From: a virus
Length of the DNA stretch: 54,944 nt
IMG/VR virus record: IMGVR_UViG_3300015371_000046
Span: 1-54,944 of that record
Direction: 5' to 3' (one strand)
In this document: positions 1 to 54,944 of the stretch, one piece after another
Layout of the letters: every line of letters starts with the position of its first letter
How positions within the stretch are numbered: position 1 is the stretch's first letter
The notes under the pieces: model-generated
The model's input: only the letters and a program-made list of their open reading frames with translations
What the model was told of the DNA's origin: nothing
Database searches by the model: none
Translations under genes and position numbers: made by a program

Positions 1-123
1 CGGTGAACGGCAAAACAATCCGTCTACACAGATTAGTGATGGAGCAGCATCTAAACCGGAAGCTTCAATCATGGGAAGCGGTGCATCACATCAATGGAGA
101 TCGGAGCGACAATCGAATCGAGA
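1..123. repeat. Terminal overlap, left copy
   Basis: These bases are identical to 54822-54944. Joining the ends restores two open frames, the methyltransferase and the HNH gene, without a break. The overlap is therefore best read as the join of a circular or circularly permuted molecule of about 54,821 bp. A genuine terminal repeat would cut both genes on the linear virion DNA. Confidence 0.95.
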
Positions 124-188
124 ACCTGGTCGTACTGACAATATCCAGTCACGCATTAACGCACATGAAGCGGCCGCGTGTAATTTGA
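1..188 (+). CDS. HNH homing-type endonuclease, C-terminal part (starts at 54563)
   Basis: This is the second part of a 148-residue protein running across the junction. The HNH fold is visible as [10 protein letters not shown] followed by [15 protein letters not shown] and a final H in SSHALTHM, giving the conserved His-His, Asn and His positions. It is read in the +1 frame relative to the surrounding methyltransferase gene, which stays open throughout. Proteins of this kind are usually site-specific DNA cutters that spread their own gene. It ends at the TGA at 186-188, inside the methyltransferase gene. Confidence 0.85.
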
Positions 189-403
189 ACAATACGGGTG
201 AAAACCCACCGATTTCTAGGGATGCAGACCCGGCTCTAGGTATTGTTCCCTGCACCGTTCTCGACCCCTTCGGCGGCAGCGGCACGACCGGCATGGTGGC
301 GCTGGAACTGGGTCGTAAAGCTATCCTGATCGAACTCAACGAGAACTATTGCAAATTGATTGAGCAACGATGTAATGTCACCCCAGGGTTAGCCCTGGCA
401 TGA
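1..403 (+). CDS. DNA methyltransferase, C-terminal part (gene starts at 53566)
   Basis: This is the 3' part of a beta-type amino-methyltransferase whose SPPY motif lies before the junction. Here the frame carries the AdoMet-binding motif [10 protein letters not shown] (about residues 507-516 of 552), followed by the acidic strand ILIELNENY. Catalytic motif before AdoMet motif is the beta-class order used for N4-cytosine or N6-adenine methylation. The stretch upstream of VPCTVLDPF, about 180 residues, is polar and unlike the family. It coincides with an HNH gene read in another frame. The stop at 401-403 overlaps the start of the next small gene (ATGA). Its likely role is to methylate phage DNA for protection against restriction; this is inference. 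Confidence 0.85.
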
Positions 404-439
404 AAATCTTAAGTAAGTACGGCTACGACTGGAAAGAGG
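400..439 (+). repeat. Terminase-start repeat, copy 1
   Basis: Forty bases that match 1434-1473 at 32 positions by eye, starting exactly at the ATG in both places. The two copies flank the zinc-finger ORF and the cytosine methyltransferase gene. Confidence 0.75.
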
Positions 440-555
440 TTTTGAAGAAAGAGTGTTGGATGTGCGGGGACAAGTTTGAGACACGGTTGGAGTTGAACAA
501 ATTTTGCTCGCCAAAGTGCAAGGAAACGTGGTTAAAGACGGCGGTACGCCATTGA
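400..555 (+). CDS. Small zinc-finger protein with a terminase-like N-terminus
   Basis: A 51-residue protein starting in an ATGA overlap with the methyltransferase stop. Residues 1-13 ([13 protein letters not shown]) closely match the first 13 residues of the large terminase at 1434 (MKFFSKYGWDWKE). The remainder is a four-cysteine finger, CWMCG then CSPKC, like the zinc fingers that accompany HNH endonucleases, including the one at 54563. No catalytic motif is present. It may be a remnant left by a mobile endonuclease at the terminase start, or a small DNA-binding protein. The gene is too short for a firm call. Confidence 0.6.
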   Translation: MKILSKYGYDWKEVLKKECWMCGDKFETRLELNKFCSPKCKETWLKTAVRH

Positions 556-1406
556 AACAGTGGATCAAGCCCCAACTCATCTCGATCTCTTCAGTGGGAT
601 TGGAGGATTTGCGCTTGCCGCGAAGTGGGCAGGATTTAGGACAATCGGGTTCTGCGAGATCGACGGGTACTGCCAGCAAGTCTTGCGAAAGAACTTTCTG
701 GCCTACTCCGAGAGTCAGCGACATAGTAGCGGGGAGGACGCTGGACGAGAAGGGAAATCGAGTGAGCAACGGAGTGAGATACGGAGCGAACCTTGCCGAC
801 AAAGTAAAATTTACTCCAACATCTTCGACCTCGACGGAACCCAATTCCGAGGCGTCGATCTCATCACAGGTGGATTTCCTTGCCAGCCTTTCAGCGTTGC
901 CGGGAACAGAAGAGGCGCGGCAGATGACCGTGCGATCTGGCCGCAAATGTTCAGGGTTATTGACGAAGCGCGACCCGCTTGGGTGGTTGGCGAGAACGTT
1001 CCTGGGATCGTGCCGATGGAACTCGACAACGTGCTTTCTGACCTGGAAAGAATCGGCTACGCCACGAGGGCGTTTGTTATTCCGGCTTGTGCCGTCGATG
1101 CCAAGCACCGGCGGGACAGACTTTGGATCGTTGCCAGAAACATTTTACACACCTCAGGAGGACGACGCGAGCAATGTAACACCGAATCCAAATCGGAGAC
1201 TGGGATTGTATGCACAAGTATTCCCGACTCCGAACACTCCGAGGCCGCACGACAACGACAATACAGCGGGGATGGATTATCCAAGTCAGAATCAGTTCGA
1301 TCTGGCGCGTGCTGTTGGGACGACGAAAGAGAGTGGAGCATTAAATCCGGCATGGGTCGAGTGGCTCATGGGATACCCAAGCGGGTGGACAGACTTAAAG
1401 GATTAG
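504..1406 (+). CDS. Overprinted ORF inside the cytosine methyltransferase gene
   Basis: A 300-codon open frame lying almost wholly within the methyltransferase gene, in its +1 frame. It looks like a real protein. It has repeated PTP-type motifs (FWPTPRVSD, FYTPQEDD, VFPTPNTP), a tryptophan-rich middle (RWNSTTCFLTWK) and a C-terminus reading LNPAWVEWLMGYPSGWT. From memory, that ending occurs at the C-terminus of, or overlapping, many phage cytosine methyltransferases. The start is uncertain: TTG 504 is the furthest upstream, and in-frame GTG codons follow. Its function is unknown; it could be a partner or specificity factor of the methyltransferase. Both frames staying open for about 850 bases is unlikely by chance. 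Confidence 0.6.
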   Translation: MLAKVQGNVVKDGGTPLKQWIKPQLISISSVGLEDLRLPRSGQDLGQSGSARSTGTASKSCERTFWPTPRVSDIVAGRTLDEKGNRVSNGVRYGANLADKVKFTPTSSTSTEPNSEASISSQVDFLASLSALPGTEEARQMTVRSGRKCSGLLTKRDPLGWLARTFLGSCRWNSTTCFLTWKESATPRGRLLFRLVPSMPSTGGTDFGSLPETFYTPQEDDASNVTPNPNRRLGLYAQVFPTPNTPRPHDNDNTAGMDYPSQNQFDLARAVGTTKESGALNPAWVEWLMGYPSGWTDLKD

Positions 1407-1480
1407 GGAATGCGATAGTACCGCAGGTAGCCTATGAAATTCTTCTCCAAATACGGCTGGGACTGGAAAGAGGGGACTGA
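560..1480 (+). CDS. dcm: C5-cytosine DNA methyltransferase
   Basis: A 306-residue enzyme with the ordered motifs of the family: DLFSGIGGF (residues 9-17, AdoMet binding), FPCQPFS (106-112, catalytic cysteine), ENV (145-147), KHRRDRLWIVA (182-192) and GLGNAIVPQVA (281-291). The start is GTG at 560, just after the TGA of the zinc-finger ORF, with no clear ribosome site. Two stretches, about residues 47-95 and 196-265, do not look like the family and have odd composition. They are where the overlapping frame carries its own motifs. The end overlaps the terminase start by 47 bases. It probably methylates phage DNA against host restriction. Confidence 0.9.
   Translation: MDQAPTHLDLFSGIGGFALAAKWAGFRTIGFCEIDGYCQQVLRKNFLAYSESQRHSSGEDAGREGKSSEQRSEIRSEPCRQSKIYSNIFDLDGTQFRGVDLITGGFPCQPFSVAGNRRGAADDRAIWPQMFRVIDEARPAWVVGENVPGIVPMELDNVLSDLERIGYATRAFVIPACAVDAKHRRDRLWIVARNILHTSGGRREQCNTESKSETGIVCTSIPDSEHSEAARQRQYSGDGLSKSESVRSGACCWDDEREWSIKSGMGRVAHGIPKRVDRLKGLGNAIVPQVAYEILLQIRLGLERGD
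1434..1473 (+). repeat. Terminase-start repeat, copy 2
   Basis: Partner of 400-439. It encodes the first 13 residues of the large terminase, with the same codon positions conserved. Confidence 0.75.
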
Positions 1481-3110
1481 CCCTGGCACCATAGAATTGT
1501 TTGCGTTCAGTAATGGTGGGGAACTGGGGCGCTACCAGCATTTACGAAACGCGATAGACAGGATTTGGAACGACAAGTTTCCGAACACGTTTATCTGGAA
1601 CGATTGGAGTGAACTGTTGATGGCCGAGTTTTGCGAAGAGAAATGGGTGACGGTGACAGGTCCCGCGGCCAGTTGGAAAACAACCTGTGCAGCCATGTAC
1701 GGGGTAGCGAGTTGGTACGCGTCCCCAAGTAATACCGCGGTGATATGCACCTCCAGCACGCTGGACGGGTTACGGCGCCGGGTGTGGAAGGAGGTTAGCA
1801 GGTTTTACCGGGTACGCCCAGCGTTTGGTAACCCGATACAATCACGCAACTGCATCCAGTTTGAAAAAGGGAGTGATGCGGCGGGACTGTTTGGGATAGC
1901 GGTGGATAAAGGGGACGTTGAAAAGGCCATAGGTAAGATCATCGGGTTTCACTCGACCAATATGATAGTGGTGGTGGATGAAATGCCGTACACGCCTGAA
2001 GCGATCGTAGAAGCGTGCGTTAATTTACAGACAGGCAGTGAGAATTTTGAGTTCAAAGGGATCGGGAACGCTGCTGACCAGTTGGACCCGCACGGGAGGA
2101 TGTGTGAACCCAAACTGGGATGGGATAGTGTGAGCAGTGAGTTTGAGAAATGGGAAACTAAACGAGGAACGTGCGTTCACCTTGATGGACTAAAAAGCCC
2201 AAACGTACTGGCGGGGCGGACGCTTTATCCGGGGATGTTGAGCCAGAGCGATATTGATAATACCGCCGACATCTACGGGATAGATAGCCCGCAGTTTTGG
2301 CAGATGCGCAGGGGTTACTGGACACCGGAAGGGATACAGAAAACCATCCTGACCATGCCCATGATTGTTAAGGGCAGGGCGAAAGAGAAAGCGGTGTTTG
2401 ATGTGGATTTTTTGCAGGGGGCGAGTTTAGATCCGGCGTTTGAGGGCGGAGACCGGTGTGTGTTGAGATTTGGTAAATGCGGAAACGAACATGGAAAGAA
2501 GGTGGTTAGCCTTGGAGAAAAAATCTTTATCCAAACAAAAAATACGGCAGATGATCCTACCCATTACCAGATTGTGCGCCAGGTACGTCAGGCGTGTGAA
2601 GAGAGAGGGGTTCCACCACAATTCTTTGCGCTTGATAGTACGGGGGAAGGTGGTGGCCTTGCGAGCATCTTCCAGAGGGAATGGAGTCGGGAAATCCTGT
2701 GTGTGGAGTTTGGTGGACGGCCAAGTAAACATCCTGTCTCTCAGACGAACCCTAAAAGGGCGGATCAAGAATATGACCGCAAAATAACGGAGCTGTGGTA
2801 TTTCTTTCGCCTTCTGGTTCAGAACGAACAGATCAGAGGCTTGGATGACGACACTAGCGTTGAGTTTTGCAGAAGATTTTGGGAGATGAAGGGACCGTAT
2901 ATCTCTATAGAGACAAAAGCGAAGATGAAAGAACGTACACGAAAATCACCGGACCTTGCCGATAACGCGGTAATCATGGCAGAACTATTCGCGCTTAGAG
3001 GCGGACTCAAACTGAACAAAGTTACCTACGAGGGAGGGGGAGATTCACCGTGGGCTACGTGGCAGAAAAAGAGAGCGTTGGAGGGAAGTTATGAAACTGT
3101 CGCTTACTAA
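1434..3110 (+). CDS. terL: Terminase large subunit
   Basis: The 558-residue DNA-packaging motor, which pumps phage DNA into the prohead and cuts it. The ATPase half has a Walker A-like segment GPAASWKTT (76-84) and a Walker B IVVVDE (178-183). The nuclease half has acidic residues in SLDPAFEGGD (331-340), FALDSTGEGGG (398-408) and SPDLADNA (505-512), as expected for the RNase H-like terminase nuclease. The oddity is a tryptophan in Walker A where glycine normally precedes Lys-Thr. The start lies inside the 3' end of the cytosine methyltransferase gene. The next gene begins 20 bases before its stop. Confidence 0.93.
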   Translation: MKFFSKYGWDWKEGTDPGTIELFAFSNGGELGRYQHLRNAIDRIWNDKFPNTFIWNDWSELLMAEFCEEKWVTVTGPAASWKTTCAAMYGVASWYASPSNTAVICTSSTLDGLRRRVWKEVSRFYRVRPAFGNPIQSRNCIQFEKGSDAAGLFGIAVDKGDVEKAIGKIIGFHSTNMIVVVDEMPYTPEAIVEACVNLQTGSENFEFKGIGNAADQLDPHGRMCEPKLGWDSVSSEFEKWETKRGTCVHLDGLKSPNVLAGRTLYPGMLSQSDIDNTADIYGIDSPQFWQMRRGYWTPEGIQKTILTMPMIVKGRAKEKAVFDVDFLQGASLDPAFEGGDRCVLRFGKCGNEHGKKVVSLGEKIFIQTKNTADDPTHYQIVRQVRQACEERGVPPQFFALDSTGEGGGLASIFQREWSREILCVEFGGRPSKHPVSQTNPKRADQEYDRKITELWYFFRLLVQNEQIRGLDDDTSVEFCRRFWEMKGPYISIETKAKMKERTRKSPDLADNAVIMAELFALRGGLKLNKVTYEGGGDSPWATWQKKRALEGSYETVAY

Positions 3111-3696
3111 AACCAACAACGTACCTCCAGAACCTGGATTCAGGTACGTTTTCCCAGAAGATGGCTATGTGGCACAGGCATGGACATACGATGCATGGAT
3201 AAACGTCGCCAAACACCATCTTCAAGCCAACAACAAACCAGTCCCCGACGATCTTGAGGAACAGATGCAGAATCAACTGTGCCAAACCCTACCTCCAGGA
3301 TGGTGTGACTACGATGATCCTCAGCGTCCGCGTATTTCAACCGACTTTTCCTGGACCGACATGGTGAATGGTCTGAAGGTTTTTGCTTCATGGATCGCTG
3401 ATGGCTGCTCCTACGTTAGCCAGGAAGAAGCAACCCGTCGAGCACTAATCTGTTCGCGCTGCTACATGAATGTCAATGTTGAAGGCTGCGGTTCTTGTCA
3501 AAAACTGGCAGCCGAAGTCACAAAAAGTAGAAGCACCAAGTACGATTTTGCGCTCAAAGCCTGCGCGGTTTGCCACTGTCTTCTCAAAGCAAAAGTGTGG
3601 TTCCCTACGGAAATCCTTGACAGAAGCAACGTTTCACAGGAACTATATCCGGATTTCTGTTGGAATCGTAAGGACGGACAAAATTATCGTGGCTGA
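3091..3696 (+). CDS. Cysteine-rich protein of unknown function
   Basis: A 201-residue protein that I do not recognise. The C-terminal half holds paired cysteines: CSRC, then CGSC, then CAVCHC followed by LKAKVWFP. These look like zinc-binding knuckles (residues about 117-170). The N-terminal half is mixed and tryptophan-containing, with no membrane segment. It lies between terminase and portal and overlaps both neighbours' coding ends. The position suggests a role in packaging or head assembly, but that is inference only. Confidence 0.8.
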   Translation: MKLSLTKTNNVPPEPGFRYVFPEDGYVAQAWTYDAWINVAKHHLQANNKPVPDDLEEQMQNQLCQTLPPGWCDYDDPQRPRISTDFSWTDMVNGLKVFASWIADGCSYVSQEEATRRALICSRCYMNVNVEGCGSCQKLAAEVTKSRSTKYDFALKACAVCHCLLKAKVWFPTEILDRSNVSQELYPDFCWNRKDGQNYRG

Positions 3697-3919
3697 AACA
3701 GCCCTCATGTATCGCATAGACGTTGGCTTCGATCCGGATCGGGGTTACGCAGCAGTTCTCGCCGATGTTCCCAACCAGCGCATGAAAGGTATCCGGGGCG
3801 CTTCCATCGAACAACTGATGAGCCGATTACGCCGCGTTATTATCGACGAGGAAGGTAAACGTAAGCATTTCCCAGCAGAAAAATCCGAGCCATCTCGCAT
3901 CATTACCAATGGAACTTAG
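3689..3919 (+). CDS. Small protein, weak HicB-like pattern
   Basis: About 76 residues from GTG 3689, which overlaps the previous stop, or 70 from ATG 3707. The segment MYRIDVGFDPDRGYAAVLAD followed by a small helical part faintly recalls the HicB antitoxin fold (strand, GY.A strand, helix). No HicA-like toxin lies next to it and the length is short. It is best treated as an unidentified small protein. Confidence 0.6.
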   Translation: MAETALMYRIDVGFDPDRGYAAVLADVPNQRMKGIRGASIEQLMSRLRRVIIDEEGKRKHFPAEKSEPSRIITNGT

Positions 3920-3922
3920 ACC

Positions 3923-4204
3923 ATGCCCAGATGGACAAACATTTTTTTCCCGGCCAGAAATGACAGGGACATCCTCAAAGAACTAAAAGAAATAGAAAGA
4001 CTAATCACAATGACAAAAGAAGAACTAGCTCAGGCACTTGATGATCTCGGTGCTCAACTCAACAAAGCACTGGCTGAAATCATCGCCGCAATCCAAAACG
4101 TGGACAACATTCCGCAAGACATTATCGACAAACTCAACGCTGCCAAGGCAACTGCTCAGGCTCTTGACGACCTGAACCCAGACGCTCCACCTCCCGGACC
4201 ATAA
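3923..4204 (+). CDS. Small coiled-coil protein
   Basis: A 93-residue protein, mostly helical. From about residue 30 the chain MTKEELAQALDDLGAQ leads into alternating leucine and alanine heptads, then a proline-rich tail (APPPGP). An internal ATG at 4010 could give a 64-residue form lacking the basic N-terminus. It has no enzyme motif. Its place next to the portal gene suggests an assembly or structural accessory; function unknown. Confidence 0.7.
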   Translation: MPRWTNIFFPARNDRDILKELKEIERLITMTKEELAQALDDLGAQLNKALAEIIAAIQNVDNIPQDIIDKLNAAKATAQALDDLNPDAPPPGP

Positions 4205-4212
4205 GTGTTGAT

Positions 4213-4779
4213 GTGAGTTATCTGCTCGGTAGAAAAGAGTACGTACGCCAGTGGAGATTGAAAAATCTCGACAGGATTCGTGCTCACGAGCGGGAACTCT
4301 ATCTTAAAAACAAAGAACTAATTAGCATTCGGCGTAAAGCACGGCGTAAACTTTTCATTGAACACGAAAAAGGGTATCGCAAGGCTTATCGACTAAAACA
4401 TCTTGACAAAATAAGAGAATACGATCGGATTTGGAAAGTCAGGCAACGACAAAATACTCCCGAAAAAGCTCGTGAGAATGAACGTCGTAATTACGCTAAT
4501 AATCCCAAGCGGTTTCTGGAAAAGAACCGAAAACGCAAAACCTTGAAGCGAAATGGAATTATTGCTGATTGTTCGCAGAGATTGAAAGTCTTGGAACTAG
4601 AACGTTTTTGTCACTGGTGTTGTTGTCCACTTACAGATTCAAATCGAAGTATTGATCATGTAACGCCTCTTGCCCGAGGCGGTCATCATATTCCAGAAAA
4701 CTTGGTCGTTGCCTGTAAGAAATGTAATTCGTCACGCGGGGATAAACTAATTTCAGAGTGGACGTGGGAGGCAGCATGA
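4213..4779 (+). CDS. HNH endonuclease, free-standing
   Basis: A 188-residue protein from GTG 4213; the upstream ATG at 4211 is immediately followed by a stop. The first 100 residues are very basic and rich in Arg, Lys and Tyr (a DNA-binding arm). The C-terminal HNH module reads HWCCCPL, then SIDHVTPLARGGHH, ENL and CKKCNSSRG, with the zinc cysteines and the catalytic His in place. The stop overlaps the portal ATG (ATGA), and the portal ribosome site lies within this gene. It is probably a homing-type nuclease inserted between head genes. Confidence 0.88.
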   Translation: MSYLLGRKEYVRQWRLKNLDRIRAHERELYLKNKELISIRRKARRKLFIEHEKGYRKAYRLKHLDKIREYDRIWKVRQRQNTPEKARENERRNYANNPKRFLEKNRKRKTLKRNGIIADCSQRLKVLELERFCHWCCCPLTDSNRSIDHVTPLARGGHHIPENLVVACKKCNSSRGDKLISEWTWEAA

Positions 4780-7070
4780 TAGGGGATCGCTTGGCATCAT
4801 TGGATCCGGAGACAGGAGATCGTCCTTCTTCTCGTATTGGTAACGCTGGGAATGCTCGAACCTTAGTGAATAGGTTGAAATTCGAGGACGAGCAAAGAAT
4901 GTTTAGGTACACTAGAATAAACGGGCTTTTAGACGGAAATCCCCCGTGGAGCCAGAAACGGCTTATTGATCTCGGTCAGGGACATCGCGCCAACTTCAAT
5001 CTTCGTGAAGGGGAAGGTATTGTTGATAGTGCTAAAACACCCTATTACGATCTCATCTTTGAAGTACCGCAGTTTGCCCAGATTACTTTCAATGTGGAAG
5101 GGGTCGAACCAGGTATCCTCAACCGTTGGAACACAATCATCAGTGAAGAGTTCCACGAAACTCTAAGTGCATGGAATGGGTTCGATCAAAACATCCAACT
5201 CCACCAATGGCAAATGATCGTCAACGGGGTGGGGCCGATCTTCTGGCCGCACTCCCTGTCATGGAAAAGTGAAGCGGTAAAATGTCGGAGAGTACTGGTA
5301 CCGCAGGAAACCAAAGCCAACGTCGAAGAACTGGAACTGGTAACGGTCCTCCATTCGTGGAGAGCCGACGAACTGGACAGCTACATCTCCGGAGCGAAGG
5401 ATGGAGACTCAGACCACAACGGCTGGAACGTACCACTGTGCAAGAAGGCAATCATCGACTGCGCAATCCGAGAGATGCGCCAAACATGGGGAACAGAAAA
5501 TTATGACCTATATCAACGAGCCATTCGTACGGGTGACCTCTTTTACGGTATCCACAGGTCCGATCGTATCTACGTGGCATCACTCTTTATTAAAGAGTTT
5601 GGAGGAAAAGTATCTCATTATGTCATTACTGACCAAACTCTGGGAGTGGATTCGGAAAGCTACGAAAACATCGAAGACGAAGTAGGGTACCTCTACAAAA
5701 AGAAGAACAAATATGAAAGCTTCGCCCAGGTCATTTGTCCTTTCTTCTTTGACACAGGCCCAGACGGCACATGGCATTCCGTTAAAGGATTGGGACCGAA
5801 GATTTATGATTTCTGCGATGTTTCGAACCGCACGTTCTGCCAGATGCTGGATGGAGCTGTTATCGGCTCAGGAATTACCCTTGAAGCACAGGACGGTGCA
5901 AGTCTTGAAGAGACACAAATCGCGCTTGTGGGAGGCGCAACTGTTGTTCAGCCCGGATATAAAGTTGTCCAAACCCGAATAGCCGAGAGTCTCAACGGCG
6001 CCATGAACATGCGCCGGGAATTACAGAACGTTCTCCAAAGTAATACCGGTTCTTATCGTCAAAGACCGAGTGAGGAAAATCAGGAACCAACGCTCGGGCA
6101 GGCGCAACTCAATTACCAGGAGCAGGCACGGTTGGGGAAGGGCGCCATCAACCGGTACATGAACAATCTCAAAAACTACGAGACAGAGATTTTACGTAGG
6201 CTGATGGACAAAGCCCAGAGTAATTCAGTACCAGGTGGCAAGGAAGCACGGGAATTTCAACTCCGATGCCTTGCCCGCGGCATCCCAGAAGAAGTGTTCA
6301 TGTTCAGGAACGTCAAAAAAGTCATGCCAGTGCCATCAGTCGGGTACGGTAGCTTCCAAATGAGGGATCAAACAGCCGCAAAACTTGTTTCCATGCTCCC
6401 AACCATGCAGGAACCCGGCCGCAACCACGCTTTACGCATGTGGGCATCTTCTTTACCGGGGTTTGGACCTTCGACAGTCGATTCCATCTATCCACCGATC
6501 GAACAGGCAGGTATGCCCGATAATCATGCCGCATTTGCGGTGATGGAGAACAATGCTTTGCGGAGTTTGGGCGGTAAAGCCATGGTTACCCCCGATCAGG
6601 ATCACGCAACCCACTTCGACATCCATGGGAAAGACGCCATGGCCCACGAACAAGAGGCAAACGCTGATCCGAGTGATTTACTGGTCCATTTCAATCAGGC
6701 CGGCGCTCACATGCATCAGCATTTGGAATTATTGAAGGGCGATCCCACCCGGAAACAGGAAGTAGCCCAAAAAACCCAGCAACTGGATAATTTAGCCAAA
6801 ATGACCGACCAACTGACCCAACAAGTGGACGAAGCTGCTCAAGCGGTGCCACAACAGGGTAATGGTCAGGGTGATCCGGAACAACGAGCCGCAACCATGA
6901 AAGTAGCCGGTGAATTGGCGTTAAAAGCCAAAAAACAGAGTGGCGACATGGATTTGAAGGCGCGGAAGCAGGCGGTGGACGAAAAACTGAAGGATGCCAA
7001 GACCGCGGCTGATATTCGGCGTAAAAACCTTGAAGCAACTCAAAAACCGCCACAGCCAGCAGGCGTATGA
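4776..7070 (+). CDS. Portal protein
   Basis: A 764-residue protein, the expected partner just after terminase. ATG 4776 is preferred over the in-frame GTG at 4758 because a GGGAGG ribosome site sits six bases upstream and the ATG overlaps the previous stop. The N-terminus (YTRINGLLDGNPPW, then RANFNLREGEGIVDSA) resembles portals of large size used by podoviruses. The last 130 residues are a charged Gln/Lys-rich coiled coil (KAKKQSGDMDLKARKQ), typical of the portal crown and barrel. It forms the DNA entry ring of the capsid. Confidence 0.85.
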   Translation: MIGDRLASLDPETGDRPSSRIGNAGNARTLVNRLKFEDEQRMFRYTRINGLLDGNPPWSQKRLIDLGQGHRANFNLREGEGIVDSAKTPYYDLIFEVPQFAQITFNVEGVEPGILNRWNTIISEEFHETLSAWNGFDQNIQLHQWQMIVNGVGPIFWPHSLSWKSEAVKCRRVLVPQETKANVEELELVTVLHSWRADELDSYISGAKDGDSDHNGWNVPLCKKAIIDCAIREMRQTWGTENYDLYQRAIRTGDLFYGIHRSDRIYVASLFIKEFGGKVSHYVITDQTLGVDSESYENIEDEVGYLYKKKNKYESFAQVICPFFFDTGPDGTWHSVKGLGPKIYDFCDVSNRTFCQMLDGAVIGSGITLEAQDGASLEETQIALVGGATVVQPGYKVVQTRIAESLNGAMNMRRELQNVLQSNTGSYRQRPSEENQEPTLGQAQLNYQEQARLGKGAINRYMNNLKNYETEILRRLMDKAQSNSVPGGKEAREFQLRCLARGIPEEVFMFRNVKKVMPVPSVGYGSFQMRDQTAAKLVSMLPTMQEPGRNHALRMWASSLPGFGPSTVDSIYPPIEQAGMPDNHAAFAVMENNALRSLGGKAMVTPDQDHATHFDIHGKDAMAHEQEANADPSDLLVHFNQAGAHMHQHLELLKGDPTRKQEVAQKTQQLDNLAKMTDQLTQQVDEAAQAVPQQGNGQGDPEQRAATMKVAGELALKAKKQSGDMDLKARKQAVDEKLKDAKTAADIRRKNLEATQKPPQPAGV

Positions 7071-7384
7071 CGATAGATCAGTTCCGATCACATAAATTTT
7101 TGCCAGTCCAATGGCGCAAAGAGCTTGTGACCAATGGGATCTTGCAGGCAGTGCTGGAAGTGCTGAACGATAGTCACCCATCACGGTTTGCCGTGCATAC
7201 TGACATTCAAGACGACCTTTCACCTACCAAAGCGGCGTTGGAACTGGGATTTACCAGAGGCTACAGCGCCGTTCTTAATACCATCCGTACGCTTGCTGAT
7301 CCAAAGCGAGTCAGCGAAAGCGTTGGACCACCAAGTTACGAAAAACCACCAGTAGAAGAAGAGGCAACCTATGGCAACCAGTGA
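7067..7384 (+). CDS. Hypothetical protein between portal and scaffold
   Basis: A 105-residue soluble protein that I do not recognise. It starts in an ATGA overlap with the portal stop and its end overlaps the next gene by 14 bases, so it is translated in the head operon. Middle part: PTKAALELGFTRGYSAVLNT. The tail is proline- and glutamate-rich. Similar small genes between portal and scaffold are common in phages and usually uncharacterised. Confidence 0.75.
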   Translation: MTIDQFRSHKFLPVQWRKELVTNGILQAVLEVLNDSHPSRFAVHTDIQDDLSPTKAALELGFTRGYSAVLNTIRTLADPKRVSESVGPPSYEKPPVEEEATYGNQ

Positions 7385-8663
7385 TCCCGTCATCCAACCA
7401 CCAACCCCAGTAATCCGTCAGACCGATACCCCAGAGGAAGTCGCGCATACCCTTGCGAATGTGCAGAAGATTTTCGACAAGGTAGCTCCGCACATGGGCG
7501 ACGCTCCAAAACCAGAGCCACCAAAAGTCGAGGTTCCTACGGTGCAACAGCCGACAGAATCAGCCACAGAACCAGTAAAGACAGAAGAACCGTCCACAGC
7601 CCCAGAATCACCAGAACCCGCCGTGACGGTTGAGCCGTCCAAAATCCCTTCATTCATCGAGAAAGCCTTAGCCGTAGAAGAAAGTCAACCAGAATCGCCT
7701 AAACCTGTAGATGATCTACCCGAAGAACTACCCACGTTTAAGACCCCGGAAGAATCCAAAAACAACTGGAGACAGTTCCGTGACAAGTACAAACAACTCA
7801 AAACCGAACTGGACGCAATCAAGTCTCAGCCTCGTGGAACGGACGAAAAGACGACACAGGAGCTTGAGTACTTAAGGAACCAGACAAAGGAACTGTCACA
7901 AACCCTGTCACGGCTGGGGGTAGAACGTCACAGCGAGTTTCAGCAGAAGATCATCGCCCCAATGACAGCGGCGTGGAACGATGCCGCTGGGATTGTGCAG
8001 GCAGCAGGAGGTAACCCGCAGGACTTGGCTAAAGCCATGGCGTTGAGTGGTCGGGCGCACTTTGAAGCCATGGACGAAATCTTTTCAGGGTTGCCAGAGA
8101 CAGCAAAGTTGGAGGCGACTGAAGCCATCCGTGCCTACCGTAAATTGGACAATCAGAGGAGAGCGGCACTGGCAGACGCACCCAAAACCGCTCAGGCACT
8201 CCAGAAAGCCGATCTGGAACGCCAGTACGCACAGGTTGAAAGTCAACGTGAAGAAATGAAGCGGCTGTGGGAAGATGCCGGCCGTAAACTGCGGGATGAA
8301 GCCAAGGTCGAGGTCTTACAGAAAAGTACCGATCCTGACGCTAAATGGTGGAACGAACAGGCCGATCAGTTGGAGGAAACGAGCCGAAAACTGTTCCTTG
8401 AGAACACCGATATGGGTAAAGTAGCCATTGCCATGCGGTTGGCGCCGATGGTGGACGTTTACCGTAAACTTTGGTTGGCAACCCGTCAGGAGTTGGGCAA
8501 AAAAGAGTCAATCATCAAAGAGAAGTTTGGAAGTGAACCGAATCTGAGCGAGAGCGGTGGGAACATCCGCGGGAACGGTGCGTCACTGGACGAAGACCTT
8601 AAAAAGCCGTTTGCAGACGTATTCCTGAAGAAGTTCCACGAACTACGCGCCACAGGAAGATGA
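7371..8663 (+). CDS. Putative scaffolding protein
   Basis: A 430-residue protein. The first 130 residues are acidic and rich in Pro, Glu, Thr and Val (probably disordered). The rest is charged helix and coiled coil (TELDAIKSQPRG, QVESQREEMKRLWEDAGRK). There is no enzyme motif. Order portal, this gene, capsid, with this composition, matches phage scaffolding proteins that guide capsid assembly and are then lost. The call rests on position and composition only. Confidence 0.65.
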   Translation: MATSDPVIQPPTPVIRQTDTPEEVAHTLANVQKIFDKVAPHMGDAPKPEPPKVEVPTVQQPTESATEPVKTEEPSTAPESPEPAVTVEPSKIPSFIEKALAVEESQPESPKPVDDLPEELPTFKTPEESKNNWRQFRDKYKQLKTELDAIKSQPRGTDEKTTQELEYLRNQTKELSQTLSRLGVERHSEFQQKIIAPMTAAWNDAAGIVQAAGGNPQDLAKAMALSGRAHFEAMDEIFSGLPETAKLEATEAIRAYRKLDNQRRAALADAPKTAQALQKADLERQYAQVESQREEMKRLWEDAGRKLRDEAKVEVLQKSTDPDAKWWNEQADQLEETSRKLFLENTDMGKVAIAMRLAPMVDVYRKLWLATRQELGKKESIIKEKFGSEPNLSESGGNIRGNGASLDEDLKKPFADVFLKKFHELRATGR

Positions 8664-8666
8664 TGC

Positions 8667-8695
8667 TTGACAATTCCCTAACGACTCAGTAGTAA
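8667..8695 (+). promoter_or_regulatory. Candidate sigma70 promoter before the small head genes
   Basis: TTGACA (8667-8672), a 17-base spacer and TAGTAA (8690-8695). The segment ATGCTTGACAATTC (8663-8676) is identical to the one at the promoter for the gene at 52583. The next ATG (8705) is nine bases after the -10 box, with an AAGGTG that could serve as a ribosome site. The -10 box is weak. Confidence 0.5.
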
Positions 8696-8704
8696 GGTGT
8701 TCCC

Positions 8705-8902
8705 ATGAGTCAAAAAATGAGTATGGGCATGGGAAAAGGTTGCAACTGCAACGTCAGTGGTGCAGGAAGTTTAGGCGCGGCAATTCCGGCAATGGGTCAT
8801 GCTACCAGCCGTCCGGGGCTTCCAGCGTGCGACCGTGAAAACATCGGGAGCGCAAAAATCTACAAGCGAACCCCTGGCGCGGCGCGATTCAAAAAGAAGT
8901 GA
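8705..8902 (+). CDS. Small glycine/methionine-rich protein
   Basis: A 65-residue protein beginning MSQKMSMGMGKGCNCN, then a Gly/Ala segment and a basic C-terminus (PGAARFKKK). I recognise no family. It is the first of five tiny genes between scaffold and capsid, each overlapping or nearly touching the next. It follows a candidate promoter. Confidence 0.6.
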   Translation: MSQKMSMGMGKGCNCNVSGAGSLGAAIPAMGHATSRPGLPACDRENIGSAKIYKRTPGAARFKKK

Positions 8903-9051
8903 ACCCTCCAAAACCTCCTCTGGGACACAAAACCCAGATCAAGAATTTCAAGACCGGCGGGTTGCGCACCAAGAACCCGTTCTATTCCATGACCGGCAGT
9001 ATCGCCGCTACCGAAAAACGGCGTAAACCCAAAATGCCGGGATTCAAATGA
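8899..9051 (+). CDS. Very small basic protein
   Basis: Fifty residues from a GTG that overlaps the previous stop (GTGA). Basic and proline-containing: NPPKPPLGHK at the start, EKRRKPKMPGFK at the end. It is translationally coupled on both sides, since its end overlaps the next ATG. Function unknown. Confidence 0.5.
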   Translation: MNPPKPPLGHKTQIKNFKTGGLRTKNPFYSMTGSIAATEKRRKPKMPGFK

Positions 9052-9212
9052 CCGTTTACAAAATCATGTACGGCGGCACCGCGGTGGTTGGCATCGTGGT
9101 CAGCAAAGACGGGAACACCAATTCTGATCAGGCGTTAGCGAACTGGAACTCGGCCAACCCAAGCTACGAGGGTGACAGTGCCGAATCAGCCCCTTTTCTT
9201 GAACAACCATGA
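9048..9212 (+). CDS. Very small protein, possible fold with beta hairpin
   Basis: Fifty-four residues starting in an ATGA overlap: MTVYKIMYGGTAVVGIVVSK, then a polar Asn/Ser-rich part. It is possibly a small virion decoration or assembly protein given its position just before the capsid gene, but nothing proves this. Confidence 0.5.
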   Translation: MTVYKIMYGGTAVVGIVVSKDGNTNSDQALANWNSANPSYEGDSAESAPFLEQP

Positions 9213-9262
9213 AGAAGAAAAACCGAAAAGGTAAAAAGCCACCACCACCGATAGGATATTAA
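9209..9262 (+). CDS. Mini-ORF, 17 residues
   Basis: MKKKNRKGKKPPPPIGY, starting in an ATGA overlap. It may be a translation-coupling peptide between its neighbours and not a functional protein. Reported because the chain of overlapping starts runs through it. Confidence 0.25.
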   Translation: MKKKNRKGKKPPPPIGY

Positions 9263-9264
9263 CC

Positions 9265-9432
9265 ATGCAAAACCTCGGACTCGTACTACTCGTATTCTCG
9301 TTTGTCTGCTTCGTAATCGCCTGTTTCCAAGTAGCAGCCCCTTGGTGGAACAAGCTGATTGCGGCAGGACTGGCGTTCTTAGTCGCTGCCAATCTCTTTG
9401 GCGGTTTAGCCGCCCTCCATTACATACGTTAA
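9265..9432 (+). CDS. Small membrane protein with two hydrophobic segments
   Basis: Fifty-five residues with two probable membrane helices: LGLVLLVFSFVCFVIACF, and from about residue 32 LIAAGLAFLVAANLFGGL. A short polar turn with WWNK lies between. It starts two bases after the mini-ORF stop. A small two-helix membrane protein in a head operon could be a second holin or a membrane-active factor; that is inference. Its stop codon overlaps the stop of an opposite-strand ORF. Confidence 0.55.
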   Translation: MQNLGLVLLVFSFVCFVIACFQVAAPWWNKLIAAGLAFLVAANLFGGLAALHYIR

Positions 9433-9575
9433 GCAGCCGGATCGGTTTGGAGAATGTGATCCCTGTTCTTGGCGATCATCATCCTGCCATACTCGGTGCT
9501 GATTAGTTTATCGCTCTCTTCAGTCTGATCGTACAGTTCAGGAGCGGTTTCGTGGACTTGATCTTCTTCTGCCAT
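9429..9575 (-). CDS. Small acidic ORF on the opposite strand
   Basis: Forty-eight residues: MAEEDQVHETAPELYDQTEE, then a helix-like part with YGRMMIAKNRDH. It is the only minus-strand ORF in the head region that fills otherwise empty DNA instead of shadowing a gene. It is tail-to-tail with the membrane protein gene, with stop codons overlapping. There is no strong ribosome site. If not a protein, the transcript could act as antisense RNA to the capsid leader. Confidence 0.35.
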   Translation of the reverse strand: MAEEDQVHETAPELYDQTEESDKLISTEYGRMMIAKNRDHILQTDPAA

Positions 9576-9585
9576 AATTAAAAAG

Positions 9586-9613
9586 ATTGACAGACTGAAG
9601 TTTATCTGTCAAT
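9586..9613. promoter_or_regulatory. Perfect inverted repeat upstream of the capsid gene
   Basis: ATTGACAGA (9586-9594) and TCTGTCAAT (9605-9613) are perfect complements separated by ten bases. The left arm contains a TTGACA -35-like hexamer, with only a poor -10 candidate 17 bases on. It could be an operator, or a hairpin in the transcripts of either strand. Confidence 0.4.
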
Positions 9614-9803
9614 AACCATTTCGACGTTACAGGCGTCCCGTCAACGCCAATTCGTGGTAGCCATAAAATAGTTCGCCGCCACGCGAACAAAAGCCAGCGA
9701 CTGATCTAGGTCGGAAACCAGTCACCCGACAAAAGCGATTGCCACTTCGCTTTGCGTCTTGGGCCATCAATCGCTGGTAGTCAGAACGAAAGGACAAAAT
9801 TTT
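9614..9803 (+). promoter_or_regulatory. Structured leader of the capsid gene
   Basis: A 190-base non-coding stretch with several inverted repeats. GTTCGC (9671-9676) pairs with GCGAAC (9683-9688). AAAGCGA (9732-9738) pairs with TCGCTTT (9747-9753). AGCGATTG (9734-9741) pairs with CAATCGCT (9768-9775). The last two share their left arm, so they exclude each other. A ribosome site (AAAGGA, about 9789-9794) follows about ten bases before the capsid ATG. This looks like translational control of a highly expressed gene, but no known riboswitch is recognised. Confidence 0.45.
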
Positions 9804-11000
9804 ATGGCATGTACGGATACAATCAAAAATGCCTTCTATGCCCTTACCGGGCAAGTATCCCCTCGTCTGTATAACCGCATCAGTATCAATGATCCGTGGG
9901 TGGCGTATGTCGAGAAGGCCGAGTGGCCTACCGGCATGGGTTTTACCATCAACTCAATGACGCTGGAGCGCAGTTTGACAGATACGGAAGACGGAACGGA
10001 ATGGACAGCAGCTACCCCCTCTGGAAGCGGAGATACCGCAACCACGAACAATAACTGTTTGCCTACCCCGGAAATCCTGAAATTCGGTCAGACCCTGACC
10101 AGTTTCACCATGTACCGCAGGAATATCCAGACGGAGAACTTCTGCATTAACGATCTGCAAAACGATTTCATGATCTCGCAGACGTTGAGCAACGTCATGG
10201 ATCAACTGGAAACCGTCACCGAATGGGTGTGGTCGAACCGGTTCCAAAACGAATACATGGCTCTGTGTGATCACAAGGTCACAGAAAAACAGACCGGGTT
10301 CAATATCGGTGGAACCACCTTCGACTTCGCCGGAGCACCGCCGACATCACGCCTGCTCAACGGGACACTTGAACAAATCTACATGCAGCTCGTCCTGGAC
10401 GGGGCGGTTGCGACCAGTGGCGCCATTGGAAAAGGTGCAAATGATCAACCGATCTTTGCGCTGTTTACCGATGCGACAACGAGTCGTGATCTTATCCGGC
10501 AAGATCCAGAGCTTCGTATGGACTTCCGGTATGCTGATCCGGATAAACTCATCAACACGCTTGGCACGCCTTATTCCTACAACGGATTTAAGCATGTCTG
10601 GCTGAAATTCCCGCCTCGGTACGATGCGAGCGGGAACAGGGTTTACCCGTACTCGGCACCACTGGCGACCACCAAGGGTTGGAAACGAACCGTAAACGCC
10701 GCGTACATCTACGCGCCGTATCAGGTTTCGTTCATCTTTATCCCGACCGTGTTCACCTGTCTGTACGAGCGGCCTTCGACCAATCCCGGTGGAGGCATCA
10801 AGTTCGATTACGCCAGTCACATGGGCGAGTTTCAGTTCCTGGTCATCCCTGACAAGGAATGCAATCCTCGCGGTGAACTGGGCTTCTTTGACGCTCTTTA
10901 TGCGAGCGCAAGCCAGCCTGGTCACACCTACCTTGGCTGGGCAATCGCTCACTTGAACTGCCCGCCACTGCGGACGCCATTGCCGTCCTGCTACTCGTAA
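9804..11000 (+). CDS. Putative major capsid protein
   Basis: A 398-residue protein. ATG 9804 is chosen over the in-frame TTG 9759 because AAAGGA lies at good spacing and residues before the ATG fall in the leader hairpins. It has mixed beta/alpha composition, no membrane or catalytic motif, and several cysteines (NNNCLPTPE, CNPRGELGF, near C-terminal CPPL and SCYS). It follows the scaffold, has its own long leader and is followed by a hairpin, as expected for the major head protein. The call is from position and size, not from a recognised HK97 motif. Confidence 0.7.
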   Translation: MACTDTIKNAFYALTGQVSPRLYNRISINDPWVAYVEKAEWPTGMGFTINSMTLERSLTDTEDGTEWTAATPSGSGDTATTNNNCLPTPEILKFGQTLTSFTMYRRNIQTENFCINDLQNDFMISQTLSNVMDQLETVTEWVWSNRFQNEYMALCDHKVTEKQTGFNIGGTTFDFAGAPPTSRLLNGTLEQIYMQLVLDGAVATSGAIGKGANDQPIFALFTDATTSRDLIRQDPELRMDFRYADPDKLINTLGTPYSYNGFKHVWLKFPPRYDASGNRVYPYSAPLATTKGWKRTVNAAYIYAPYQVSFIFIPTVFTCLYERPSTNPGGGIKFDYASHMGEFQFLVIPDKECNPRGELGFFDALYASASQPGHTYLGWAIAHLNCPPLRTPLPSCYS

Positions 11001-11005
11001 GAGTG

Positions 11006-11057
11006 TGCTAATAACGCCGGTCTAAGGAACACGCCTTTAGGCCGGCTGATTAGCGCA
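11006..11057 (+). terminator. Long imperfect hairpin after the capsid gene
   Basis: An inverted repeat with GCCGG..CTAAGG pairing to CCTTTAGGCCGGC around a short ACACG loop. It extends outward through TGCTAAT and ATTAGCGCA. It fills the gap between the capsid stop and the next ATG. No T-run follows, so it may be an attenuator or an RNA 3'-end stabiliser more than a full terminator. Confidence 0.5.
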
Positions 11058-11062
11058 TTGTT

Positions 11063-11425
11063 ATGAAGCCAGGACGATACGATCTCCCCATAATCTGGCG
11101 GGGATCAACCTACCCCGAAATCACCTTTACCTGGCTGGATGCCAACGGTAAACCGACCAATCTGAATGGGTGGATACCACGGGCACGCAGTCTGAACATA
11201 GATTTTAGTCCTGTGGTCGTGGATGAAGCCAATGGGGTGACCAAGATCAGTTTTACCAAGGATCAGACCGGCAGAATGAAGCTGGGCATCGAATGGTGGG
11301 ACTGGGTTTTTGAGCATGTCGGTGGTGGCGCTAACGCGGTAAGAACAGACCCTCTGCTTCGGGGAACAGTAGAGATCAAAGACCCGGCAACAACAACAGG
11401 AGGGGAGCAACCTTTCAATGGCTGA
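11063..11425 (+). CDS. Small fibre-associated beta-domain protein
   Basis: A 120-residue protein. The start (YDLPIIWRGSTYPEITFTW, then DANGKPTNLNG) is the pattern of small beta-sandwich domains at the base of phage fibres and receptor-binding proteins. Those domains typically begin with a short polar leader, an RG.T step and a D.NG.P..L.G turn. It overlaps the start of the collagen-like fibre gene by eight bases. It is likely a connector or fibre-base protein. Confidence 0.6.
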   Translation: MKPGRYDLPIIWRGSTYPEITFTWLDANGKPTNLNGWIPRARSLNIDFSPVVVDEANGVTKISFTKDQTGRMKLGIEWWDWVFEHVGGGANAVRTDPLLRGTVEIKDPATTTGGEQPFNG

Positions 11426-14144
11426 TGACACATTTGGTGGCGTAGTAATAGATCGGCCCGAGCCGGATGTAATCGTGGTCATCAATCAGGGTGGGCACGG
11501 TGGCGGTCAAAGCGGGTTTAGCGGCTATTCAGGCAGCGGTGGCAGCAGTGAAAATCCAGGAGCCAGCGGGTATAGTGGTCGATCAGGATTTAGTGGTCCC
11601 CGCGGTCTGAGTGGGTTCAGCGGATACAGCAGTTCCAGTGGTTACAGCGGATATTCAGGGCTGGGACCAAGTGGGTTTTCAGGGTATTCAGGCGCATCGG
11701 GTATTTCAGGTCCAGGTGGAGGTAATTCGGGCTACTCAGGGTACTCAGGACTGGATGGAACGTTTTCTGCCAGCGGGTATTCCGGTTACAGTGGGTTCTC
11801 AAGCCGAAGCGGGTTTTCAGGGTTCTCTGGAAGTGGGGTTTCCGGTTACAGCGGATATTCGGGATATTCGGGTCAAACCGTTTCAGGGTTCTCAGGATTT
11901 AGCGGGTTTGGTCAGAGTGGGTTTAGCGGGTTTTCTTCCCAGAGTGGGTTTAGTGGATTTTCGGGTAAAAGTGGGTATTCCGGTGGACCGTCCGGGTTCA
12001 GCGGGTTTTCAGGCACAGGAAGTCCTCCGGGCGGTACCACTGGCAACTTCCAGTACAACGATGGTGCGGGCGGATATGCTGGGTCGCCATATCTCAACGC
12101 TGACGTTGCAGCAAACACGTTTGCCACCAATACCAGGTTCTTTTTCCAGGACGTAACTGATCCAACCAAAACAGTTAGGTTCGATACAGCTCCAATTCCT
12201 TCGGGCGGCAACGTCATCATCAGGGTTCAGGGCACTTCCACAACGGTTATCGCCAATCCTGCAACATCTAATAATTTCGTAACCGGGATTGGGGCAAGCG
12301 GGGACGTTACCAAGGCGCAACCGACCTTTTCAAACTTAGCTGGGTTGGCAACCTACGGGCAGATGGATCGGAGCACCACTGTTCTGGCCGAGACCAACAT
12401 CATCACCATTGCTGCCAATACCAAGGTCAAAAGTCAGGCCAGCGGCACTCTGACCACGATCGCTTTCAGCGGTGGCGATAATCAACAGCAGGGTCGCAGG
12501 CTGGATTTGGATGTCACCGGTGGTCCGTACACGCTTTCAATCCCGACCAGTCGTCGGATCGGTGAAACTGGTACCGTTAATTCCATTGCGATCTCAGCCG
12601 GTTATCACGAATTTTCATGGGAATATATCAATGGCGAGTACGTTTTGTCGGATTCCGTTCCGGGCACAACCACAGGGACAGGAACAAGCGGTTACTCAGG
12701 CTACAGCGGCAGAAGCGGGTATTCAGCTTACTCGGGCTTCAGCGGAGCTACCGGAGCAGGCTCAAGCGGTTTCTCGGGCTTTAGCGGGCCGGGTTCAAGC
12801 GGATTTTCAGGCTACAGCGCCCCTAATCTTCTCACTTTCTCTACTCACAACGACACCGATTACACCCTGATTCTAGCTGATGCCAATACTGGCATCATCA
12901 TGGCGTCCAGTGCGGCTCATAATCTGACCGTACCTACCAATGCTAGCGTTCCATTTGCATTGGGAACACAAATCCCTATCGAGCAAGGCGGAACTGGAGT
13001 TGTATCCGTAGTACCAGCAGCAGGAGTGACCTTGCAGGGTGCTTCAACCACCAGTGGTCAATATTCCTGCGTTGTTCTGATTAAGCAGGCCTCAAATACA
13101 TGGTTGGTAGCCAAGACTGGAACTTCTGGGTACTCAGGATACTCAGGCGGGGCTGGATCTGCCGGTTCAAGCGGATTTTCAGGGTACAGCGGTGGTGGAC
13201 CTTCAGGCTTTAGCGGATATTCCGGTCCGGGGTCCAGTGGATTTAGTGGATATTCGTCATTCAGCGGGTTCAGTGGAAAAAGTGGTTACAGTGGTTACAG
13301 CGCACCACAGCTTCTGACGTTCTCAACTCAGACTGACACCGATTACACTTTGGTGGCTGGCGATGCCAATACTGGTGTCAAGATGAGCAGCAGTTCGGCT
13401 CATAATCTCACGGTCCCACCAAATTCAAGTGTGGCGTTTGCTATTGGAACACAGATACCAGTAGAACAGGCAGGAACTGGTATTGTTTCAATCGTTGCGG
13501 GGGCAGGCGTGACTCTACAAGGAGCTGCTGCAACTAGCGGACAATATTCATTGGTTGTTTTAATAAAACAAGCTACGGATACATGGCTGGTAGGAAATGG
13601 AAACTCTGGTTATTCAGGATACAGTGGATCGTCAGGTATTAGCGGTTATTCAGGTTATAGTGGATTCTCAGCTTTCAGTGGTTTTTCAGGAACAGGAGGA
13701 TGGACTAAATTCACCGTAACTGGATCGGATGTAACAACAACTGGACAGACGTTAGTTGACATCACAGGTCTTGTAAGTGGAACTCTTTCTAACAGCACTC
13801 TATATTCCATTAGGGCAGAACTATACATTGGTACTTCTAATGTAGTCACTGGAACACAATACGGGATTCATCTTGGTGGAACTGGTGCGGCTGGAGTGGT
13901 TTCTTCTCTATTCACTAGCACTACGACTGCATTGGCCACTAATGGATGTACAGTGAATGCCGCAGATACTGCCACTAGCATTGTGTGTCTCACGGCATCC
14001 AATATAAATGGAGTAGCTGAGTTTAGGGGATTTGTTACTACAAGAAGCACTGGAACTGCCACAATTTCGATTCAACACCTTAAAGTAACCAGCGGAACCA
14101 GTACGGTGAAGATTGGTTCTTGGATGGAAATCAGACCAGCATAA
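11418..14144 (+). CDS. Collagen-like tail fibre with GFS/GYS repeats
   Basis: A 908-residue protein. After a short N-terminus come long runs of the tripeptide G-F-S or G-Y-S with occasional inserts (residues about 30-195, and further blocks near 420-470, 575-630 and 730-760). Gly at every third residue is collagen-like, but the aromatic X position is unusual. Two copies of a domain of about 95 residues sit between blocks; each holds DTDYTL, LADANTG or GDANTG, AHNLTVP and LQGA. The C-terminal 130 residues form a beta-rich head starting WTKFTVTG. It is probably a trimeric fibre. Confidence 0.8.
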   Translation: MADDTFGGVVIDRPEPDVIVVINQGGHGGGQSGFSGYSGSGGSSENPGASGYSGRSGFSGPRGLSGFSGYSSSSGYSGYSGLGPSGFSGYSGASGISGPGGGNSGYSGYSGLDGTFSASGYSGYSGFSSRSGFSGFSGSGVSGYSGYSGYSGQTVSGFSGFSGFGQSGFSGFSSQSGFSGFSGKSGYSGGPSGFSGFSGTGSPPGGTTGNFQYNDGAGGYAGSPYLNADVAANTFATNTRFFFQDVTDPTKTVRFDTAPIPSGGNVIIRVQGTSTTVIANPATSNNFVTGIGASGDVTKAQPTFSNLAGLATYGQMDRSTTVLAETNIITIAANTKVKSQASGTLTTIAFSGGDNQQQGRRLDLDVTGGPYTLSIPTSRRIGETGTVNSIAISAGYHEFSWEYINGEYVLSDSVPGTTTGTGTSGYSGYSGRSGYSAYSGFSGATGAGSSGFSGFSGPGSSGFSGYSAPNLLTFSTHNDTDYTLILADANTGIIMASSAAHNLTVPTNASVPFALGTQIPIEQGGTGVVSVVPAAGVTLQGASTTSGQYSCVVLIKQASNTWLVAKTGTSGYSGYSGGAGSAGSSGFSGYSGGGPSGFSGYSGPGSSGFSGYSSFSGFSGKSGYSGYSAPQLLTFSTQTDTDYTLVAGDANTGVKMSSSSAHNLTVPPNSSVAFAIGTQIPVEQAGTGIVSIVAGAGVTLQGAAATSGQYSLVVLIKQATDTWLVGNGNSGYSGYSGSSGISGYSGYSGFSAFSGFSGTGGWTKFTVTGSDVTTTGQTLVDITGLVSGTLSNSTLYSIRAELYIGTSNVVTGTQYGIHLGGTGAAGVVSSLFTSTTTALATNGCTVNAADTATSIVCLTASNINGVAEFRGFVTTRSTGTATISIQHLKVTSGTSTVKIGSWMEIRPA

Positions 14145-14145
14145 T

Positions 14146-14763
14146 ATGTTTCAAGGAATCCCAGCAATGATGGTAAGTGGAGGAGGCGCTTCGTCGGCGG
14201 CACCGACATGGACACAAAGAGCTACCGAGGATTTTAGTGGTCACACTAATTTATCTGATCTAACTACAAGTGGTAATTGGACATCTTACAATGGTTCCAT
14301 TGTCTATCTAACTGCTGATAATACAGGTATCAACAGTAGTGGAGTAGATAATCTTTACGGATATACAGGAGTATCGTTTACCGGTAATCAGTACTCGCAG
14401 GTGACTATGGCTACTGGTAGTGGTGGTGCGAAGTTTGTTGGAGTATCTGTTAGAGCAGTAACGGGACCATTTGGATACCTATTCTATTACGAAGGAACAA
14501 ATGCCAAACTAAACGCATGGGGGGCACTTCTTCAGAGCACACCTAAAAGCTACGTGGCTGGTAATAAATTACGGATTGAAGCTGTCGGATCAGGAAGCGC
14601 GACTAGACTTACATGCTATGAGGATACCGGCAGCGGGTGGGTGGCTGTATTTACCAGTATTGATCCAGGAGCTACTTATCACGATGGGGGTTCCCCTGGT
14701 TTATACGGATTTGGAGCAAATGATGGATTCCGTTATGACGACTGGAGCGCAGGAGATCAGTAA
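14146..14763 (+). CDS. Lectin-like fibre or spike protein
   Basis: A 205-residue protein starting at ATG 14146, one base after the fibre stop. The sequence has the pattern of a concanavalin-like jelly-roll: TEDFSGHTNLSDLT, then NWTSYNGSI, YSQVTMATG, GVSVRAV, KLRIEAVGSG, LTCYEDTGSGW and GLYGFGANDGFRYDDW. Such domains bind sugars or surfaces. It sits directly between two other receptor-binding candidates. Specific ligand unknown. Confidence 0.7.
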   Translation: MFQGIPAMMVSGGGASSAAPTWTQRATEDFSGHTNLSDLTTSGNWTSYNGSIVYLTADNTGINSSGVDNLYGYTGVSFTGNQYSQVTMATGSGGAKFVGVSVRAVTGPFGYLFYYEGTNAKLNAWGALLQSTPKSYVAGNKLRIEAVGSGSATRLTCYEDTGSGWVAVFTSIDPGATYHDGGSPGLYGFGANDGFRYDDWSAGDQ

Positions 14764-17349
14764 ATGGCTCTCATTGATAACATCTATTCTTATTACAAGA
14801 TGGATGAGGCCAGCGGTGGTGCTCTGGACGCCACGGGTAATGGTCGAACCCTGTCCAATTTCGGTAATGCTATTGGTACTGCTTCAGGGATCATTAGTAC
14901 CGCTAGAGATTTTGGCGGGGTCAGCGGAAGCACTCTAATCCGGAACCAGAATACCACTGATTTCTTCTGCGGTGCTAATCCATTCAGTTTTTCGTTCTGG
15001 GTAAGGTTTCGTAATTGGCCAGCATTTAATGATGTTGGGCTTTGCAACCGATACGAGCCGTTTGGTCAACGTGAGTACATTGTCTTCCTTCGTTTCAGCG
15101 ATCACAAGATCGTATTCAATACTGAAAGTGGAGCTTCTAGCGCAGCAGTGGCATGGGGAAGCGCATCGGTATTAAATACTTGGTATCATGTTGCTGGAGG
15201 TTGGGATGGAACGACAATTAAGCTAGCGGTTAATGCCGGAACATTCGTTACCGCTCCGTACTCAACAGCATTTGTGAACGGGGGAGACAATTTCAAACTC
15301 GGATACGAAGCCGCTAGCTTGGATGGGCAGATGGATGAGTTCGGGTTTTGGTTGGGGCGATGCATTACTTCAACTGAGGTTACTCAACTCTACAACAATG
15401 GAGCTGGACTAGATTTTAGCCAGTTTGGAACAGTTGTACCTCCTCCAAACATCTGGAACTCAGACGGAACTCCTTCAGGTGGCCCAAACAGTATCCAGAC
15501 CCTGCATGATTCCAGTAATTGCCATGATGGAGATACCATCACTATTCCAAGTGGAACATTTGTATGGACGGCTCCAATCAATCTTTCCAAGGCTATCACC
15601 CTACAGGGAAACACGATTATCTCGGGGGATCATACCACTAACGTTTACACCGCTACCCACAATACTATTATCGTAGATAATCTCCCGACTACCACAGTTC
15701 GGATGATAAGCACTGGTAACAGTAATTTAACCACCGTGCTGCGCGTAACAGGAATTTCATTTACTGGTGTCGGAGGTCATGCCTCTCAATACACCGCAGG
15801 ATTATTCAGTGTTGGCGGAACATCTAAAAAGAACAGGATAGACCATTGCCATTTTACGAGCATCAAACGCGGCCCGTTCATGGAGATTTTTGCTCATGGT
15901 ATAATCGACCATTCAATTTGGGAACAAATGCCGTCATCCTGTAATTGGCATATCAGGAACCGAAGTGGCGCGGAAGGTGACGAGGAGTTCGCTGCTCCTG
16001 CTGCGTTCGGAACCGATCAGTTCTGGTTCTTTGAAGATTGCCATGTTGATAACAAAAGTAACGGAGCACGAAATTCAGCCTGTGGAAGTGACAGGCAGCG
16101 CGGGTCAAACGTTTCATGGCGCTACTGTTATCTAGAGGACGTTGAAATTGTTTGTCATGGAACCTATGCAGACAGGCGGAGGGGCGGGAGATGTGGAGAG
16201 GATTACAATAATCTGTATTTTTTCGACGGTGTATCTACCACCATGGATGGCATCACTTCTGGTACAGCCGTTTATCACGATAACCAGTTTACGGGAACAA
16301 AACCCAGCGGGTGGAGTATGCAGGATTACCGAGGGTTGATAAATCAGGACACCAACTGGGGAGCCGCCGGTGGTCAGAATCCGTGGGATGTTAATGCTAC
16401 CAGAGCTGATGGAACTCATGTTAATGGAGAACCGCCATTTGTGTTTTACAGCGGCACAATCCAATCAGTGGTTCAAGGTCCAGGAGATCAGCAAACCATA
16501 ACTGTTGCTGGTAGTCCGTGGGTAGTCGGACAATGGGATGATCCAACCAAACATTATTGCGTAGTAGCAAATCCTGATACAGCCGGAGTCAATAACACCA
16601 TTGGTTGGATTAAGATTACGACTGGAAACACTCTGAATATGTTCATGCACTCCATCGGTAATCGTATTTTTACCGCTGGACAGACTTTCAAAATATATCA
16701 GCTACTTCAACCTCTGGATATGCCGGGACTCGGGCAGGGAGACCTGATCAGTTCGGCAACACCTCCTGTGCCCCCAACAGGATTTGCAGGAGTTCATCAA
16801 CAGATCGAACCGGCATATTCATGGAACAACACTCATACTGACGGATCGTTTATAAATTTCGTTCCTCAAAGTGGTGTAGCGTCGATGTGCAGGCAGAACA
16901 TTCACTATTTCAATAACACCGTAAAACCTGGTTATACTCCATTTACATATCCACATCCATTGGTAAGTGGTGGAATTGTTACGACCCGTATAATCGGTTT
17001 AAGCGGCATACCCAGTCTCGCTTTTGGTAATGTTACGATCGGAAGCGCATCACCTACCGCCATTTTAAGAATATCAAACACTGGCAACGCAACCCTGAAC
17101 GTAAGCAGTTTGACCTACCCAAATGGGTTTAGCGGGGCAACAGGAATTTTCCCTGTTCCTTCGGGAAGTTTCTTTGACATCACGGTGACGTTTACGCCGT
17201 TAGTGGCTCAACTCTATTCGGGGGTTATCACAGTAGCTTCCGATGCCACCAGCGGTACGGCTACGATTGTGGCTTCCGGGACTGGGGTTGATCCTGTGGC
17301 ACCTGCACACGGACATCGTAAACAGGCGAGGGACGCTTTTGGATTCTGA
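14764..17349 (+). CDS. Tail spike: LamG, beta-helix and anchor-like domains
   Basis: An 861-residue protein of three parts. Residues 1-220 form a LamG/concanavalin domain (YSYYKMDEASGGALDATGNG, RDFGG, FSFSFWVRF, WYHVAGGWDGTTIKL, GQMDEFGFW). The middle, about 235-650, has the look of a right-handed beta-helix (DGDTITIPSGTFVW, ITLQGNTIISG, NRIDHCHFTSI, GIIDHSIWEQ). The last 110 residues match a choice-of-anchor or ASPM/SPD-2-type beta domain (LAFGNVTIG, LRISNTGNATLNVSSL, VTFTP). It is probably a polysaccharide-binding spike; a lyase or hydrolase active site is not proven. Confidence 0.75.
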   Translation: MALIDNIYSYYKMDEASGGALDATGNGRTLSNFGNAIGTASGIISTARDFGGVSGSTLIRNQNTTDFFCGANPFSFSFWVRFRNWPAFNDVGLCNRYEPFGQREYIVFLRFSDHKIVFNTESGASSAAVAWGSASVLNTWYHVAGGWDGTTIKLAVNAGTFVTAPYSTAFVNGGDNFKLGYEAASLDGQMDEFGFWLGRCITSTEVTQLYNNGAGLDFSQFGTVVPPPNIWNSDGTPSGGPNSIQTLHDSSNCHDGDTITIPSGTFVWTAPINLSKAITLQGNTIISGDHTTNVYTATHNTIIVDNLPTTTVRMISTGNSNLTTVLRVTGISFTGVGGHASQYTAGLFSVGGTSKKNRIDHCHFTSIKRGPFMEIFAHGIIDHSIWEQMPSSCNWHIRNRSGAEGDEEFAAPAAFGTDQFWFFEDCHVDNKSNGARNSACGSDRQRGSNVSWRYCYLEDVEIVCHGTYADRRRGGRCGEDYNNLYFFDGVSTTMDGITSGTAVYHDNQFTGTKPSGWSMQDYRGLINQDTNWGAAGGQNPWDVNATRADGTHVNGEPPFVFYSGTIQSVVQGPGDQQTITVAGSPWVVGQWDDPTKHYCVVANPDTAGVNNTIGWIKITTGNTLNMFMHSIGNRIFTAGQTFKIYQLLQPLDMPGLGQGDLISSATPPVPPTGFAGVHQQIEPAYSWNNTHTDGSFINFVPQSGVASMCRQNIHYFNNTVKPGYTPFTYPHPLVSGGIVTTRIIGLSGIPSLAFGNVTIGSASPTAILRISNTGNATLNVSSLTYPNGFSGATGIFPVPSGSFFDITVTFTPLVAQLYSGVITVASDATSGTATIVASGTGVDPVAPAHGHRKQARDAFGF

Positions 17350-17555
17350 TGGAAACGATCACCCAAGACGAAGACCATCAGTTGACCCGAAGGATCTACG
17401 GGGTGCCGACTCCATACCGCGGGGATGAAGCGGTGCCCAAAGACTACTGCGATGCCAATGCAGGAACTGGCGGATCAAACGGGATTTTGGATGGTGGACA
17501 CGCGGACACTGACTACACAGGAGGCCCGATAATAGATTGCGGGCATGTCGTATAA
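17349..17555 (+). CDS. Hypothetical protein between spike and fibre genes
   Basis: Sixty-eight polar, acidic residues with Gly/Asp-rich C-terminal half (GGSNGILDGGHADTDYTGG). The start overlaps the spike stop by one base. I recognise no family. The composition would suit a small fibre accessory. Confidence 0.55.
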   Translation: METITQDEDHQLTRRIYGVPTPYRGDEAVPKDYCDANAGTGGSNGILDGGHADTDYTGGPIIDCGHVV

Positions 17556-19175
17556 ATGTCATTCGTCCAATTTCAGTTCAGACGCGATCCGGCTGCCACA
17601 TGGACCAGCGAGAATCCCATACTTGCCGAAGGGGAATTGGGTCTTGAAACCGATACTGGTAAATATAAGGTAGGGGATGGATCAACCGATTGGGTCACCC
17701 TCACCTACAAAGGAATTGGATCAAGCGGTTACTCAGGTTATAGCGGACTTGGAGTCAGCGGTTTCAGCGGGTTTTCAAGCCCAGGGACTTCGGGGTTCAG
17801 TGGATTTTCAGCCGCAAGTCCGGGACCAAGCGGTTACTCTGGTTTCTCAGGCCAAAGCGGTTATTCTGGGTTTTCAGGCACGGGCGAAAGTGGGTACTCT
17901 GGGTTCTCGGGCGTGGGTGTCAGTGGCTACTCAGGTTACAGTTCCCAAAGCGGTGTCTCTGGATACAGCGGATATTCAAGTTCTTCAGGCTACTCTGGCT
18001 ACAGCGGTTCGGGAGTTAGCGGGTTCTCTGGCTTCTCGGGTGCCGGCACGAGCGGTTTCAGTGGATTCTCAGGAGCAGGTCTAAGCGGATTTTCAGGGTT
18101 TAGTTCCACCGCTCCTGGCACCAGCGGGTTCTCTGGGTTTAGCGGTGCTGGAACTTCGGGGTTTTCAGGGTTTAGTGGTGACGCTACTAGCGGGTTTTCA
18201 GGGTACTCGGCTTATTCAGGCTATAGTGGCACGGCCGGATCAATCGGGGTGGATGGAGCTTCTGGGTTCAGCGGTTTTTCAGGGCTTTCGGGATACTCGG
18301 GCTATAGCGGTTATTCAGGAGCAGGGCTTAGCGGTTATTCAGGCTATAGTGCGTTCTCTGGCTACAGCGCATACTCAGGCTATTCAGGTCCGCAACTCCT
18401 GACCTTCGCCACCGTTACCGATGCGGATCATCCGCTTGTTCTGGCAGACGCTAATACCGGCCTCAAGATGAGTTCGGCTGCGGCTCACAGCGTCAATATC
18501 CCGTTAAACGCTACTCAGGCATTCCCAACCGGAACACAGATCGTGGTTGAACAGGCTGGTGCTGGGATCGTATCAATCACGGTCACAGGTGGAGTGACGT
18601 TGCAGGGTGCTTCAGCCACCAACGGGCAGTACTCGACGGTCTGCTTAATCAAACAGGATACCGATACGTGGCTTGCAACGGTGTCAGGTGTATCTGGATT
18701 CTCAGGGTTCAGTGGTAAAAGCGGCTATTCCGGATATTCGGGTTACAGCGGGATTAGCGGTTACTCAGCGTTCTCGGGGTTTTCAGGGGCACCTCTGGCT
18801 ACATGCGGGGTTGCAACCTCTCCAACTGCTACACAGACAGATGCTATTACTCATGGATTAGGCAAGACCCCTGTTATTATCAGGCTGTACGGAATTGGAT
18901 CATTCACCAACAATGCGTCAGCAACGCCTACTACTCATTGCATTGGAATTTACAGTTCAAGCGGGAATCGGTGCGTTTATCAGCCTTACGATCCCAGTGC
19001 GATTACTGGAGCGGAACCTGGGGCAACTTCAACGGCTTACGCGGTAAGACTTGACACAGGTGCCAATGCTTTCATAACAGGAGTAGTCCAAAATGTCGGG
19101 GCAACAACGTTCGACATCGCCTGGACAGAAACCGGCACATCTGCTGCACAAGTTTATATGTGGGAGGCGCAATGA
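17556..19175 (+). CDS. Second collagen-like fibre with Mtd-type N-terminus
   Basis: A 539-residue protein. Residues 1-50 (FQFRRDPAATWTSENPIL, AEGELGLETDTGKYKVGDGS) match the short N-terminal domain seen in phage tropism determinants and fibres (Mtd_N type). Then come about 230 residues of GFS/GYS repeats and one copy of the same LADANTG domain found twice in the fibre at 11418. A shorter repeat block and a beta-rich C-terminus (about 120 residues) follow. The shared domain points to module exchange between the two fibre genes. Confidence 0.8.
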   Translation: MSFVQFQFRRDPAATWTSENPILAEGELGLETDTGKYKVGDGSTDWVTLTYKGIGSSGYSGYSGLGVSGFSGFSSPGTSGFSGFSAASPGPSGYSGFSGQSGYSGFSGTGESGYSGFSGVGVSGYSGYSSQSGVSGYSGYSSSSGYSGYSGSGVSGFSGFSGAGTSGFSGFSGAGLSGFSGFSSTAPGTSGFSGFSGAGTSGFSGFSGDATSGFSGYSAYSGYSGTAGSIGVDGASGFSGFSGLSGYSGYSGYSGAGLSGYSGYSAFSGYSAYSGYSGPQLLTFATVTDADHPLVLADANTGLKMSSAAAHSVNIPLNATQAFPTGTQIVVEQAGAGIVSITVTGGVTLQGASATNGQYSTVCLIKQDTDTWLATVSGVSGFSGFSGKSGYSGYSGYSGISGYSAFSGFSGAPLATCGVATSPTATQTDAITHGLGKTPVIIRLYGIGSFTNNASATPTTHCIGIYSSSGNRCVYQPYDPSAITGAEPGATSTAYAVRLDTGANAFITGVVQNVGATTFDIAWTETGTSAAQVYMWEAQ

Positions 19176-21109
19176 CGAGCATCATAATTCCAACCTGTAA
19201 AGAAAAGAACCTGATTCCCTGCTTGGAATCCATTCGGAAGTACACCGAAGGTGATTATGAAATCATCGTAGTGGCTAATGGCTTCGACAATGAGCAAGTC
19301 CTAGATGCGGACACAGTGCTCTGGTTCGATTACAAAATCGGTTATCCGAGAGCCTGCAACGCTGGGATCAGGATAGCGAAAGGAGAGTTCATAGTTTTAC
19401 TCAATGATGACACCATTCTTTTACCTCAGGGAATTAACGATTGGCTCAATATCCTGTCTGCTCCTTTCAGTGATCCTAAAGTTGCTATCACTGGTCCTTG
19501 GATGATGCGGAACACAGAGATCCAGCAGGATTTCCTGTGCTTTTTTTGCTGCATGATCCGTAAAAGTGCTCTCGATACTATCGGACTTCTCGATGAAATT
19601 TTCGGGGCTGGTTACGCTGAAGATGTGGATTTGTGCTGCCGCGCCGTCGCCTCTGGCCAACGGTTGGTACAAGTTCCGAACGATGGGAAGGTGCCGTACG
19701 ACGGGCGATTAGGACTCGGCACCTTTCCCATCTATCACGAAGGCAACAACACCTTCAAAAACTGGCCGGGTGGCGAAGAACTGATGGCTAAAAACCACGC
19801 TATCCTCCGTGAACGCTACGGAGGGGTATTGATTTCCAATGCCCAGAAACTGGGGGAATGGATGAGTGACGCCGAGCTTACGTGGTTGGGGAATCAGGCT
19901 CGGAAATCGAAGGTGGTGATTGAATTGGGTAGCTGGTTTGGGAAGAGTTCGACAGCCATTGCTGATAATCTTCCGGCAGATGGGGTTCTTTACTGCATTG
20001 ATACTTGGGCTGGAAGCGCAGCAGAGAAGGACACGAATCATGTTCAGGCCAGGGAGTTAGATGGCGATTTCGCATTTAACCAGTTCTTACACAATTTGTG
20101 GCGGCATGTCGAGACCGGAAAGCTGAGACCGATCCGGCTGCACGGACGCCACGCAGCCAAATTCTTCAAGGATATGGGGGTCAAAGCCGACATGATATTT
20201 ATCGACGCCGGCCATACCAAAGAAGAAACCAAGGAAGACATCTACACTTTTGCAACACTGGTCAAAGATGGCGGAACACTGTGCGGACACGATTATTGGC
20301 AACCGCTTTGGCCGGGGGTGACTCAGGCCGTAGATGAAATTTTCGGGATCAGCGTATGCGGGAACGAAGGCACATCAATCTGGTCCACGACCAAAATGCC
20401 CAGACCACCCATCTACGAGTGCATGATGTTCAACAACGAGTTTGATATTCTGGAGCATCATCTGAAAACCATGTGGGACGCCGTTGACCGGTTTGTGATC
20501 GTGGAAGGCACAATCAATCACGCCGGCAAGCCTAAACCGCTCCATTTCAAAGAAAACATGGCGCGGTACGAGCGTTACCTATCCAAGATCAGCCATGTTG
20601 TGGTCGATGACTTTCCTCCATTTGATGGAACTGAACGAAGCGCATGGGACATTGAACGCCACCAGCGCAACTCCATGATGCGAGCACTGGCTCACTGCAA
20701 CGATACGGACATTATCGTGGTGGTGGATTGCGATGAAATCCCGAACCCTGAAGCGGTTAAGAACTTTACTGGCGATACAATCCACGCGCTCCGGATGGAT
20801 CTTTATCTGTACGATTACAAGGTGAAAGCCAAAGACCCGTGGCGCCATGGAAAGATCATGCGCTACTGGCAACTGTTCCAGATCACCCCGACTTCGGCAC
20901 GGTATCTGACAGACGTTCCAGACATCGTTCCAGGTGGCGAACATCTGTCATACTTTGGAGGGATTGAGGCGGTACAGGAAAAGATGCACAACACCGCTCA
21001 CCGCAACATTGACGTTCCACAGTTTACCGATCCAGAGCACATCAAGCATTGCATCGAGAACGGTCTGGATTTGTTCGATCGAGACATCAAATACGAGGTG
21101 ATGAAATGA
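19172..21109 (+). CDS. Three-domain GT2 - methyltransferase - GT17 enzyme
   Basis: A 645-residue fusion. Residues 1-190 are a GT2 glycosyltransferase (TSIIIPTCKEKN, FIVLLNDDT with the metal-binding acidic residues at about 78-80). Residues about 225-395 are an AdoMet methyltransferase of the Methyltransf_24 type (VIELGSWFGKSST, IFIDAGHTKEET, DGGTLCGHDYW). Residues about 413-645 resemble GT17 N-acetylglucosaminyltransferases (YECMMFNNEFDILEHHL, FVIVEGTINHAG, VVVDCDEIPNP). ATG 19172 follows a GGGAGG ribosome site and overlaps the fibre stop. It probably builds and methylates a glycan on virion or host surface. Confidence 0.85.
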   Translation: MTSIIIPTCKEKNLIPCLESIRKYTEGDYEIIVVANGFDNEQVLDADTVLWFDYKIGYPRACNAGIRIAKGEFIVLLNDDTILLPQGINDWLNILSAPFSDPKVAITGPWMMRNTEIQQDFLCFFCCMIRKSALDTIGLLDEIFGAGYAEDVDLCCRAVASGQRLVQVPNDGKVPYDGRLGLGTFPIYHEGNNTFKNWPGGEELMAKNHAILRERYGGVLISNAQKLGEWMSDAELTWLGNQARKSKVVIELGSWFGKSSTAIADNLPADGVLYCIDTWAGSAAEKDTNHVQARELDGDFAFNQFLHNLWRHVETGKLRPIRLHGRHAAKFFKDMGVKADMIFIDAGHTKEETKEDIYTFATLVKDGGTLCGHDYWQPLWPGVTQAVDEIFGISVCGNEGTSIWSTTKMPRPPIYECMMFNNEFDILEHHLKTMWDAVDRFVIVEGTINHAGKPKPLHFKENMARYERYLSKISHVVVDDFPPFDGTERSAWDIERHQRNSMMRALAHCNDTDIIVVVDCDEIPNPEAVKNFTGDTIHALRMDLYLYDYKVKAKDPWRHGKIMRYWQLFQITPTSARYLTDVPDIVPGGEHLSYFGGIEAVQEKMHNTAHRNIDVPQFTDPEHIKHCIENGLDLFDRDIKYEVMK

Positions 21110-22125
21110 CGGTCACTTGCGGCATCCCAACAAAGAATCGGTACGACAAACTGGTGCTCACGCTTCTATCAATAGCGTTCCAGACTCGTAAACCCGATCA
21201 TATCATCATCATTGATGATACCGATAATCCCACTGATCTACGAACCATCCCTGCGTATCAAAACATATTTGAGCTGCTCAATGCTCGCGGGATAACGTTT
21301 CAACTTGAATACGGGGTAAAACGGGGACAGCACATTTCGCATCAGCGGATACAGGAAATGGCGGCGACGGACTGGATTTGGAGAGTGGATGACGACGAGA
21401 TACCTGAACCTGACGTTCTGGAGAGGCTGATCGGTACCGCCACTTGGGAGGGCACCAAGGTTGGCGCCGTTGGTGGACTGGTTCTTATGCCAAATCCTGC
21501 TCCCGTTCCCGACCGGAACGTTACCAACTCCATTTTGGACCCCAACTTTAATGTCCAATGGTTTACTCATCCTACGCAGCGTACGATTGAGGCGGACCAC
21601 TTGCACTCCACCTTTCTGTACCGGCGCGGGGTCGAGAAGTTCAATCCGTTCCTGTCTCCTGCTGCTCATCGTGAGGAGACTTTATTTACATACGGTCTGA
21701 AACGTCAAGGCTACAGAATCCTGATTGATACATCGGTAAAAACATGGCATTTCCGTGATTCTCTAGGTGGAATCCGTAGTCATACCAACCCTCAATACTG
21801 GGAGGACGACGAGAGATTATTTCAGGCGCAGTTAGCAGAATGGGGCGTAACCGGTGACCAGACCAAATATATCGTGCTCGATGCCGGTCGTGGCGATCAT
21901 GTCTTGGTGAAAACCCTTCTACCGCGATTGAAGGAAAAGTATCCAAGACTGGTCGCCGCTACCTGCTACAAAGACATTTTTAACGGGGAAGTAGAACAGA
22001 TTTCAATCGCTGAAGCCCACCAGAGACTGGGGAACCTGGACAGGTTCAACGTCTATCGGTGGTGCGGGGACAACCAATGGACCGGTGAATTGGTGAACGC
22101 GTACGAAAAGATGTGGGATTTATGA
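21106..22125 (+). CDS. GT2-family glycosyltransferase
   Basis: A 339-residue protein starting in an ATGA overlap. Residues 1-235 have the GT-A fold marks: VTCGIPTKNRYDKL, HIIIIDDTDNP, WIWRVDDDEIPEP (DxD-type metal site) and a late TWHFRD. The C-terminal 85 residues (KYIVLDAGRGDHVLVKTLLPR) look like the beginning of a GT9/heptosyltransferase-type Rossmann domain that the next gene continues. It may work together with that protein. Confidence 0.82.
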   Translation: MTVTCGIPTKNRYDKLVLTLLSIAFQTRKPDHIIIIDDTDNPTDLRTIPAYQNIFELLNARGITFQLEYGVKRGQHISHQRIQEMAATDWIWRVDDDEIPEPDVLERLIGTATWEGTKVGAVGGLVLMPNPAPVPDRNVTNSILDPNFNVQWFTHPTQRTIEADHLHSTFLYRRGVEKFNPFLSPAAHREETLFTYGLKRQGYRILIDTSVKTWHFRDSLGGIRSHTNPQYWEDDERLFQAQLAEWGVTGDQTKYIVLDAGRGDHVLVKTLLPRLKEKYPRLVAATCYKDIFNGEVEQISIAEAHQRLGNLDRFNVYRWCGDNQWTGELVNAYEKMWDL

Positions 22126-22571
22126 ATATCCTCTTCGCACCATTCGCAGCGCGTGCCCCGCAACTCAACGGAAGTGGGTCTCCTAAGGATTATCCCTTTG
22201 CAAAAGACCTGATTTCCATGATAGTAGAAAGCCATAATGTTATCCAGGTAGGCGGGGAGGGCGAAGAACAGATGGCCCCCACTTTTCGTAAAAACCTGTC
22301 GTTTGGGCAGGTTGGGGATTTAATCGCCATGTGCGACACCGCAATCTGTGTCGATTCATATCTCCAGCACCACATGTGGTTCCTAAATAAGCGAGCCATA
22401 GTTTTATGGGGGATTTCCGATCCTCTGATTTTCGGGCACTCTCTCCACTGCAACCTCCTGAAAGACCGCTCGTTCCTGCGCCCAAACCAGTTCGATCTGT
22501 ACTACTCAAACCAACATCGGCCCGAAGCGTTTGTCAGTCCAGATGTAGTCTTGAAGGCACTTGAACTATGA
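22122..22571 (+). CDS. GT9/heptosyltransferase-like domain protein
   Basis: A 149-residue protein from ATG 22122, overlapping the previous stop. It has the second Rossmann half of GT-B enzymes: NVIQVGGEGEEQM, FGQVGDLIAMCDTAICVDSY, RAIVLWGISDP and a late Tyr-rich segment. This matches the nucleotide-sugar half of ADP-heptose-type transferases. It is short of a complete enzyme, while the preceding protein ends with a matching first half. A split two-subunit GT-B enzyme is plausible but unproven. Confidence 0.7.
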   Translation: MNILFAPFAARAPQLNGSGSPKDYPFAKDLISMIVESHNVIQVGGEGEEQMAPTFRKNLSFGQVGDLIAMCDTAICVDSYLQHHMWFLNKRAIVLWGISDPLIFGHSLHCNLLKDRSFLRPNQFDLYYSNQHRPEAFVSPDVVLKALEL

Positions 22572-22572
22572 G

Positions 22573-22884
22573 ATGGATAGTAATGAAGACGCACCCCTTA
22601 TCAAGATGCCCAAGAATGGAACTCGGGTTACAATCATCCTTGTTCTTGTTCAATTTGGAATCGCTTTTGCCAATTTGTATCTTAGTAACGGCTACGTTCC
22701 CAAGGTTGCTTATGAAAAAGATTCATCCATTGCATCTCAAAAACGTGAGGACATCAATCTTGAATTGAGGGGAATCGCCATTGAACTCAGGGGAATCAAA
22801 GATCACATGCAGGGGGATGAGCGTCAGGATAAGAAACTCGATGATCTTGAATCCAGAATGCGTGAACAGGAAAGAAGAAAGTGA
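22573..22884 (+). CDS. Single-pass membrane protein with coiled coil
   Basis: A 103-residue protein from ATG 22573. One hydrophobic helix (VTIILVLVQFGIAFANLYL, about 20-38), then a charged coiled coil (ELRGIAIELRGIKDHM, LDDLESRMREQERRK). The end overlaps the next GTG. The layout resembles phage inner-membrane spanins or holin partners, but it lies among tail genes. Function unknown. Confidence 0.65.
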   Translation: MDSNEDAPLIKMPKNGTRVTIILVLVQFGIAFANLYLSNGYVPKVAYEKDSSIASQKREDINLELRGIAIELRGIKDHMQGDERQDKKLDDLESRMREQERRK

Positions 22885-23348
22885 CCGAAGAACAAGAGAA
22901 AGCAGTCGTGTCTCGGTTCAAGATATTGGTGGCATTGTCCCTTATAGTAATGCTGATGGTGTCGGTCAATTTCTGGAGAAGCATCATTATCTCCCAATCC
23001 ATGAGAGAAATAGCGTCTGTTGCCATGCAGAACACGGATTCAGTCGCAGCCGTAAAAGCCAATCAGGATTTATATCGTCAGCAGTACTTGGATTACATCA
23101 AGGATATGATCGACGCCATGAACAAACTTCAGGAGGACAATCCACGTTTGAAGGTTCCAAAAGCACCTGTTCCTCGGACTCTGAAATTAAATGGAGTCAC
23201 CGAACAGGATTTGCGTCGGTTGCCACAGCCTGCTCCAGCGCCATCTCCCATTGTAAAAACGCAGACTAAAACCGTGATAAGATACCGAAAACCGAAGTCC
23301 ACTCCAAAGCCTAAAACGCCATTAGATTGGTTCAAGAAAACGAGATGA
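22881..23348 (+). CDS. Membrane-anchored protein with Pro/Lys-rich tail
   Basis: A 155-residue protein from GTG 22881. Cytosolic leader, one membrane helix (ILVALSLIVMLMVSVNFW, about 15-32), helical stalk with many Gln and Ala, then a Pro/Lys-rich C-terminus (PAPAPSPIVKTQTKT, YRKPKSTPKPKTP). The shape fits an inner-membrane spanin with a periplasm-crossing tail; a matching outer lipoprotein is not adjacent. This is a suggestion from topology only. Confidence 0.6.
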   Translation: MTEEQEKAVVSRFKILVALSLIVMLMVSVNFWRSIIISQSMREIASVAMQNTDSVAAVKANQDLYRQQYLDYIKDMIDAMNKLQEDNPRLKVPKAPVPRTLKLNGVTEQDLRRLPQPAPAPSPIVKTQTKTVIRYRKPKSTPKPKTPLDWFKKTR

Positions 23349-23533
23349 ACGAGACTGTAGCCATTGCTTTAATTATGCTCCTCATCGTCGCAGGATTCGG
23401 TTTCATGGCCTATTTGATTCACAACATTGGAATCAAGATCAACGGGCGTATGACTGATATGATGGAGTCAGTGAAAAAACTGGCACATCAACAGGGCATG
23501 GAAGAAGAACGTGCATTACATGAGCACCATTAA
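23345..23533 (+). CDS. Small membrane protein
   Basis: Sixty-two residues starting in an ATGA overlap with the upstream stop. N-terminal membrane helix (VAIALIMLLIVAGFGFMAYL), then an amphipathic, His-rich tail ending EHH. It could be a holin-type or accessory membrane protein. It belongs to a run of four membrane or coiled-coil genes that overlap one another. Confidence 0.6.
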   Translation: MNETVAIALIMLLIVAGFGFMAYLIHNIGIKINGRMTDMMESVKKLAHQQGMEEERALHEHH

Positions 23534-23711
23534 AGAAATAGATGATCGCATCCTGACACTGCAACAGGAGCAGACCAAACTCGCCACCGCTTACGAGCAC
23601 CACATGGAACAGGTAAACCAGATTCGTGTGCGCTACCAGCAAACCGTGGGTGCTGTAACCGAACTTAAATCTCTCCAGAAACAAATTTCAAACGGATCAG
23701 AACCATCATGA
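23520..23711 (+). CDS. Small coiled-coil protein
   Basis: Sixty-three residues from ATG 23520. Almost all helix with heptads (IKEIDDRILTLQQEQ, VTELKSLQKQ). The end overlaps the next gene's ATG. It is similar in kind to small chaperone or tail-assembly proteins, but there is no specific match. Confidence 0.6.
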   Translation: MSTIKEIDDRILTLQQEQTKLATAYEHHMEQVNQIRVRYQQTVGAVTELKSLQKQISNGSEPS

Positions 23712-24355
23712 GCACCACCAACACTCCATGCCAATCGTTCCGACAAGGGTCGTCGAATTGCAACACTATCCAGTTAATCGAGCCGGAGGACACGCTTCTA
23801 ACCTCGATCACTTCCAGTGGCGGCAGGGATAAATCACTGGATGAAAGCGGCTCCATTACCATCCCGTTCCCGAGCACTTCAGCAAGGTTATTTGTACCGT
23901 TTGAGAACCCAAAGGTCAGTTCCAATTACAGGTTTGAATATCTCTACATAGATGCGCTTGGAATCTCCAATCCCGGCAACGTTGAACCCGTAGTGGTGGA
24001 CGTTAATATCAACGGGTTTGTGGTGGATTTGACAGGCGTCCCATTGGACGATGGTTATATCCTGCGGTGGCGGGTAGTGGTTCAGGATGTCACTATCAAT
24101 CTGGTCGTTGATGCTCCCGAAAGTTTGAAGCTTCAACTTTCACCGGCCAGAACGTTCACCGCTACCTTTGTCAATCCGCGGAGCACAGCCCTCTACGGGT
24201 TTACTGAACTCAGAATCGAAAACCTAATTGACCCCGTGGAGTTCCAGCGAGCAATCAACGTTCAGGTGGTAGCCAAGACCACATCCAATTTCACGGTCGG
24301 CCTTAACCCCCCTCCGGACACCACCAACTATTATTTAATCGCCCGTACACCATGA
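23708..24355 (+). CDS. Structural protein, beta-rich, unidentified
   Basis: A 215-residue protein with a Ser/Thr/Pro-rich N-terminus and two similar halves of about 75 residues. Each half pairs an ARLFVPFENP or ARTFTATFVNP strand with a YRFEYLYID or YGFTELRIE strand. This suggests two tandem small beta domains. It starts the cassette of related fibre genes, overlapping the next ATG. Probably a virion surface component; inference from context. Confidence 0.6.
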   Translation: MSTTNTPCQSFRQGSSNCNTIQLIEPEDTLLTSITSSGGRDKSLDESGSITIPFPSTSARLFVPFENPKVSSNYRFEYLYIDALGISNPGNVEPVVVDVNINGFVVDLTGVPLDDGYILRWRVVVQDVTINLVVDAPESLKLQLSPARTFTATFVNPRSTALYGFTELRIENLIDPVEFQRAINVQVVAKTTSNFTVGLNPPPDTTNYYLIARTP

Positions 24356-25332
24356 TTGCAGGAATTGATAACGGTTTCATGGTCACAGATCTCGATGCGA
24401 ATCATTTTCGTATCCTGAATCTGAATCACATTTCTCCTCCACCATCCGATCTGGTGGCAACCGATGATCCACGCCTATCGGATGCTCGAGAACCACTGGA
24501 CGGTTCAGTGACCGATGCCAGCGTTTCTCCAACCGCAGCGATCGACCAATCCAAGCTTAATCTAAACAGCGATGTTCCACCGTCCTGGCTGGGATTTACC
24601 TCCACGCAGGCCGCTCCCGGTGATCTCACAGAGTACCTCGCCAATAAAGGGATTGCTGGTGGATACGCAGGGTTGGATGGCACCGGTAAAGTTCCGGTCG
24701 CACAACTACCAGACGACATTGGTACGGGCACAGTGACTTCGGTTGATCTGGTTATGCCGACAGATTTTAGCGTAACCGGTAACCCCATCACCACGACAGG
24801 AACAATCACGGTGGATTGGGTGGCTGTTCCGGATGGAACATGGTTCGGGAATCCTACGGGCGGTTCTGCAGTACCGGCTTTTACCACTTCTCCCATCACG
24901 ACTTCAATGGTGCCGGAATTACCTGCATCAAAAATTGTGACTGGAACTGTGGATGTGGCGCGATTGCCGGCCGCGACAGGAGTGGGACCGACAGCTTCCA
25001 GTGGAATCGTACCAGACCCGGGATTAAGCGGGGATCCAACCGATTATCTGGCTCGAGATATGACGTATCGACCGGTACCAACGATCGGCCCTAGCTACCA
25101 ACCCAAAGCGGACAGTCCGGTGCTTACCCCTCAATCTGTTGGGGCCACGGTTAAAGTGGATATTTCCTCACCACTATTTGGCGCTGCGCTTTTTTATACT
25201 TTGACTGGCGCAGATTACGCTCCGGTTCCTACTGGATTGACGGTGGAAGTGGCCAGTGGCCAAACCCTGAATGTGTACGCTGCCAAAGCTGGTTACAACA
25301 ATTCAGACATTGCCAGCTACACCAATCCATGA
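24352..25332 (+). CDS. Fibre-like protein, paralogue 1
   Basis: A 326-residue protein. The N-terminus GFMVTDLDANHFRILNL recurs in the next two genes. The middle has typical fibre strings (DDPRLSDAREPLDGSVTDAS, GYAGLDGTGKVPVAQLP, GTVTSVDL). Those strings are common in phage and prophage tail-fibre shafts. The last 75 residues hold a small beta domain (VDISSPLFGAALFYTLTGA, VYAAKAGYNNSDIASYT) shared with paralogue 2. ATGA overlaps join it to both neighbours. Confidence 0.75.
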   Translation: MIAGIDNGFMVTDLDANHFRILNLNHISPPPSDLVATDDPRLSDAREPLDGSVTDASVSPTAAIDQSKLNLNSDVPPSWLGFTSTQAAPGDLTEYLANKGIAGGYAGLDGTGKVPVAQLPDDIGTGTVTSVDLVMPTDFSVTGNPITTTGTITVDWVAVPDGTWFGNPTGGSAVPAFTTSPITTSMVPELPASKIVTGTVDVARLPAATGVGPTASSGIVPDPGLSGDPTDYLARDMTYRPVPTIGPSYQPKADSPVLTPQSVGATVKVDISSPLFGAALFYTLTGADYAPVPTGLTVEVASGQTLNVYAAKAGYNNSDIASYTNP

Positions 25333-26330
25333 AACGAGTCATAGATAACGGAGTGTTGCTGACGGATCTGGATGCCAATCATCTTGTGATCCATAACATT
25401 GCAGGGTTTGAGCCTAACCCGCCCGATGTAATCACAACGGATGATCCGAGGTTGACCGATAATCGTCCGGTTATAGACGGGAGCGTGACTACGTACAGTG
25501 TGGCAGACGACGCCGCAATTTCACAGACCAAACTTAGTTTTACAGGGAATCTACCGCTTAACTTTCTGGGAACAGATCAAGCTGCACAGGGGGATTTGGT
25601 TCAACCCACAAGCGAAAAGGATCAGATTAACGGTTACGTATCACTGGGGGTAGATGGCAAACTCCCCACTGGTTCAACCCCGACCAGTGGCACGGGTACA
25701 CTTCACCAGATAGACATTGCGTTCCCAGCCAGTGAAGTCACCACCATCACCGATGATGATACTGATGTGCAGGTTATCACCGGGTTTTGGTCGGCACAGG
25801 ATGCTGAGACTTTCTTTGGTAATTTTAGCGGGGCATCGGCATTACCAACGTTTGAGTATCGCGTATTCCCGGTGGACTTGATTCCAGGATTTGACGCTTC
25901 CCGAATCACTTCAGGAACGTTTACAACCGATCAATTACCCATGGCTCAAGGGGTGGGCGTAGATCATTCCGCAGGATTATTGCCTGACCCGAGTAATAAC
26001 GATGTGGATTCGACCGCCCAACCTACGGATTATCTGGGGCGAGACATACTCTATCACGCCATGCAAACCATGGTGAATTATCAGCCGCAAATCCCTGCGC
26101 CGTCCCTTTCAATCCAAACCTATTTTCAGGATAAGGCTTACGTAAATATCACCACATCACTTCCTGGCGCCACCCTGTTTTACAAAACTACTGCTGACAC
26201 ATTTATCGAGGTAACCAAGCTACCGATCCTGGTCTCGGTCGGAGCGTCGATCAGCGCGTATGCAGCATCGGCAGGCTACAACAACTCGGACATTACGGTT
26301 TACACCGTTCCACCAACTCCAACTGGTTAA
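25329..26330 (+). CDS. Fibre-like protein, paralogue 2
   Basis: A 333-residue protein colinear with the preceding one: GVLLTDLDANHLVIHNI, TTDDPRLTDNRPVIDGS, GYVSLGVDGKLP, and the C-terminal domain ATLFYKTTADTF with SAGYNNSDITVYT. Clear tandem duplication followed by divergence. Likely another subunit of the same fibre system. Confidence 0.75.
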   Translation: MKRVIDNGVLLTDLDANHLVIHNIAGFEPNPPDVITTDDPRLTDNRPVIDGSVTTYSVADDAAISQTKLSFTGNLPLNFLGTDQAAQGDLVQPTSEKDQINGYVSLGVDGKLPTGSTPTSGTGTLHQIDIAFPASEVTTITDDDTDVQVITGFWSAQDAETFFGNFSGASALPTFEYRVFPVDLIPGFDASRITSGTFTTDQLPMAQGVGVDHSAGLLPDPSNNDVDSTAQPTDYLGRDILYHAMQTMVNYQPQIPAPSLSIQTYFQDKAYVNITTSLPGATLFYKTTADTFIEVTKLPILVSVGASISAYAASAGYNNSDITVYTVPPTPTG

Positions 26331-26334
26331 GATT

Positions 26335-27681
26335 ATGGCAATAGACGACACAGATTTATATCCACCTGAACCACTGATTCACGGGGGGCGTACCCTTGTC
26401 CGGAATGGTCTGATGCAGACTGATATGGATGCGCAGCATTTCAGGATTCTGAACCTCGATACGTCCAATTTGATTCTGGACGAACTGCCAAGTCAGGCCG
26501 CTCAAGCCCATAAATGGTTTAATTCCTACAGCCAAGGGACACACAGTTTCGGGGTGGCTCAACCGGCGTTTTCCGACATTTCAGGTCAGTTAACCTTTTT
26601 CCAACAACAATCCATCACCAGATTGGGACGGATTATCGTTGGTGAATGGGCTGCCACGGTCATCAATCCCAGTAAAGTACCGACCCTGGACAATATCAGG
26701 GCTCCATTGGATGACGTTACCTTGGCGCATAAGCGTATCACCAGCCTTGGTGATCCTATTGACGATCAGGACGCTGTACCGCTTCATCTCATTAACGACA
26801 TCGCTTCAGGACTGCATCCCAAAGCAGCGGTGCGGTGCGCTACCACAGAGAACATTACCAGAGGTGGGTTACAGGATATTGATGGGGTAACGCTGGTAGA
26901 TAATGATCGGGTACTGGTCAAAAACCAGGGAGCAAACAAGTTCAACGGAATTTGGAACGCTCACCCCGGTTCATGGACACGGGCGGCGGATGGAGACACC
27001 TGCTCAGATCAGGAAACTGCGAGCGTATTTGTTTTGGAAGGGGATACACAGGCCAATACCACATGGTTCCAGACCACACCAATCCCGAGTCCATGCAATC
27101 TGAACACGGTAGAATTTATCTGGGAACTGCTCTCCCGTTCCAACACGGTACAGGCAGGGGCTGGACTGGATCAGAGTGGTAATACCATATTCGCAGTAGG
27201 CACGACCGACCGAATCTCAATCGGGGTAGGGATAGATATTGATGCCAATTACGAGGGGCAGGAAACCATCACTACTTTGGGTGTAGTGGATACTGGAGCG
27301 TGGGAAGCGCAGGTAGTTGAGGGCGACTTTGGCGGTACTGGCGTAGCCAACATCGGCAAGACGATCACTCTCGCAGGCAACCTTGCTACTGTGGTTAATT
27401 CGATTGATCTGGCAGGGAGTTTTCTGACGTTCAATCTACTCGGATCGGCCTTACTGACATTGCCGACAACGGGGACATTAGCGACGCTCAACGGGAACGA
27501 AATCCTTACTAATAAACACATCTCAGGGGACCAGATAGATAGCGGGATTGTGCTGATCTCGCACGGTGGCACATCGGCCAACACAGCAACCGCTGCGATT
27601 AAGAATCTGTTGCCGGATGTGACTGGGAACGCAGGGAAAAGCCTGCACACGGACGGCGGGGACGTATTTTACTGGGCTTAA
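26335..27681 (+). CDS. Fibre protein, paralogue 3 with longer shaft
   Basis: A 448-residue protein from ATG 26335. It shares the N-terminal module (GLMQTDMDAQHFRILNLD), then a classical shaft (RITSLGDPIDDQDAVPLHLI). The segment DIDGVTLVDNDRVLVKNQG followed by FNGIWNAHPGSWTRA is widely found in phage tail fibres. The C-terminal part has GGTSANTATAAIKNLLP, typical of fibre tips. The shared N-terminus suggests that all three proteins attach to the same virion site. Confidence 0.82.
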   Translation: MAIDDTDLYPPEPLIHGGRTLVRNGLMQTDMDAQHFRILNLDTSNLILDELPSQAAQAHKWFNSYSQGTHSFGVAQPAFSDISGQLTFFQQQSITRLGRIIVGEWAATVINPSKVPTLDNIRAPLDDVTLAHKRITSLGDPIDDQDAVPLHLINDIASGLHPKAAVRCATTENITRGGLQDIDGVTLVDNDRVLVKNQGANKFNGIWNAHPGSWTRAADGDTCSDQETASVFVLEGDTQANTTWFQTTPIPSPCNLNTVEFIWELLSRSNTVQAGAGLDQSGNTIFAVGTTDRISIGVGIDIDANYEGQETITTLGVVDTGAWEAQVVEGDFGGTGVANIGKTITLAGNLATVVNSIDLAGSFLTFNLLGSALLTLPTTGTLATLNGNEILTNKHISGDQIDSGIVLISHGGTSANTATAAIKNLLPDVTGNAGKSLHTDGGDVFYWA

Positions 27682-27685
27682 ATTT

Positions 27686-27919
27686 ATGCCAATGCCTACG
27701 CCTCAAGAATGGTTTTCACGTGATAGAACCGAAGAACAACAGGTGCATGATCCAATTCCACGTGGGCAAGGCAGGATTGCTATGCCAAAGACCAAAGAAG
27801 AATTTGAAGCATTACCGGATGGAACATTTTACGTGGAACCAGACGATGGGCACGTTTACCAAAAGGGAAATAAAACCCGGCCATTACCGAAACAGCCACC
27901 TAAAGGGATTGAAGTTTAA
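27686..27919 (+). CDS. Hypothetical small protein
   Basis: Seventy-seven polar residues. The second half (TKEEFEALPDGTFYVEPDDG, then HVYQKGNK) recalls short domains found in phage structural or hydrolase proteins in which a proline-rich end follows. I cannot name a family. Two bases separate it from the next gene. Confidence 0.6.
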   Translation: MPMPTPQEWFSRDRTEEQQVHDPIPRGQGRIAMPKTKEEFEALPDGTFYVEPDDGHVYQKGNKTRPLPKQPPKGIEV

Positions 27920-27921
27920 TT

Positions 27922-29391
27922 ATGCCATTTGAGACTTACAAAGACCTCACTGGTGCCGGACTAAGGCCAACCACCTACGGACCTGGTAGTCCGAACGCAA
28001 CCAGAGCGGATCTTAAAGAGTTTATTGGTCTAAACGATCAGAGGCTTCGGTCTGGTGACGCTGGATTACCAAGGAATATTGCCAGACGTTATGGACTTAA
28101 TGTTGGCGATCCGTTCCAATTTGGCGGAAAAACCTACACGTATAGAGATCAACCAAATACCAAGGTTGGCAATGTCATAGACATTTATCATCCAGCATCA
28201 AATACTGCTGCACCAGATACCGGAGTAGATAATCCATTTGCTGGCGGGTACCCTGCTCAGGGCACTCAATCTTCATCCGGAGAGACAACTGATAATCCGT
28301 TCGCAGGAGGATACCCAACCAGTGTTCCTGACGCTGTCCAGCCAATCGGTGGAATTGATTTGCCTCCAATAGGTGCCCAGGAACCCACAACCGCGCCATA
28401 CAATGTTGCATACGAAGGTGGACCCGGACCGTGGAACGTACCGACTAATGAAACCATGACCCCAATCGGGTCAGATCAGTACTTTCCCAGTGAAGGTGGG
28501 AACATTCCAACCCCGGAGTATATGCAACCCACGGGACCGGACCAGTATATCTCCACTGCTCCTGCCAACGTTCCTACCAATGAAGGAATGATGCCGACTG
28601 GTCCCAACGATTTTCTACCAAGTGCAGGAGCAGACATCCCTACCAATGAAGCGATGTACCCAACTGATCTACAACAATATCTGCCATCAGATGCCGGTGC
28701 CAACATCCCTACCAATGAGGATATGACGGCAACTCTGGCTCCAGATGCTTTTGGGATGAGTGAAGCCCCAGCGACATTTGCCTATCCAGCAGGGGATGGA
28801 ACCTATACGACGCTTGACGCAGCAACTGGACAACCGGCGTCAGCCCCTGCCCAGCCAGTCTTTGATGTCAATACCAACGCTACCGGACCTCTCTACGGTG
28901 ACCAGAAAAAACCAACCACTTTCTTTCAGGATTTAGGGGCTGATGTGACCGACATCACAAATGCGTTTGGAACAAGTACTCCGTATAATACTGCTCTTTC
29001 TGGTGAACCGGGGTTTGGCGGGCACCCCAGTTCATATACCGGACCCGGTGGTGGAGCGTTCTGGAGTCCTCCAGGTGGTTCCATAGGTGGACCGCTTGGC
29101 ACCGGTAGCGCAGGTCAACTTTATTACGATTGGTTTGCTCGCATGGCTAAGGCGCGTATGCAACGCGGACAAGATCCAACCCTCGGGATGGGACGCCCAG
29201 GGTCTGCTGGGTCTGATTTCGCAGTAGCAGCCCAAGGCCAAGGTGCAAGGGGTAGAGCGCAACAGGCCATGATCGGGGCACCGATAGTAAACCCAGCCTA
29301 TCTTAATCCGCCAACCCCGGAATCATCTTCACGTAAACCAGGTGGTGGCGCAGGTCTGACCACAGGCGGTGGACCGGGAGGAATAGCGTAA
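27922..29391 (+). CDS. Repeat-rich virion protein with a possible double-psi barrel
   Basis: A 489-residue protein. About residues 25-90 contain NIARRYGLNVGDPFQFGG then NTKVGNVIDIYHP. This is the pattern of a double-psi beta-barrel of the RlpA/3D type (ordered, placed near the N-terminus). Next come two DNPFAGGYP copies and five degenerate repeats of 22-23 residues starting (N/D)(V/I)PT(N/P)E (about 172-275). A Gly/Pro-rich C-terminus follows. It could be a virion-associated cell-wall-facing protein. Catalytic residues cannot be judged, so the hydrolase idea is weak. Confidence 0.6.
   Translation: MPFETYKDLTGAGLRPTTYGPGSPNATRADLKEFIGLNDQRLRSGDAGLPRNIARRYGLNVGDPFQFGGKTYTYRDQPNTKVGNVIDIYHPASNTAAPDTGVDNPFAGGYPAQGTQSSSGETTDNPFAGGYPTSVPDAVQPIGGIDLPPIGAQEPTTAPYNVAYEGGPGPWNVPTNETMTPIGSDQYFPSEGGNIPTPEYMQPTGPDQYISTAPANVPTNEGMMPTGPNDFLPSAGADIPTNEAMYPTDLQQYLPSDAGANIPTNEDMTATLAPDAFGMSEAPATFAYPAGDGTYTTLDAATGQPASAPAQPVFDVNTNATGPLYGDQKKPTTFFQDLGADVTDITNAFGTSTPYNTALSGEPGFGGHPSSYTGPGGGAFWSPPGGSIGGPLGTGSAGQLYYDWFARMAKARMQRGQDPTLGMGRPGSAGSDFAVAAQGQGARGRAQQAMIGAPIVNPAYLNPPTPESSSRKPGGGAGLTTGGGPGGIA
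28435..28737 (+). repeat. In-frame tandem repeat, five units of about 66-69 bases
   Basis: Each unit encodes about 22-23 residues beginning with PTNE or PTPE and containing a (D/N)-(Q/D)-Y-(F/I/L) or similar segment plus a Pro-Ser step. Units have diverged in sequence but keep the frame. Confidence 0.7.
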
Positions 29392-30974
29392 TGGCAATCC
29401 ATGATGCCAATCGTGTGTACGACGGCTGGGTGAGCCTTGAGGGTGGGGTGGATGGTGGGCGTACACCGACGCTGCTCGACCCCAATCAATGTGCCAGTGC
29501 TGAGAATATGGTGTTCCGTGGCGGACATCCCAAACCCAGACCTGGGTTCCGTAAGCTCACCGAAACAGTCTCTAACCCGGATCATTGTTACTATTTCAAA
29601 GGCGATAATAATCCTGGGGACGTTGATCCTGCTGTTTACAACGAAGATACGACCAGTCCGTTTTATCATCAGGATGCAACCTTGTCGTACAGGGAAGGAG
29701 TGTTTCAGGGGATCATCGGTTATAGCCCTCACAAAGGTGAAGATTGTTTAATGGCGTCGATCAACGGGCGTCTGTTCAAAATTGTTCCACGAGTGACAGA
29801 TGCCACCGTAACCGAGATCGAACTTCCTTACCGGAACACTAATCTGCGCCCAATCGCTTACATGCTACAGGCCGATAAATGGCTGATCGTACAGGACGGC
29901 CATGCCAGTGCAATCATCTATGACGGTCAGACCGCTCGACGCGCCAACGAGAACAATACGTACGATATAGCCCATACTCCGAACAGGGTGACGACCTACA
30001 TCACTGACCCTGAAAAGATCGAAATCCCTGTAGGAACAATCATGGCCTACGGGATGGGGCGAATTGTAGTGGTAGTGAACGATCGGGACATAGCTTTTGG
30101 GGATCTTTACGGAAGCCATATCGGTAATGACCCCGCCGATTCATTGATTCTGTTTACTGAACGCAATTTTCTGACAGGCGGTTTCGATGCAGCCATCCCG
30201 TTTACGCAGGGTGTCGCCACCGGTGCCGCGTTCTTTCCACAACTGGACACTTCTACCGGGAATGGTCAGTTAATGGTGTTCGCTGAACGCGGTGCCTCCT
30301 CTTTCTTTTTGTCTCTTCCAAGGGAACTATGGCAGACATCACAGTTCCAGATCCATGCTCTCGCCACTACCGGGCTGCGCGGTCACCGGAGCATATCGGT
30401 CGTGAACGAAGATATGTGGTTTAGGAGTGAAGATGGCTACCGTTCATATCGTCAGGCTCGGAGTGAAGCGTCAGGCTGGGCGCACATCCCGCTCTCCACA
30501 AACGTCAGAGAGTTCATGGAGACAGATACCGCAGAGTTTTTGAAGTACGGATCATCTATCTACTTCGATAACCGGATCATCGGCACCTGTTCACCGTACC
30601 CCCACAATAATATCTACGCCACACATCAAGGGATGGTGGTGGTGGACTTTGATATTCTGTCGAGCTTCGGTGAGAAGTTCAGGCCGGCGTGGGATGGGCA
30701 CTGGAACATGTACAAGAGTGATATTCAATTTTACCAGTTGGTTACGGGCAAGTTCCAAGGGGTGACCAGAGCGTTCGCGTTTGGGAAGGATGGCGATGGA
30801 AAGAACCAGCTGTACGAGATTTCAATGGATGACAAGGATGATTTTGATGGTCACGTGGAATGGGAACTGGTATCACGTAGTTTTGATTTCAGTAAGATCA
30901 GTCAGCAAGGGAACGCATTTACGGAAAATGAATTGTACGACGGCGATGTCTGGCTCAGGGAAATAGTTGAGTAA
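29391..30974 (+). CDS. Virion protein, candidate tail tubular protein B-like
   Basis: A 527-residue protein beginning with GWVSLEGGVDGGRTP, CASAENMVFRGG and KPRPGFRKL. This start (a list of sites, then R.G....RPGF) is shared by large beta-propeller-type tail proteins of podoviruses. Repeated strands with GRLFKIVP, YDGQTARRA, MWFRSEDGYRSY suggest propeller blades. It sits two genes upstream of another tail-tube candidate (32106). Likely part of the short tail; assigned from pattern and context. Confidence 0.6.
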   Translation: MAIHDANRVYDGWVSLEGGVDGGRTPTLLDPNQCASAENMVFRGGHPKPRPGFRKLTETVSNPDHCYYFKGDNNPGDVDPAVYNEDTTSPFYHQDATLSYREGVFQGIIGYSPHKGEDCLMASINGRLFKIVPRVTDATVTEIELPYRNTNLRPIAYMLQADKWLIVQDGHASAIIYDGQTARRANENNTYDIAHTPNRVTTYITDPEKIEIPVGTIMAYGMGRIVVVVNDRDIAFGDLYGSHIGNDPADSLILFTERNFLTGGFDAAIPFTQGVATGAAFFPQLDTSTGNGQLMVFAERGASSFFLSLPRELWQTSQFQIHALATTGLRGHRSISVVNEDMWFRSEDGYRSYRQARSEASGWAHIPLSTNVREFMETDTAEFLKYGSSIYFDNRIIGTCSPYPHNNIYATHQGMVVVDFDILSSFGEKFRPAWDGHWNMYKSDIQFYQLVTGKFQGVTRAFAFGKDGDGKNQLYEISMDDKDDFDGHVEWELVSRSFDFSKISQQGNAFTENELYDGDVWLREIVE

Positions 30975-30977
30975 GAA

Positions 30978-31298
30978 ATGCATACACTGAAAATAACCTA
31001 CCGCCCAGACAACTATCCGAACTGGTTACCATGGATAGATTTTGAAGATCAGTTCGTACCGATTGGTGACCCCGGTTCACTGGGCACGGCCGGGTTACCC
31101 AACGCTAAACCAGGTTTCGCTCCACGTACAAGTTTTGGTAAACCACCAGATTCTCCTGATGAACTCCAGACCCAGCGGAACTTGCGTAGAGGATTTAACT
31201 TTCAGGTTCGGTTCCAAGGGACAGGGTTTGTGGTTCTGGACAGGTTCAGGCTTCATGGGCAACGGCTGGTAGAAAGATCGAGGGCACGCATTAAATGA
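30978..31298 (+). CDS. Hypothetical protein in tail cluster
   Basis: A 106-residue basic protein: YRPDNYPNWLPWIDFED, then a Pro/Gly loop, ending with FRLHGQRLVERSRARIK. It probably works with the preceding propeller-like protein, since similar short partners follow such genes in other phages. No family named. The end overlaps the next start. Confidence 0.6.
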   Translation: MHTLKITYRPDNYPNWLPWIDFEDQFVPIGDPGSLGTAGLPNAKPGFAPRTSFGKPPDSPDELQTQRNLRRGFNFQVRFQGTGFVVLDRFRLHGQRLVERSRARIK

Positions 31299-32104
31299 AT
31301 CCACTTATTATCGGTCAGTTCGCTTTAGCTGATCCAAACGCTAACCCGATTGAACTAAATGATCTAATCAAACTCTTAAACCAGTTGATCTCTATCAACA
31401 TGCAAGGGGCGTATATCCCGTATGTAATCGGGCATGACGCGCCTGGGGTGAACGATCAGGACAAAGCATGGATAGAACTGGACACCGCAGGGCGTCCAAT
31501 CGCTACCAAGGTCTGGTACGCAGGGAATCCCGGTGCATGGAGAAGAATCTACAACGGTATGATTGGTGAGATTAGAGGGTATTCAGGGAATCCCAATGAT
31601 GATTTTACCGTGAATCCTACATCTGGAGCCTTTGGTGCCGGAAAAATTGGTGAACAATACGATGGATGGTATCTGTGCAATGGAGTTAACGGTACCCCGA
31701 ACTTGAGTGATAAATTTTTACTCGGTGGGCACATGGATAAATCCGATTCACATCCAGCTTATGATAATGGCTGGCTATCGTCGGTGCCTAGACCGGATGG
31801 GGTTACTGATGATCTCAAAACTGGTGGTCAATTCACTATCAGTCTGACTGAAAATAATGTGCCGCTTTTAACTAACCATGAACAAGGTCAGGCAAAAGGA
31901 TTATGGATACATGGGAATGATAATCTTCCTTCCCCCAGTGGGCATGGAAGCAGTTCACCGTTAGTATCGGTAACGTTTGCGGACAATGTCCCGCGTAATT
32001 GGAATCTTACCAAGGACAATCCATATGGTAAAGATCCAGTTGACCCTACATGGACAACGCCACCGTTCGTGTCATTAGGCTGGATAATCTTCCGAGGGTA
32101 TTAA
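31295..32104 (+). CDS. Tail collar-type fibre protein
   Basis: A 269-residue protein. N-terminal coiled part (NDLIKLLNQLISINMQ), then a domain with GEIRGYSG and DGWYLCNGVNGTPNLSDKFL. That last segment is the signature of the phage tail-collar domain found at fibre tips. C-terminal histidine/glycine-rich loops (HEQGQAKGLWIHGNDN, GHGSSSPLVSV) and FVSLGWIIFRGY end the fold. Probably a receptor-binding or collar fibre. Confidence 0.78.
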   Translation: MNPLIIGQFALADPNANPIELNDLIKLLNQLISINMQGAYIPYVIGHDAPGVNDQDKAWIELDTAGRPIATKVWYAGNPGAWRRIYNGMIGEIRGYSGNPNDDFTVNPTSGAFGAGKIGEQYDGWYLCNGVNGTPNLSDKFLLGGHMDKSDSHPAYDNGWLSSVPRPDGVTDDLKTGGQFTISLTENNVPLLTNHEQGQAKGLWIHGNDNLPSPSGHGSSSPLVSVTFADNVPRNWNLTKDNPYGKDPVDPTWTTPPFVSLGWIIFRGY

Positions 32105-32105
32105 C

Positions 32106-33488
32106 ATGCCAACACCAACCTTTACTCCACCCGCGCCAATCTCCCCACCAGTGGGCGGTATCCAATTCAAGGATGCCGCCCCCCTCCTCTGTGGAGTGGT
32201 AGATAACGGGGTTAGCCAAGATGATCCACGGGTTCTGCTACGGCTGAACGAGGCTACCAAGATCATTCTGGATTACATGATCCCTGTCGGTGGGATGTGC
32301 ACGGCCAACGTTGCTGCCACCGATGAGGTTTTGCTTCTCCCACCGGAAATGGAGAACATCATTGAACTCCATCCCCAGAGCGCCACCACCAAGGTACGTG
32401 GGGATTTGGACATCACCCAAGGCTGGTACGAGATCGTGAACAACTCGGTCTATATGGACCCGAACCAGCAGTACGATAATCCTACTATTGATCTGGGTAT
32501 GTGGCCTGATCCTGATGATCCGTCCATCCTTCGTAGGGCATATCAGTACGCTGGACTCCAACCTTCCAATGCGGTCGTGACCGTTACCGGTGCCAAGCGG
32601 TACCTGCCAATCACCAATGATGAAGATTACCTGATCTGCCAGAACATCGAGGCGTTGAAACTAATCATCCTGTCCATTGAACGGAACGAGAACGCAGCTC
32701 CCGATGAAGCACCCAAGTACGCCAAGCAAGCGTTCGATCTACTTCAGGCCGAAGTCAAAAAGCATATCATGGACCCGCGGAACTACATGTTCCGTAAGAG
32801 CGGGTATGAAGATGATCTGGCGCATTTCCCACCGGGTACACTCGGTTGGATGCGGGCACAGATTGCGCTCGATGTGGATGAAGCAATGAAGACCGGCAAG
32901 AAAGATTTGGCATGGAGTATCAATCAGGTTGAACGCCGCATCATGTCCCGGGCGATCTACAAGGATTGCATCGTCCAGATACAGGCAGAGGTGCAGGGTG
33001 GGATAGTTTACTTTCCATTGTTTGTTGGGAGCGTACTGGCGATTGATGTGAACGGCGCCCCGATCCCGATCAGGTCACAGTTCTTTGAGCATCTGGATAA
33101 TGGTCCGGGGATGTACTCTTCCTGTGAAATGCTGAAAGATTTAGGGGACGAATATTTCCCCGGCAGTCTGACAACCCGTAGGAAATACAAGCTGGTAGCC
33201 AACTGCGACACGGTTCAATGCATCAATGCTGTGTGCAAGCTGCGGTGGCTGGAGAAGCAACCAAGTGATCTGATGGTCATCAAGAACTACGAGGCTATCC
33301 GGTTGTTTATGACTTCAAAGTATCTTGAAGAAAAAGAGGACTGGAAGAATGCACAGATGAATCAGGCCCAGGCATGGGCGATCATGGACAACGAACTGAA
33401 AGATTATCTGGCTGGGGTACGGCATACGGTGCATATCCAGACATTCGGGTTCGGGTTAAACGGCGTGGGTTGTTGGGGAGGATTATAA
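32106..33488 (+). CDS. Virion protein, possible tail tubular protein A-like
   Basis: A 460-residue protein with two halves that look alike. Each begins with a helix containing LRLNEATKIILDYM or AQIALDVDEAM, followed by a beta-part ending in LLLPPEMENIIEL or YFPLFVGSVLAIDV. Helix then beta-hairpin adaptor units of this sort occur in podovirus tail tube A proteins. The last 120 residues are helical with many Trp and Glu. Likely the head-tail adaptor; assigned from pattern and position. Confidence 0.55.
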   Translation: MPTPTFTPPAPISPPVGGIQFKDAAPLLCGVVDNGVSQDDPRVLLRLNEATKIILDYMIPVGGMCTANVAATDEVLLLPPEMENIIELHPQSATTKVRGDLDITQGWYEIVNNSVYMDPNQQYDNPTIDLGMWPDPDDPSILRRAYQYAGLQPSNAVVTVTGAKRYLPITNDEDYLICQNIEALKLIILSIERNENAAPDEAPKYAKQAFDLLQAEVKKHIMDPRNYMFRKSGYEDDLAHFPPGTLGWMRAQIALDVDEAMKTGKKDLAWSINQVERRIMSRAIYKDCIVQIQAEVQGGIVYFPLFVGSVLAIDVNGAPIPIRSQFFEHLDNGPGMYSSCEMLKDLGDEYFPGSLTTRRKYKLVANCDTVQCINAVCKLRWLEKQPSDLMVIKNYEAIRLFMTSKYLEEKEDWKNAQMNQAQAWAIMDNELKDYLAGVRHTVHIQTFGFGLNGVGCWGGL

Positions 33489-33489
33489 A

Positions 33490-34410
33490 ATGGCGTTCTT
33501 AGATTTCTTATCACCGATCTTCGGGAGTAAACCGCAGATAGCGGACTACACCCCTGTTGATCTGAGCGATGAACAGCTTAAAGCGATCAGTGCCAACATT
33601 GACAACTTCCCTGAGTTTCAAAAACTCGGGAATCTGTATCAGCAGTTCATGCTTTCCCAGTACGAGAGCGCCATCCCTGGGTTCAGAGACATTCTCAAAA
33701 TGGGTGGGGAAACCACCAAACAAATGCTGGACGTATCCAGTCAGGAGTTGGCTGGTGAAATACCCAAAGACGTTCAGGAAGCGGTGCAACGATCGAGTGC
33801 ATTCCAGAGTCTGATGGGTGGCACGGCCGGCAGCGGGATGGCAAAAGCTCTGACTGCTCGTGACCTCGGATTGACTTCATTGGATCTCACCCAGAGAGGC
33901 GCACAAATGGCAGGAGCAGCAGGGAACGCCGCGCAACGGTGGGCTGGACTGGCTCAGGCTGGCGGACCGGAAGGGATGCTGGTTACTACCCAGCAGCAGG
34001 CCAATCTGGACATGCAGCAGAATTTAATTAAGCGAAACATCCAACAGCAGAAGTACAACGTTGAAGCGGCACCTGACCCAGTGGCAAAAGGGTTGAGCGA
34101 TATTGTGATGTATCTGACTGGGCAATATCTGGGGAGCATGGGCGGTGGCGGCATGGGCGGAGGCGGGGGGGGTGGATTACCTACGGCTGGTAACGCACCG
34201 GCAACGTCGGCGGCGGGAAGTATTCAGGACACAGGTGGTTTTCCGGCCAGTGGATATTCAAAAGATACTGGTGGTGGAAGCGCAATGCCACAGACTGCGA
34301 TAAACTGGGGCGGCACATCAACCGCTGGAACTACTTCATACAATCCTTATAGCAACGCACCACCTAATGTGTGGGATTCGTACGCATATCAATCAAACTT
34401 CACAGGATAA
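33490..34410 (+). CDS. Internal virion protein candidate, Gly-rich C-terminus
   Basis: A 306-residue protein starting MAFLDFLSPIFGSKP. Helical core with QYESAIPGFRDILKMGGETT and an alanine/glutamine-rich segment, then a glycine run (about residues 218-230) and a Ser/Gly tail. Its start MAFLDFLSPIFG and place before two large helical proteins match internal core or ejection proteins of podoviruses. No enzyme motif. Confidence 0.6.
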   Translation: MAFLDFLSPIFGSKPQIADYTPVDLSDEQLKAISANIDNFPEFQKLGNLYQQFMLSQYESAIPGFRDILKMGGETTKQMLDVSSQELAGEIPKDVQEAVQRSSAFQSLMGGTAGSGMAKALTARDLGLTSLDLTQRGAQMAGAAGNAAQRWAGLAQAGGPEGMLVTTQQQANLDMQQNLIKRNIQQQKYNVEAAPDPVAKGLSDIVMYLTGQYLGSMGGGGMGGGGGGGLPTAGNAPATSAAGSIQDTGGFPASGYSKDTGGGSAMPQTAINWGGTSTAGTTSYNPYSNAPPNVWDSYAYQSNFTG

Positions 34411-34413
34411 CCT

Positions 34414-35409
34414 ATGGCAGAACTTGAAGAACCAGGCTGGCCCGCATCACTGACGCCCAAGACAAGTCCGGTAGAAGTGTTTGCGAGCGCGTTCGCACAA
34501 GCCGCGAACACCAATCTAAAGAAGCAACAACTGGAGCGTGAACTTGCCCAGATGAACATGAACATGCAGTTGAAACAGCAAGATCATCAGTTGGACTTGG
34601 AGAAGTTTGGGTGGCAACAGAAGTACCAGACCGCGGCGTTGAATCGTCAGTATGATACCGAACAACGAATGGCTACGTATCAGGACAGGATGGCATCTAA
34701 CGCTGAAAAGAGATTGAATTTTGAGATGTCGAAAAGCGATGCCAGTGTCACTCATGCCGACGAACTTCTTACAGGCTTGTCAGAGATCGCACAAGACCCT
34801 GAAACCCCAATGGGCAGTCCGGCATGGTGGAACAAAGCGATAGCCAAGAGAAGCCAAGTTCCATACACCAAGGAAACCGAGAAGGTATGGAAACAGTTTT
34901 CGATAGACGCCAACCGCAACGCCATTGGGTTGAACAGGGATGCCAATATGCTGATGCGAAGTCTTCAGACCTCATTGCAACAAGGGCATTCACCGGGAAG
35001 TGATCCATTCGACATCGGTGATTTACAACGTGATCCAAGCGAATGGAGAAGCGGTAAAAATCCTCAAGGTCAGCCTACCAAATTCATCGCTGACATAAAA
35101 ATCCCTGATCCAAATGATCCCGCCAAGTTTCGGTACGAAGCTATCGACAAGGCAAAGGAAGATGAATTGATAAAGGCAGGGCAATCCTCTCAAATTCGAT
35201 ACCGAACTACGCCCGCATCCAATTACACAAACTGGATGGACACATATAAGCATGTGCAACGCCTCGGGAGCGGTAAGATTTCAGATCAGGCTGTGCCAAT
35301 ACCCAATGCAACAGGGCGAGTTCGCGTAAAAGCCCCGGACGGTTCTGTTGGGACGCTTCCAATGTCCCAGTTGGCTGAAGCTTTAGATGCCGGTTACACT
35401 CAGGAATGA
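34414..35409 (+). CDS. Internal virion protein candidate, coiled coil
   Basis: A 331-residue protein. Residues 25-110 form a long Gln/Met-rich coiled coil (NLKKQQLERELAQMNMNMQ). Later parts are mixed (NPQGQPTKFIADIKIPD, DGSVGTLPMSQLAEALDAGY). It lies between other ejection-protein candidates. It is likely released with DNA or part of the inner core. Inference from context. Confidence 0.6.
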   Translation: MAELEEPGWPASLTPKTSPVEVFASAFAQAANTNLKKQQLERELAQMNMNMQLKQQDHQLDLEKFGWQQKYQTAALNRQYDTEQRMATYQDRMASNAEKRLNFEMSKSDASVTHADELLTGLSEIAQDPETPMGSPAWWNKAIAKRSQVPYTKETEKVWKQFSIDANRNAIGLNRDANMLMRSLQTSLQQGHSPGSDPFDIGDLQRDPSEWRSGKNPQGQPTKFIADIKIPDPNDPAKFRYEAIDKAKEDELIKAGQSSQIRYRTTPASNYTNWMDTYKHVQRLGSGKISDQAVPIPNATGRVRVKAPDGSVGTLPMSQLAEALDAGYTQE

Positions 35410-35410
35410 A

Positions 35411-38400
35411 ATGCCACTGGATTTTCAGCCTGATACAGCGGTAGCGGAACAGCCGGAAGCGTCAACTGATACTTCGCAGTTTGATTTTCAGCCTGAGGGA
35501 CAGACCAATAAGCAGTTTGATTTTCAAGTCGAAGCTCCGGCCCCTTCAGATTCTCCAACTCCTCAAACCGATTCAGCGTTAGCCCAGCTCAATAAATTAG
35601 CTCAGACACCTTCCCCTCCGTTCCTGCATGGGGTTGAAGAAGCGGTAAAAGGACTGATACCAAAAAGTATTGGTGCGGCTGGGAAGATGATCGGGGAATC
35701 AATTACCCCGGTGACTGGTGCGGTTGAGGATGTCATTCAGGCAGGAAAGAACGTCGCTCAGGTAGCCCAAGGCGCACCAATCGAGCAAACGTTCCAAGAG
35801 AAATCCTTCGACCAGTACACCACTGAGGATTGGGGAAAGTTCGTTGGTCAGATGGGAATCCAGGCGGCCATGGCAATCCCTGCATTCAAAGGGTTGCGTC
35901 CAGAAGTGCGGGCAAGAATCACGGCAGAACCAGTAGCGAGAGAACCAGTCTCTGAAACATTACAACCAGAAACAGCAAGGATAGGAGGTGAGACATATGC
36001 CACTCAAGAAGGGCAAATCAGACAAGGTGGTGAGCCAGAATATATCGGAGTTTCACCACGGGAAAACGTACCAGAAGACATTGGCCAAGCACGGGAAATC
36101 GGTAGCGAACCGCCAAGCGATAGCGGCGGCGTTGGAGCAGCGCAGGCGGAGCCGGTAGAAGCCCCCGAACTTACTTCAACCAAGAATGAAATTGTTGGTC
36201 AGGAACGTGAAGCCCGTGGGCTGGAGCCAGCGGTAGAAGCTGCCCGTAGAGATTTCGGTACGGTCTGGGATCAAGCTGCGGCTGAATCCGCCAGAGATCC
36301 CAGCATTGGAGAACGGTTGGTTACTGAACTCTCCAGTAATCCTCGTGCTCTTTCTGATACCGAGAACGCACATCTACTCCGGCGCCAGATCGAAGTCCAG
36401 AACGAGCATGACGCTGCGATACAGGATGTGAACGCACACCCCGAGGATGTGACGGCACAAGCACGACTGGAGCGAGCGCGGGATAATCTACAGGCATCCT
36501 ACAATGCCAGTGAAGTGGCAGGGAGAGAGACTGGGCGCGGGTTAAACGCCAGAAAAATGCTGGCAGCCAATGATTTTTCACTTGCCAAGATGGAAGCTGA
36601 GACCAGAGCCGTAGTGAACAAGGGTAAACCGTTATCGTTTCAACAAATCAAAGAAGTCGAATCATTGCATCAACGCATAGCCACGGCTGAAGCCAAACTT
36701 GCCAGTTACGAGGCGAGAGATGCATTCAATGAAGCGTTGAAGCAGGCCAAAATAGAAGCTCGCAAAGCAGGAAAGGCTGGTGGAGGTCTTCAAGGGTTTT
36801 TGGATCAGCAGGCGGTAAGGGCAAGGGAGCGTATTGTCGCACGACGCGGTAGGCTTTACGCCGATCCAACTGGAGTTACGCAAGTGGCGCATCTGACAGA
36901 TGAAGCCATCATTGGTGCTTCACATATTGCCAGAGGAATAACCAAGTTCGCTGATTGGTCTGAAGCGATGATTAAAGAACTCGGTGAGAAGATCAAACCT
37001 CACCTGAAAGCATTGTATGCTAGGGCTAAGGAACTTGCCACCAAAGCAGGTAAGGAGAAATTAACACCAGAAGAAAGAGAATCTCGGTTACTTGCTGGAG
37101 AGAAGAAGGGGATTATCACCCGAACCGAGAAGCTGAAGACCAAGCTCGCAGCCGGTGAGTTTGAACGACCAGTCAAAAAGCCACCACGGATGGACAAGGA
37201 AAAGGCCGATCTGATCTATGAGTATCACAAGCTCAGGGATGAATATCATCGTTTGTTGCTTGAGGCAGAACGAAAACAGCAGCCTCTTCCCAAAAAGATT
37301 CTGGGTGGTGCTCGGGAAGGACTCAGTTTTACCAGAGCGTTGATGACCTCGTTCGATTTGTCTGCGGTGCTTCGGCAGGGAGGATTCATTGCCATGGGGC
37401 ATCCTCTTCGTGCTGCTAAAATCTTCCCTGATATGTTCCGTGCTCTGGCATCAGAGAAGGGAAGGTTTATCGTCAACGAACAGATCCGGAATAGACCCAA
37501 CGCCAAGTCAGGACTCTACCAGCAGGCAAAACTCTATCTGGCAGATGAACGGTTGGGTGGTTCTCTTTCAAAAATGGAGGAAGTTTACGCCTCGCGCTGG
37601 GCGCAAAAGGTTCCTGGTATTGCAGCCTCCGAACGTGCTTACACAACGTTCCTAAACAGATTGCGAGCAGATTCCTTTGACGCGCTGGCTGCCAGTCTAT
37701 CCAAAGGCGGCAAGCCAACGCTGCCTGAAGCCCGAGCAATAGGCAACTTTGTAAATGTGGCTACCGGCCGCGGTGATATGGGTAAGTTTGCCACGGCAGC
37801 CAACGCTCTGAGCCAAGGGTTCTTCGCACCTCGATATGTCCTGAGCAGGTTCCAGACTATACTTGGACAACCACTGTACAAGGGAACGTTCCGAACCCGA
37901 GCGATGATTGCTGGTGAGTACGCCAAGATGCTGACCGGACTGGGAACCATCTACGCCTTGGGCATGGCATTGAAACCTGACTCGGTGGAAACTGATCCGC
38001 GCTCGACTGATTTCGGGAAGCTGAAGTTCGGCAACACACGGGTAGATCCTTTGTTTGGTCTGCAACAAACAACCGTGTTGCTCGCCCGAGAACTTACAGG
38101 CAAATCCAAAACATACAGGGGAATGATTGAACCGATTCGTGGCAGGGTTCCCTATGGGAAACCGACAGGGTTCGACGTAGCCACCCGATTCTTACGCAGT
38201 AAACTTGCTCCGGTCCCAGGAGGGGTAGCCAATCTATTGACTGGAAAAGATTATGCAGGTCAACCAGTGACCGCTGCTTCGACCGCTCTGAATCTACTCA
38301 CTCCAATCGGTGGAAATGATATTTACAAAGCCATGATCGACCAAGGCGTACCCAAGGGAACAGCAATGGCGCTGTTGTCCATATTGGGAATGAACATCCA

Positions 38401-38449
38401 GACGTACGACCCAAAAAAGAATCGGGTGCAGGCTAGGGTATCGCCTTAA
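35411..38449 (+). CDS. Very large virion protein, polyvalent/ejection type
   Basis: A 1012-residue protein from ATG 35411, two bases after the previous stop. The N-terminus has three FDFQPE/FDFQVE-like motifs (residues about 5-50), then SFDQYTTEDWGKFVGQMG, long acidic helices (300-620), and a C-terminal domain. That domain (TSFDLSAVLRQGGF, NAKSGLYQQ, ASERAYTTFLNRLRADSF, NFVNVATGRGD, FAPRYVLSRFQT) matches the C-terminal region of the large polyvalent proteins found in many phages. It probably enters the cell with the DNA. The stop overlaps the opposing methyltransferase gene by four bases. Confidence 0.75.
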   Translation: MPLDFQPDTAVAEQPEASTDTSQFDFQPEGQTNKQFDFQVEAPAPSDSPTPQTDSALAQLNKLAQTPSPPFLHGVEEAVKGLIPKSIGAAGKMIGESITPVTGAVEDVIQAGKNVAQVAQGAPIEQTFQEKSFDQYTTEDWGKFVGQMGIQAAMAIPAFKGLRPEVRARITAEPVAREPVSETLQPETARIGGETYATQEGQIRQGGEPEYIGVSPRENVPEDIGQAREIGSEPPSDSGGVGAAQAEPVEAPELTSTKNEIVGQEREARGLEPAVEAARRDFGTVWDQAAAESARDPSIGERLVTELSSNPRALSDTENAHLLRRQIEVQNEHDAAIQDVNAHPEDVTAQARLERARDNLQASYNASEVAGRETGRGLNARKMLAANDFSLAKMEAETRAVVNKGKPLSFQQIKEVESLHQRIATAEAKLASYEARDAFNEALKQAKIEARKAGKAGGGLQGFLDQQAVRARERIVARRGRLYADPTGVTQVAHLTDEAIIGASHIARGITKFADWSEAMIKELGEKIKPHLKALYARAKELATKAGKEKLTPEERESRLLAGEKKGIITRTEKLKTKLAAGEFERPVKKPPRMDKEKADLIYEYHKLRDEYHRLLLEAERKQQPLPKKILGGAREGLSFTRALMTSFDLSAVLRQGGFIAMGHPLRAAKIFPDMFRALASEKGRFIVNEQIRNRPNAKSGLYQQAKLYLADERLGGSLSKMEEVYASRWAQKVPGIAASERAYTTFLNRLRADSFDALAASLSKGGKPTLPEARAIGNFVNVATGRGDMGKFATAANALSQGFFAPRYVLSRFQTILGQPLYKGTFRTRAMIAGEYAKMLTGLGTIYALGMALKPDSVETDPRSTDFGKLKFGNTRVDPLFGLQQTTVLLARELTGKSKTYRGMIEPIRGRVPYGKPTGFDVATRFLRSKLAPVPGGVANLLTGKDYAGQPVTAASTALNLLTPIGGNDIYKAMIDQGVPKGTAMALLSILGMNIQTYDPKKNRVQARVSP

Positions 38450-39003
38450 GCCGACCATGATTGACTGACTGCTGGTTTACGCCAGCACATGAACAATCGA
38501 CTATCCACTTGGCTGCTGCCCTCGGGCATTTCTACCGCGGTATAATCAAACCCCTGCGGGATAGCAGACACTAACGCCGGCACAGTGGCACGATCGGGAA
38601 CGTCCTCCACGATCATTATCCCATCCGGGGACAATAGTGGAGCATAGTTTATCACAAACCAAATCTGATCCAGTGGACCGTGGCTGCCGTCATCAATGAT
38701 GATGTCGTACGTTTTAGCCCCCAGTTTACGCACAGTCTCATCGTTGTACGCCCCGGTGTATAGAACCACGATGTCTTCGGGGAGTTTGATGTTGTTATCC
38801 ACAGCATCTACGCCCCATATTTTAGCGAACGGGAAGTACTCATGCCATGTGCGGAGAGAGTTGCCAAACTGGACACCGATCTCAAGGATCTTAACATCCT
38901 TGTACCGGAGGTGGCGGAACAGGATGTCGTACAGTCCAAGGTAATGATGATGACTGGCTTTATCAGTCTGGTTGCGGAGTCCGATTTCCTGTAGGGTTGC
39001 CAT
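38446..39003 (-). CDS. AdoMet-dependent methyltransferase, sugar-O type
   Basis: A 185-residue class I methyltransferase: NQTDKASHHHYLGLYDILF, KILEIGVQFGNSLRTWHEYF (AdoMet motif), IWGVDAVDNN, DIIIDDGSHGPLDQIW (acidic motif and His), GIMIVEDV. This pattern is close to macrocin/rhamnosyl O-methyltransferase-type proteins that methylate sugars. It ends the leftward arm, tail-to-tail with the large virion gene, sharing bases CTTAAG. It probably modifies a sugar added by the nearby transferases. Confidence 0.85.
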   Translation of the reverse strand: MATLQEIGLRNQTDKASHHHYLGLYDILFRHLRYKDVKILEIGVQFGNSLRTWHEYFPFAKIWGVDAVDNNIKLPEDIVVLYTGAYNDETVRKLGAKTYDIIIDDGSHGPLDQIWFVINYAPLLSPDGIMIVEDVPDRATVPALVSAIPQGFDYTAVEMPEGSSQVDSRLFMCWRKPAVSQSWSA

Positions 39004-39043
39004 TAAAAATCCGATGCCCCCTTTCGCGAATTATTTTTTTGCT

Positions 39044-39202
39044 TCAAAGTTTTGGATTGGTTAGGATGATTATGATTGCCGTCAACGAACAACCTAGACC
39101 GATTAGACTAATCAGTAATTGGATTTTAATCCTTTTGTATTTGTTGTGCCACTCCCAACATTCTTTCCACACAGTAAACATCGGTGTCTCTTCCTCGTTC
39201 AT
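39044..39202 (-). CDS. Small single-pass membrane protein
   Basis: Fifty-two residues: MNEEETPMFTVWKECWEWHN, KYKRIKIQ, then a hydrophobic helix LLISLIGLGCSLTAIIIIL. The ATG overlaps the upstream stop (ATGA), which argues that it is translated. It may anchor or regulate neighbouring glycan enzymes at the membrane; no family is recognised. Confidence 0.6.
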   Translation of the reverse strand: MNEEETPMFTVWKECWEWHNKYKRIKIQLLISLIGLGCSLTAIIIILTNPKL

Positions 39203-39702
39203 AGTTCAATCCCCCATATCAACGGCCACAGTCTTTCCATTACCCATGGTGCTTTGGATTCTTTTTGGCAAACTTCAAGCATGTGGTGGTAGATGGAGAT
39301 CGGGCGGGTTTGCAGTTGTTGTTTACTGATCCGGTATTGAGCGCCAGCGACAAATCGAAACGTAGTGGGTTTTGGTAATTCAAAATCTTCACAGAAAGCA
39401 TGGAGCGGGGCTTCGTAGTGTGGGGCGCCATCGGCGTTGCACTCCACCACTTCCCCGTAGTATCGAACGCTTGGATCCTCCAGATGTTTGAGGAAATCAA
39501 GGTCATGCTTGAACGGATCACCTTGCACGAATACTATTTCATCCGGGTAAGCCCAAGTGCTGCATATCCAACTGAGATAACTGTCTGCCTCTCTGCCCTT
39601 GGGTTGATACACGATGTTAACGTGGACATTCCAGCGTTCTTTTAGCGGAGTTGTCCACTCGTAATCCTCATGGTTATTGGCTGCGACAATGAGTGCGTTC
39701 AT
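39199..39702 (-). CDS. Glycosyltransferase-like protein, DUF3431-like
   Basis: A 167-residue protein: LIVAANNHEDYEWTTPLKE, ADSYLSWICSTWAYPDEIVF, VQGDPFKHDLDFLKHL, GAQYRISKQQLQTRPISIY and a late helix. The 'E.D.YL.WI...Y..PD...F.QGDPF.H' line is the pattern of DUF3431 proteins, thought to be glycosyltransferase-like. It overlaps both neighbours by four bases in the sugar cassette. Catalytic role unproven. Confidence 0.65.
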   Translation of the reverse strand: MNALIVAANNHEDYEWTTPLKERWNVHVNIVYQPKGREADSYLSWICSTWAYPDEIVFVQGDPFKHDLDFLKHLEDPSVRYYGEVVECNADGAPHYEAPLHAFCEDFELPKPTTFRFVAGAQYRISKQQLQTRPISIYHHMLEVCQKESKAPWVMERLWPLIWGIEL

Positions 39703-39902
39703 TTGATTCCGGCATGGTCAAGGTTTGCTTTCATCTCCCTCATTAAATCCATTGTCATTTCCCACCATGACATAAGCCCAGTCTCCCGTGCCTTGATACA
39801 ACCAGCTAATCTTTCAGCCACGTTTTGTAAGTTATCTAGGTGGACTTTAATTGTTGGTTCACCCTGTTTTTCCAGTTCCTTTTTATAATAGTCTGTGCTC
39901 AT
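39699..39902 (-). CDS. Small helical protein
   Basis: Sixty-seven residues from the ATG overlapping the upstream stop. Charged helix with KVHLDNLQNVAERLAGCIKA and TMDLMREMKANLDH. No family recognised. Translational coupling places it in the sugar cassette operon. Confidence 0.6.
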   Translation of the reverse strand: MSTDYYKKELEKQGEPTIKVHLDNLQNVAERLAGCIKARETGLMSWWEMTMDLMREMKANLDHAGIK

Positions 39903-40615
39903 ATATACTTCTTCCACTCGGTTTCGTTCCTTTCAAGGTTGTGGGATTCGATGTGCAGATTCTGCCATACATTGGACTGGCGCACATGGCGGACGGTTGG
40001 GCCTTGGAGATTGATGCAGTGCCCACGCTTGTAGGCTTCCTGCTGTAACCGATAACCCATCCATATATCGTCAAATCGTGGTGCTTCCTCATCGAACTTA
40101 AAGTAAGGCCAAAACTCAGCCTTGAACGCGCAGTTCATACCGCTGAACGGGAAGAATCTATGATACATTGCCTTGCGATGGAACTTACAGACATAATCAT
40201 TATCAACGAGGGTGCGAGCCGCATCGTAATCGGGATGCAACTCCCAGAACCCCATTGATGCAGCCACTGGTAGCTTTACAAAGTGTTCATAATACGGTGT
40301 GCCCCGTGAAGGCGGGTCGGTTACTGCATCGTATAGCTTAATTTTTGCGGGTTCAAGAGCATCTAAATGAAACTGTGCCCATTCCTCAAGCTTCATGCCA
40401 TCCGGATAACAATCATCATCCAGCACCATAACAACTTCAGCACCGGATTCCAATGCTTTTGCAATCCCCTTATTCTTTGTTACCGCGCACCCTTCCTTAT
40501 GTTCGTCACGTTGCAAGATCAAATAACTTGGTATTACTGTCAGGATACCCCATGAATCTAAAAATGACTTTAACATTTCGGGATTATGCCATGCCACCAC
40601 AATTTTATAGGTCAT
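39899..40615 (-). CDS. Reversibly glycosylated polypeptide-like (GT75-like) protein
   Basis: A 238-residue protein. Acidic metal-site motif VMVLDDDCYPDG (DDD at about 66-68). The second half follows the plant RGP and UDP-arabinopyranose mutase family: ASMGFWELHPDYDAARTLV, FPFSGMNCAFK, PRFDDIWMGYRLQQ (FDDIW near 181-185), VRQSNVWQNLHIE. RGPs are GT75 proteins that self-glycosylate or interconvert UDP-arabinose ring forms. In a phage this may supply or attach a furanose sugar. Family assignment from memory of these motifs. It overlaps its neighbours by four bases. Confidence 0.75.
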   Translation of the reverse strand: MTYKIVVAWHNPEMLKSFLDSWGILTVIPSYLILQRDEHKEGCAVTKNKGIAKALESGAEVVMVLDDDCYPDGMKLEEWAQFHLDALEPAKIKLYDAVTDPPSRGTPYYEHFVKLPVAASMGFWELHPDYDAARTLVDNDYVCKFHRKAMYHRFFPFSGMNCAFKAEFWPYFKFDEEAPRFDDIWMGYRLQQEAYKRGHCINLQGPTVRHVRQSNVWQNLHIESHNLERNETEWKKYI

Positions 40616-41136
40616 AGGGTAACTTCAAACAGGGTATTGGTAAGCCGATCAGGTCCGTTAGGGAACTCTTCATCCAGTAGTCTCTTGAAGTCAGGGTAAT
40701 CTTCATGCCCGTAATCGTGCCGAGCTAGAGTACCACCGGGCATCAGTAACTTACGAGCCAACCGTATGTCTTCCTTGTTCTCATCGTATATAGCAGACCC
40801 ATCAAGGAATATAAAGTTAAAGTGTTTTCCACGTTGTATCAGGTCTGTCATTCCAGCCAGCGAAGTTGCCTTAATGATAGTCACTTGATCACTGACTCCG
40901 AAGGCATCCAGATTATTGCACATGGAAGTTAGTGTATCACCCATCCATGTTTCACCGTGAGGATCAATGGAAGTAACGTGCATTGCTCCTGCGAGAGCCA
41001 TGATGATTGCTGAATACCCGTGAGCCGCCCCGATCTCCAGTACGTGTTTACCGTAGGCGAGTTCACGTAACCGTTGTGCTTCATCAGGTGTGATAGCGGT
41101 AGTGAAGTTAAGTGTGCGCCACCGTGGACTAATCAT
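40612..41136 (-). CDS. AdoMet-dependent methyltransferase (Methyltransf_24 type)
   Basis: A 174-residue enzyme: KHVLEIGAAHGYSAIIMALA (AdoMet motif), VTSIDPHGE, FIFLDGSAIYDENKEDIRLA, MPGGTLARHDYGH. This is the small class I type that often O-methylates sugars. It is similar in kind to the middle domain of the fusion at 19172. Overlapping starts and stops join it to the transferase genes on either side. Confidence 0.82.
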   Translation of the reverse strand: MISPRWRTLNFTTAITPDEAQRLRELAYGKHVLEIGAAHGYSAIIMALAGAMHVTSIDPHGETWMGDTLTSMCNNLDAFGVSDQVTIIKATSLAGMTDLIQRGKHFNFIFLDGSAIYDENKEDIRLARKLLMPGGTLARHDYGHEDYPDFKRLLDEEFPNGPDRLTNTLFEVTL

Positions 41137-41783
41137 TTTGTTATGTATTCCAGTTCGGATTCTTTCTTGATACCATGGATCACATCAACCCCCGAATGAT
41201 AAGCGAACCGTGCCCGATCTAAGTCCCCCTCACAATCCATACTGTTGCGGCTAAATTCTGTCCACAAATCGTCCTGTATCTGTTGATGCAGGCGATGGCA
41301 TACCACTCCAAAGAATACATCAGGTGAAGCCGTGGCGCCCTGACATTTTCCATCCTTGATTACACTCTTGCCAGCATCCGTAAAATCCCATGCACAATCT
41401 CTCGATAAAACCCATGGGTTATGCCAGAAGCTGTAATCTTTATGGAATGTGCCTGCCCGATGTGAAGCGATGTCACGAAGACCTTCAACGTCTATCGCGG
41501 TAAATATCAGGGTATCGTACTCGGCCAGGATCAGAACGTCCCAGTCAGCGCGAAACAGCAGACGTTCAATGGTATCAACCATGCGTCGTGGAAGTTTATC
41601 CTGGTCGATGTAACTGTCGCTGCCTACTGCGATACGTTCTACGCCTTCGGGTGTACGGCATTCGGTGTCCTCAGTCACGATGATAACGTTATGGTCGGCC
41701 TGTTGATTGAGAAAGTAAGGCCAGTGGCGCAAGAGAGTGGAGGAGCATGAGCGGCATGTCATCACGGCGAGCAGCGTGGTCAT
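41133..41783 (-). CDS. Putative glycosyltransferase
   Basis: A 216-residue protein from the ATG overlapping the endolysin stop. N-terminal strand MTTLLAVMTCRSCSS, then HNVIIVTEDTECRTP, DVLILAEYDTLIF (acidic DxD-like site), FHKDYSFWHNPWVLSRD and a conserved-looking FGVVCHRLHQQI. It has the layout of small GT-A enzymes found in phage glycan cassettes, but no exact family is named. Confidence 0.65.
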   Translation of the reverse strand: MTTLLAVMTCRSCSSTLLRHWPYFLNQQADHNVIIVTEDTECRTPEGVERIAVGSDSYIDQDKLPRRMVDTIERLLFRADWDVLILAEYDTLIFTAIDVEGLRDIASHRAGTFHKDYSFWHNPWVLSRDCAWDFTDAGKSVIKDGKCQGATASPDVFFGVVCHRLHQQIQDDLWTEFSRNSMDCEGDLDRARFAYHSGVDVIHGIKKESELEYITK

Positions 41784-42214
41784 GCAGGCGACCACTTAAA
41801 GATTCCATCAGTCGGGAAGTTGGCTGGGCTGTACCCGAAGTGTTCAGCAGCTACGGCTGCAATGTCGATCTTGCGTCCTGTCCATGCCGCCGGTCCAATG
41901 TCAGTCTGTTGTAATCGTAGTGTCACCCCGTTAGGAGCAGTCACTTCAAACCATTGTCCCAAGGTAGAACGTGCAGGTAACGCTATGCCTTGCTGATCAT
42001 CCGGCACACCGAGTGCGTTAGAGTTAGGTTCATCGCCCGTATCAACCCAGTTGTATCGTCCTCTATATTGTGAATACCAACTGCCTTTACTCTGATAGAC
42101 TTCAGGTTCGGCAATGAGTTTGGCAAGGGCGAGCTTGGTATTGGGACCAAATATACCGTCCTGATCTACACCGAGGGCGAACTGGATTAGTTTAATCTTT
42201 TCTTTATCTGTCAT
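41780..42214 (-). CDS. Endolysin-like protein with peptidoglycan-binding and barrel domains
   Basis: A 144-residue protein. Residues 1-35 form a peptidoglycan-binding repeat (IKLIQFALGVDQDGIFGPNT, LALAKLI). The rest is a double-psi barrel domain of the RlpA/lytic type: GSWYSQYRGRYNWVDTGD, SNALGVP, QGIALP, LGQWFEVTAPNG, QQTDIGPAAWTGRKIDIAA, AAEHFGYSPANFP. It follows the holin gene with a four-base overlap. Probably cleaves the host cell wall for lysis; catalytic chemistry not proven. Confidence 0.82.
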   Translation of the reverse strand: MTDKEKIKLIQFALGVDQDGIFGPNTKLALAKLIAEPEVYQSKGSWYSQYRGRYNWVDTGDEPNSNALGVPDDQQGIALPARSTLGQWFEVTAPNGVTLRLQQTDIGPAAWTGRKIDIAAVAAEHFGYSPANFPTDGIFKWSPA

Positions 42215-42444
42215 TTCTTTTTGGGTTCTATTTCCGGTGTGAGTGTGGTCTGACGTTGGACAATCATCCCGGTCAGAGCGCCGACTAACGTTGAGGCTAT
42301 TGAAATGATGGCGGTCAGGATGGCAGGGTCAGCGTAGTTCTTATAGAATAAGGTGAGGCACAGGGATAGCACGGTTACGAAAGCCAGAATGCAGATGGCA
42401 ACGACTGCGATTCTGCGGACTAGATCACGGCCAAAGTAATTCAT
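42211..42444 (-). CDS. Holin-like two-helix membrane protein
   Basis: A 77-residue protein. Two hydrophobic segments: RIAVVAICILAFVTVLSLCL and IISIASTLVGALTGMIV, then a charged C-terminus (EIEPKKK). Size, topology and coupling (ATGA) to the endolysin match a class II holin. It forms the inner-membrane lesion that times lysis. Confidence 0.78.
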   Translation of the reverse strand: MNYFGRDLVRRIAVVAICILAFVTVLSLCLTLFYKNYADPAILTAIISIASTLVGALTGMIVQRQTTLTPEIEPKKK

Positions 42445-44609
42445 CTCTTAACCTTACCTCGCTTGAGGGGTACGAGTCGAGCTTTCTTTAACTGGGTCAT
42501 CACATACTGGCGGCGTGAAGGTGAACCTTCGATGTATTTCTCAAGCCATCGGACATGATCGCCGGGGGTTTCATCGTCCCCGTTAGGAAAGGGAGGAGCC
42601 GCAGCCTTAACCTCTACGGCCCCCGAAGAAGTTTGAGCGGGGTTACCCATGGTTGCTTGGGGCGGTACCTGCTCACCAGAGGCTACACAGGGCATGACTT
42701 TATCAGCCTGCCTTACTTGAGTTTCCCCGCTCAAAATCATTTGTATCTCAGCCTTAACCTCATCATTTATACCTCCGTAAGACCAAAACTGTCGTGCAAA
42801 TGGGGGTGGCATTTCACCCTCCATGGTGTTTACCCAATGAAACTTGTCATGCTCAAAGAACCATGCGTATGCTCCCAGAGCATTGAACTCACTGAACTCA
42901 CGGTAAGTCTGTGCTTTTACGTAGTCGCCGAGGGTAACCTTATGCTTATCAAAACAAAATTGTCTTAATTTTGGGTAGAGCCATGTAGGAATCATCATGG
43001 GCAGACGCCGCATAAATTCGAAGGGGGGGTCTTCGCCCAGAAATTTTTGGGTAATAACTTTCCATGGCGTTTGGGTATGCTCGTAGGGGGTGTAGTACCA
43101 GATCAGTTTGCTGTTTGTTCCGAGGGGTTCTCCCATATCTCCTGCCGAGAAGAAATCCTGTGGCGTTACGGGGCGCGTGAAGAGGGTATCACTGTCGATG
43201 TGGAGGATGTAGTTTGCTTCGTAATTGGTGATGTTGTCGGCGTAGAGTTTATGGATTTGCTGGGATAAATAACCGTCTTCGCACTCATCATTCATCTGTT
43301 TCCACTCGTAGCCTTGGGTATCGGCAAAAGGAACGTCCTCGGGTGAAACGATCCAAATCTTCCTAAATCCAGAGGCATATTTGTTGATGGATTGGAGGCA
43401 AAATTTCAACCACTTGTAATCTTCGGGGTATGTACGGATGAAAATGTCGTAAACGGGTCCTGATTTCTTGAAGTATTTTCCAGCATCTATTGGGCCTTTG
43501 TGCTGTAGGGAATGGAGTTGGTCACAGGGCGGGAATGAAGCGGGGTGCAGAGGAGAAGGATTTTCGCCTTCGTTGGATGAACCGGGAACACCGGGAGGAT
43601 GAACAACAACCCCCTCTAAGCCGGTCGGCCCCGCCTGGGCCTGGCTCCTCTGCATTTCTAAAGATTGTGTTCCATCCGATGGCACTTCGGGCACAACCAC
43701 ATCACTTTTAGCCGCTCGTTGTAATTCGGATGGTGACCGTGAAGCGAAGTCTGAGTCCCGCAACGTTCGCAGTTCTCCGGTCTTTGTATTTTGCCAGACA
43801 GAAGCGCCGCCTCCACTGTTTTTCGTGCTAGTCTGCGCGGACCCCATTTTTGATTCTTGGGCCAATTTTTCGTGCGTTGTCTCCATGCCGCTCTGGTTTT
43901 GTTCTCGCATGTTCGGCATGGTCTCCAATACGGAGACCCCGGCCTGCGTCTGAATTGCTCGATAGGTTGTTCCCGCTGGCACTTGGTGCACGTTCTTTTC
44001 ATTTCTTAGGAGTTTAATGAGCGAGCCATCTTTTGAGGAATGAAAAATGACGGCTTCGGGTCTTATCTGTGTGGTTAATTCATGTCGATTAGTAAAAGTT
44101 TCGTGCCGCCAAGCGTGCTCAATGAGTTTAGTGAAGTGCGCCTGCGGAACAATCTGATGGGCACTCGCCATATCCCAGGCTACGCCCGCGGCTCTATTGG
44201 CTTCCCCTGCAAAGTTGTAGATTGGGTTGGGATAAACCCCGACTCCCGACATGTGGCGTGGAATATCGTTGACCTGCACGTCATCGCCCATGAAAGGTTT
44301 ACCGCACTTACCAAATTCATCGTCGATCGCGTCCAGCCAGTTAGGTTTTAGGGGGATAGCGTCAGGCTCCAGCCATAGGAAAGATTTAACGTTGGTGGCA
44401 TTATTGGACAGGTAAGAATTGACGGTACGGAACATATAATTGGCGCCCTCGGGCCAGCCGTCTATGTCGGCCTTGGCTTCGAGGTCACGAACATCGGTAA
44501 ACAGGGGGCGTGCGGCGTCCAGGATGGCCTGTACGGTGTTTTTTGGGCAGCGATGGTCATGGCACAGCAGGAGGGTATGGCGAGGCTTCAGGGAGCCTAA
44601 TTCAGCCAT
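42441..44609 (-). CDS. Two-domain glycosyltransferase with nested HNH gene in the linker
   Basis: A 722-codon frame. Residues 1-200 are a GT-A-like domain (FLWLEPDAIPLKPNWLDAI, AVIFHSSKDGSLIKLL). Residues about 203-318 coincide with an HNH gene in another frame and are polar low-complexity. Residues about 378-625 are a second transferase (VYDIFIRTYPEDYKWLKF, YILHIDSDTLFTRP, DUF6492-like). The coding pattern continues upstream of ATG 44609: in frame, from about 44691, it reads ARILVTLAYCLRDQDITLQL, like other N-termini of this type, but with no ATG, GTG or TTG. The true start has probably been lost to the HNH gene at 44666. Confidence 0.75.
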   Translation of the reverse strand: MAELGSLKPRHTLLLCHDHRCPKNTVQAILDAARPLFTDVRDLEAKADIDGWPEGANYMFRTVNSYLSNNATNVKSFLWLEPDAIPLKPNWLDAIDDEFGKCGKPFMGDDVQVNDIPRHMSGVGVYPNPIYNFAGEANRAAGVAWDMASAHQIVPQAHFTKLIEHAWRHETFTNRHELTTQIRPEAVIFHSSKDGSLIKLLRNEKNVHQVPAGTTYRAIQTQAGVSVLETMPNMREQNQSGMETTHEKLAQESKMGSAQTSTKNSGGGASVWQNTKTGELRTLRDSDFASRSPSELQRAAKSDVVVPEVPSDGTQSLEMQRSQAQAGPTGLEGVVVHPPGVPGSSNEGENPSPLHPASFPPCDQLHSLQHKGPIDAGKYFKKSGPVYDIFIRTYPEDYKWLKFCLQSINKYASGFRKIWIVSPEDVPFADTQGYEWKQMNDECEDGYLSQQIHKLYADNITNYEANYILHIDSDTLFTRPVTPQDFFSAGDMGEPLGTNSKLIWYYTPYEHTQTPWKVITQKFLGEDPPFEFMRRLPMMIPTWLYPKLRQFCFDKHKVTLGDYVKAQTYREFSEFNALGAYAWFFEHDKFHWVNTMEGEMPPPFARQFWSYGGINDEVKAEIQMILSGETQVRQADKVMPCVASGEQVPPQATMGNPAQTSSGAVEVKAAAPPFPNGDDETPGDHVRWLEKYIEGSPSRRQYVMTQLKKARLVPLKRGKVKR
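43658..44002 (-). CDS. HNH endonuclease nested in a glycosyltransferase gene
   Basis: A 114-residue protein. Zinc-binding starts (CTKCQREQPIEQF, CRTCENKTRAAWR) precede a core CERCGTQTSLHGHHPNYNER, VMWLCPKCHRMEH. The HNH-type His pair and cysteines are in place. It is read in the +1 frame relative to the transferase, whose frame has no stop across it. ATG 44002 lacks a strong ribosome site. A homing-type nuclease. Confidence 0.85.
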   Translation of the reverse strand: MKRTCTKCQREQPIEQFRRRPGSPYWRPCRTCENKTRAAWRQRTKNWPKNQKWGPRRLARKTVEAALLSGKIQRPENCERCGTQTSLHGHHPNYNERLKVMWLCPKCHRMEHNL

Positions 44610-44665
44610 CCAGTTGACGAGTTGGAGGGTGATGTCCTGATCTCTGAGGCAGTAGGCTAAAGTAA

Positions 44666-45163
44666 CTAAGATACGTGCCTCCAGTTCCGTTTATTAGCCG
44701 CACGGCTAACGATTGATTGATCTACTCTTAAATGTTTTGCCATTTCGGTTTGTGTCCATCTATACGGGTTTTGTCTTATCCATCGTACTTGTTCTTCGGT
44801 TAATTTTGCTCCAAATACGGCCTCGCCTTCTCTTCTTGCACCCCAACGTCCTTTCTTTATGCAATCCTGCATATTGTCTTTGAACGTTCCTAAAAACAGG
44901 TGCTCTGGATTTATGCAGGCTGGATTATCACACTTGTGAAGAACGCACATCCCTTCTGGAATATCCCCTCTGAATACCTGCCATGATAAACGATGAGCAT
45001 CGTGACTTTTTCCACCGCTTTTTCCATTCGAAATCGTTAATCTTCCGTACCCAGCTGGGGTTCTCGTTCCAATCCAGATCCAGCAACCGGTGTTTTGATC
45101 TTCTCGGTTACGAGCCAGCAATCTTTCTTTAAGATTTGCTCCTTTGGGTGCGTAGGATTTCAT
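44666..45163 (-). CDS. HNH endonuclease with C-terminal helix-turn-helix
   Basis: A 165-residue protein. Residues 1-110 form an HNH_3-type nuclease (CWIWIGTRTPAGYGRL, AHRLSWQVFRGDIPEG, VLHKCDNPACINPEHLFLG). Residues 115-165 form a DNA-binding helix-turn-helix (FGAKLTEEQVRWIRQNPY, MAKHLRVDQSIVSRA, then NWRHV), the usual homing-endonuclease specificity tail. Its 3' end overlaps the first codons of the glycosyltransferase. The short string CGTAT occurs just before its start and near its end. Confidence 0.9.
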   Translation of the reverse strand: MKSYAPKGANLKERLLARNREDQNTGCWIWIGTRTPAGYGRLTISNGKSGGKSHDAHRLSWQVFRGDIPEGMCVLHKCDNPACINPEHLFLGTFKDNMQDCIKKGRWGARREGEAVFGAKLTEEQVRWIRQNPYRWTQTEMAKHLRVDQSIVSRAANKRNWRHVS

Positions 45164-45204
45164 ACGAGCATAAATTTTAAGTTCTGGGGTGGAACGTTTT
45201 GGGG

Positions 45205-45408
45205 TTAGAGGATTTCTCCGTAGTTTTCGACACGTAAGGTGCGTCCGTAAACCGGACCAAATGGCCCTCCGGACTGTTGAGCCACGGCATCGGTATGCAC
45301 CTGATCCAGCCTGATGTTGACAGGATGGTTTACGGGCATCAGGGAGATGCCAACTGCCACCGCGGCAAATAAGAGTGCTAATGCTGTTTTAATGGTAATC
45401 ACCTCCAT
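45205..45408 (-). CDS. Small secreted or membrane-anchored protein
   Basis: Sixty-seven residues from ATG 45408. N-terminal hydrophobic helix IKTALALLFAAVAVGISLM, then a short polar tail with GPVYGRTLRVENYG. A GGAGGTGA sequence lies just after this ATG and could serve an even later start. It overlaps the preceding gene by 20 bases. Function unknown. Confidence 0.5.
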   Translation of the reverse strand: MEVITIKTALALLFAAVAVGISLMPVNHPVNIRLDQVHTDAVAQQSGGPFGPVYGRTLRVENYGEIL

Positions 45409-45679
45409 TCGTTTCGAAGTAAACTGGTTCGCCCATGTTTTTGAGTTGGGCTTTGATTTTGGTAATTCTGCTTTTGAGTTCACGGATATAATCGCGGTCT
45501 TGGAGTTCAAACACCTGTCCTTCGTGGGTTTGGAGTAGAGCGGTTAAAAACTGGTGGCGTTCCTTGTGGCGTAGGACTCGGGCATCATGTTCCACGCGGA
45601 AACGTTTGGGTTGACCTTTCATGGAGCGGCTTTTACGAGGTTTTTGTTCCCATGGTTCAAGTGTTGGTCGGCCTCTCAT
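45389..45679 (-). CDS. Basic hypothetical protein
   Basis: A 96-residue, very basic protein: KPRKSRSMKGQPKRFRVEH, then a helix ALLQTHEGQVFELQDRDY and ELKSRITKIKAQLKN. Probably binds nucleic acid, judged by charge only. The start overlaps the upstream stop (ATGA). Confidence 0.6.
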   Translation of the reverse strand: MRGRPTLEPWEQKPRKSRSMKGQPKRFRVEHDARVLRHKERHQFLTALLQTHEGQVFELQDRDYIRELKSRITKIKAQLKNMGEPVYFETNGGDYH

Positions 45680-45909
45680 TGTTCTCTGGCTTTTAGCATT
45701 TTGTCAGCAAGGTTGAATGCCGCTTTGGTGTAAGAATACCCTCCTTTTACCTCAGGCTTTTCGGCTTCGTCAGGCATAAATCCATTACAGAGCATCCCCT
45801 GTAAGGCTTTAGCTGCGAAATAATCACGAAGCGTCATGCCGCAAAGATAATAGTAGTCATCGTGTACGTTTCGATCCTGCGGCTGCGGAAATGCTAGTGG
45901 GTTATTCAT
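45676..45909 (-). CDS. Conserved small phage protein
   Basis: Seventy-seven residues. The segment GMTLRDYFAAKALQGML with a later AFNLADKMLKARE is a pattern seen repeatedly in small phage proteins of unknown function. Begins MNNP, as do two other small proteins on this arm. Overlaps both neighbours. Confidence 0.72.
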   Translation of the reverse strand: MNNPLAFPQPQDRNVHDDYYYLCGMTLRDYFAAKALQGMLCNGFMPDEAEKPEVKGGYSYTKAAFNLADKMLKAREQ

Positions 45910-46088
45910 TTGCCGGTTTCCAGTGGGTTATCTCTGGTACCCCAGGTTTTGTATTCACGGATTGATGTTGGAGCTTTGGCGGTGAAATATGGGTCCAACA
46001 TCGAAACGAAGTCCGGCGAAGTCGGGTCGTTGATGGGGATTAGGATTTCAGTGTCCAAAGGTTTTTCTGAAGGCATCGAGTTGTTCAT
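45906..46088 (-). CDS. Hypothetical small acidic protein
   Basis: Sixty residues, starting MNNSMPSEKPLDTEI, with SPDFVSMLDPYFTAK and REYKTWGTRDNP. It starts inside the end of the preceding gene and ends in an overlap with the next start. No family recognised. Confidence 0.5.
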   Translation of the reverse strand: MNNSMPSEKPLDTEILIPINDPTSPDFVSMLDPYFTAKAPTSIREYKTWGTRDNPLETGK

Positions 46089-46446
46089 GATTTTCTTTGA
46101 TTATGCGTTGCCACTCTTCATCGCTGGTTTGTTCCTCTTTTTGGTTTTGGATTGGCTTAATTTTATTTCTAGGTCTTTTGCGATCCATCCATGCCCGAGC
46201 GCGATCCAATTCCCCCGGATAGTTATTAAGAAATGTGCGCAAGTCGCGTCTGTGGATCCCAAAATCACCTCTGCTCCGCTGGTACGCATAGTACTTCTCG
46301 ATCAGTTCAAGGTCTTCATCACAATCTAACCACCCATCTTTTACAAGCCTTTTGTACGCTGTCACCTCGCGTGGACTCCAATGGGTTGTACCCCTTCTCC
46401 CAAAGAGTTTGCCAAGTCGTTGTGCGGTGTTTGTACTTGGGATCAT
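46048..46446 (-). CDS. Phage helical protein, possible DNA-binding
   Basis: A 132-residue protein from ATG 46446 (an upstream in-frame start at 46476 is less likely). NTAQRLGKLFGRRGTTHWS, then AYKRLVKDG, LELIEKYYAYQRSRGDFGIH, RRDLRTFLNNYPGELDRAR. This is a pattern I have seen in small phage proteins near early gene clusters, function not established. Charged C-terminus (EEQTSDEEWQRIIKEN). Confidence 0.68.
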   Translation of the reverse strand: MIPSTNTAQRLGKLFGRRGTTHWSPREVTAYKRLVKDGWLDCDEDLELIEKYYAYQRSRGDFGIHRRDLRTFLNNYPGELDRARAWMDRKRPRNKIKPIQNQKEEQTSDEEWQRIIKENHEQLDAFRKTFGH

Positions 46447-47061
46447 ACGAGACTCCATCCGGCAGGTTCTAACCAAGCAATGCTACTTTGGGCGTGTAAA
46501 ACCCAAGAATAGCCAGCCGCCCGTTTGTTCCATCGTTTCTCCATCCGTATAGGTCTCCGAAGTTTCATTTCACTTTCGGCGGGCGCAAAGTAGCCAAGCG
46601 TTGACCGCCTTATGAATGGAACATTCAAGTCAATCCCACTTTCCAGTGAGTCTGTGACTGGTGGAATTTGACGCTTCCCACTGGCTGATCGTGCAGTTAC
46701 GCCGCCCGAGTGATACGCGGGCAAGAAAATGGGGGACACAACAGCAGGGTGAGTACTGTCATGTCCCCCAAAAACGAAACGCCCGATGGCGGTGTACGCG
46801 CCAACGGACGCTCGCCGATCATACGGACCGGCCAATTCACGCTGACCCCTTTCGGAGCGCGGGTGAATCTCTCTAAAGTATCCTTCGCACGTACACTGCG
46901 CATTTTTCATAGCTTTTCAGACCTCCAAATCTCTGTCAACAAAATAATTTGCATCCATTGAACTTTTCTCATCCGTTTAGGTTCAAGACATCGACACATA
47001 ACTGCGCTACCATGGATAAATACTTGAGGGAGGGGCGTCCGTCGGCCTCTCCCTCTCGTTT
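46447..47061. other. Region without a confident gene; hairpins and competing ORFs
   Basis: About 600 bases between minus-strand genes. Open frames exist on both strands: minus 46443-46910 (155 codons), minus 46697-46903 (68 codons) and plus 46758-46961. None has a convincing motif. The DNA contains a long hairpin (46731-46769), a TTGAAC / GTTCAA inverted repeat (46959-46987) and a strong plus-oriented terminator (47026-47063). This combination suggests regulatory RNA or a control site more than a protein gene. Confidence 0.5.
46731..46769. terminator. Long hairpin with leftward T-rich tail
   Basis: GGGGGACA (46731-46738) pairs with TGTCCCCC (46762-46769). An inner ACAG / CTGT pair lies within. 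On the minus strand the stem is followed by ATTTTCTT, so it could end leftward transcripts. On the plus strand it is followed by AAAAAC. Confidence 0.5.
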
Positions 47062-47063
47062 TT
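47026..47063 (+). terminator. Rho-independent terminator, rightward
   Basis: GAGGGAGGGGC (47026-47036) pairs with GCCTCTCCCTC (47045-47055) with one G-U pair and an eight-base loop, then TCG and TTTTT. It is oriented for plus-strand transcription, although all recognised genes here are on the minus strand. Confidence 0.75.
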
Positions 47064-47349
47064 ACTTTATTTTCCATACAATGGCGTTCTTCCCGCTCTG
47101 GTTCAGCCTCCGAAACCCGGTATCCGTGATCTTCCCCAACCGTAACAGCTCGCTCAACCGCGGCCGGATGCTCAAGATGGAGCGGTTCAGAAAGTCCGCC
47201 ACCTCGTCGGCGGTCTGTGGATAGCTTCGGAGCGCCCGCAGACAGTCAGCCTGAAGGTTGCGAGCCTCTGGCGCCATCGCTACCGCTGCATCGTGAGAAG
47301 TTTCCTGCGCCTTGGATCCTGGGAACAGCGGATATTGGTATTCAGTCAT
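47062..47349 (-). CDS. Winged-helix DNA-binding protein
   Basis: A 95-residue protein: ETSHDAAVAMAPEARNLQAD, RALRSYPQTADEVADFL, SILSIRPRLSELLRLGKI, TDTGFRRLNQSGKNAIVW. The helix-turn-helix plus wing pattern is typical of small phage and prophage regulators of this type. Probably binds DNA to regulate phage genes. Next to a terminator and the uncertain region at 46.5-47 kb. Confidence 0.8.
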   Translation of the reverse strand: MTEYQYPLFPGSKAQETSHDAAVAMAPEARNLQADCLRALRSYPQTADEVADFLNRSILSIRPRLSELLRLGKITDTGFRRLNQSGKNAIVWKIK

Positions 47350-48065
47350 ACCTTCCCCTCCCTGTGCTTGGCGAGCACTCCGCGAGCATAAGTTGAGTCT
47401 TTTGCAAAGTATTCCAACGCCTCCACCAGCGGCTCCACAGCTTCCTTAACCTTGGCTTGAAACGCCAATTCACCGCCTTCCTCCCACGACTTAAAAGCGG
47501 ATTCGACAGCTTGCTTCACATAAGCGTCGAGGCAGGATGTGTCGGTAACGCCGTAACCGTGATACTCTGGAATCTTAGAGATGAGCAGTTGTGCCGCCGC
47601 CAGGTCGTGCTTGAGCTTGTCGTTTTCCGTCATCATTGCACCAACCGCTGCCATACCTGACACCGATAAGTCCTCGCCTTTGCGATTTGCTTCTTCCAAC
47701 TCCTGTTGCTTGGCGGCGAGTTGCTCGCGGAGTTGATGTTCTGTGTGCAGCCAATGTTTCATTTGGTATTCTGCATCCATGCGCTTCTCCCGCTCGGCTT
47801 TGAGGGCTGCGTTGTGGGCGTCAGAGAGTCCCTTGAAGTCCTCGGACTCAAAGTAAGCGAACACTTTGGCTTCCGTCCACTCCCCCGTGGCGGGTGCTGG
47901 CTGCTCGCTACCTATAATCTCTTTAGATTTCTCAAATACCGGACTGATACGTTGCTGTCCTGCCGTGGCGGGTGATGGCTGACGTTCTTTGCGGTGCGGG
48001 TCAATCTTGTTCAACACCTGAATGGCTAACTCTTCCGCGCTTTTGGGGTATGGTGTCTTTTTCAT
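47346..48065 (-). CDS. Coiled-coil hypothetical protein
   Basis: A 239-residue protein. Polar N-terminus, then a long heptad region (ALKAEREKRMDAEYQMKHWL, AAKQQELEEANRKGEDL, NDKLKHDLAAAQLL), then a helical end. The layout is like Ead/Ea22-type early proteins of lambdoid phages, but similarity is loose. Overlaps its neighbours by four bases. Confidence 0.68.
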   Translation of the reverse strand: MKKTPYPKSAEELAIQVLNKIDPHRKERQPSPATAGQQRISPVFEKSKEIIGSEQPAPATGEWTEAKVFAYFESEDFKGLSDAHNAALKAEREKRMDAEYQMKHWLHTEHQLREQLAAKQQELEEANRKGEDLSVSGMAAVGAMMTENDKLKHDLAAAQLLISKIPEYHGYGVTDTSCLDAYVKQAVESAFKSWEEGGELAFQAKVKEAVEPLVEALEYFAKDSTYARGVLAKHREGKV

Positions 48066-48367
48066 GGCTGAATCGATCGGTTGTTGATTACGCTTCTGAT
48101 CTCAATTTTCATCTGGTCACGGGGCAGTAGTTCCAAAAGTTGATGGCAAGGCGTGCAAGCCAAAGCTACTTCCGCCAGTTGTTCACCTTTCAAAAACCTA
48201 CGCTTATCAACGTGCGCAAATCCCAAAGCCCAATCCCGTGTGCATCCATTGAATCTAAACTCGCAAGTTGTAATCCCGGCACGTTCAAACTTTGGTTTAA
48301 GTTGCCGGCGTATCTGTTCCCATTCTTTGGTGCGTTTACCAGCGCGCTTGAGTGGAGTACGTTTCAT
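48062..48367 (-). CDS. Small HNH-type nuclease
   Basis: A 101-residue basic protein: CEFRFNGCTRDWALGFAHVD followed by KRRFLKG, LAEVALACTPCHQLLE. Paired cysteines and the AH..K plus CH positions give an HNH-like fold. Unlike the others it is not nested or visibly inserted, and could be a recombination-type nuclease of the NinG-like sort. Exact role unknown. Confidence 0.72.
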   Translation of the reverse strand: MKRTPLKRAGKRTKEWEQIRRQLKPKFERAGITTCEFRFNGCTRDWALGFAHVDKRRFLKGEQLAEVALACTPCHQLLELLPRDQMKIEIRSVINNRSIQP

Positions 48368-48750
48368 CGGTGGTTAAGGGCGTCTGCAATATCTTCCAAT
48401 GCCCATGTCTGACGCATCTGTTCCAACCGATTTATGTTAGCGTCACTTTGTTCTGCCATTCCGTGCATGTAATTGCGCTCGGCATCTATCAATGGCCCTT
48501 GTTGTTCAAGTGGTAGTTGTTTAATAGCCGCCATTCGCGCTCGGCTTTCAGCTACTATCTGATTACTTTGTTGCGTAATTGGCTCACTAGTGCTGGCGCA
48601 TCCACTTAACAGTAACGTCAAGATGCTAATGCCTACGCATGTGATTATGCCTAACAAATACAACATGGCTTTGCGTTTTTCATGTTGTAGTTCAAGGTAT
48701 GGTCGTTGTTTGTTCAATTCGTACATGTATCTACTAAGTGTTGGTATCAT
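48364..48750 (-). CDS. Lipoprotein or membrane-anchored protein
   Basis: A 128-codon frame. A later ATG (48666) gives LYLLGIITCVGISILTLLLS, then GCAST, which fits a lipobox (LSGC). The remainder is helical (PLEQQGPLIDAERNY, NINRLEQMRQTW). It could be an outer-membrane lipoprotein such as an outer spanin, although no coupled inner spanin is adjacent. With the long start the hydrophobic part would be internal. Confidence 0.55.
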   Translation of the reverse strand: MIPTLSRYMYELNKQRPYLELQHEKRKAMLYLLGIITCVGISILTLLLSGCASTSEPITQQSNQIVAESRARMAAIKQLPLEQQGPLIDAERNYMHGMAEQSDANINRLEQMRQTWALEDIADALNHR

Positions 48751-49007
48751 TTGGTGTCCTTTGGTGTTTGGTTTTCTAGTTCAACTATCATTTGTTGTTC
48801 AAGCGCGTTCATCCGTTTTTCCATGGCTGGAAGGTCCGGGTAGTCTTGCTCGATCTTTTCGTTCAGTAGCTTTCCAATAACTTCATCCAGTGTCACGATG
48901 CCGTGTTCTTCCGATGGTTTGTTCTTGGCAAGTTTCAATATCCAGAACAAGCGTCGTTTAAGTTTGCTGTCCAGATATATGTCAATGGTTTCTCTGCGGA
49001 TATTCAT
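48747..49007 (-). CDS. Hypothetical, small helical protein
   Basis: Eighty-six residues: MNIRRETIDIYLDSKLKRRL, a helix WILKLAKNKPSEEHG, then ALEQQMIVELEN. The start is in the style of ribbon-helix-helix proteins (strand, then two helices), so it may bind DNA. Assigned from pattern only. Overlaps both neighbours. Confidence 0.5.
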   Translation of the reverse strand: MNIRRETIDIYLDSKLKRRLFWILKLAKNKPSEEHGIVTLDEVIGKLLNEKIEQDYPDLPAMEKRMNALEQQMIVELENQTPKDTK

Positions 49008-49333
49008 GGTAAATTCTTAGTAAACTCGCTTGTGAATGTGACTTCGTAGTAACCGTTGGCGAGTTGTTTCACCACCGGCTTAAACTTGCAGATTAAATAG
49101 GTCATGTTTGGTTCAAATCCCTTTTGGTCCGGGTCCGTGGTGTTAATTCTCCCGATTGTTAACCAACGTCCCCACGGTGGAGCACAAACGAAGATTTGTT
49201 TTGCCTGGTTCTTCCAATCCTTATCGCTGACGGGACCGAAAGCGTTGAAGACTTCCACCGTCTGAGCGTGAGAGCAGAGCGCCCATGCCCAGATAACAAC
49301 GAGGCCGATTAAAGAAACGATTATGGTTTTCAT
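49004..49333 (-). CDS. Secreted protein with signal peptide
   Basis: A 109-residue protein from ATG 49333, overlapping the upstream stop. Signal peptide MKTIIVSLIGLVVIWAWALC, then SHAQ as a likely cleavage site. The mature part is a small beta-rich domain (FNAFGPVSDKDWKNQAKQIF, EPNMTYLICKFKPVVKQL, NGYYEVTFTSEF). An exported phage protein on the early arm is unusual. It could change the host envelope or block superinfection; inference. Confidence 0.6.
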   Translation of the reverse strand: MKTIIVSLIGLVVIWAWALCSHAQTVEVFNAFGPVSDKDWKNQAKQIFVCAPPWGRWLTIGRINTTDPDQKGFEPNMTYLICKFKPVVKQLANGYYEVTFTSEFTKNLP

Positions 49334-49521
49334 TCGTCCCTTAGTAGTTCGGCGCGACCAATCAGGTCGTCCATTATGTCTTTGCCACAGTCCAAACAAA
49401 TCCCGTGATCGTGTTCATCGTGTGGACATTCTTCTTCTTGTTCCCGGCGAGCTTTGGCAGCTTTCCACGCTGCGTATTCTTCGCGCATTTCCTCGGGCAT
49501 TAGTGGTTCTGGGTTGTTCAT
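49330..49521 (-). CDS. Small zinc-binding protein
   Basis: Sixty-three acidic residues: PEEMREEYAAWKAAKARREQ, then CPHDEHDHGICLDCGKD, a short zinc knuckle. MNNP start shared with other small proteins of this arm. Starts at the stop of the upstream gene (TAATG). Probably a regulator; function unknown. Confidence 0.6.
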   Translation of the reverse strand: MNNPEPLMPEEMREEYAAWKAAKARREQEEECPHDEHDHGICLDCGKDIMDDLIGRAELLRDE

Positions 49522-50150
49522 TAGAACCTCTCCTTTCGGATTATCTTATTTATTTCGATGGCAAATCCCTGCGCCAATCTCATACGTAGGTCGTTCCATT
49601 CGTACGCGCTCATTTCCTCGCCGTCCTTTGGTGCAATCAGTTTTGAAATAACCGCGGCTTCATCCCATGCAGCCTGGAATATCCGTGAGGAGTGGGCTGC
49701 GTATTCCAAAATCTTCAGACTGCCATTTGGTTTAGCACTTCCAGGTTTTTCGCTGTCGTTTGGTACTGGTTTAGGTGCGGCAGCGGTTTCTGTTGTCTCA
49801 CCATTTAGGCGTTTAATCTTGGCGGCTGGGGTAACCTTGACCCCGCGCCATTCCTTTCCCTGCTTGTCGATGCGAATATCCCGTAGGATTCCGACAAGCT
49901 TGCCCTGTTTATTCTCGCTACATTCAAACGCGACAAGAGCGCCTTCCCAGTCGTTGAACGTGTCCTCGCCTGTCCAAGTGACACTGATTTCATGCTGGCC
50001 TTCACCTACCATCATAGTTTGCAGGTGCCATGGACCGTAGTTTCCTTCGCCTGTCTTTTGATCGAAGACCTTGGTTATCCGGCCTTGGAATGAGGGGATT
50101 ATTTCGCCGTGTTCCAGCTCGTTTATCTGTTCGATTGTTAACGTTCTCAT
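49521..50150 (-). CDS. OB-fold-like protein, possible ssDNA-binding
   Basis: A 209-residue protein from ATG 50150. Residues 10-115 read as one beta-barrel: QGRITKVFDQKTGEGNYGPW, HLQTMMVGEGQHEISVTW, TGEDTFNDWEGALVAF, KLVGILRDIRID. This is the OB-fold layout of ssDNA-binding proteins, followed by an unstructured Pro/Lys linker and a helical C-terminus (EWNDLRMRLAQGFAIEINKI). If correct it is the only replication-type gene found. Assigned from fold pattern. Confidence 0.5.
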   Translation of the reverse strand: MRTLTIEQINELEHGEIIPSFQGRITKVFDQKTGEGNYGPWHLQTMMVGEGQHEISVTWTGEDTFNDWEGALVAFECSENKQGKLVGILRDIRIDKQGKEWRGVKVTPAAKIKRLNGETTETAAAPKPVPNDSEKPGSAKPNGSLKILEYAAHSSRIFQAAWDEAAVISKLIAPKDGEEMSAYEWNDLRMRLAQGFAIEINKIIRKERF

Positions 50151-50154
50151 AGGT

Positions 50155-50559
50155 TTAGTCCCAGTAAGGTTGAGCAATTACAGCCGGGGTTTCACCGTGA
50201 GCGCGTGCCAGGTATTCGCGGCGATAGTCTCCGCTCGCAGCGATGCTTTCGCCTTGGTCGTGCATTCGATCCAGTCCCAGTAAGGTTTTCAATTCGTCTT
50301 TGTCGGCTTGCGTCATATAACTGCCGCCTTCTGGGTATTTGTTATCGTTGCGAACGTAGTTTTCGGGTATGTCAGGGCAATCGGGTTTTAGATCGTACCC
50401 TGCGGTGCGTCTTGCTGGTGGTGCTGTGATTTCAATCCAGCCCCAAGCAGTCCCGCGTCCGCCGGTTACACTCCATGTTTTACCGCTGCGGCGTTGCAGG
50501 GCTTGTTTGATTGCTTTTATTGTGGCGTTTCTGTCGCCTTCTATTTGATCGTAGTTCAT
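50155..50559 (-). CDS. Hypothetical phage protein
   Basis: A 134-residue protein from ATG 50559. A longer upstream reading to 50904 overlaps another gene and is less likely. RRSGKTWSVTGGRGTAWGWI (a conserved-looking phage segment), APPARRTAG, MTQADKDELKTLLGLDRM, HDQGESIAASGDYRREYL. No function known. Starts just after AGAAAGAAC. Confidence 0.65.
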   Translation of the reverse strand: MNYDQIEGDRNATIKAIKQALQRRSGKTWSVTGGRGTAWGWIEITAPPARRTAGYDLKPDCPDIPENYVRNDNKYPEGGSYMTQADKDELKTLLGLDRMHDQGESIAASGDYRREYLARAHGETPAVIAQPYWD

Positions 50560-50587
50560 TGTTTTTGTTCTTTCTAGTGTTTGGTGT

Positions 50588-50947
50588 TTAGTTTTTCTCT
50601 CGCAGTGTGTAGCAGGAATTGCTGTGAATGTGGAAACTGTAGAGTTTGCGGCCTTCCGGATCTGTGCCGGATAGGTAAGCTCCACCGCTCTTAGTTGTGA
50701 AATCTGATTCGTTGAAGTTTGATTGTCCTTCGATGAAATCAGGGTCAGCACATCGGCTTTGCTGGTTGCCGTAGCAGTTGGTGAACTCTTCGAATCTAGG
50801 GTGTCTGATGCGAGCTGGCATCCATTCCCCGCCGAATCTGTCATAGGCGCCGGTGCCGTCGTGTTCGATTTCAAACACACACCGCGATTCAATTTTGCCT
50901 GCAATTATCTGCTTTCGCAGCCAATCCCGTCTTATTGTTTTGTTCAT
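50588..50947 (-). CDS. Hypothetical protein
   Basis: A 119-residue protein: MNKTIRRDWLRKQIIAGKIE, then an aromatic, Gly-rich part (FEIEHDGTGAYDRFGGEWMP, FEEFTNCYGNQQSRCADPDF, KLYSFHIHSNSCYTLREK). No family recognised. It is preceded by CACCAAAGGAAAATA, a possible ribosome site. Confidence 0.55.
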   Translation of the reverse strand: MNKTIRRDWLRKQIIAGKIESRCVFEIEHDGTGAYDRFGGEWMPARIRHPRFEEFTNCYGNQQSRCADPDFIEGQSNFNESDFTTKSGGAYLSGTDPEGRKLYSFHIHSNSCYTLREKN

Positions 50948-50953
50948 TTTGTT

Positions 50954-51154
50954 TTATTTTCCTTTGGTGTTTAGTTGTCTGTCTAAATAAGCTTGGTAAG
51001 CCTGTTCCCGGCGCCATTGCCAATAGGCAAGGTCCATGTCTCTCCAGTAATCTATTTGGGCTGCGATTGCTTCCCATTCCTGGGCGTTTTCGCTGTCGTC
51101 TTGCTCCGCTAAAGCTTCGCAGGACAAGTTTGGTTGATTATTTGTAGCGTTCAT
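50954..51154 (-). CDS. Small helical protein
   Basis: Sixty-six residues: SCEALAEQDDSENAQEWEAI, AAQIDYWRDMDLAYWQWRRE, QAYQAYLDRQL. Trp/Tyr-rich amphipathic helix. The start overlaps the end of the preceding gene by 17 bases. No family. Confidence 0.5.
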   Translation of the reverse strand: MNATNNQPNLSCEALAEQDDSENAQEWEAIAAQIDYWRDMDLAYWQWRREQAYQAYLDRQLNTKGK

Positions 51155-51305
51155 AAGCTTCTTCCATTGCGGTTAGCCAATCCAAAGCGTCAGCGTGTTG
51201 ATCTTCTTCCTGTTCGCATCGGCAATTCTCGGACCAATGCTCGCACTTACTGCACCACACTGGATGCAAATCTTCGTCGAATAGATGATCGGTCTCGCCG
51301 TTCAC
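51138..51305 (-). CDS. Small zinc-knuckle protein
   Basis: Fifty-five residues from a GTG overlapping the previous stop. MNGETDHLFDEDLHPVWCSK, C-x2-C/C-x-C cysteines (CSKCEHWSENCRC), then an acidic helix. The GTG is preceded by GGGAGG. Not recognised; probably a metal-binding regulator. Confidence 0.5.
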   Translation of the reverse strand: MNGETDHLFDEDLHPVWCSKCEHWSENCRCEQEEDQHADALDWLTAMEEAYERYK

Positions 51306-51502
51306 GCCTCGCCTCCCTTCGCGTTTTGGTATTGCTCCCAGTCTTGCAATGCCGTTTCAGCGTAATGTTCAATTTCCAATGTGCGCGGCTCGTTGAGCAA
51401 GTCTGAGACTGCATTGGCTAATTGTTGTGCCAAGTTTTCGGATTTGACTAGTTCACGAATCGCCAAGTCGTACGCTGACGGTTTATAATTGATTGTTCGC
51501 AT
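51302..51502 (-). CDS. Hypothetical protein with repeat-borne ribosome sites
   Basis: Sixty-six residues from ATG 51502 (an upstream ATG 51541 gives 13 more). MRTINYKPSAYDLAIRELVK, LAQQLANAVSDLLNEP, TLEIEHYAETALQDWEQY. The GGGAGG before this ATG, and the end of the gene, are parts of a 23-base direct repeat. Function unknown. Confidence 0.5.
   Translation of the reverse strand: MRTINYKPSAYDLAIRELVKSENLAQQLANAVSDLLNEPRTLEIEHYAETALQDWEQYQNAKGGEA
51308..51330 (-). repeat. Direct repeat with ribosome site, copy 1
   Basis: A 23-base sequence identical to 51507-51529. On the minus strand it contains AAGGGAGGCGAG and sits just before the GTG of the gene at 51305. Confidence 0.75.
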
Positions 51503-51506
51503 CTTA

Positions 51507-51529
51507 CTCGCCTCCCTTCGCGTTTTGGT
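51507..51529 (-). repeat. Direct repeat with ribosome site, copy 2
   Basis: Second copy of the 23-base sequence, placed just before ATG 51502. In another frame it reads QNAKGGE followed by a stop, like the end of the gene at 51302, which suggests duplication. Confidence 0.75.
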
Positions 51530-51545
51530 TGGGTTGTTCATGGGA

Positions 51546-51857
51546 TTATTCCTTGTCTGTTAGATATTCTGTCTTGGCGATGTCCCACGCCTTATTCCAC
51601 AAGGCCACATCGCCGCTCTGCTCCTCATCGCAATTCACATCGCGGCCAATTACTTCGTTGAACGCCGATGCCATTACTTCGTTCGCATCGATGAAATCAT
51701 GCGAAGCGCATACGTTTCCAGCGTATTCAGTTGTTGCGTTGCGCTTGCGCACCTGCTCAAACTGATCCGCTTCAATGTTAGCCTCTAATTGACGCACGAA
51801 CGCTCGTGCAAGCTCGCGTTCTACGCTGTTCTCTTCTGCTTTTTTGGTTTCGTTCAT
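51546..51857 (-). CDS. Hypothetical acidic protein
   Basis: A 103-residue protein: KKAEENSVERELARAFVRQL, FEQVRKRNATTEYAGNVCAS, DVALWNKAWDIAKTEYLTD. Mostly helical. Starts after TAACACC, a string also found before the gene at 52050. No family. Confidence 0.5.
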   Translation of the reverse strand: MNETKKAEENSVERELARAFVRQLEANIEADQFEQVRKRNATTEYAGNVCASHDFIDANEVMASAFNEVIGRDVNCDEEQSGDVALWNKAWDIAKTEYLTDKE

Positions 51858-51861
51858 GGTG

Positions 51862-52050
51862 TTAGAGTTTCTTTACTGTGTAGAATTTAGAGCCTGTCCC
51901 GTCATAGCTCCATTTTGGTGAATGTGGACCGCATACGTTCAGAGTCTGGTGCTTGCCAACCTTGCATTTTAGCTGCCGGATTGCGATGTGACCGCAACCG
52001 ACATATTGGCATTTAGGCAATGTGGTTGTGTCAGCTTTGGTGTTTTTCAT
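51862..52050 (-). CDS. Small zinc-finger protein
   Basis: Sixty-two residues from ATG 52050 (AAAGGAGCT about ten bases upstream). CQYVGCGHIAIRQLKCKVGK, HQTLNVCGPHSPKWSYDG. Cys/His spacing suggests a single zinc site. A longer reading to 52194 shadows the neighbour and is rejected. Probable regulator. Confidence 0.6.
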   Translation of the reverse strand: MKNTKADTTTLPKCQYVGCGHIAIRQLKCKVGKHQTLNVCGPHSPKWSYDGTGSKFYTVKKL

Positions 52051-52054
52051 GGTG

Positions 52055-52240
52055 TTAAGCTCCTTTGATTGAACCACCGTTAGGACCGCATTCGCCTTTA
52101 ATGAATGACAACCAACGTCCGCGCATAAAGCGTGGGTTTTCGGATTGGCAGAATTGCGCCAAGCACTCAATTTGCGTTTGAGTAAACGAACCATTGCATC
52201 TGATGGCTTCAGCTAATTTGATGAATTGCTTTTTGCTCAT
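52055..52240 (-). CDS. Small conserved phage protein
   Basis: Sixty-one residues: MSKKQFIKLAEAIRCNG, CLAQFCQSENPRFMRGRWLS, FIKGECGPNGGS. The sequence 'NP.F...RW..F..G.CGPNGG' is one I recognise as recurring in small phage proteins of unknown function. A candidate promoter lies directly upstream. Confidence 0.72.
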   Translation of the reverse strand: MSKKQFIKLAEAIRCNGSFTQTQIECLAQFCQSENPRFMRGRWLSFIKGECGPNGGSIKGA

Positions 52241-52245
52241 GCCTC

Positions 52246-52274
52246 ATTCTCATATGTGCTTGCTTGCAAGTCAA
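52246..52274 (-). promoter_or_regulatory. Candidate leftward promoter with operator-like repeat
   Basis: On the minus strand TTGACT, a 17-base spacer and GAGAAT (52246-52251). The ATG at 52240 begins only five bases after the -10. CTTGCAAGTC at 52263-52272 also occurs at 52356-52365, inside the next gene, and may be an operator. The -10 is weak. Confidence 0.45.
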
Positions 52275-52303
52275 GAGAGAACATGAAAAAAAAGAAAAAT
52301 AAA

Positions 52304-52477
52304 TCAGGTTGATTGTCTGATGTTGTTGGATGTTTGGCATGGCTCTTGCTTCTTACTTGCAAGTCTCTTATTTCTACTGGCTATTCCAGCTTTACGCGCA
52401 ATGGCCACACGCTGATCTTTGCTCAACGCTTTGGCTCTCGCCTTGCCACCCAACCTTGCAAATTCGGTTACAGTCAT
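52304..52477 (-). CDS. Small basic phage protein
   Basis: Fifty-seven residues from ATG 52477: MTVTEFARLGGKARAKALSK, then QRVAIARKAGIASRNKRLA, then a polar tail. 'LGGKARAKALS.....IARKA' is a recurring phage and plasmid sequence, probably nucleic-acid binding. First gene of the leftward arm, next to the divergent control region. Confidence 0.7.
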   Translation of the reverse strand: MTVTEFARLGGKARAKALSKDQRVAIARKAGIASRNKRLASKKQEPCQTSNNIRQST

Positions 52478-52582
52478 AAGCACACACAATCTAGCAAGCA
52501 AGTCCCTTCGTCAATACCAAAACGTGTTCGCCCGCTCAATGCTTGACAATTCATTCCACGGCTCTGATAATCCCAAACACAA
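52478..52582. promoter_or_regulatory. Divergent control region
   Basis: A 105-base gap between oppositely oriented genes. Rightward: TTGACA (52543-52548), 17-base spacer, GATAAT (52566-52571), the best promoter match in the window, with GTG 11 bases after it. Leftward: TTGACG, 15-base spacer and TAGATT (weaker). The flanking ATGCTTGACAATTC matches 8663-8676. Confidence 0.6.
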
Positions 52583-53038
52583 GTGCAACAAGTAAGCAAA
52601 GACGAAGCCCGAATGCTCGTAGCTGACGTTGGTTACTTGGAAGCATCCAAACTCACCGGCATCGCTTACGATCGCCTTAGACAATGGGCACATCGCTACA
52701 AATGGAACAAAGTCCCAACACCTCACCCAGCTATCCAAAAAGCCAACGTCACAGTCGTCACAAAACCCGCAGACGCTCATGCTGAAGTCCTACGCGGCCT
52801 AGAACGCGAGACAAAGCTTTCACTGGCAAGGTATAGCGCAAAGGCAGGGAAAGACGCTGAGAGGGCAACGTTACGCGATTCTCCGTATGTTCACAAGTTG
52901 GCGCAAACGGCCGGGATAGTACATAACTGGGGAGATAAGCAGAACAACGCGAACGCGATACTGAACGTGGCGATCCTGACTGGGCAGGACAAGCCTGAGA
53001 AGACGGTTTCAGGCACTGATGTAACACTAAGTGACTAA
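52583..53038 (+). CDS. Putative terminase small subunit
   Basis: A 151-residue protein from GTG 52583. Residues 8-40 form a helix-turn-helix (DEARMLVADVGYLEASKLTG, IAYDRLRQWAHRYKWN). The rest is helical with KLSLARYSAKAGKDAERAT. Such a DNA-binding start, first rightward gene and a few genes upstream of the large terminase, fits the small subunit that recognises the packaging site. The two are separated by methyltransferase genes. Could instead be a repressor-like regulator. Confidence 0.55.
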   Translation: MQQVSKDEARMLVADVGYLEASKLTGIAYDRLRQWAHRYKWNKVPTPHPAIQKANVTVVTKPADAHAEVLRGLERETKLSLARYSAKAGKDAERATLRDSPYVHKLAQTAGIVHNWGDKQNNANAILNVAILTGQDKPEKTVSGTDVTLSD

Positions 53039-53227
53039 GGTGCTTAGGCATAACATCAGACAAGGGTAGTCATATAAAGTCCATAGCTAAGCAGCACAGG
53101 CTAAGGAAATTAAAGCAATCTAATTCCTAGCCCAGACCGTGGCTGGCCTACCCCCATACGCCCCCGATCATGGAGAGGGTTTGGGTAGCGTAAGCCCTGC
53201 GCGGATAATTGTGTTGGAAGTTTCGGG
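53039..53227. other. Non-coding stretch upstream of the GTAACG cluster
   Basis: About 190 bases without a gene. CTACCC (about 53149) and GGGTAG (about 53182-53187) are an imperfect inverted repeat with a long loop. It lies next to the putative small terminase gene, so a packaging signal is possible. Nothing more definite can be seen. Confidence 0.35.
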
Positions 53228-53256
53228 TTGACACTGTTACGTAACGCTGATAGAAC
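53228..53256 (+). promoter_or_regulatory. Candidate promoter with palindrome in its spacer
   Basis: TTGACA (53228-53233), a 17-base spacer and TAGAAC (53251-53256). The spacer contains the perfect palindrome GTTACGTAAC (53236-53245). Expected transcription start is within a few bases of ATG 53265, which has no ribosome site, so translation may be leaderless. Confidence 0.5.
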
Positions 53257-53387
53257 GTAACGGCATGAGTAACAGTGAGAGGCAAAAGCGGTATAGGGAG
53301 AGGATGAAAGCGTTACGGGAGGTGGCGAACGTAACGAAAACGGGTGAAAGCGTAACGGATGTGGTGGGGAGTGTTACGCCCGTAACG
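53236..53387. repeat. Cluster of GTAAC/GTTAC pentamers
   Basis: Nine GTAAC or GTTAC copies in 152 bases (starts near 53236, 53241, 53257, 53269, 53312, 53331, 53352, 53373, 53382), most followed by G. Several are in frame as GTA-ACG and encode Val-Thr pairs of the next protein. Possible operator array. Confidence 0.6.
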
Positions 53388-53588
53388 GTGGAATGGGACA
53401 AGGAGAGGTATCCGAATCGGAAGGCGTGGGAGATAGCGGTGGTGAGGGCGGAGAGGGCGAAGCGGTATGCAGGGAAGTTTGGGCATTTGATAAGGGAGGG
53501 GGATTTAATTTTCCAAGATATAGGGTGGCAATATGAGAACGAGGGGTTAAAGGCTGTGAGACAAAATGCTGACTACACTGCAAGGTGA
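53265..53588 (+). CDS. Small basic protein with Val-Thr repeats
   Basis: A 107-residue protein: MSNSERQKRYRERMKALREV, then ANVTKTGESVTDVVG and SVTPVTVEWDK, then RKAWEIAVVRAERAKRYAGK. Proteins starting 'MSN.ERQ..YRER' followed by variable Val-Thr stretches are frequent in phages, function unknown; probably DNA-binding. Its N-terminal codons include the GTAACG copies. It overlaps the methyltransferase start by 23 bases. Confidence 0.68.
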   Translation: MSNSERQKRYRERMKALREVANVTKTGESVTDVVGSVTPVTVEWDKERYPNRKAWEIAVVRAERAKRYAGKFGHLIREGDLIFQDIGWQYENEGLKAVRQNADYTAR

Positions 53589-54944
53589 CGCGCTTATGAG
53601 GCTGCGGGAGATGCCTGGGGAGAGTGTGCAATGTGTGTGTACGAGTCCGCCGTATTGGGGGTTGAGGGATTATGCGGCTGAGGGGCAGTTGGGGTTGGAG
53701 AAGACGCCGGAGGAATACGTTGCCAGGATGGTGGAGCTGTTCCGCGAGGTGCGGCGTGTGCTGCGCAAGGACGGGACGTTGTGGCTGAATCTGGGGGACA
53801 GCTACGCAACACAGCCAGCAGGCAACTTCGGAAAGGACATGCCGAAACCTGCCGATGGCGGGGCGTATCGTGAGAACAAGCCAAAGATGGATTGGGCTAG
53901 AACTGGCCTCAAGCCCAAAGACCTGTGTGGGATACCGTGGCGGGTAGCGTTTGCGCTACAGGCGGACGGCTGGTGGTTGAGGAGCGACATTATCTGGGCG
54001 AAACCGAACCCGATGCCGGAGTCGGTGACTGACAGGCCTACGAAATCGCATGAATATCTTTTCTTACTTACGAAGTCAGCGAATTACTTTTATGATGCGG
54101 AGGCGATAAAGGAACCCGCAATAAATGCTGGTCGAGTCGTCGGCTACGATGGCAGCCAGAAAAATTGCGAGACTATAGGTGATCCACGATTTGCAACGCG
54201 AATTACGTCAGATCGAACGGTCGGCGATGGTCGCAATAAGCGAACCGTCTGGACTGTCGCAACGTCGCCATATAGCGAGGCGCATTTTGCGACCTTTCCA
54301 CCTGACCTGATTAAGCCGTGCATCATGGCGGGGACAAGCGCGAAGGGGTGCTGCGCTAAATGCGGTGCGCCGTGGGAGCGGGTGGTGGAGAGAGAATTTC
54401 AGTCTGACGGCAAAAGCGCGAAGCGTGGCACATCACGCGACGTGAATGATCATCGAGACACATTCGGGGACGATCATGGAACATGGAAAACCGAAACCCT
54501 AGGATGGCAACCGACCTGCCTTCACTACTTGACTTGTGATGAGCAACGGTTATCATCCAAAGATGCCACACAAAGACCCGGAAGCGGAAAGAGCATGGCG
54601 ACGGAAATGGAACAAGAAGCGGTGGGCAGACCCGAAACGCCGAGCGGGGATTCAAGCGACTCGAAACAAGCATCCGATCAAATGTCGATTTTGTGGCAAG
54701 ATAAAAAAAACTCGAAAGGGATCGGAATTTTGCAGTCGGACTTGCTCGGCGAAATGGATGTGGGCCACGGGACACGAAAATTGCTTCACGAACGATGCGA
54801 CGAACAGATACAAGTTCGCGACGGTGAACGGCAAAACAATCCGTCTACACAGATTAGTGATGGAGCAGCATCTAAACCGGAAGCTTCAATCATGGGAAGC
54901 GGTGCATCACATCAATGGAGATCGGAGCGACAATCGAATCGAGA
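53566..54944 (+). CDS. DNA methyltransferase, N-terminal part (continues to 403)
   Basis: The 5' part of a 552-residue protein. Residues 1-50 include CTSPPYWGLRDY (catalytic SPPY motif at about 27-30). SPPY before the AdoMet motif is the beta class, commonly N4-cytosine. Then come typical elements (RRVLRKDGTLWLNLGDSY, WALQ-type helix as VAFALQADGWWLRSDIIW, KSHEYLFLLTKS). A zinc-ribbon like CCAKCGAPW...WQPTC precedes the insertion. From about 54520 the frame leaves the family pattern because of the nested HNH gene. It resumes at VPCTVLDPF near base 245 past the join. Confidence 0.85.
   Translation, partial: MLTTLQGDALMRLREMPGESVQCVCTSPPYWGLRDYAAEGQLGLEKTPEEYVARMVELFREVRRVLRKDGTLWLNLGDSYATQPAGNFGKDMPKPADGGAYRENKPKMDWARTGLKPKDLCGIPWRVAFALQADGWWLRSDIIWAKPNPMPESVTDRPTKSHEYLFLLTKSANYFYDAEAIKEPAINAGRVVGYDGSQKNCETIGDPRFATRITSDRTVGDGRNKRTVWTVATSPYSEAHFATFPPDLIKPCIMAGTSAKGCCAKCGAPWERVVEREFQSDGKSAKRGTSRDVNDHRDTFGDDHGTWKTETLGWQPTCLHYLTCDEQRLSSKDATQRPGSGKSMATEMEQEAVGRPETPSGDSSDSKQASDQMSILWQDKKNSKGIGILQSDLLGEMDVGHGTRKLLHERCDEQIQVRDGERQNNPSTQISDGAASKPEASIMGSGASHQWRSERQSNR
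54563..54944 (+). CDS. HNH endonuclease, N-terminal part (continues to 188)
   Basis: The first 127 codons of a 148-residue protein in the +1 frame of the methyltransferase. Basic Arg/Lys/Trp arm (MPHKDPEAERAWRRKWNKK), zinc finger CRFCGKIKKTRKGSEFCS with RTCSAKW, then the start of the HNH core. The non-HNH flanks between conserved methyltransferase segments total only about 100 bases, too little for a usual group I intron core. Confidence 0.85.
   Translation, partial: MPHKDPEAERAWRRKWNKKRWADPKRRAGIQATRNKHPIKCRFCGKIKKTRKGSEFCSRTCSAKWMWATGHENCFTNDATNRYKFATVNGKTIRLHRLVMEQHLNRKLQSWEAVHHINGDRSDNRIE
54822..54944. repeat. Terminal overlap, right copy
   Basis: Identical to bases 1-123. See the left copy for the interpretation. 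Confidence 0.95.

Follow-up and report, generated by a model that had tools for sequence, protein, structure and literature searches.

A GT2–methyltransferase–GT17 fusion protein in a recurrent phage gene cassette associated with collagen-like fibres

The window analysed here is a virus record of 54,944 bases. Its plus strand carries genes of fibre and tail-like type as far as about 38.4 kb, after which a block of minus-strand genes follows. A terminase-like gene (1434–3110) shares 23.7% identity with terminases of Arthrobacter phages, a level too weak to assign a host from it, and no tRNA genes were found in the window. The minus-strand block includes a second group of glycosylation-related genes (38446–44609), among them Methyltransf_24-like, RGP-like, and Stealth_CR2-like genes. 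The following plus-strand features are central to the analysis.

11418..14144, plus strand: collagen-like virion fibre protein 1, 908 residues, 56 G-(Y/F/I)-S triplets (PHROG minor tail and tail fibre matches)
17556..19175, plus strand: collagen-like fibre protein 2, 539 residues, likely substrate, with an Mtd_N N-terminal domain (Pfam, 4.8e-12) and G-(Y/F)-S repeats (Pfam Collagen, 3.2e-14; 48 G-(Y/F/I)-S triplets)
19172..19175, plus strand: ATGA overlap of the fibre stop and the fusion start, preceded by GGAGG (from the sequence; the same in relative L005)
19172..21109, plus strand: three-module enzyme GT2-MT24-GT17, 645 residues, ATG start and TGA stop (Pfam; structure model)
19172..19813, plus strand: GT2 (GT-A) domain, residues 1–214 (PF00535, conservation, fold match)
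19403–19411, plus strand: GT2 motif N78-D79-D80 (conservation)
19619–19630, plus strand: GT2 motif E150-D151-V-D153 (conservation)
19907..20350, plus strand: Methyltransf_24 domain (class I SAM O-methyltransferase), residues 246–393 (PF13578, match to MeT1, 6g7d)
20402..21103, plus strand: GT17 domain, residues 411–644 (PF04724; invariant D521, E522, H591, and K604)
20726–20737, plus strand: GT17 motif D519-C-D521-E522 (conservation)
21106..22125, plus strand: GT2b, a GT2 protein (D95-D96-D97) with a conserved C-terminal region of about 100 residues; cassette marker (PF00535, alignment)
22122..22571, plus strand: GT9L, the other cassette marker, a short protein whose match is to the C-terminal portion of Glyco_transf_9 (PF01075, 24.1 bits, cut-off 22)

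The initial annotation had read the 645-residue frame as a fusion of GT2, Methyltransf_24, and GT17 domains, and this reading was borne out, with all three matches above the Pfam cut-offs (Glycos_transf_2, 56.8 bits, residues 3–95; Methyltransf_24, 56.1 bits, residues 250–375; Glyco_transf_17, residues 404–636). Each third of the protein, searched alone, returned the same family, and the placement of the last domain in GT17, on which that reading depended, is clear at 95.1 bits against a cut-off of 26. The DD metal site and the DCDE motif it had named are both present, at residues 78–80 and 519–522, respectively.

Catalytic residues are conserved across all three modules. Among ten GT2-MT24-GT17 triples, the GT2 domain has D80 of its DXD-like metal site invariant, as well as E150 and D151 in the ED region of the catalytic base, and position 79 is D or N. 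The methyltransferase domain, which contains a SAM motif (E-x-G-x3-G), an acidic SAM residue, and metal-type Asp/His residues, has G253, G257, D277, D345, H348, and D374 invariant in the same ten. In the GT17 domain, D521, E522, H591, and K604 occur in all 33 homologues and D519 in 31 of them.

An AlphaFold2 model of the fusion, built from a 36-sequence alignment, has a mean pLDDT of 91.4. The nearest PDB neighbor of the methyltransferase domain is MeT1 (profile search, 6g7d, E 9.7e-10; VIA Z 21), a characterised oligomannoside 1-O-methyltransferase (PMC9883506), and SpnH, the spinosyn rhamnosyl 4'-O-methyltransferase, is also among the fold matches listed. From the similarity to MeT1 and the fusion to glycosyltransferases, we infer that this module is a sugar O-methyltransferase. 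The fold of the GT2 domain resembles polypeptide GalNAc-transferases (VIA Z 19.2 to GalNAc-T2), a likeness that reflects the shared GT-A fold and does not prove the acceptor. A sequence search found no solved GT17 chain, and the matches of the PDB fold search barely cover the GT17 part. Its Pfam match spans profile positions 66–299 of 348, pLDDT in this region of the model is roughly 90 or higher, and comparison with predicted phage GT17 entries in BFVD gave TMt values of 0.74–0.83 at an rmsd of 2.1–2.6.

Identical copies of the fusion occur in two further metagenome contigs (L002 and L003), and two others (L004 and L005) encode fusions of the same order that are 70–71% identical. The downstream neighbors in the latter two are those of the window, except that in L005 a further small ORF follows the fusion; L005 also has the same collagen-like fibre upstream and the same ATGA overlap. 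Pairwise comparisons gave pN/pS values of 0.19–0.30 for every domain, with synonymous sites near saturation, and hence all three modules are kept by purifying selection. A scan of bacterial genome contigs did not recover the whole fusion; only its GT2 part had a match, in Auribacterota.

GT17 had been thought best known from eukaryotic and some bacterial enzymes, a view that does not hold for environmental phages, in which the family is common. Searching IMG/VR with a GT17 alignment brought up at least 530 stretches that encode it, and it is already annotated in cyanophages, so the rarity of GT17 in phages is no longer the point. The 77 GT17 ORFs inspected are mostly standalone, and some are multi-module. 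The contiguous GT2-MT24-GT17 order was found in the window, in L004 and L005, and in seven more distant loci (L017, L018, L031, L042, L061, L028, and L020). The largest proteins comprise 9 to 12 or more modules; that of L029 has 2,494 residues, and that of L020, open at both ends, at least 2,900. The GT2b domain is itself fused into the multi-module protein in L028, L031, and L042. Module order differs among related phage proteins, which makes position in the chain a poor guide to the order of reactions. A single origin of the GT2-MT24-GT17 order was considered and rejected, as a quick GT17 tree needs three label changes, two of them forced by starred branches. The variable order and the lack of a single GT17 clade for the triple are consistent with module shuffling.

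By sequence and gene order, the fusion is the variable member of a conserved phage gene cassette. The order of the cassette is a G-(Y/F/I)-S collagen-like fibre, a variable multi-module glycosyltransferase/methyltransferase protein, GT2b, and GT9L. In the window, GT2b is directly followed by GT9L (21106–22571), and the G-(Y/F/I)-S ORF (17556–19175) precedes them, likewise on the plus strand; ATGA overlaps join the fusion to GT2b at 21106 and GT2b to GT9L at 22122. GT2b is followed by GT9L in 77 of 78 sampled new loci, and 64 of these 77 pairs overlap by 4 nt; GT9L as the sole query recovered at least 555 relatives. Upstream of GT2b, the variable slot is occupied by GT2, GT2-GT2, or GT2-FkbM proteins and, in the window's kin, GT2-MT24-GT17 as well as the giant proteins. 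All 11 multi-module, GT2-containing GT17 proteins tested (some of them near-duplicates, such as L026/L029) have GT2b on the same contig, compared to none of nine other GT17 proteins. GT2b had no plasmid match, and a promoter scan of the cassette block gave no excess over shuffles. No description of the cassette was found in the open-licence literature; it is widespread and apparently undescribed. The idea that the C-terminal region of GT2b and GT9L are two halves of a split GT-B (GT9) enzyme was also considered but is not put forward: a 300-residue GT9-like ORF in L152 matched the profile of the GT2b C-terminal region at no better than E 0.03–0.06, and a rebuilt profile lost the match.

The fusion had been described as lying directly after the collagen-like fibre genes, and the two genes in fact share four nucleotides, the ATGA at 19172–19175 serving as both fibre stop and enzyme start. 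Together with the GGAGG before it, this overlap suggests translational coupling of fibre and fusion. Neighboring fibre genes and gene overlaps are common in phage late operons, and coupling alone therefore proves little. Of the 31 cassette loci with enough sequence, 25 have a collagen-like ORF whose end lies no more than 6 kb upstream. After dereplication the count is 20 of 23, compared to 1 of 39 standalone-GT17 phage controls (Fisher p 3.8e-12; control contigs were not matched for host or genome type).

The association also holds in reverse. The DNA pattern (G-[YF]-S)4 was searched without reference to any enzyme, and 55 loci truly encode the repeat. GT2b or GT9L was present in 28 of these on the short stored stretch, and GT2b in nine more on the whole contig, for a total of 37 of 55; these contigs were not dereplicated, many are fragments, and one match (L193) is partial. 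About a third of the G-[YF]-S contigs, many being fragments, show no GT2b. None of 45 control contigs had a full-length GT2b, and three gave weak partial matches. The statistical link between cassette and G-X-S collagen is an observed property of these contigs, as is the composition of the repeats: across 58 cassette-linked ORFs, the collagen Y position is Ser in 89% of cases on average and the X position is taken by Tyr, Phe, or Ile, whereas the collagens of control loci (only two) have Pro or Ala at X and Gln or Thr at Y. The earlier suggestion that both Ser and Tyr of the fibres could be targets is thereby narrowed, with Ser at the Y position of the triplet the likely site; Tyr, like Phe, sits at X. 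More generally, both the three-enzyme reading and the proposed link to the collagen-like fibre gain support from recurrence across many distant phage contigs.

These data make it probable that the cassette glycosylates the collagen-like fibre. The main alternative is a role at the surface of the host, where the cassette would alter O-antigen, capsule, or teichoic acid and so block superinfection or change the receptor, its position beside the fibre marking a host-recognition island. This is the usual reading of phage glycosyltransferases (PMC7029224; PMC10202952), and the minus-strand block at 38446–44609 could serve such a purpose. However, the cassette overlaps a gene for a structural protein and recurs alongside G-X-S collagen, a link to repeat chemistry (Ser at Y) would not be expected of a host-surface enzyme, and a non-exhaustive scan of the genes revealed no integrase; we consider a host-surface role unlikely. 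Somewhat less likely again is a different virion protein, such as capsid or tail tube, as the target. The precedent is in mycobacteriophages of cluster O, in which three glycosyltransferases and an O-methyltransferase are described as modifying capsid and tail tube (PMC11600133, citing Freeman 2023), but the recurrent adjacency is specifically to collagen-like genes and the cassette tracks the G-(Y/F/I)-S repeat type.

Glycosylation of phage DNA, with hypermodified bases protecting against restriction, is among the roles proposed for phage glycosyltransferases (PMC10202952). The location of the genes in a virion block, away from DNA metabolism, renders it very improbable here. Nor are GT17, GT9-like, and MT24 enzymes known to act in DNA glycosylation. 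That the fusion is a chance event or an assembly artefact devoid of selected function is hardly credible and is already contradicted by its occurrence on independent contigs, its relatives, the pN/pS values, and its recurrence in other lineages.

Glycosylation of the fibre being the preferred reading, the cassette most likely O-glycosylates and O-methylates fibre serines, working in the manner of chlorovirus A064R. In this model, fibre and enzymes would be co-translated from the overlapping genes. Because GT2b and GT9L are constant, we infer that they lay the core, carrying out the invariant first step or steps on Ser at the Y position of G-(Y/F/I)-S triplets. The GT2-MT24-GT17 protein would then extend, O-methylate, and further glycosylate the Ser-linked core, yielding a phage-specific glycan on the fibre. 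No gene for sugar-nucleotide synthesis was recognised among the window ORFs scanned, and the donors would thus come from the host. The known donor specificity within GT17 is that of the eukaryotic bisecting GlcNAc-transferase (beta-1,4-GlcNAc-transferase III; UDP-GlcNAc donor, N-glycan acceptor), and the initially suggested sequence of sugar addition, methylation, and GlcNAc-type capping is neither favored nor contradicted by the present data.

Several characterised systems resemble parts of this proposal. A064R of chlorovirus PBCV-1 (638 residues, GT-GT-MT) has activities proven on the glycan of the capsid (PMC9614988). Like the fusion, it is virus-encoded, about 640 residues long, and made up of three transferase domains in one chain, one of them a sugar O-methyltransferase. 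A064R builds the outer part of a virion glycan. The domain order and families differ, the likeness being one of architecture, and A064R belongs to an algal virus and acts on an N-glycan carried by its capsid protein. The same virus encodes A111/114R, of 860 residues and GT-GT-GT architecture (PMC9614988). The cluster O mycobacteriophage set similarly consists of phage-encoded glycosyltransferase and methyltransferase genes for structural proteins; as far as the parts of that account consulted go, these are separate genes with capsid and tail tube targets, and no collagen link or GT17 is mentioned. Mimivirus L230, a lysyl hydroxylase/collagen glucosyltransferase, glucosylates peptides of a viral collagen-like protein (PMC9614988) and thus parallels the proposed role of the cassette, but it acts on hydroxylysine, adding one Glc, belongs to other enzyme families, and involves no methylation.

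For GT17 itself, the closest precedents in phages are the cyanophage and megaphage proteins (e.g., PV261924, LR756502), which in contrast to the fusion are standalone; the cyanophage copy lies within a sugar-synthesis cluster. The other standalone phage GT17 contigs tested have no full-length GT2b, and a collagen-like gene is rare among them. In Azospirillum and Niveispirillum, a GT17 domain 34–41% identical is found in a larger, apparently multi-glycosyltransferase protein of 1,034–1,286 residues. Unlike the fusion, this protein is bacterial, its flanks look by eye GT4-like, TPR-like, and GT9-like, and no MT24 was seen in it.

A broader proposal is offered tentatively, as one that may well prove wrong in part or whole. 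The cassette could represent a widespread O-glycosylation system for G-(Y/F/I)-S fibres, in which the fixed GT2b–GT9L core initiates the sugar chain. A shuffling "assembly-line" protein, with anything from 3 to at least 12 glycosyltransferase and methyltransferase modules (645 to at least 2,900 residues), would then build a methylated glycan specific to each phage, and glycosylated Ser at Y might stand in for hydroxyproline and so stabilise a triple helix poor in proline. If correct, the proposal would identify Ser at Y of G-X-S collagen as the likely acceptor of a large set of phage glycosyltransferases that are so far unassigned, would show assembly-line glycan synthases in phages, with modules open to one-by-one comparison, and would provide a testable idea of what keeps collagen helices with little proline folded when hydroxyproline is absent.

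It would also offer one cultured model. Among 50,697 deposited phage records, GT2b and GT9L were found only in Methylophilaceae phage P19250A, where they lie beside a G-X-S fibre. Gene 0023 of this phage, annotated as "tape measure," encodes a collagen of the G-X-S type in which the triplets form runs of 137 and 127. The next gene, 0024, resembles class I methyltransferases, and genes 0025 and 0026 are GT2b and GT9L, respectively.

Beyond the GT2–Methyltransf_24 (MT24)–GT17 fusion, glycosyltransferase domains were noted in other phage loci and in bacterial plasmid proteins, as follows.

L006 (phage locus), 7195-8453: PLOD-type (collagen glycosyltransferase-like) GT domain, then a Methyltransf_24 gene
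L007 (phage), 8001-10034: 677-aa protein with GT2, a middle part and C-terminal MT24
L013, 4495-8349, and L016, 1712-4810: plasmid proteins of Azospirillum and Niveispirillum with an embedded GT17 domain

The PLOD-type domain scores 99 bits, and the methyltransferase gene lies immediately after it. In the 677-aa protein, the middle part is weakly GT17-like, and the domain order resembles that of the chlorovirus transferase PBCV-1 A064R (GT–GT–MT). The plasmid proteins, of 1,034-1,286 aa, are apparently multi-GT proteins. At L020, L029, L030, L061, L028 and L019, phage genes encode proteins built from 5 to 12 GT2, GT17, FkbM and MT24 modules; their lengths run from 1,640 aa to at least 2,900 aa.

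Within the window, at the GT2b–GT9L pair (21106-22571), a weakly supported reading takes the C-terminal region of about 100 aa in GT2b and the adjacent GT9L as the separated halves of a heptosyltransferase-like GT-B enzyme. In the cultured Methylophilaceae phage P19250A, which carries both markers, a nearby gene is the following.

P19250A_0023 (KX815270, L174), 7750-11355: G-X-S collagen-like protein

Its product contains runs of 137 and 127 triplets, and its deposited annotation as a tape-measure protein is probably a misannotation.

Further regions of the window are as follows.

4758-7070, 7371-8663 and 27922-30974: large virion-block ORFs
38446-44609, minus strand: second glyco block, from domain matches

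The three ORFs lacked a confident match in Pfam and PHROG; the phage is distant from described phages. In the second glyco block, two genes are Methyltransf_24-like, one of them scoring slightly under the cut-off; another is RGP-like (reversibly glycosylated polypeptide), and a protein of 722 aa matches Stealth_CR2 weakly.

What the first reader, a model, noticed from the sequence alone, without database searches (positions are those of the whole stretch)
43658..44002. Second nested HNH gene in the same relative frame
Seen: inside the glycosyltransferase gene at 42441-44609 a 114-residue HNH gene is read in the +1 frame, exactly as in the methyltransferase. The host frame stays open for 115 codons. 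The host-frame peptide over it is polar, Ser/Gln/Thr-rich and lies between two transferase domains. Two independent cases with the same phase suggest a repeated strategy, namely HNH genes that enter and keep host enzymes translatable. The insertion may even have fused two transferase genes.
Basis: partly seen in the sequence, partly recalled or inferred. Interest (0 to 1): 0.85.

Follow-up and report, generated by a model that had tools for sequence, protein, structure and literature searches.

The report
Hidden HNH gene inside glycosyltransferase linker
In this phage a small DNA-cutting (HNH) gene is written in a shifted reading frame inside the flexible linker of a two-domain sugar-transferase gene without breaking the transferase's own frame; a related phage has the same arrangement at the same spot, and near relatives have the same transferase without the insert.

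Summary
The 114-aa ORF 43658-44002(-) is an intact HNH endonuclease (phrog_2340) in the +1 frame of a 722-codon ORF, and the host frame is stop-free across it. Chance is a poor explanation: P(open) is about 4e-4 with genome codon usage and 2e-3 with the gene's own codons; of 70 other HNH genes of the family, 2 have that frame stop-free. A related phage (L007) shows a homologous HNH at the same codon, phase and linker. Two relatives (L116, 86.5% DNA identity to L007 over GT1; L003) have the same fused protein with a short linker and no HNH, so the insertion did not fuse the domains. Host domains are under purifying selection (dN/dS about 0.12) between an HNH+ and an HNH- allele. AlphaFold makes the HNH frame confident (pLDDT 94) and the host-frame peptide disordered (about 30). 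The methyltransferase case is also real: it spans the circular origin, and its HNH is a homologue of the ShiLan HNH. Hidden out-of-frame HNH insertions were published in 2025 (ShiLan domain), so this is a new variant: another host enzyme, HNH family, phase and site type. Expression and homing of the HNH are inferred.

The parts
42441..44609 (-). Host ORF: fused two-domain transferase, 722 aa; frame open to 44690 and homology to relatives reaches 44672 (ATC where relatives have the ATG start)
43995..44609 (-). Host GT1 domain (transferase-like), ends in KDGSLIKLLRNE
   Evidence: conserved with L003, L007, L116 and others; pLDDT high
43658..44002 (-). Nested HNH endonuclease gene, 114 aa, +1 frame of host; the host frame over it encodes a disordered linker
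43452..43657 (-). Remaining Pro/Ser/Gly-rich interdomain linker
42729..43451 (-). Host GT2 domain, Stealth/GNPT/CpsY-like phosphotransferase fold
44666..45163 (-). Second HNH gene (HNH_3 plus helix-turn-helix) abutting the host 5' end; not nested
53560..54944 (+). DNA methylase ORF, first part; continues across the circular origin to 403
54563..54944 (+). HNH gene nested in the methylase in +1 frame, first part; continues across the origin to 188; ShiLan-HNH homologue

Best explanation
A homing-type HNH endonuclease gene has invaded the disordered linker between the two transferase domains of a phage enzyme, in a frame (+1) that leaves the host frame open. Shown: the host is one continuous reading frame with and without the insert; the HNH is intact; the host-frame stops that its codons could create are avoided; the downstream host domains stay under purifying selection in an HNH-carrying lineage; the overlapped host peptide is predicted to be an unstructured linker. 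Inferred: the host ribosome reads straight through, making a transferase with a longer linker; the HNH is made separately and weakly from its internal ATG; it spreads by cutting HNH-less alleles near the GT1 end and being copied in during co-infection. Because the linker tolerates almost any stop-free sequence, it is a safe harbour, and only frame-preserving insertions persist.
For: HNH intact. Host frame open against P about 1e-3. A homologous HNH at the same codon, phase and linker in L007, whose host frame is also open: P 1.5e-4 or less with genome codon usage, 1.1-1.3e-2 with own codons; T-ending codons at 0/25 risky vs 12/63 other junctions. Empty sites: L116 (linker about 33 aa; 86.5% DNA identity to L007 over GT1) and L003 (about 39 aa). 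dN/dS 0.126 (GT1), 0.114 (GT2) and 0.147 (MTase) between HNH+ L007 and HNH- L116, with similar branch-specific amino-acid changes, 12 vs 9. Linker pLDDT <50 over 208-381, with GT1 and GT2 well predicted. No intron in Rfam; no intein domain in Pfam. Published precedent in a methylase (PMC11855218), and a homologue of that very HNH is nested in the methylase of this genome.
Against: No expression or cleavage data exist. No good Shine-Dalgarno precedes either nested ATG. In this phage the host lost the ATG that relatives use: either an ATC start behind GGAGG, or an ATG 21 codons downstream that drops the N-terminal segment, so host output is uncertain here. Only two HNH+ lineages and one near-identical strain are known. 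The single difference between window and L002 in this gene is Arg->Pro in the HNH and silent in the host (sequence), which fits host constraint better than HNH constraint. Homing is inferred from patchy distribution alone.
Confidence: 0.77

Rival explanations
1. The host frame is open by chance: the HNH gene sits between two separately translated transferase genes and the stop-free +1 frame means nothing.
For: HNH genes with few T-ending codons can leave this frame open; 2 of 70 relatives have it stop-free.
Against: The fused protein exists in L003 and L116 without the HNH. Open frame at P about 1e-3 here and 1e-2 or less in L007, joined in frame on both sides. A +1 methylase case with 0/34 risky T-ending codons in the same genome.
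Confidence: 0.06
2. The HNH is a dead or unexpressed passenger; the DNA now serves only as a host linker and is kept open for the host.
For: No clear Shine-Dalgarno at either nested ATG; the only window-L002 difference changes the HNH but not the host.
Against: The HNH keeps all conserved zinc/catalytic residues and folds at pLDDT 94. L007 keeps the core motifs despite deep divergence. A pure linker would lose them quickly.
Confidence: 0.13
3. The insert is spliced out as an intron or intein, so that the mature host lacks it.
For: Homing HNH genes commonly ride on group I introns; the insert site is compact.
Against: No Rfam match at E<=1, no intein/Hint domain in Pfam. In L007 the HNH coding sequence itself fills nearly the whole linker, leaving no room for a ribozyme. 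An intron need not be stop-free.
Confidence: 0.03

Closest known systems
ShiLan domain / hidden out-of-frame HNH in phage DNA methylases (Arsenault, Gosselin & Gogarten 2025, Genes 16:178, PMC11855218)
   Same: HNH gene in an alternate frame of a phage enzyme, host frame stop-free, homologues with and without insert, no intein or intron, host-frame peptide unstructured, no visible RBS.
   Different: Host is a transferase fusion, not a methylase. HNH belongs to another family (no significant BLASTP match). HNH phase is +1, not +2. Site is a variable interdomain linker, not a handful of conserved residues. No match to actinobacteriophages was found for this host.
phrog_2340-type phage HNH endonucleases (free-standing, e.g. 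phiVC8 p30 between SSB and DNA polymerase)
   Same: Same domain, CxxC pairs and HGHHxNY / WLCPKCH core.
   Different: Relatives inspected are stand-alone genes next to others, e.g. in phiVC8 and ABPH49, not nested in a continuing host ORF.
Free-standing homing endonucleases that split phage genes (e.g. mobE in nrdA of phage Aeh1; from memory, not tested)
   Same: Endonuclease gene inside a conserved host gene; host function kept.
   Different: There the host is cut into two proteins; here the host frame runs through.

Membership tests
Hidden out-of-frame HNH insertion (ShiLan type) | Host frame stop-free across the insert | tested here: met
Hidden out-of-frame HNH insertion (ShiLan type) | Intact HNH encoded in another frame of the insert | tested here: met
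Hidden out-of-frame HNH insertion (ShiLan type) | Homologous hosts with and without the insert | tested here: met
   L116 and L003 without, window/L002 and L007 with
Hidden out-of-frame HNH insertion (ShiLan type) | No intein or intron splicing elements | tested here: met
   splicing itself not assayed
Hidden out-of-frame HNH insertion (ShiLan type) | HNH homologous to the ShiLan HNH | tested here: not met
   GT-HNH vs ShiLan: no significant match; the methylase HNH of the same genome does match, E 2e-17
Hidden out-of-frame HNH insertion (ShiLan type) | Insertion among highly conserved host residues | tested here: not met
   Left edge abuts the conserved KDGSLIxLLR end, but the site lies in a variable linker
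Hidden out-of-frame HNH insertion (ShiLan type) | Active homing | not testable with these tools
   Only patchy distribution is seen
phrog_2340-type HNH endonuclease | Profile match and conserved zinc/catalytic residues | tested here: met
Group I intron-encoded HNH | Group I ribozyme around the ORF | tested here: not met
   No Rfam match at E<=1
Stealth/GNPT-like phosphotransferase (host GT2) | Stealth CR2 match and fold | tested here: inconclusive
   Pfam E 3.5e-6 but 27.6 bits, below the 39.4 cut-off; fold Z 18 to GNPT/CpsY

The most novel reading that the evidence does not exclude
Flexible linkers of phage multi-domain enzymes are a recurrent harbour for unrelated homing HNH genes that persist by dual coding. 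In this clade the same linker codon was invaded twice independently, and in L007 the HNH DNA has become essentially the entire linker, so one DNA stretch serves both as nuclease gene and as host linker.
Probability: 0.4. Interest if true: 0.78.

Novelty: new variant of a known kind. Interest (0 to 1): 0.62.

Why it matters
It extends a phenomenon published, as far as I found, only for actinobacteriophage methylases to another enzyme class, another HNH family and the other reading phase. Empty and filled alleles 86.5% identical in GT1 DNA make it testable. It shows a third way, besides introns and inteins, for a homing gene to sit inside a coding gene without breaking it. It warns that stop-free, low-complexity linkers in phage proteins may hide genes that annotation misses, and it gives compact cases of same-strand dual coding in which one frame is disordered and the other folded.

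Tried and rejected
A search of 50,697 phage records for the host found nothing by DNA or protein, and genome contigs found no HNH or GT1 relative; only IMG/VR gave relatives. An HNH tree of 72 rows was unresolved: few columns, long branches, and holding the two nested HNHs together is not rejected (p-AU 0.98). BLAST ranks several HNHs from other loci above the other nested one, so one or two insertion events cannot be settled. Foldseek alone gave nothing significant for the HNH. An A7 rescan for more HNHs returned almost the same loci, and a search for close relatives of the L007 HNH found only itself. Long nested ORFs elsewhere in the window (e.g. in collagen-like genes) gave no family match where tested and are taken as composition effects. 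The idea that the HNH fused two genes was rejected from L003 and L116.

Full report
OBSERVATION. The minus-strand ORF 42441-44609 (722 aa) contains the ORF 43658-44002 (114 aa) in the +1 frame. The small ORF is a genuine HNH endonuclease: phrog_2340 E 3e-18. Its zinc cysteines and the HGHH..NY / WLCPKCH core are largely invariant or nearly so in 29 relatives. AlphaFold gives pLDDT 94, and the best solved neighbour is an HNH nickase, 4h9d, Z 5.3 over 62 residues.

CHANCE. With the HNH protein held fixed and synonymous codons redrawn, the host frame is stop-free in 0.035-0.04% (genome usage) or 0.18-0.24% (own codons shuffled) of trials; the third frame never is. Codons ending in T before AA/AG/GA would make host-frame stops. 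They occur at 0 of 22 such junctions, against 17 of 58 other junctions that could carry them (p=0.002). For the L007 HNH the figures are 0/25 vs 12/63 (p=0.013), and for the window methylase HNH 0/34 vs 21/77 (p=0.0002). Among 70 other distinct HNH genes of the family, the same frame carries 9.3 stops on average over the last 120 codons or less and is stop-free in two (L060, L113); neither frame extends far beyond the HNH.

RELATIVES. Searching with the host domains, not with the nesting, found L002 (near identical), L003 and L007, and L116. L003 and L116 encode GT1-linker-GT2-methyltransferase as one ORF with a linker of about 39 and 33 residues and no HNH. L007 encodes the same fusion with a 133-residue linker. 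That linker contains a 125-aa HNH gene in the same +1 phase, with its ATG at the homologous codon (LLR-[N/H]-[E/D]) and its TAA abutting the start of GT2. L007 and L116 are 86.5% identical in the GT1 DNA and come from the same sample, so they are a filled/empty allele pair. Between them dN/dS is 0.126 (GT1), 0.114 (GT2) and 0.147 (methyltransferase). Branch-specific amino-acid changes are similar, 12 in the HNH+ and 9 in the HNH- lineage. The host therefore remains constrained downstream of the HNH, and the HNH did not create the fusion.

STRUCTURE. In the 721-residue host model, GT1 (1-207) and GT2 (386-627) are well predicted, while 208-381, which contains most of the HNH overlap, is below pLDDT 50. 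GT2 has the GlcNAc-1-phosphotransferase / CpsY fold, Z about 18, with a sub-threshold Stealth_CR2 match. One strand segment thus encodes a folded nuclease in one frame and a disordered linker in the other.

COMPANION CASE. The window carries a 123-bp direct terminal repeat, i.e. it is circular as assembled. Across the origin, a DNA methylase ORF (53560 -> 403) holds a nested HNH (54563 -> 188), also +1. Methylases of Methanoculleus virus L4768 and Bordetella phage PHB04 lack the insert. That HNH matches the hidden HNH of mycobacteriophage ShiLan gp65 (32% over 147 aa, E 2e-17). The GT-linker HNH does not match it. One genome thus carries two unrelated hidden HNH genes.

KNOWN PRECEDENT. Arsenault et al. 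2025 (PMC11855218) described the ShiLan domain: an out-of-frame HNH insertion in a methylase with an open host frame, patchy distribution, no intein or intron, and no visible RBS. I re-read ShiLan gp65: its HNH is in the +2 frame. The present element works like it, but differs in host enzyme, HNH family, phase and site type.

MECHANISM. Shown: anatomy, avoidance of host-frame stops, host constraint, empty and filled alleles, disordered overlap (predicted), absence of intron or intein signatures. Inferred: read-through translation of the host, separate weak initiation of the HNH at its ATG (no strong Shine-Dalgarno), and spread by homing. The shared +1 phase needs no special cause, since the alternative frame is never open for these proteins. 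Whether window and L007 represent one or two insertions is open: BLAST ranks HNHs of other loci higher, but the tree does not reject a pair, and the start codon sits at the same homologous position.

CAVEATS. In the window the host's ancestral ATG is an ATC behind GGAGG, overlapping the stop of a further HNH gene (44666-45163), so host expression in this strain is uncertain. The only difference between window and L002 in the gene is Arg->Pro in the HNH and silent in the host (sequence). No expression or activity data exist.

Noticed in passing
window 504-1406 (+) and 560-1480 (+): A C5-cytosine methylase ORF (PF00145, phrog_363 E 3e-68) overlaps almost fully another frame that matches phrog_1008 (E 2e-29) over the same DNA. 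Similar DNA in Paenibacillus phages is annotated as two methyltransferase CDSs. Looks like a conserved overlapping gene pair.
   Followed up: partly
window 44660-44700: The second HNH gene (44666-45163) ends exactly where relatives have the host ATG. The window has ATC behind a GGAGG, so this insertion may have cost the transferase its start codon.
   Followed up: partly
window 1-123 and 54822-54944: 123-bp direct terminal repeat; the record is circular as assembled.
   Followed up: yes
window 11418-14144 and 17556-19175: Collagen-repeat proteins, one with a major-tropism-determinant N-terminal domain; their repeats give long open +1 frames by composition.
   Followed up: no
L076 1754-2608: Another HNH locus (HNH 1870-2379) whose +1 frame is open for 284 codons at only 41% GC; may be a further hidden case in the ShiLan phase, not examined.
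   Followed up: no
window 4213-4779: A further free-standing HNH gene; with 54563->188, 43658-44002 and 44666-45163 there are at least four HNH genes in this 55-kb genome.
   Followed up: no

Follow-up and report, generated by a model that had tools for sequence, protein, structure and literature searches.

Organization of the locus

The window, by which we mean the whole stretch of DNA analyzed, comprises the 54,944 bases of an IMG/VR virus record in which an HNH endonuclease gene (HNH1) lies upstream of a glycosyltransferase (GT) gene, both on the minus strand. HNH1 (44666..45163; 165 aa) ends N-W-R-H-V-S-stop and matches PF13392 (HNH_3; 2e-13, above the cut-off) and phrog_1872 (6e-34). The ORF caller placed the start of the GT gene at ATG 44609 and its end at 42441. 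Read from an ATC codon at 44670..44672, the gene extends over 743 codons (42441..44672) and encodes a GT-A-like domain (GT1; 44001-44672), a linker, and a second, Stealth_CR2-like transferase. The inter-domain linker contains, out of frame (+1) and also on the minus strand, a nested second HNH-type gene, HNH2 (43658..44002), that matches phrog_2340 (3e-18).

The earlier note had described the GT frame as lacking a standard start where it overlaps the HNH1 end at 44666, and this description was confirmed: upstream of the first in-frame ATG (44607..44609), the frame is open for 27 codons up to TAA 44693, and no ATG, GTG, or TTG is found among them. Listed outward from ATG 44609, the codons are TGG AAC GTC CTC CAA CTC ACC ATC GAC CAG GAT AGA CTC TGC, followed by TAC GCC TTA ACT GTT TTA ATC CGT GCA GAG CTG GAA ACG; the near-cognates that matter are ATC 44672 and CTG 44684. 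The end of HNH1 falls inside this open frame, giving a 25-nt overlap of the two frames ahead of the HNH stop. In another assembly, L001 (IMG/VR 3300015374_000030), 12,499 of 12,502 bases agree with the window, and none of the three differences is at the junction. The start-less junction is therefore not an error of a single contig, although the two samples may not be independent. The insertion of HNH1 at the GT start is carried only by these two near-identical genomes.

Start position in glycosyltransferase relatives

A profile scan for the GT found 97 loci, and the best 80 were taken; 11 were unaligned at the N terminus and five were fused to a long upstream frame, leaving 64 scored loci. An ATG lies exactly at the residue of the window's ATC in 37 of the 64, and another 25 have a standard start within −10 to +3 codons of it, so that 62 of 64 begin at or near residue 1. 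The two without a standard start are L079, the window's twin, and L103, which has ACG at the GT start position (3995-3997; T-H-V-V-L-P-Y) with no HNH gene seen just upstream and in which the ACG may be a sequencing error. All eight of the closest other records (L080-L087), none of which has HNH1 before the GT, start exactly at the position of the window's ATC. Homologs beginning at the internal methionine, named beforehand as the observation that would count against the insertion, are thus not what was found. L002 and L006 (56% and 55% identical) likewise have a GT without HNH1, and in both the first Met lines up with ATC 44672. Their GT genes also carry, after the GT1 and GT2 domains, a methyltransferase-like part, which we take to be FkbM-like and which is absent from the window's gene in the alignment. 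No match to the GT was obtained by tblastn against 50,697 phage records, and a search for GT1 relatives in bacterial genomes found none.

The N termini of the relatives read M-L-I-A-L-A-Y, M-I-V-V-F-P-Y, or M-L-V-I-Y-P-F; in each case the Met coincides with the ATC of the window. From this register, the native start of the GT is M-L-V-T-L-A-Y and the preceding A-R belongs to the HNH tail, which corrects the M-R-I-L-V-T-L-A-Y that had been expected.

An AlphaFold2 model of the GT1 domain (40-sequence alignment; pLDDT 96.7, pTM 0.92) places strand 1 at residues 2 to 7 and helix 1 at residues 9 to 25, with the internal ATG at residue 22. The domain has no Pfam family match, and a sequence search against solved structures gave just one chance-level match; by Foldseek, its fold is GT-A, that of glycogenin-type enzymes (E 1.1e-7 and TM-score 0.55 against glycogenin). 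Translation from ATG 44609 to give a shortened, working enzyme would have the merit of using the first in-frame ATG. However, in the model an enzyme begun here would lack strand 1 and the greater part of helix 1, no Shine-Dalgarno sequence precedes it, and the scored relatives begin at or near residue 1, so that use of the internal ATG, which the earlier note had listed among its options, appears very improbable.

A stranded native start upstream of HNH1

Directly 5′ of the HNH1 ATG, the window reads AAAATTTATGCTCGTATGA, and the short frame ATG CTC GTA TGA (M-L-V-stop; 45160..45171, minus strand) lies here. The stub ATG CTC GTA is identical to the first 9 nt of L087, a match equalled at 4 of 109,872 window positions (both strands). 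With L002, the stub region has AAATTTATGCT in common and matches at 12 of 15 positions (−6 to +9), which 3 of 109,860 positions equal; L081 gives the same 12/15 and also has AAATTTATGCT in common. L085 and L086 match at 13 of 18 positions (equalled at 5 of 109,854), and L080, L082, L083, and L084 lend the stub no support at these lengths. The simplest account of these matches would be an insertion of ∼499 nt, almost exactly the HNH ORF, within the first three codons of the GT. The proposal that the HNH gene sits at the GT's first codons thus holds up: HNH-free relatives carry the upstream residues, and what looks like the native start is stranded 5′ of HNH1. The stub ends in a TGA that overlaps the HNH ATG (ATGA), so that HNH1 is probably now translated by way of the start that belonged to the GT.

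The window's codons at 44672 (ATC TTA GTT) are a better match than the stub to the starts of L083 and L084 (ATG TTA GT; 7/9 versus 6/9), as would be expected if one G to C substitution had turned the GT's own ATG at 44672 into ATC and the stub ATG CTC GTA were coincidental. Against such a point mutation, which we regard as improbable, stand the rarity of positions that match L087 and L002 as well as the stub does and the recurrence, at the L288, L440, and L439 loci described below, of ATC behind an equivalent tail. It is hardly credible that HNH1 and the GT are joined by frameshifting or that the insert is a removed intron or intein; the 25-nt overlap of the frames would suit such a scheme, but no slippery heptamer was seen on inspection of the overlap, an Rfam search of 42400-45700 gave no match, and the insert is about the length of the HNH ORF plus 1 nt, leaving no room for a ribozyme core.

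The string CGTAT, earlier pointed out before the HNH start and near its end, does occur at both places (45166 and 44675), but also inside HNH1 at 44819 and 44766. With four copies in 500 nt and the last in HNH coding sequence, where it forms part of the family's C-terminal codons (W-x-H-V/I), it is neither a junction mark nor a target-site duplication.

The HNH tail carries a putative ribosome-binding site

HNH_3 relatives mostly end W-x-H-V/I, and in HNH1 the codons TGG AGG at this place yield a Shine-Dalgarno-like GGAGG (44679..44683) 5 nt before the ATC. The idea that the tail serves the next gene was formed on a first set of loci, its definition was fixed, and it was then tried on other loci (80 loci, of which three earlier-seen contigs were left out; of the 77 entered, the script removed 12, leaving 65 scored). 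An SD-forming codon follows the terminal Trp in 14 of 23 loci with a following ORF that starts inside the tail and in 4 of 42 without one (Fisher one-sided p = 2e-5). When the stop of one gene overlaps the start of the next, the upstream gene must carry the ribosome-binding site of that start, and the association is expected on this ground. The HNH1 tail shows the form that would serve a following start, though the window has no standard start there. A hairpin over the GGAGG, pairing with GCCUC inside the GT, is no more stable than in shuffled sequences (z 0.05). Two other HNH_3 genes, L037 3519-4091 and L067 369-1199, lie directly before Glycos_transf_2-like genes, and glycosyltransferases may be frequent neighbors of HNH_3 genes.

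The same junction at an unrelated gene

One exception in the tail-test table, L288, has the tail TGGAGGCACATATCATAA followed by I-I-S-A-L-I-Y-W in the frame equivalent to that of the GT. Its following gene encodes a small membrane-like protein that is unrelated to the GT and has no Pfam match. At 11 of 14 loci of this membrane protein the first residue is encoded by ATG, and the other three (L288/L434, L440, and L439) have ATC after GGAGG plus 5 bases. The HNH genes of L440 and L288 are 78% identical. At L439, the HNH gene is gone: the end of the upstream gene and a stub, AAATGAT, run straight into TTGGAGGTATATATC, leaving the short scar TTTGGAGGTATATATC, a junction that reads as a deletion scar after loss of the HNH gene. 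A further HNH-like stretch (L439 896-1075) lies upstream of the gene that precedes the scar.

Over 55 codons, L439 and L440 differ with a dN of 0.029 and a dS of 0.526 (dN/dS 0.06), and dN/dS is 0.11 for L434-L440 and 0.14 for L434-L439. Membrane-protein genes with the GGAGG-N5-ATC junction therefore stay under purifying selection without an ATG. An in-frame TTG is also present at all three loci, four codons upstream of the ATC and directly on the GGAGG, where the window has CTG; an AUC start in the membrane-protein genes is for this reason favored by position only.

These loci bear on the possibility that the HNH insertion simply knocked out the GT and that the intact long frame merely shows recency. 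The lack of a standard start, the restriction of the insertion to two nearly identical contigs, and the weakness of AUC as a start (PMC10158994, as far as the accessible text goes) all speak for a knock-out. However, the whole GT frame is intact, including its first 21 residues, the N terminus shows no sign of decay relative to L002, and three loci with the same junction before another gene are under purifying selection. We therefore consider a knock-out unlikely, though the least unlikely of the alternatives.

Duplicated and recoded N termini at HNH elements

At L288, the HNH gene itself begins M-I-S-A-C-I-P-W, resembling the I-I-S-A-L-I-Y-W of the gene that follows. Similar pairs are MIISRTPFRIS/LIISRTPFRIS at L304 (GHMP kinase) and MRATAAWLRRRG/VRASAAWLRRRG at L066 (terminase), with further duplications at L287, L302 (portal), L294 (DNA polymerase A), and L252. 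A test requiring six residues, with all cross pairs of loci as the null, was applied to 98 of 126 viral HNH loci (short or repeated matches omitted); 15 were dropped and 83 scored. The 1% line was exceeded by seven of the 83 (0.83 expected) and a stricter line by five (0.01 expected). The test was shaped on this viral set before being frozen, so that the only independent repeat is a bacterial-genome set run with the identical script (80 entered, 6 dropped, 74 scored), in which five of 74 loci exceeded the line against 0.64 expected; just one of them, L384, is beyond doubt, and the other four are weaker. In a second control, which took the right side from places 200 to 1800 nt beyond, scores above 31 were reached by 7 of 71 loci compared with 2 of 928 control places, a comparison biased because five of the 71 loci were chosen genome matches. 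The candidates L309, L283, L265, and L253 were rejected on reading, as was an AAA start at L300, where an in-frame ATG lies eight nt ahead of the stop.

In 11 duplicated loci, the two copies encode the same residue at 71 of 107 codons after the start; 69 of these codons are degenerate, and 48 of the 69 differ between the copies (two of the loci, L389 and L392, are off register and add almost nothing). At L384, a cytosine methylase gene of a Pseudomonas strain, the left copy reads MISYGSVCSGIEAATQ and the right copy GITYGSVCSGIEAATQ. Codons 1 to 15 of the right copy are 56 to 76% identical to those of 12 HNH-free relatives from the genus Pseudomonas (12 of 42 matched genomes taken in). Relative to the four nearest of the HNH-free genes, identity is 64 to 71% over codons 1 to 15, whose amino acids are 93% identical, and 90 to 97% over codons 30 to 60; the recoding is therefore local. 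The relatives do not clearly resemble the left copy more than the right one, so either copy could be foreign. HNH-free relatives also vary more at the N terminus than in the body (73-93% among six).

In a minority of the related HNH genes, then, the host N terminus is present twice, once fused to the HNH gene and once, recoded, at the HNH end, more often than chance allows. In the window, the left side reads ATG CTC GTA and the right ATC TTA GTT, and both shared codons (L-V) are recoded, in a three-codon stub that is below the length of the test. L032, the window's twin in the viral set, went unscored on account of this short stub, and the window is accordingly placed in the duplication group tentatively, by its M-L-V/I-L-V pair and its junction. 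These results suggest that such elements sometimes bring along a rewritten front end of the gene, at times without an AUG start.

A second HNH gene nested in the linker

HNH2 has a homolog at L006 5665-6042 in the same place and frame (39% identical), and the GT linkers of L002 and L080 are short and lack it. Among 80 loci of the HNH2 family, another frame is open through the match in 10, and the enclosing frame exceeds 700 codons solely in the window's twin (L159) and L006 (L181). HNH2 is thus a hidden HNH gene of the ShiLan-like kind, lying out of frame within a host gene that keeps its own reading frame uninterrupted. The layout is that of the ShiLan domain, described in the available part of PMC11855218 as a hidden out-of-frame HNH in a phage methylase; HNH2 differs in belonging to another HNH family and in residing in a glycosyltransferase inter-domain linker, and HNH1 is not of the ShiLan kind. 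HNH2 may be an active homing gene.

Discussion

We propose, with a probability of roughly two in three, that a free-standing HNH homing element inserted at codons 1 to 3 of a phage glycosyltransferase gene and that the GT restarts from a non-AUG codon. The homing-endonuclease gene would have left the native ATG (45171) upstream and would use this start itself, the GT resuming at the HNH stop with ATC TTA GTT; HNH1 is predicted to cut an uninvaded target and copy itself into it. Ribosomes finishing HNH1 would restart on the GGAGG and begin the GT at AUC 44672 or, less probably, at CUG 44684. Of the options listed earlier for GT translation (a poor start, the internal ATG, or re-initiation), a poor start, which would be reached by re-initiation, is the best supported, and we infer that translation begins at the ATC. 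In the portions available of the sources, AUU is a poor start in vitro with anticodon CAU, mismatched third bases yielding very little product (PMC10158994), and CUG initiation reaches 0.86% of that of AUG (PMC11497404). AUC pairs badly with the initiator tRNA, and the GT, if made, is probably made at a low level.

A broader reading is that certain HNH_3 elements occupy the opening codons of their target and leave its N terminus twice, fused to the HNH gene and recoded at the 3′ end. The recoded copy, together with a ribosome-binding site in the HNH tail, would restore the invaded gene, and it may also remove the cleavage site. That this HNH class of phages and prophages represents natural home-and-rescue elements, which are aimed at the first conserved codons of a gene, capture its start and ribosome-binding site, carry a synonymously recoded 3′ copy and a Trp-codon ribosome-binding site, and block re-cutting, some of them, including the one at the window's GT, restarting at AUC, is a tentative proposal to which we give slightly less than even odds.

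Parts of this arrangement are already known, namely HNH genes adjoining or splitting phage genes and endonuclease-borne replacement ends in fungal mitochondria. Like HNH1, the T4 mob/seg genes and Aeh1 mobE are intron-less and lie in or beside phage genes, the host gene can survive the insertion, and the nrdA/mobE UAAUGA is an ATGA-type coupling as at the window's stub and HNH1, an overlap layout called suggestive of translational coupling (review of T4 elements, PMC2988022, in its accessible sections). In those phages the host gene is split or flanked, whereas in the window codons 1 to 3 are invaded, the start is stranded, and the proposed restart is non-AUG. In the accessible parts of PMC3630166 and PMC7315562, mobile ORFs in Allomyces atp6 and Glomus atp6, atp9, cox2, and nad3 bring a duplicated, synonymously diverged host piece that replaces the native end, and Tremella introns show an N-terminal duplication like that of the HNH group here. 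The fungal cases are mitochondrial and involve C-terminal replacements with LAGLIDADG or GIY-YIG enzymes, or introns; the present group, unlike them, consists of phage or prophage HNH genes with N-terminal duplications and a ribosome-binding site in the HNH tail. Synthetic home-and-rescue drives combine a nuclease with a recoded piece that restores the target (PMC7968924, available portion); they are engineered and CRISPR-based, and the likeness is one of analogy only. In the literature covered, which takes in few subscription papers, we found no description of a recoded N terminus carried by a phage homing element.

The usual view is that free-standing homing endonucleases persist through insertion between genes or within introns and inteins. 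Insertion into a start codon, combined with delivery of a rewritten front end, would represent another way to a harmless insertion. Such a home-and-rescue pattern predicts non-AUG starts, would account for the truncation of genes of this type by gene callers, and offers a natural counterpart of engineered rescue drives.
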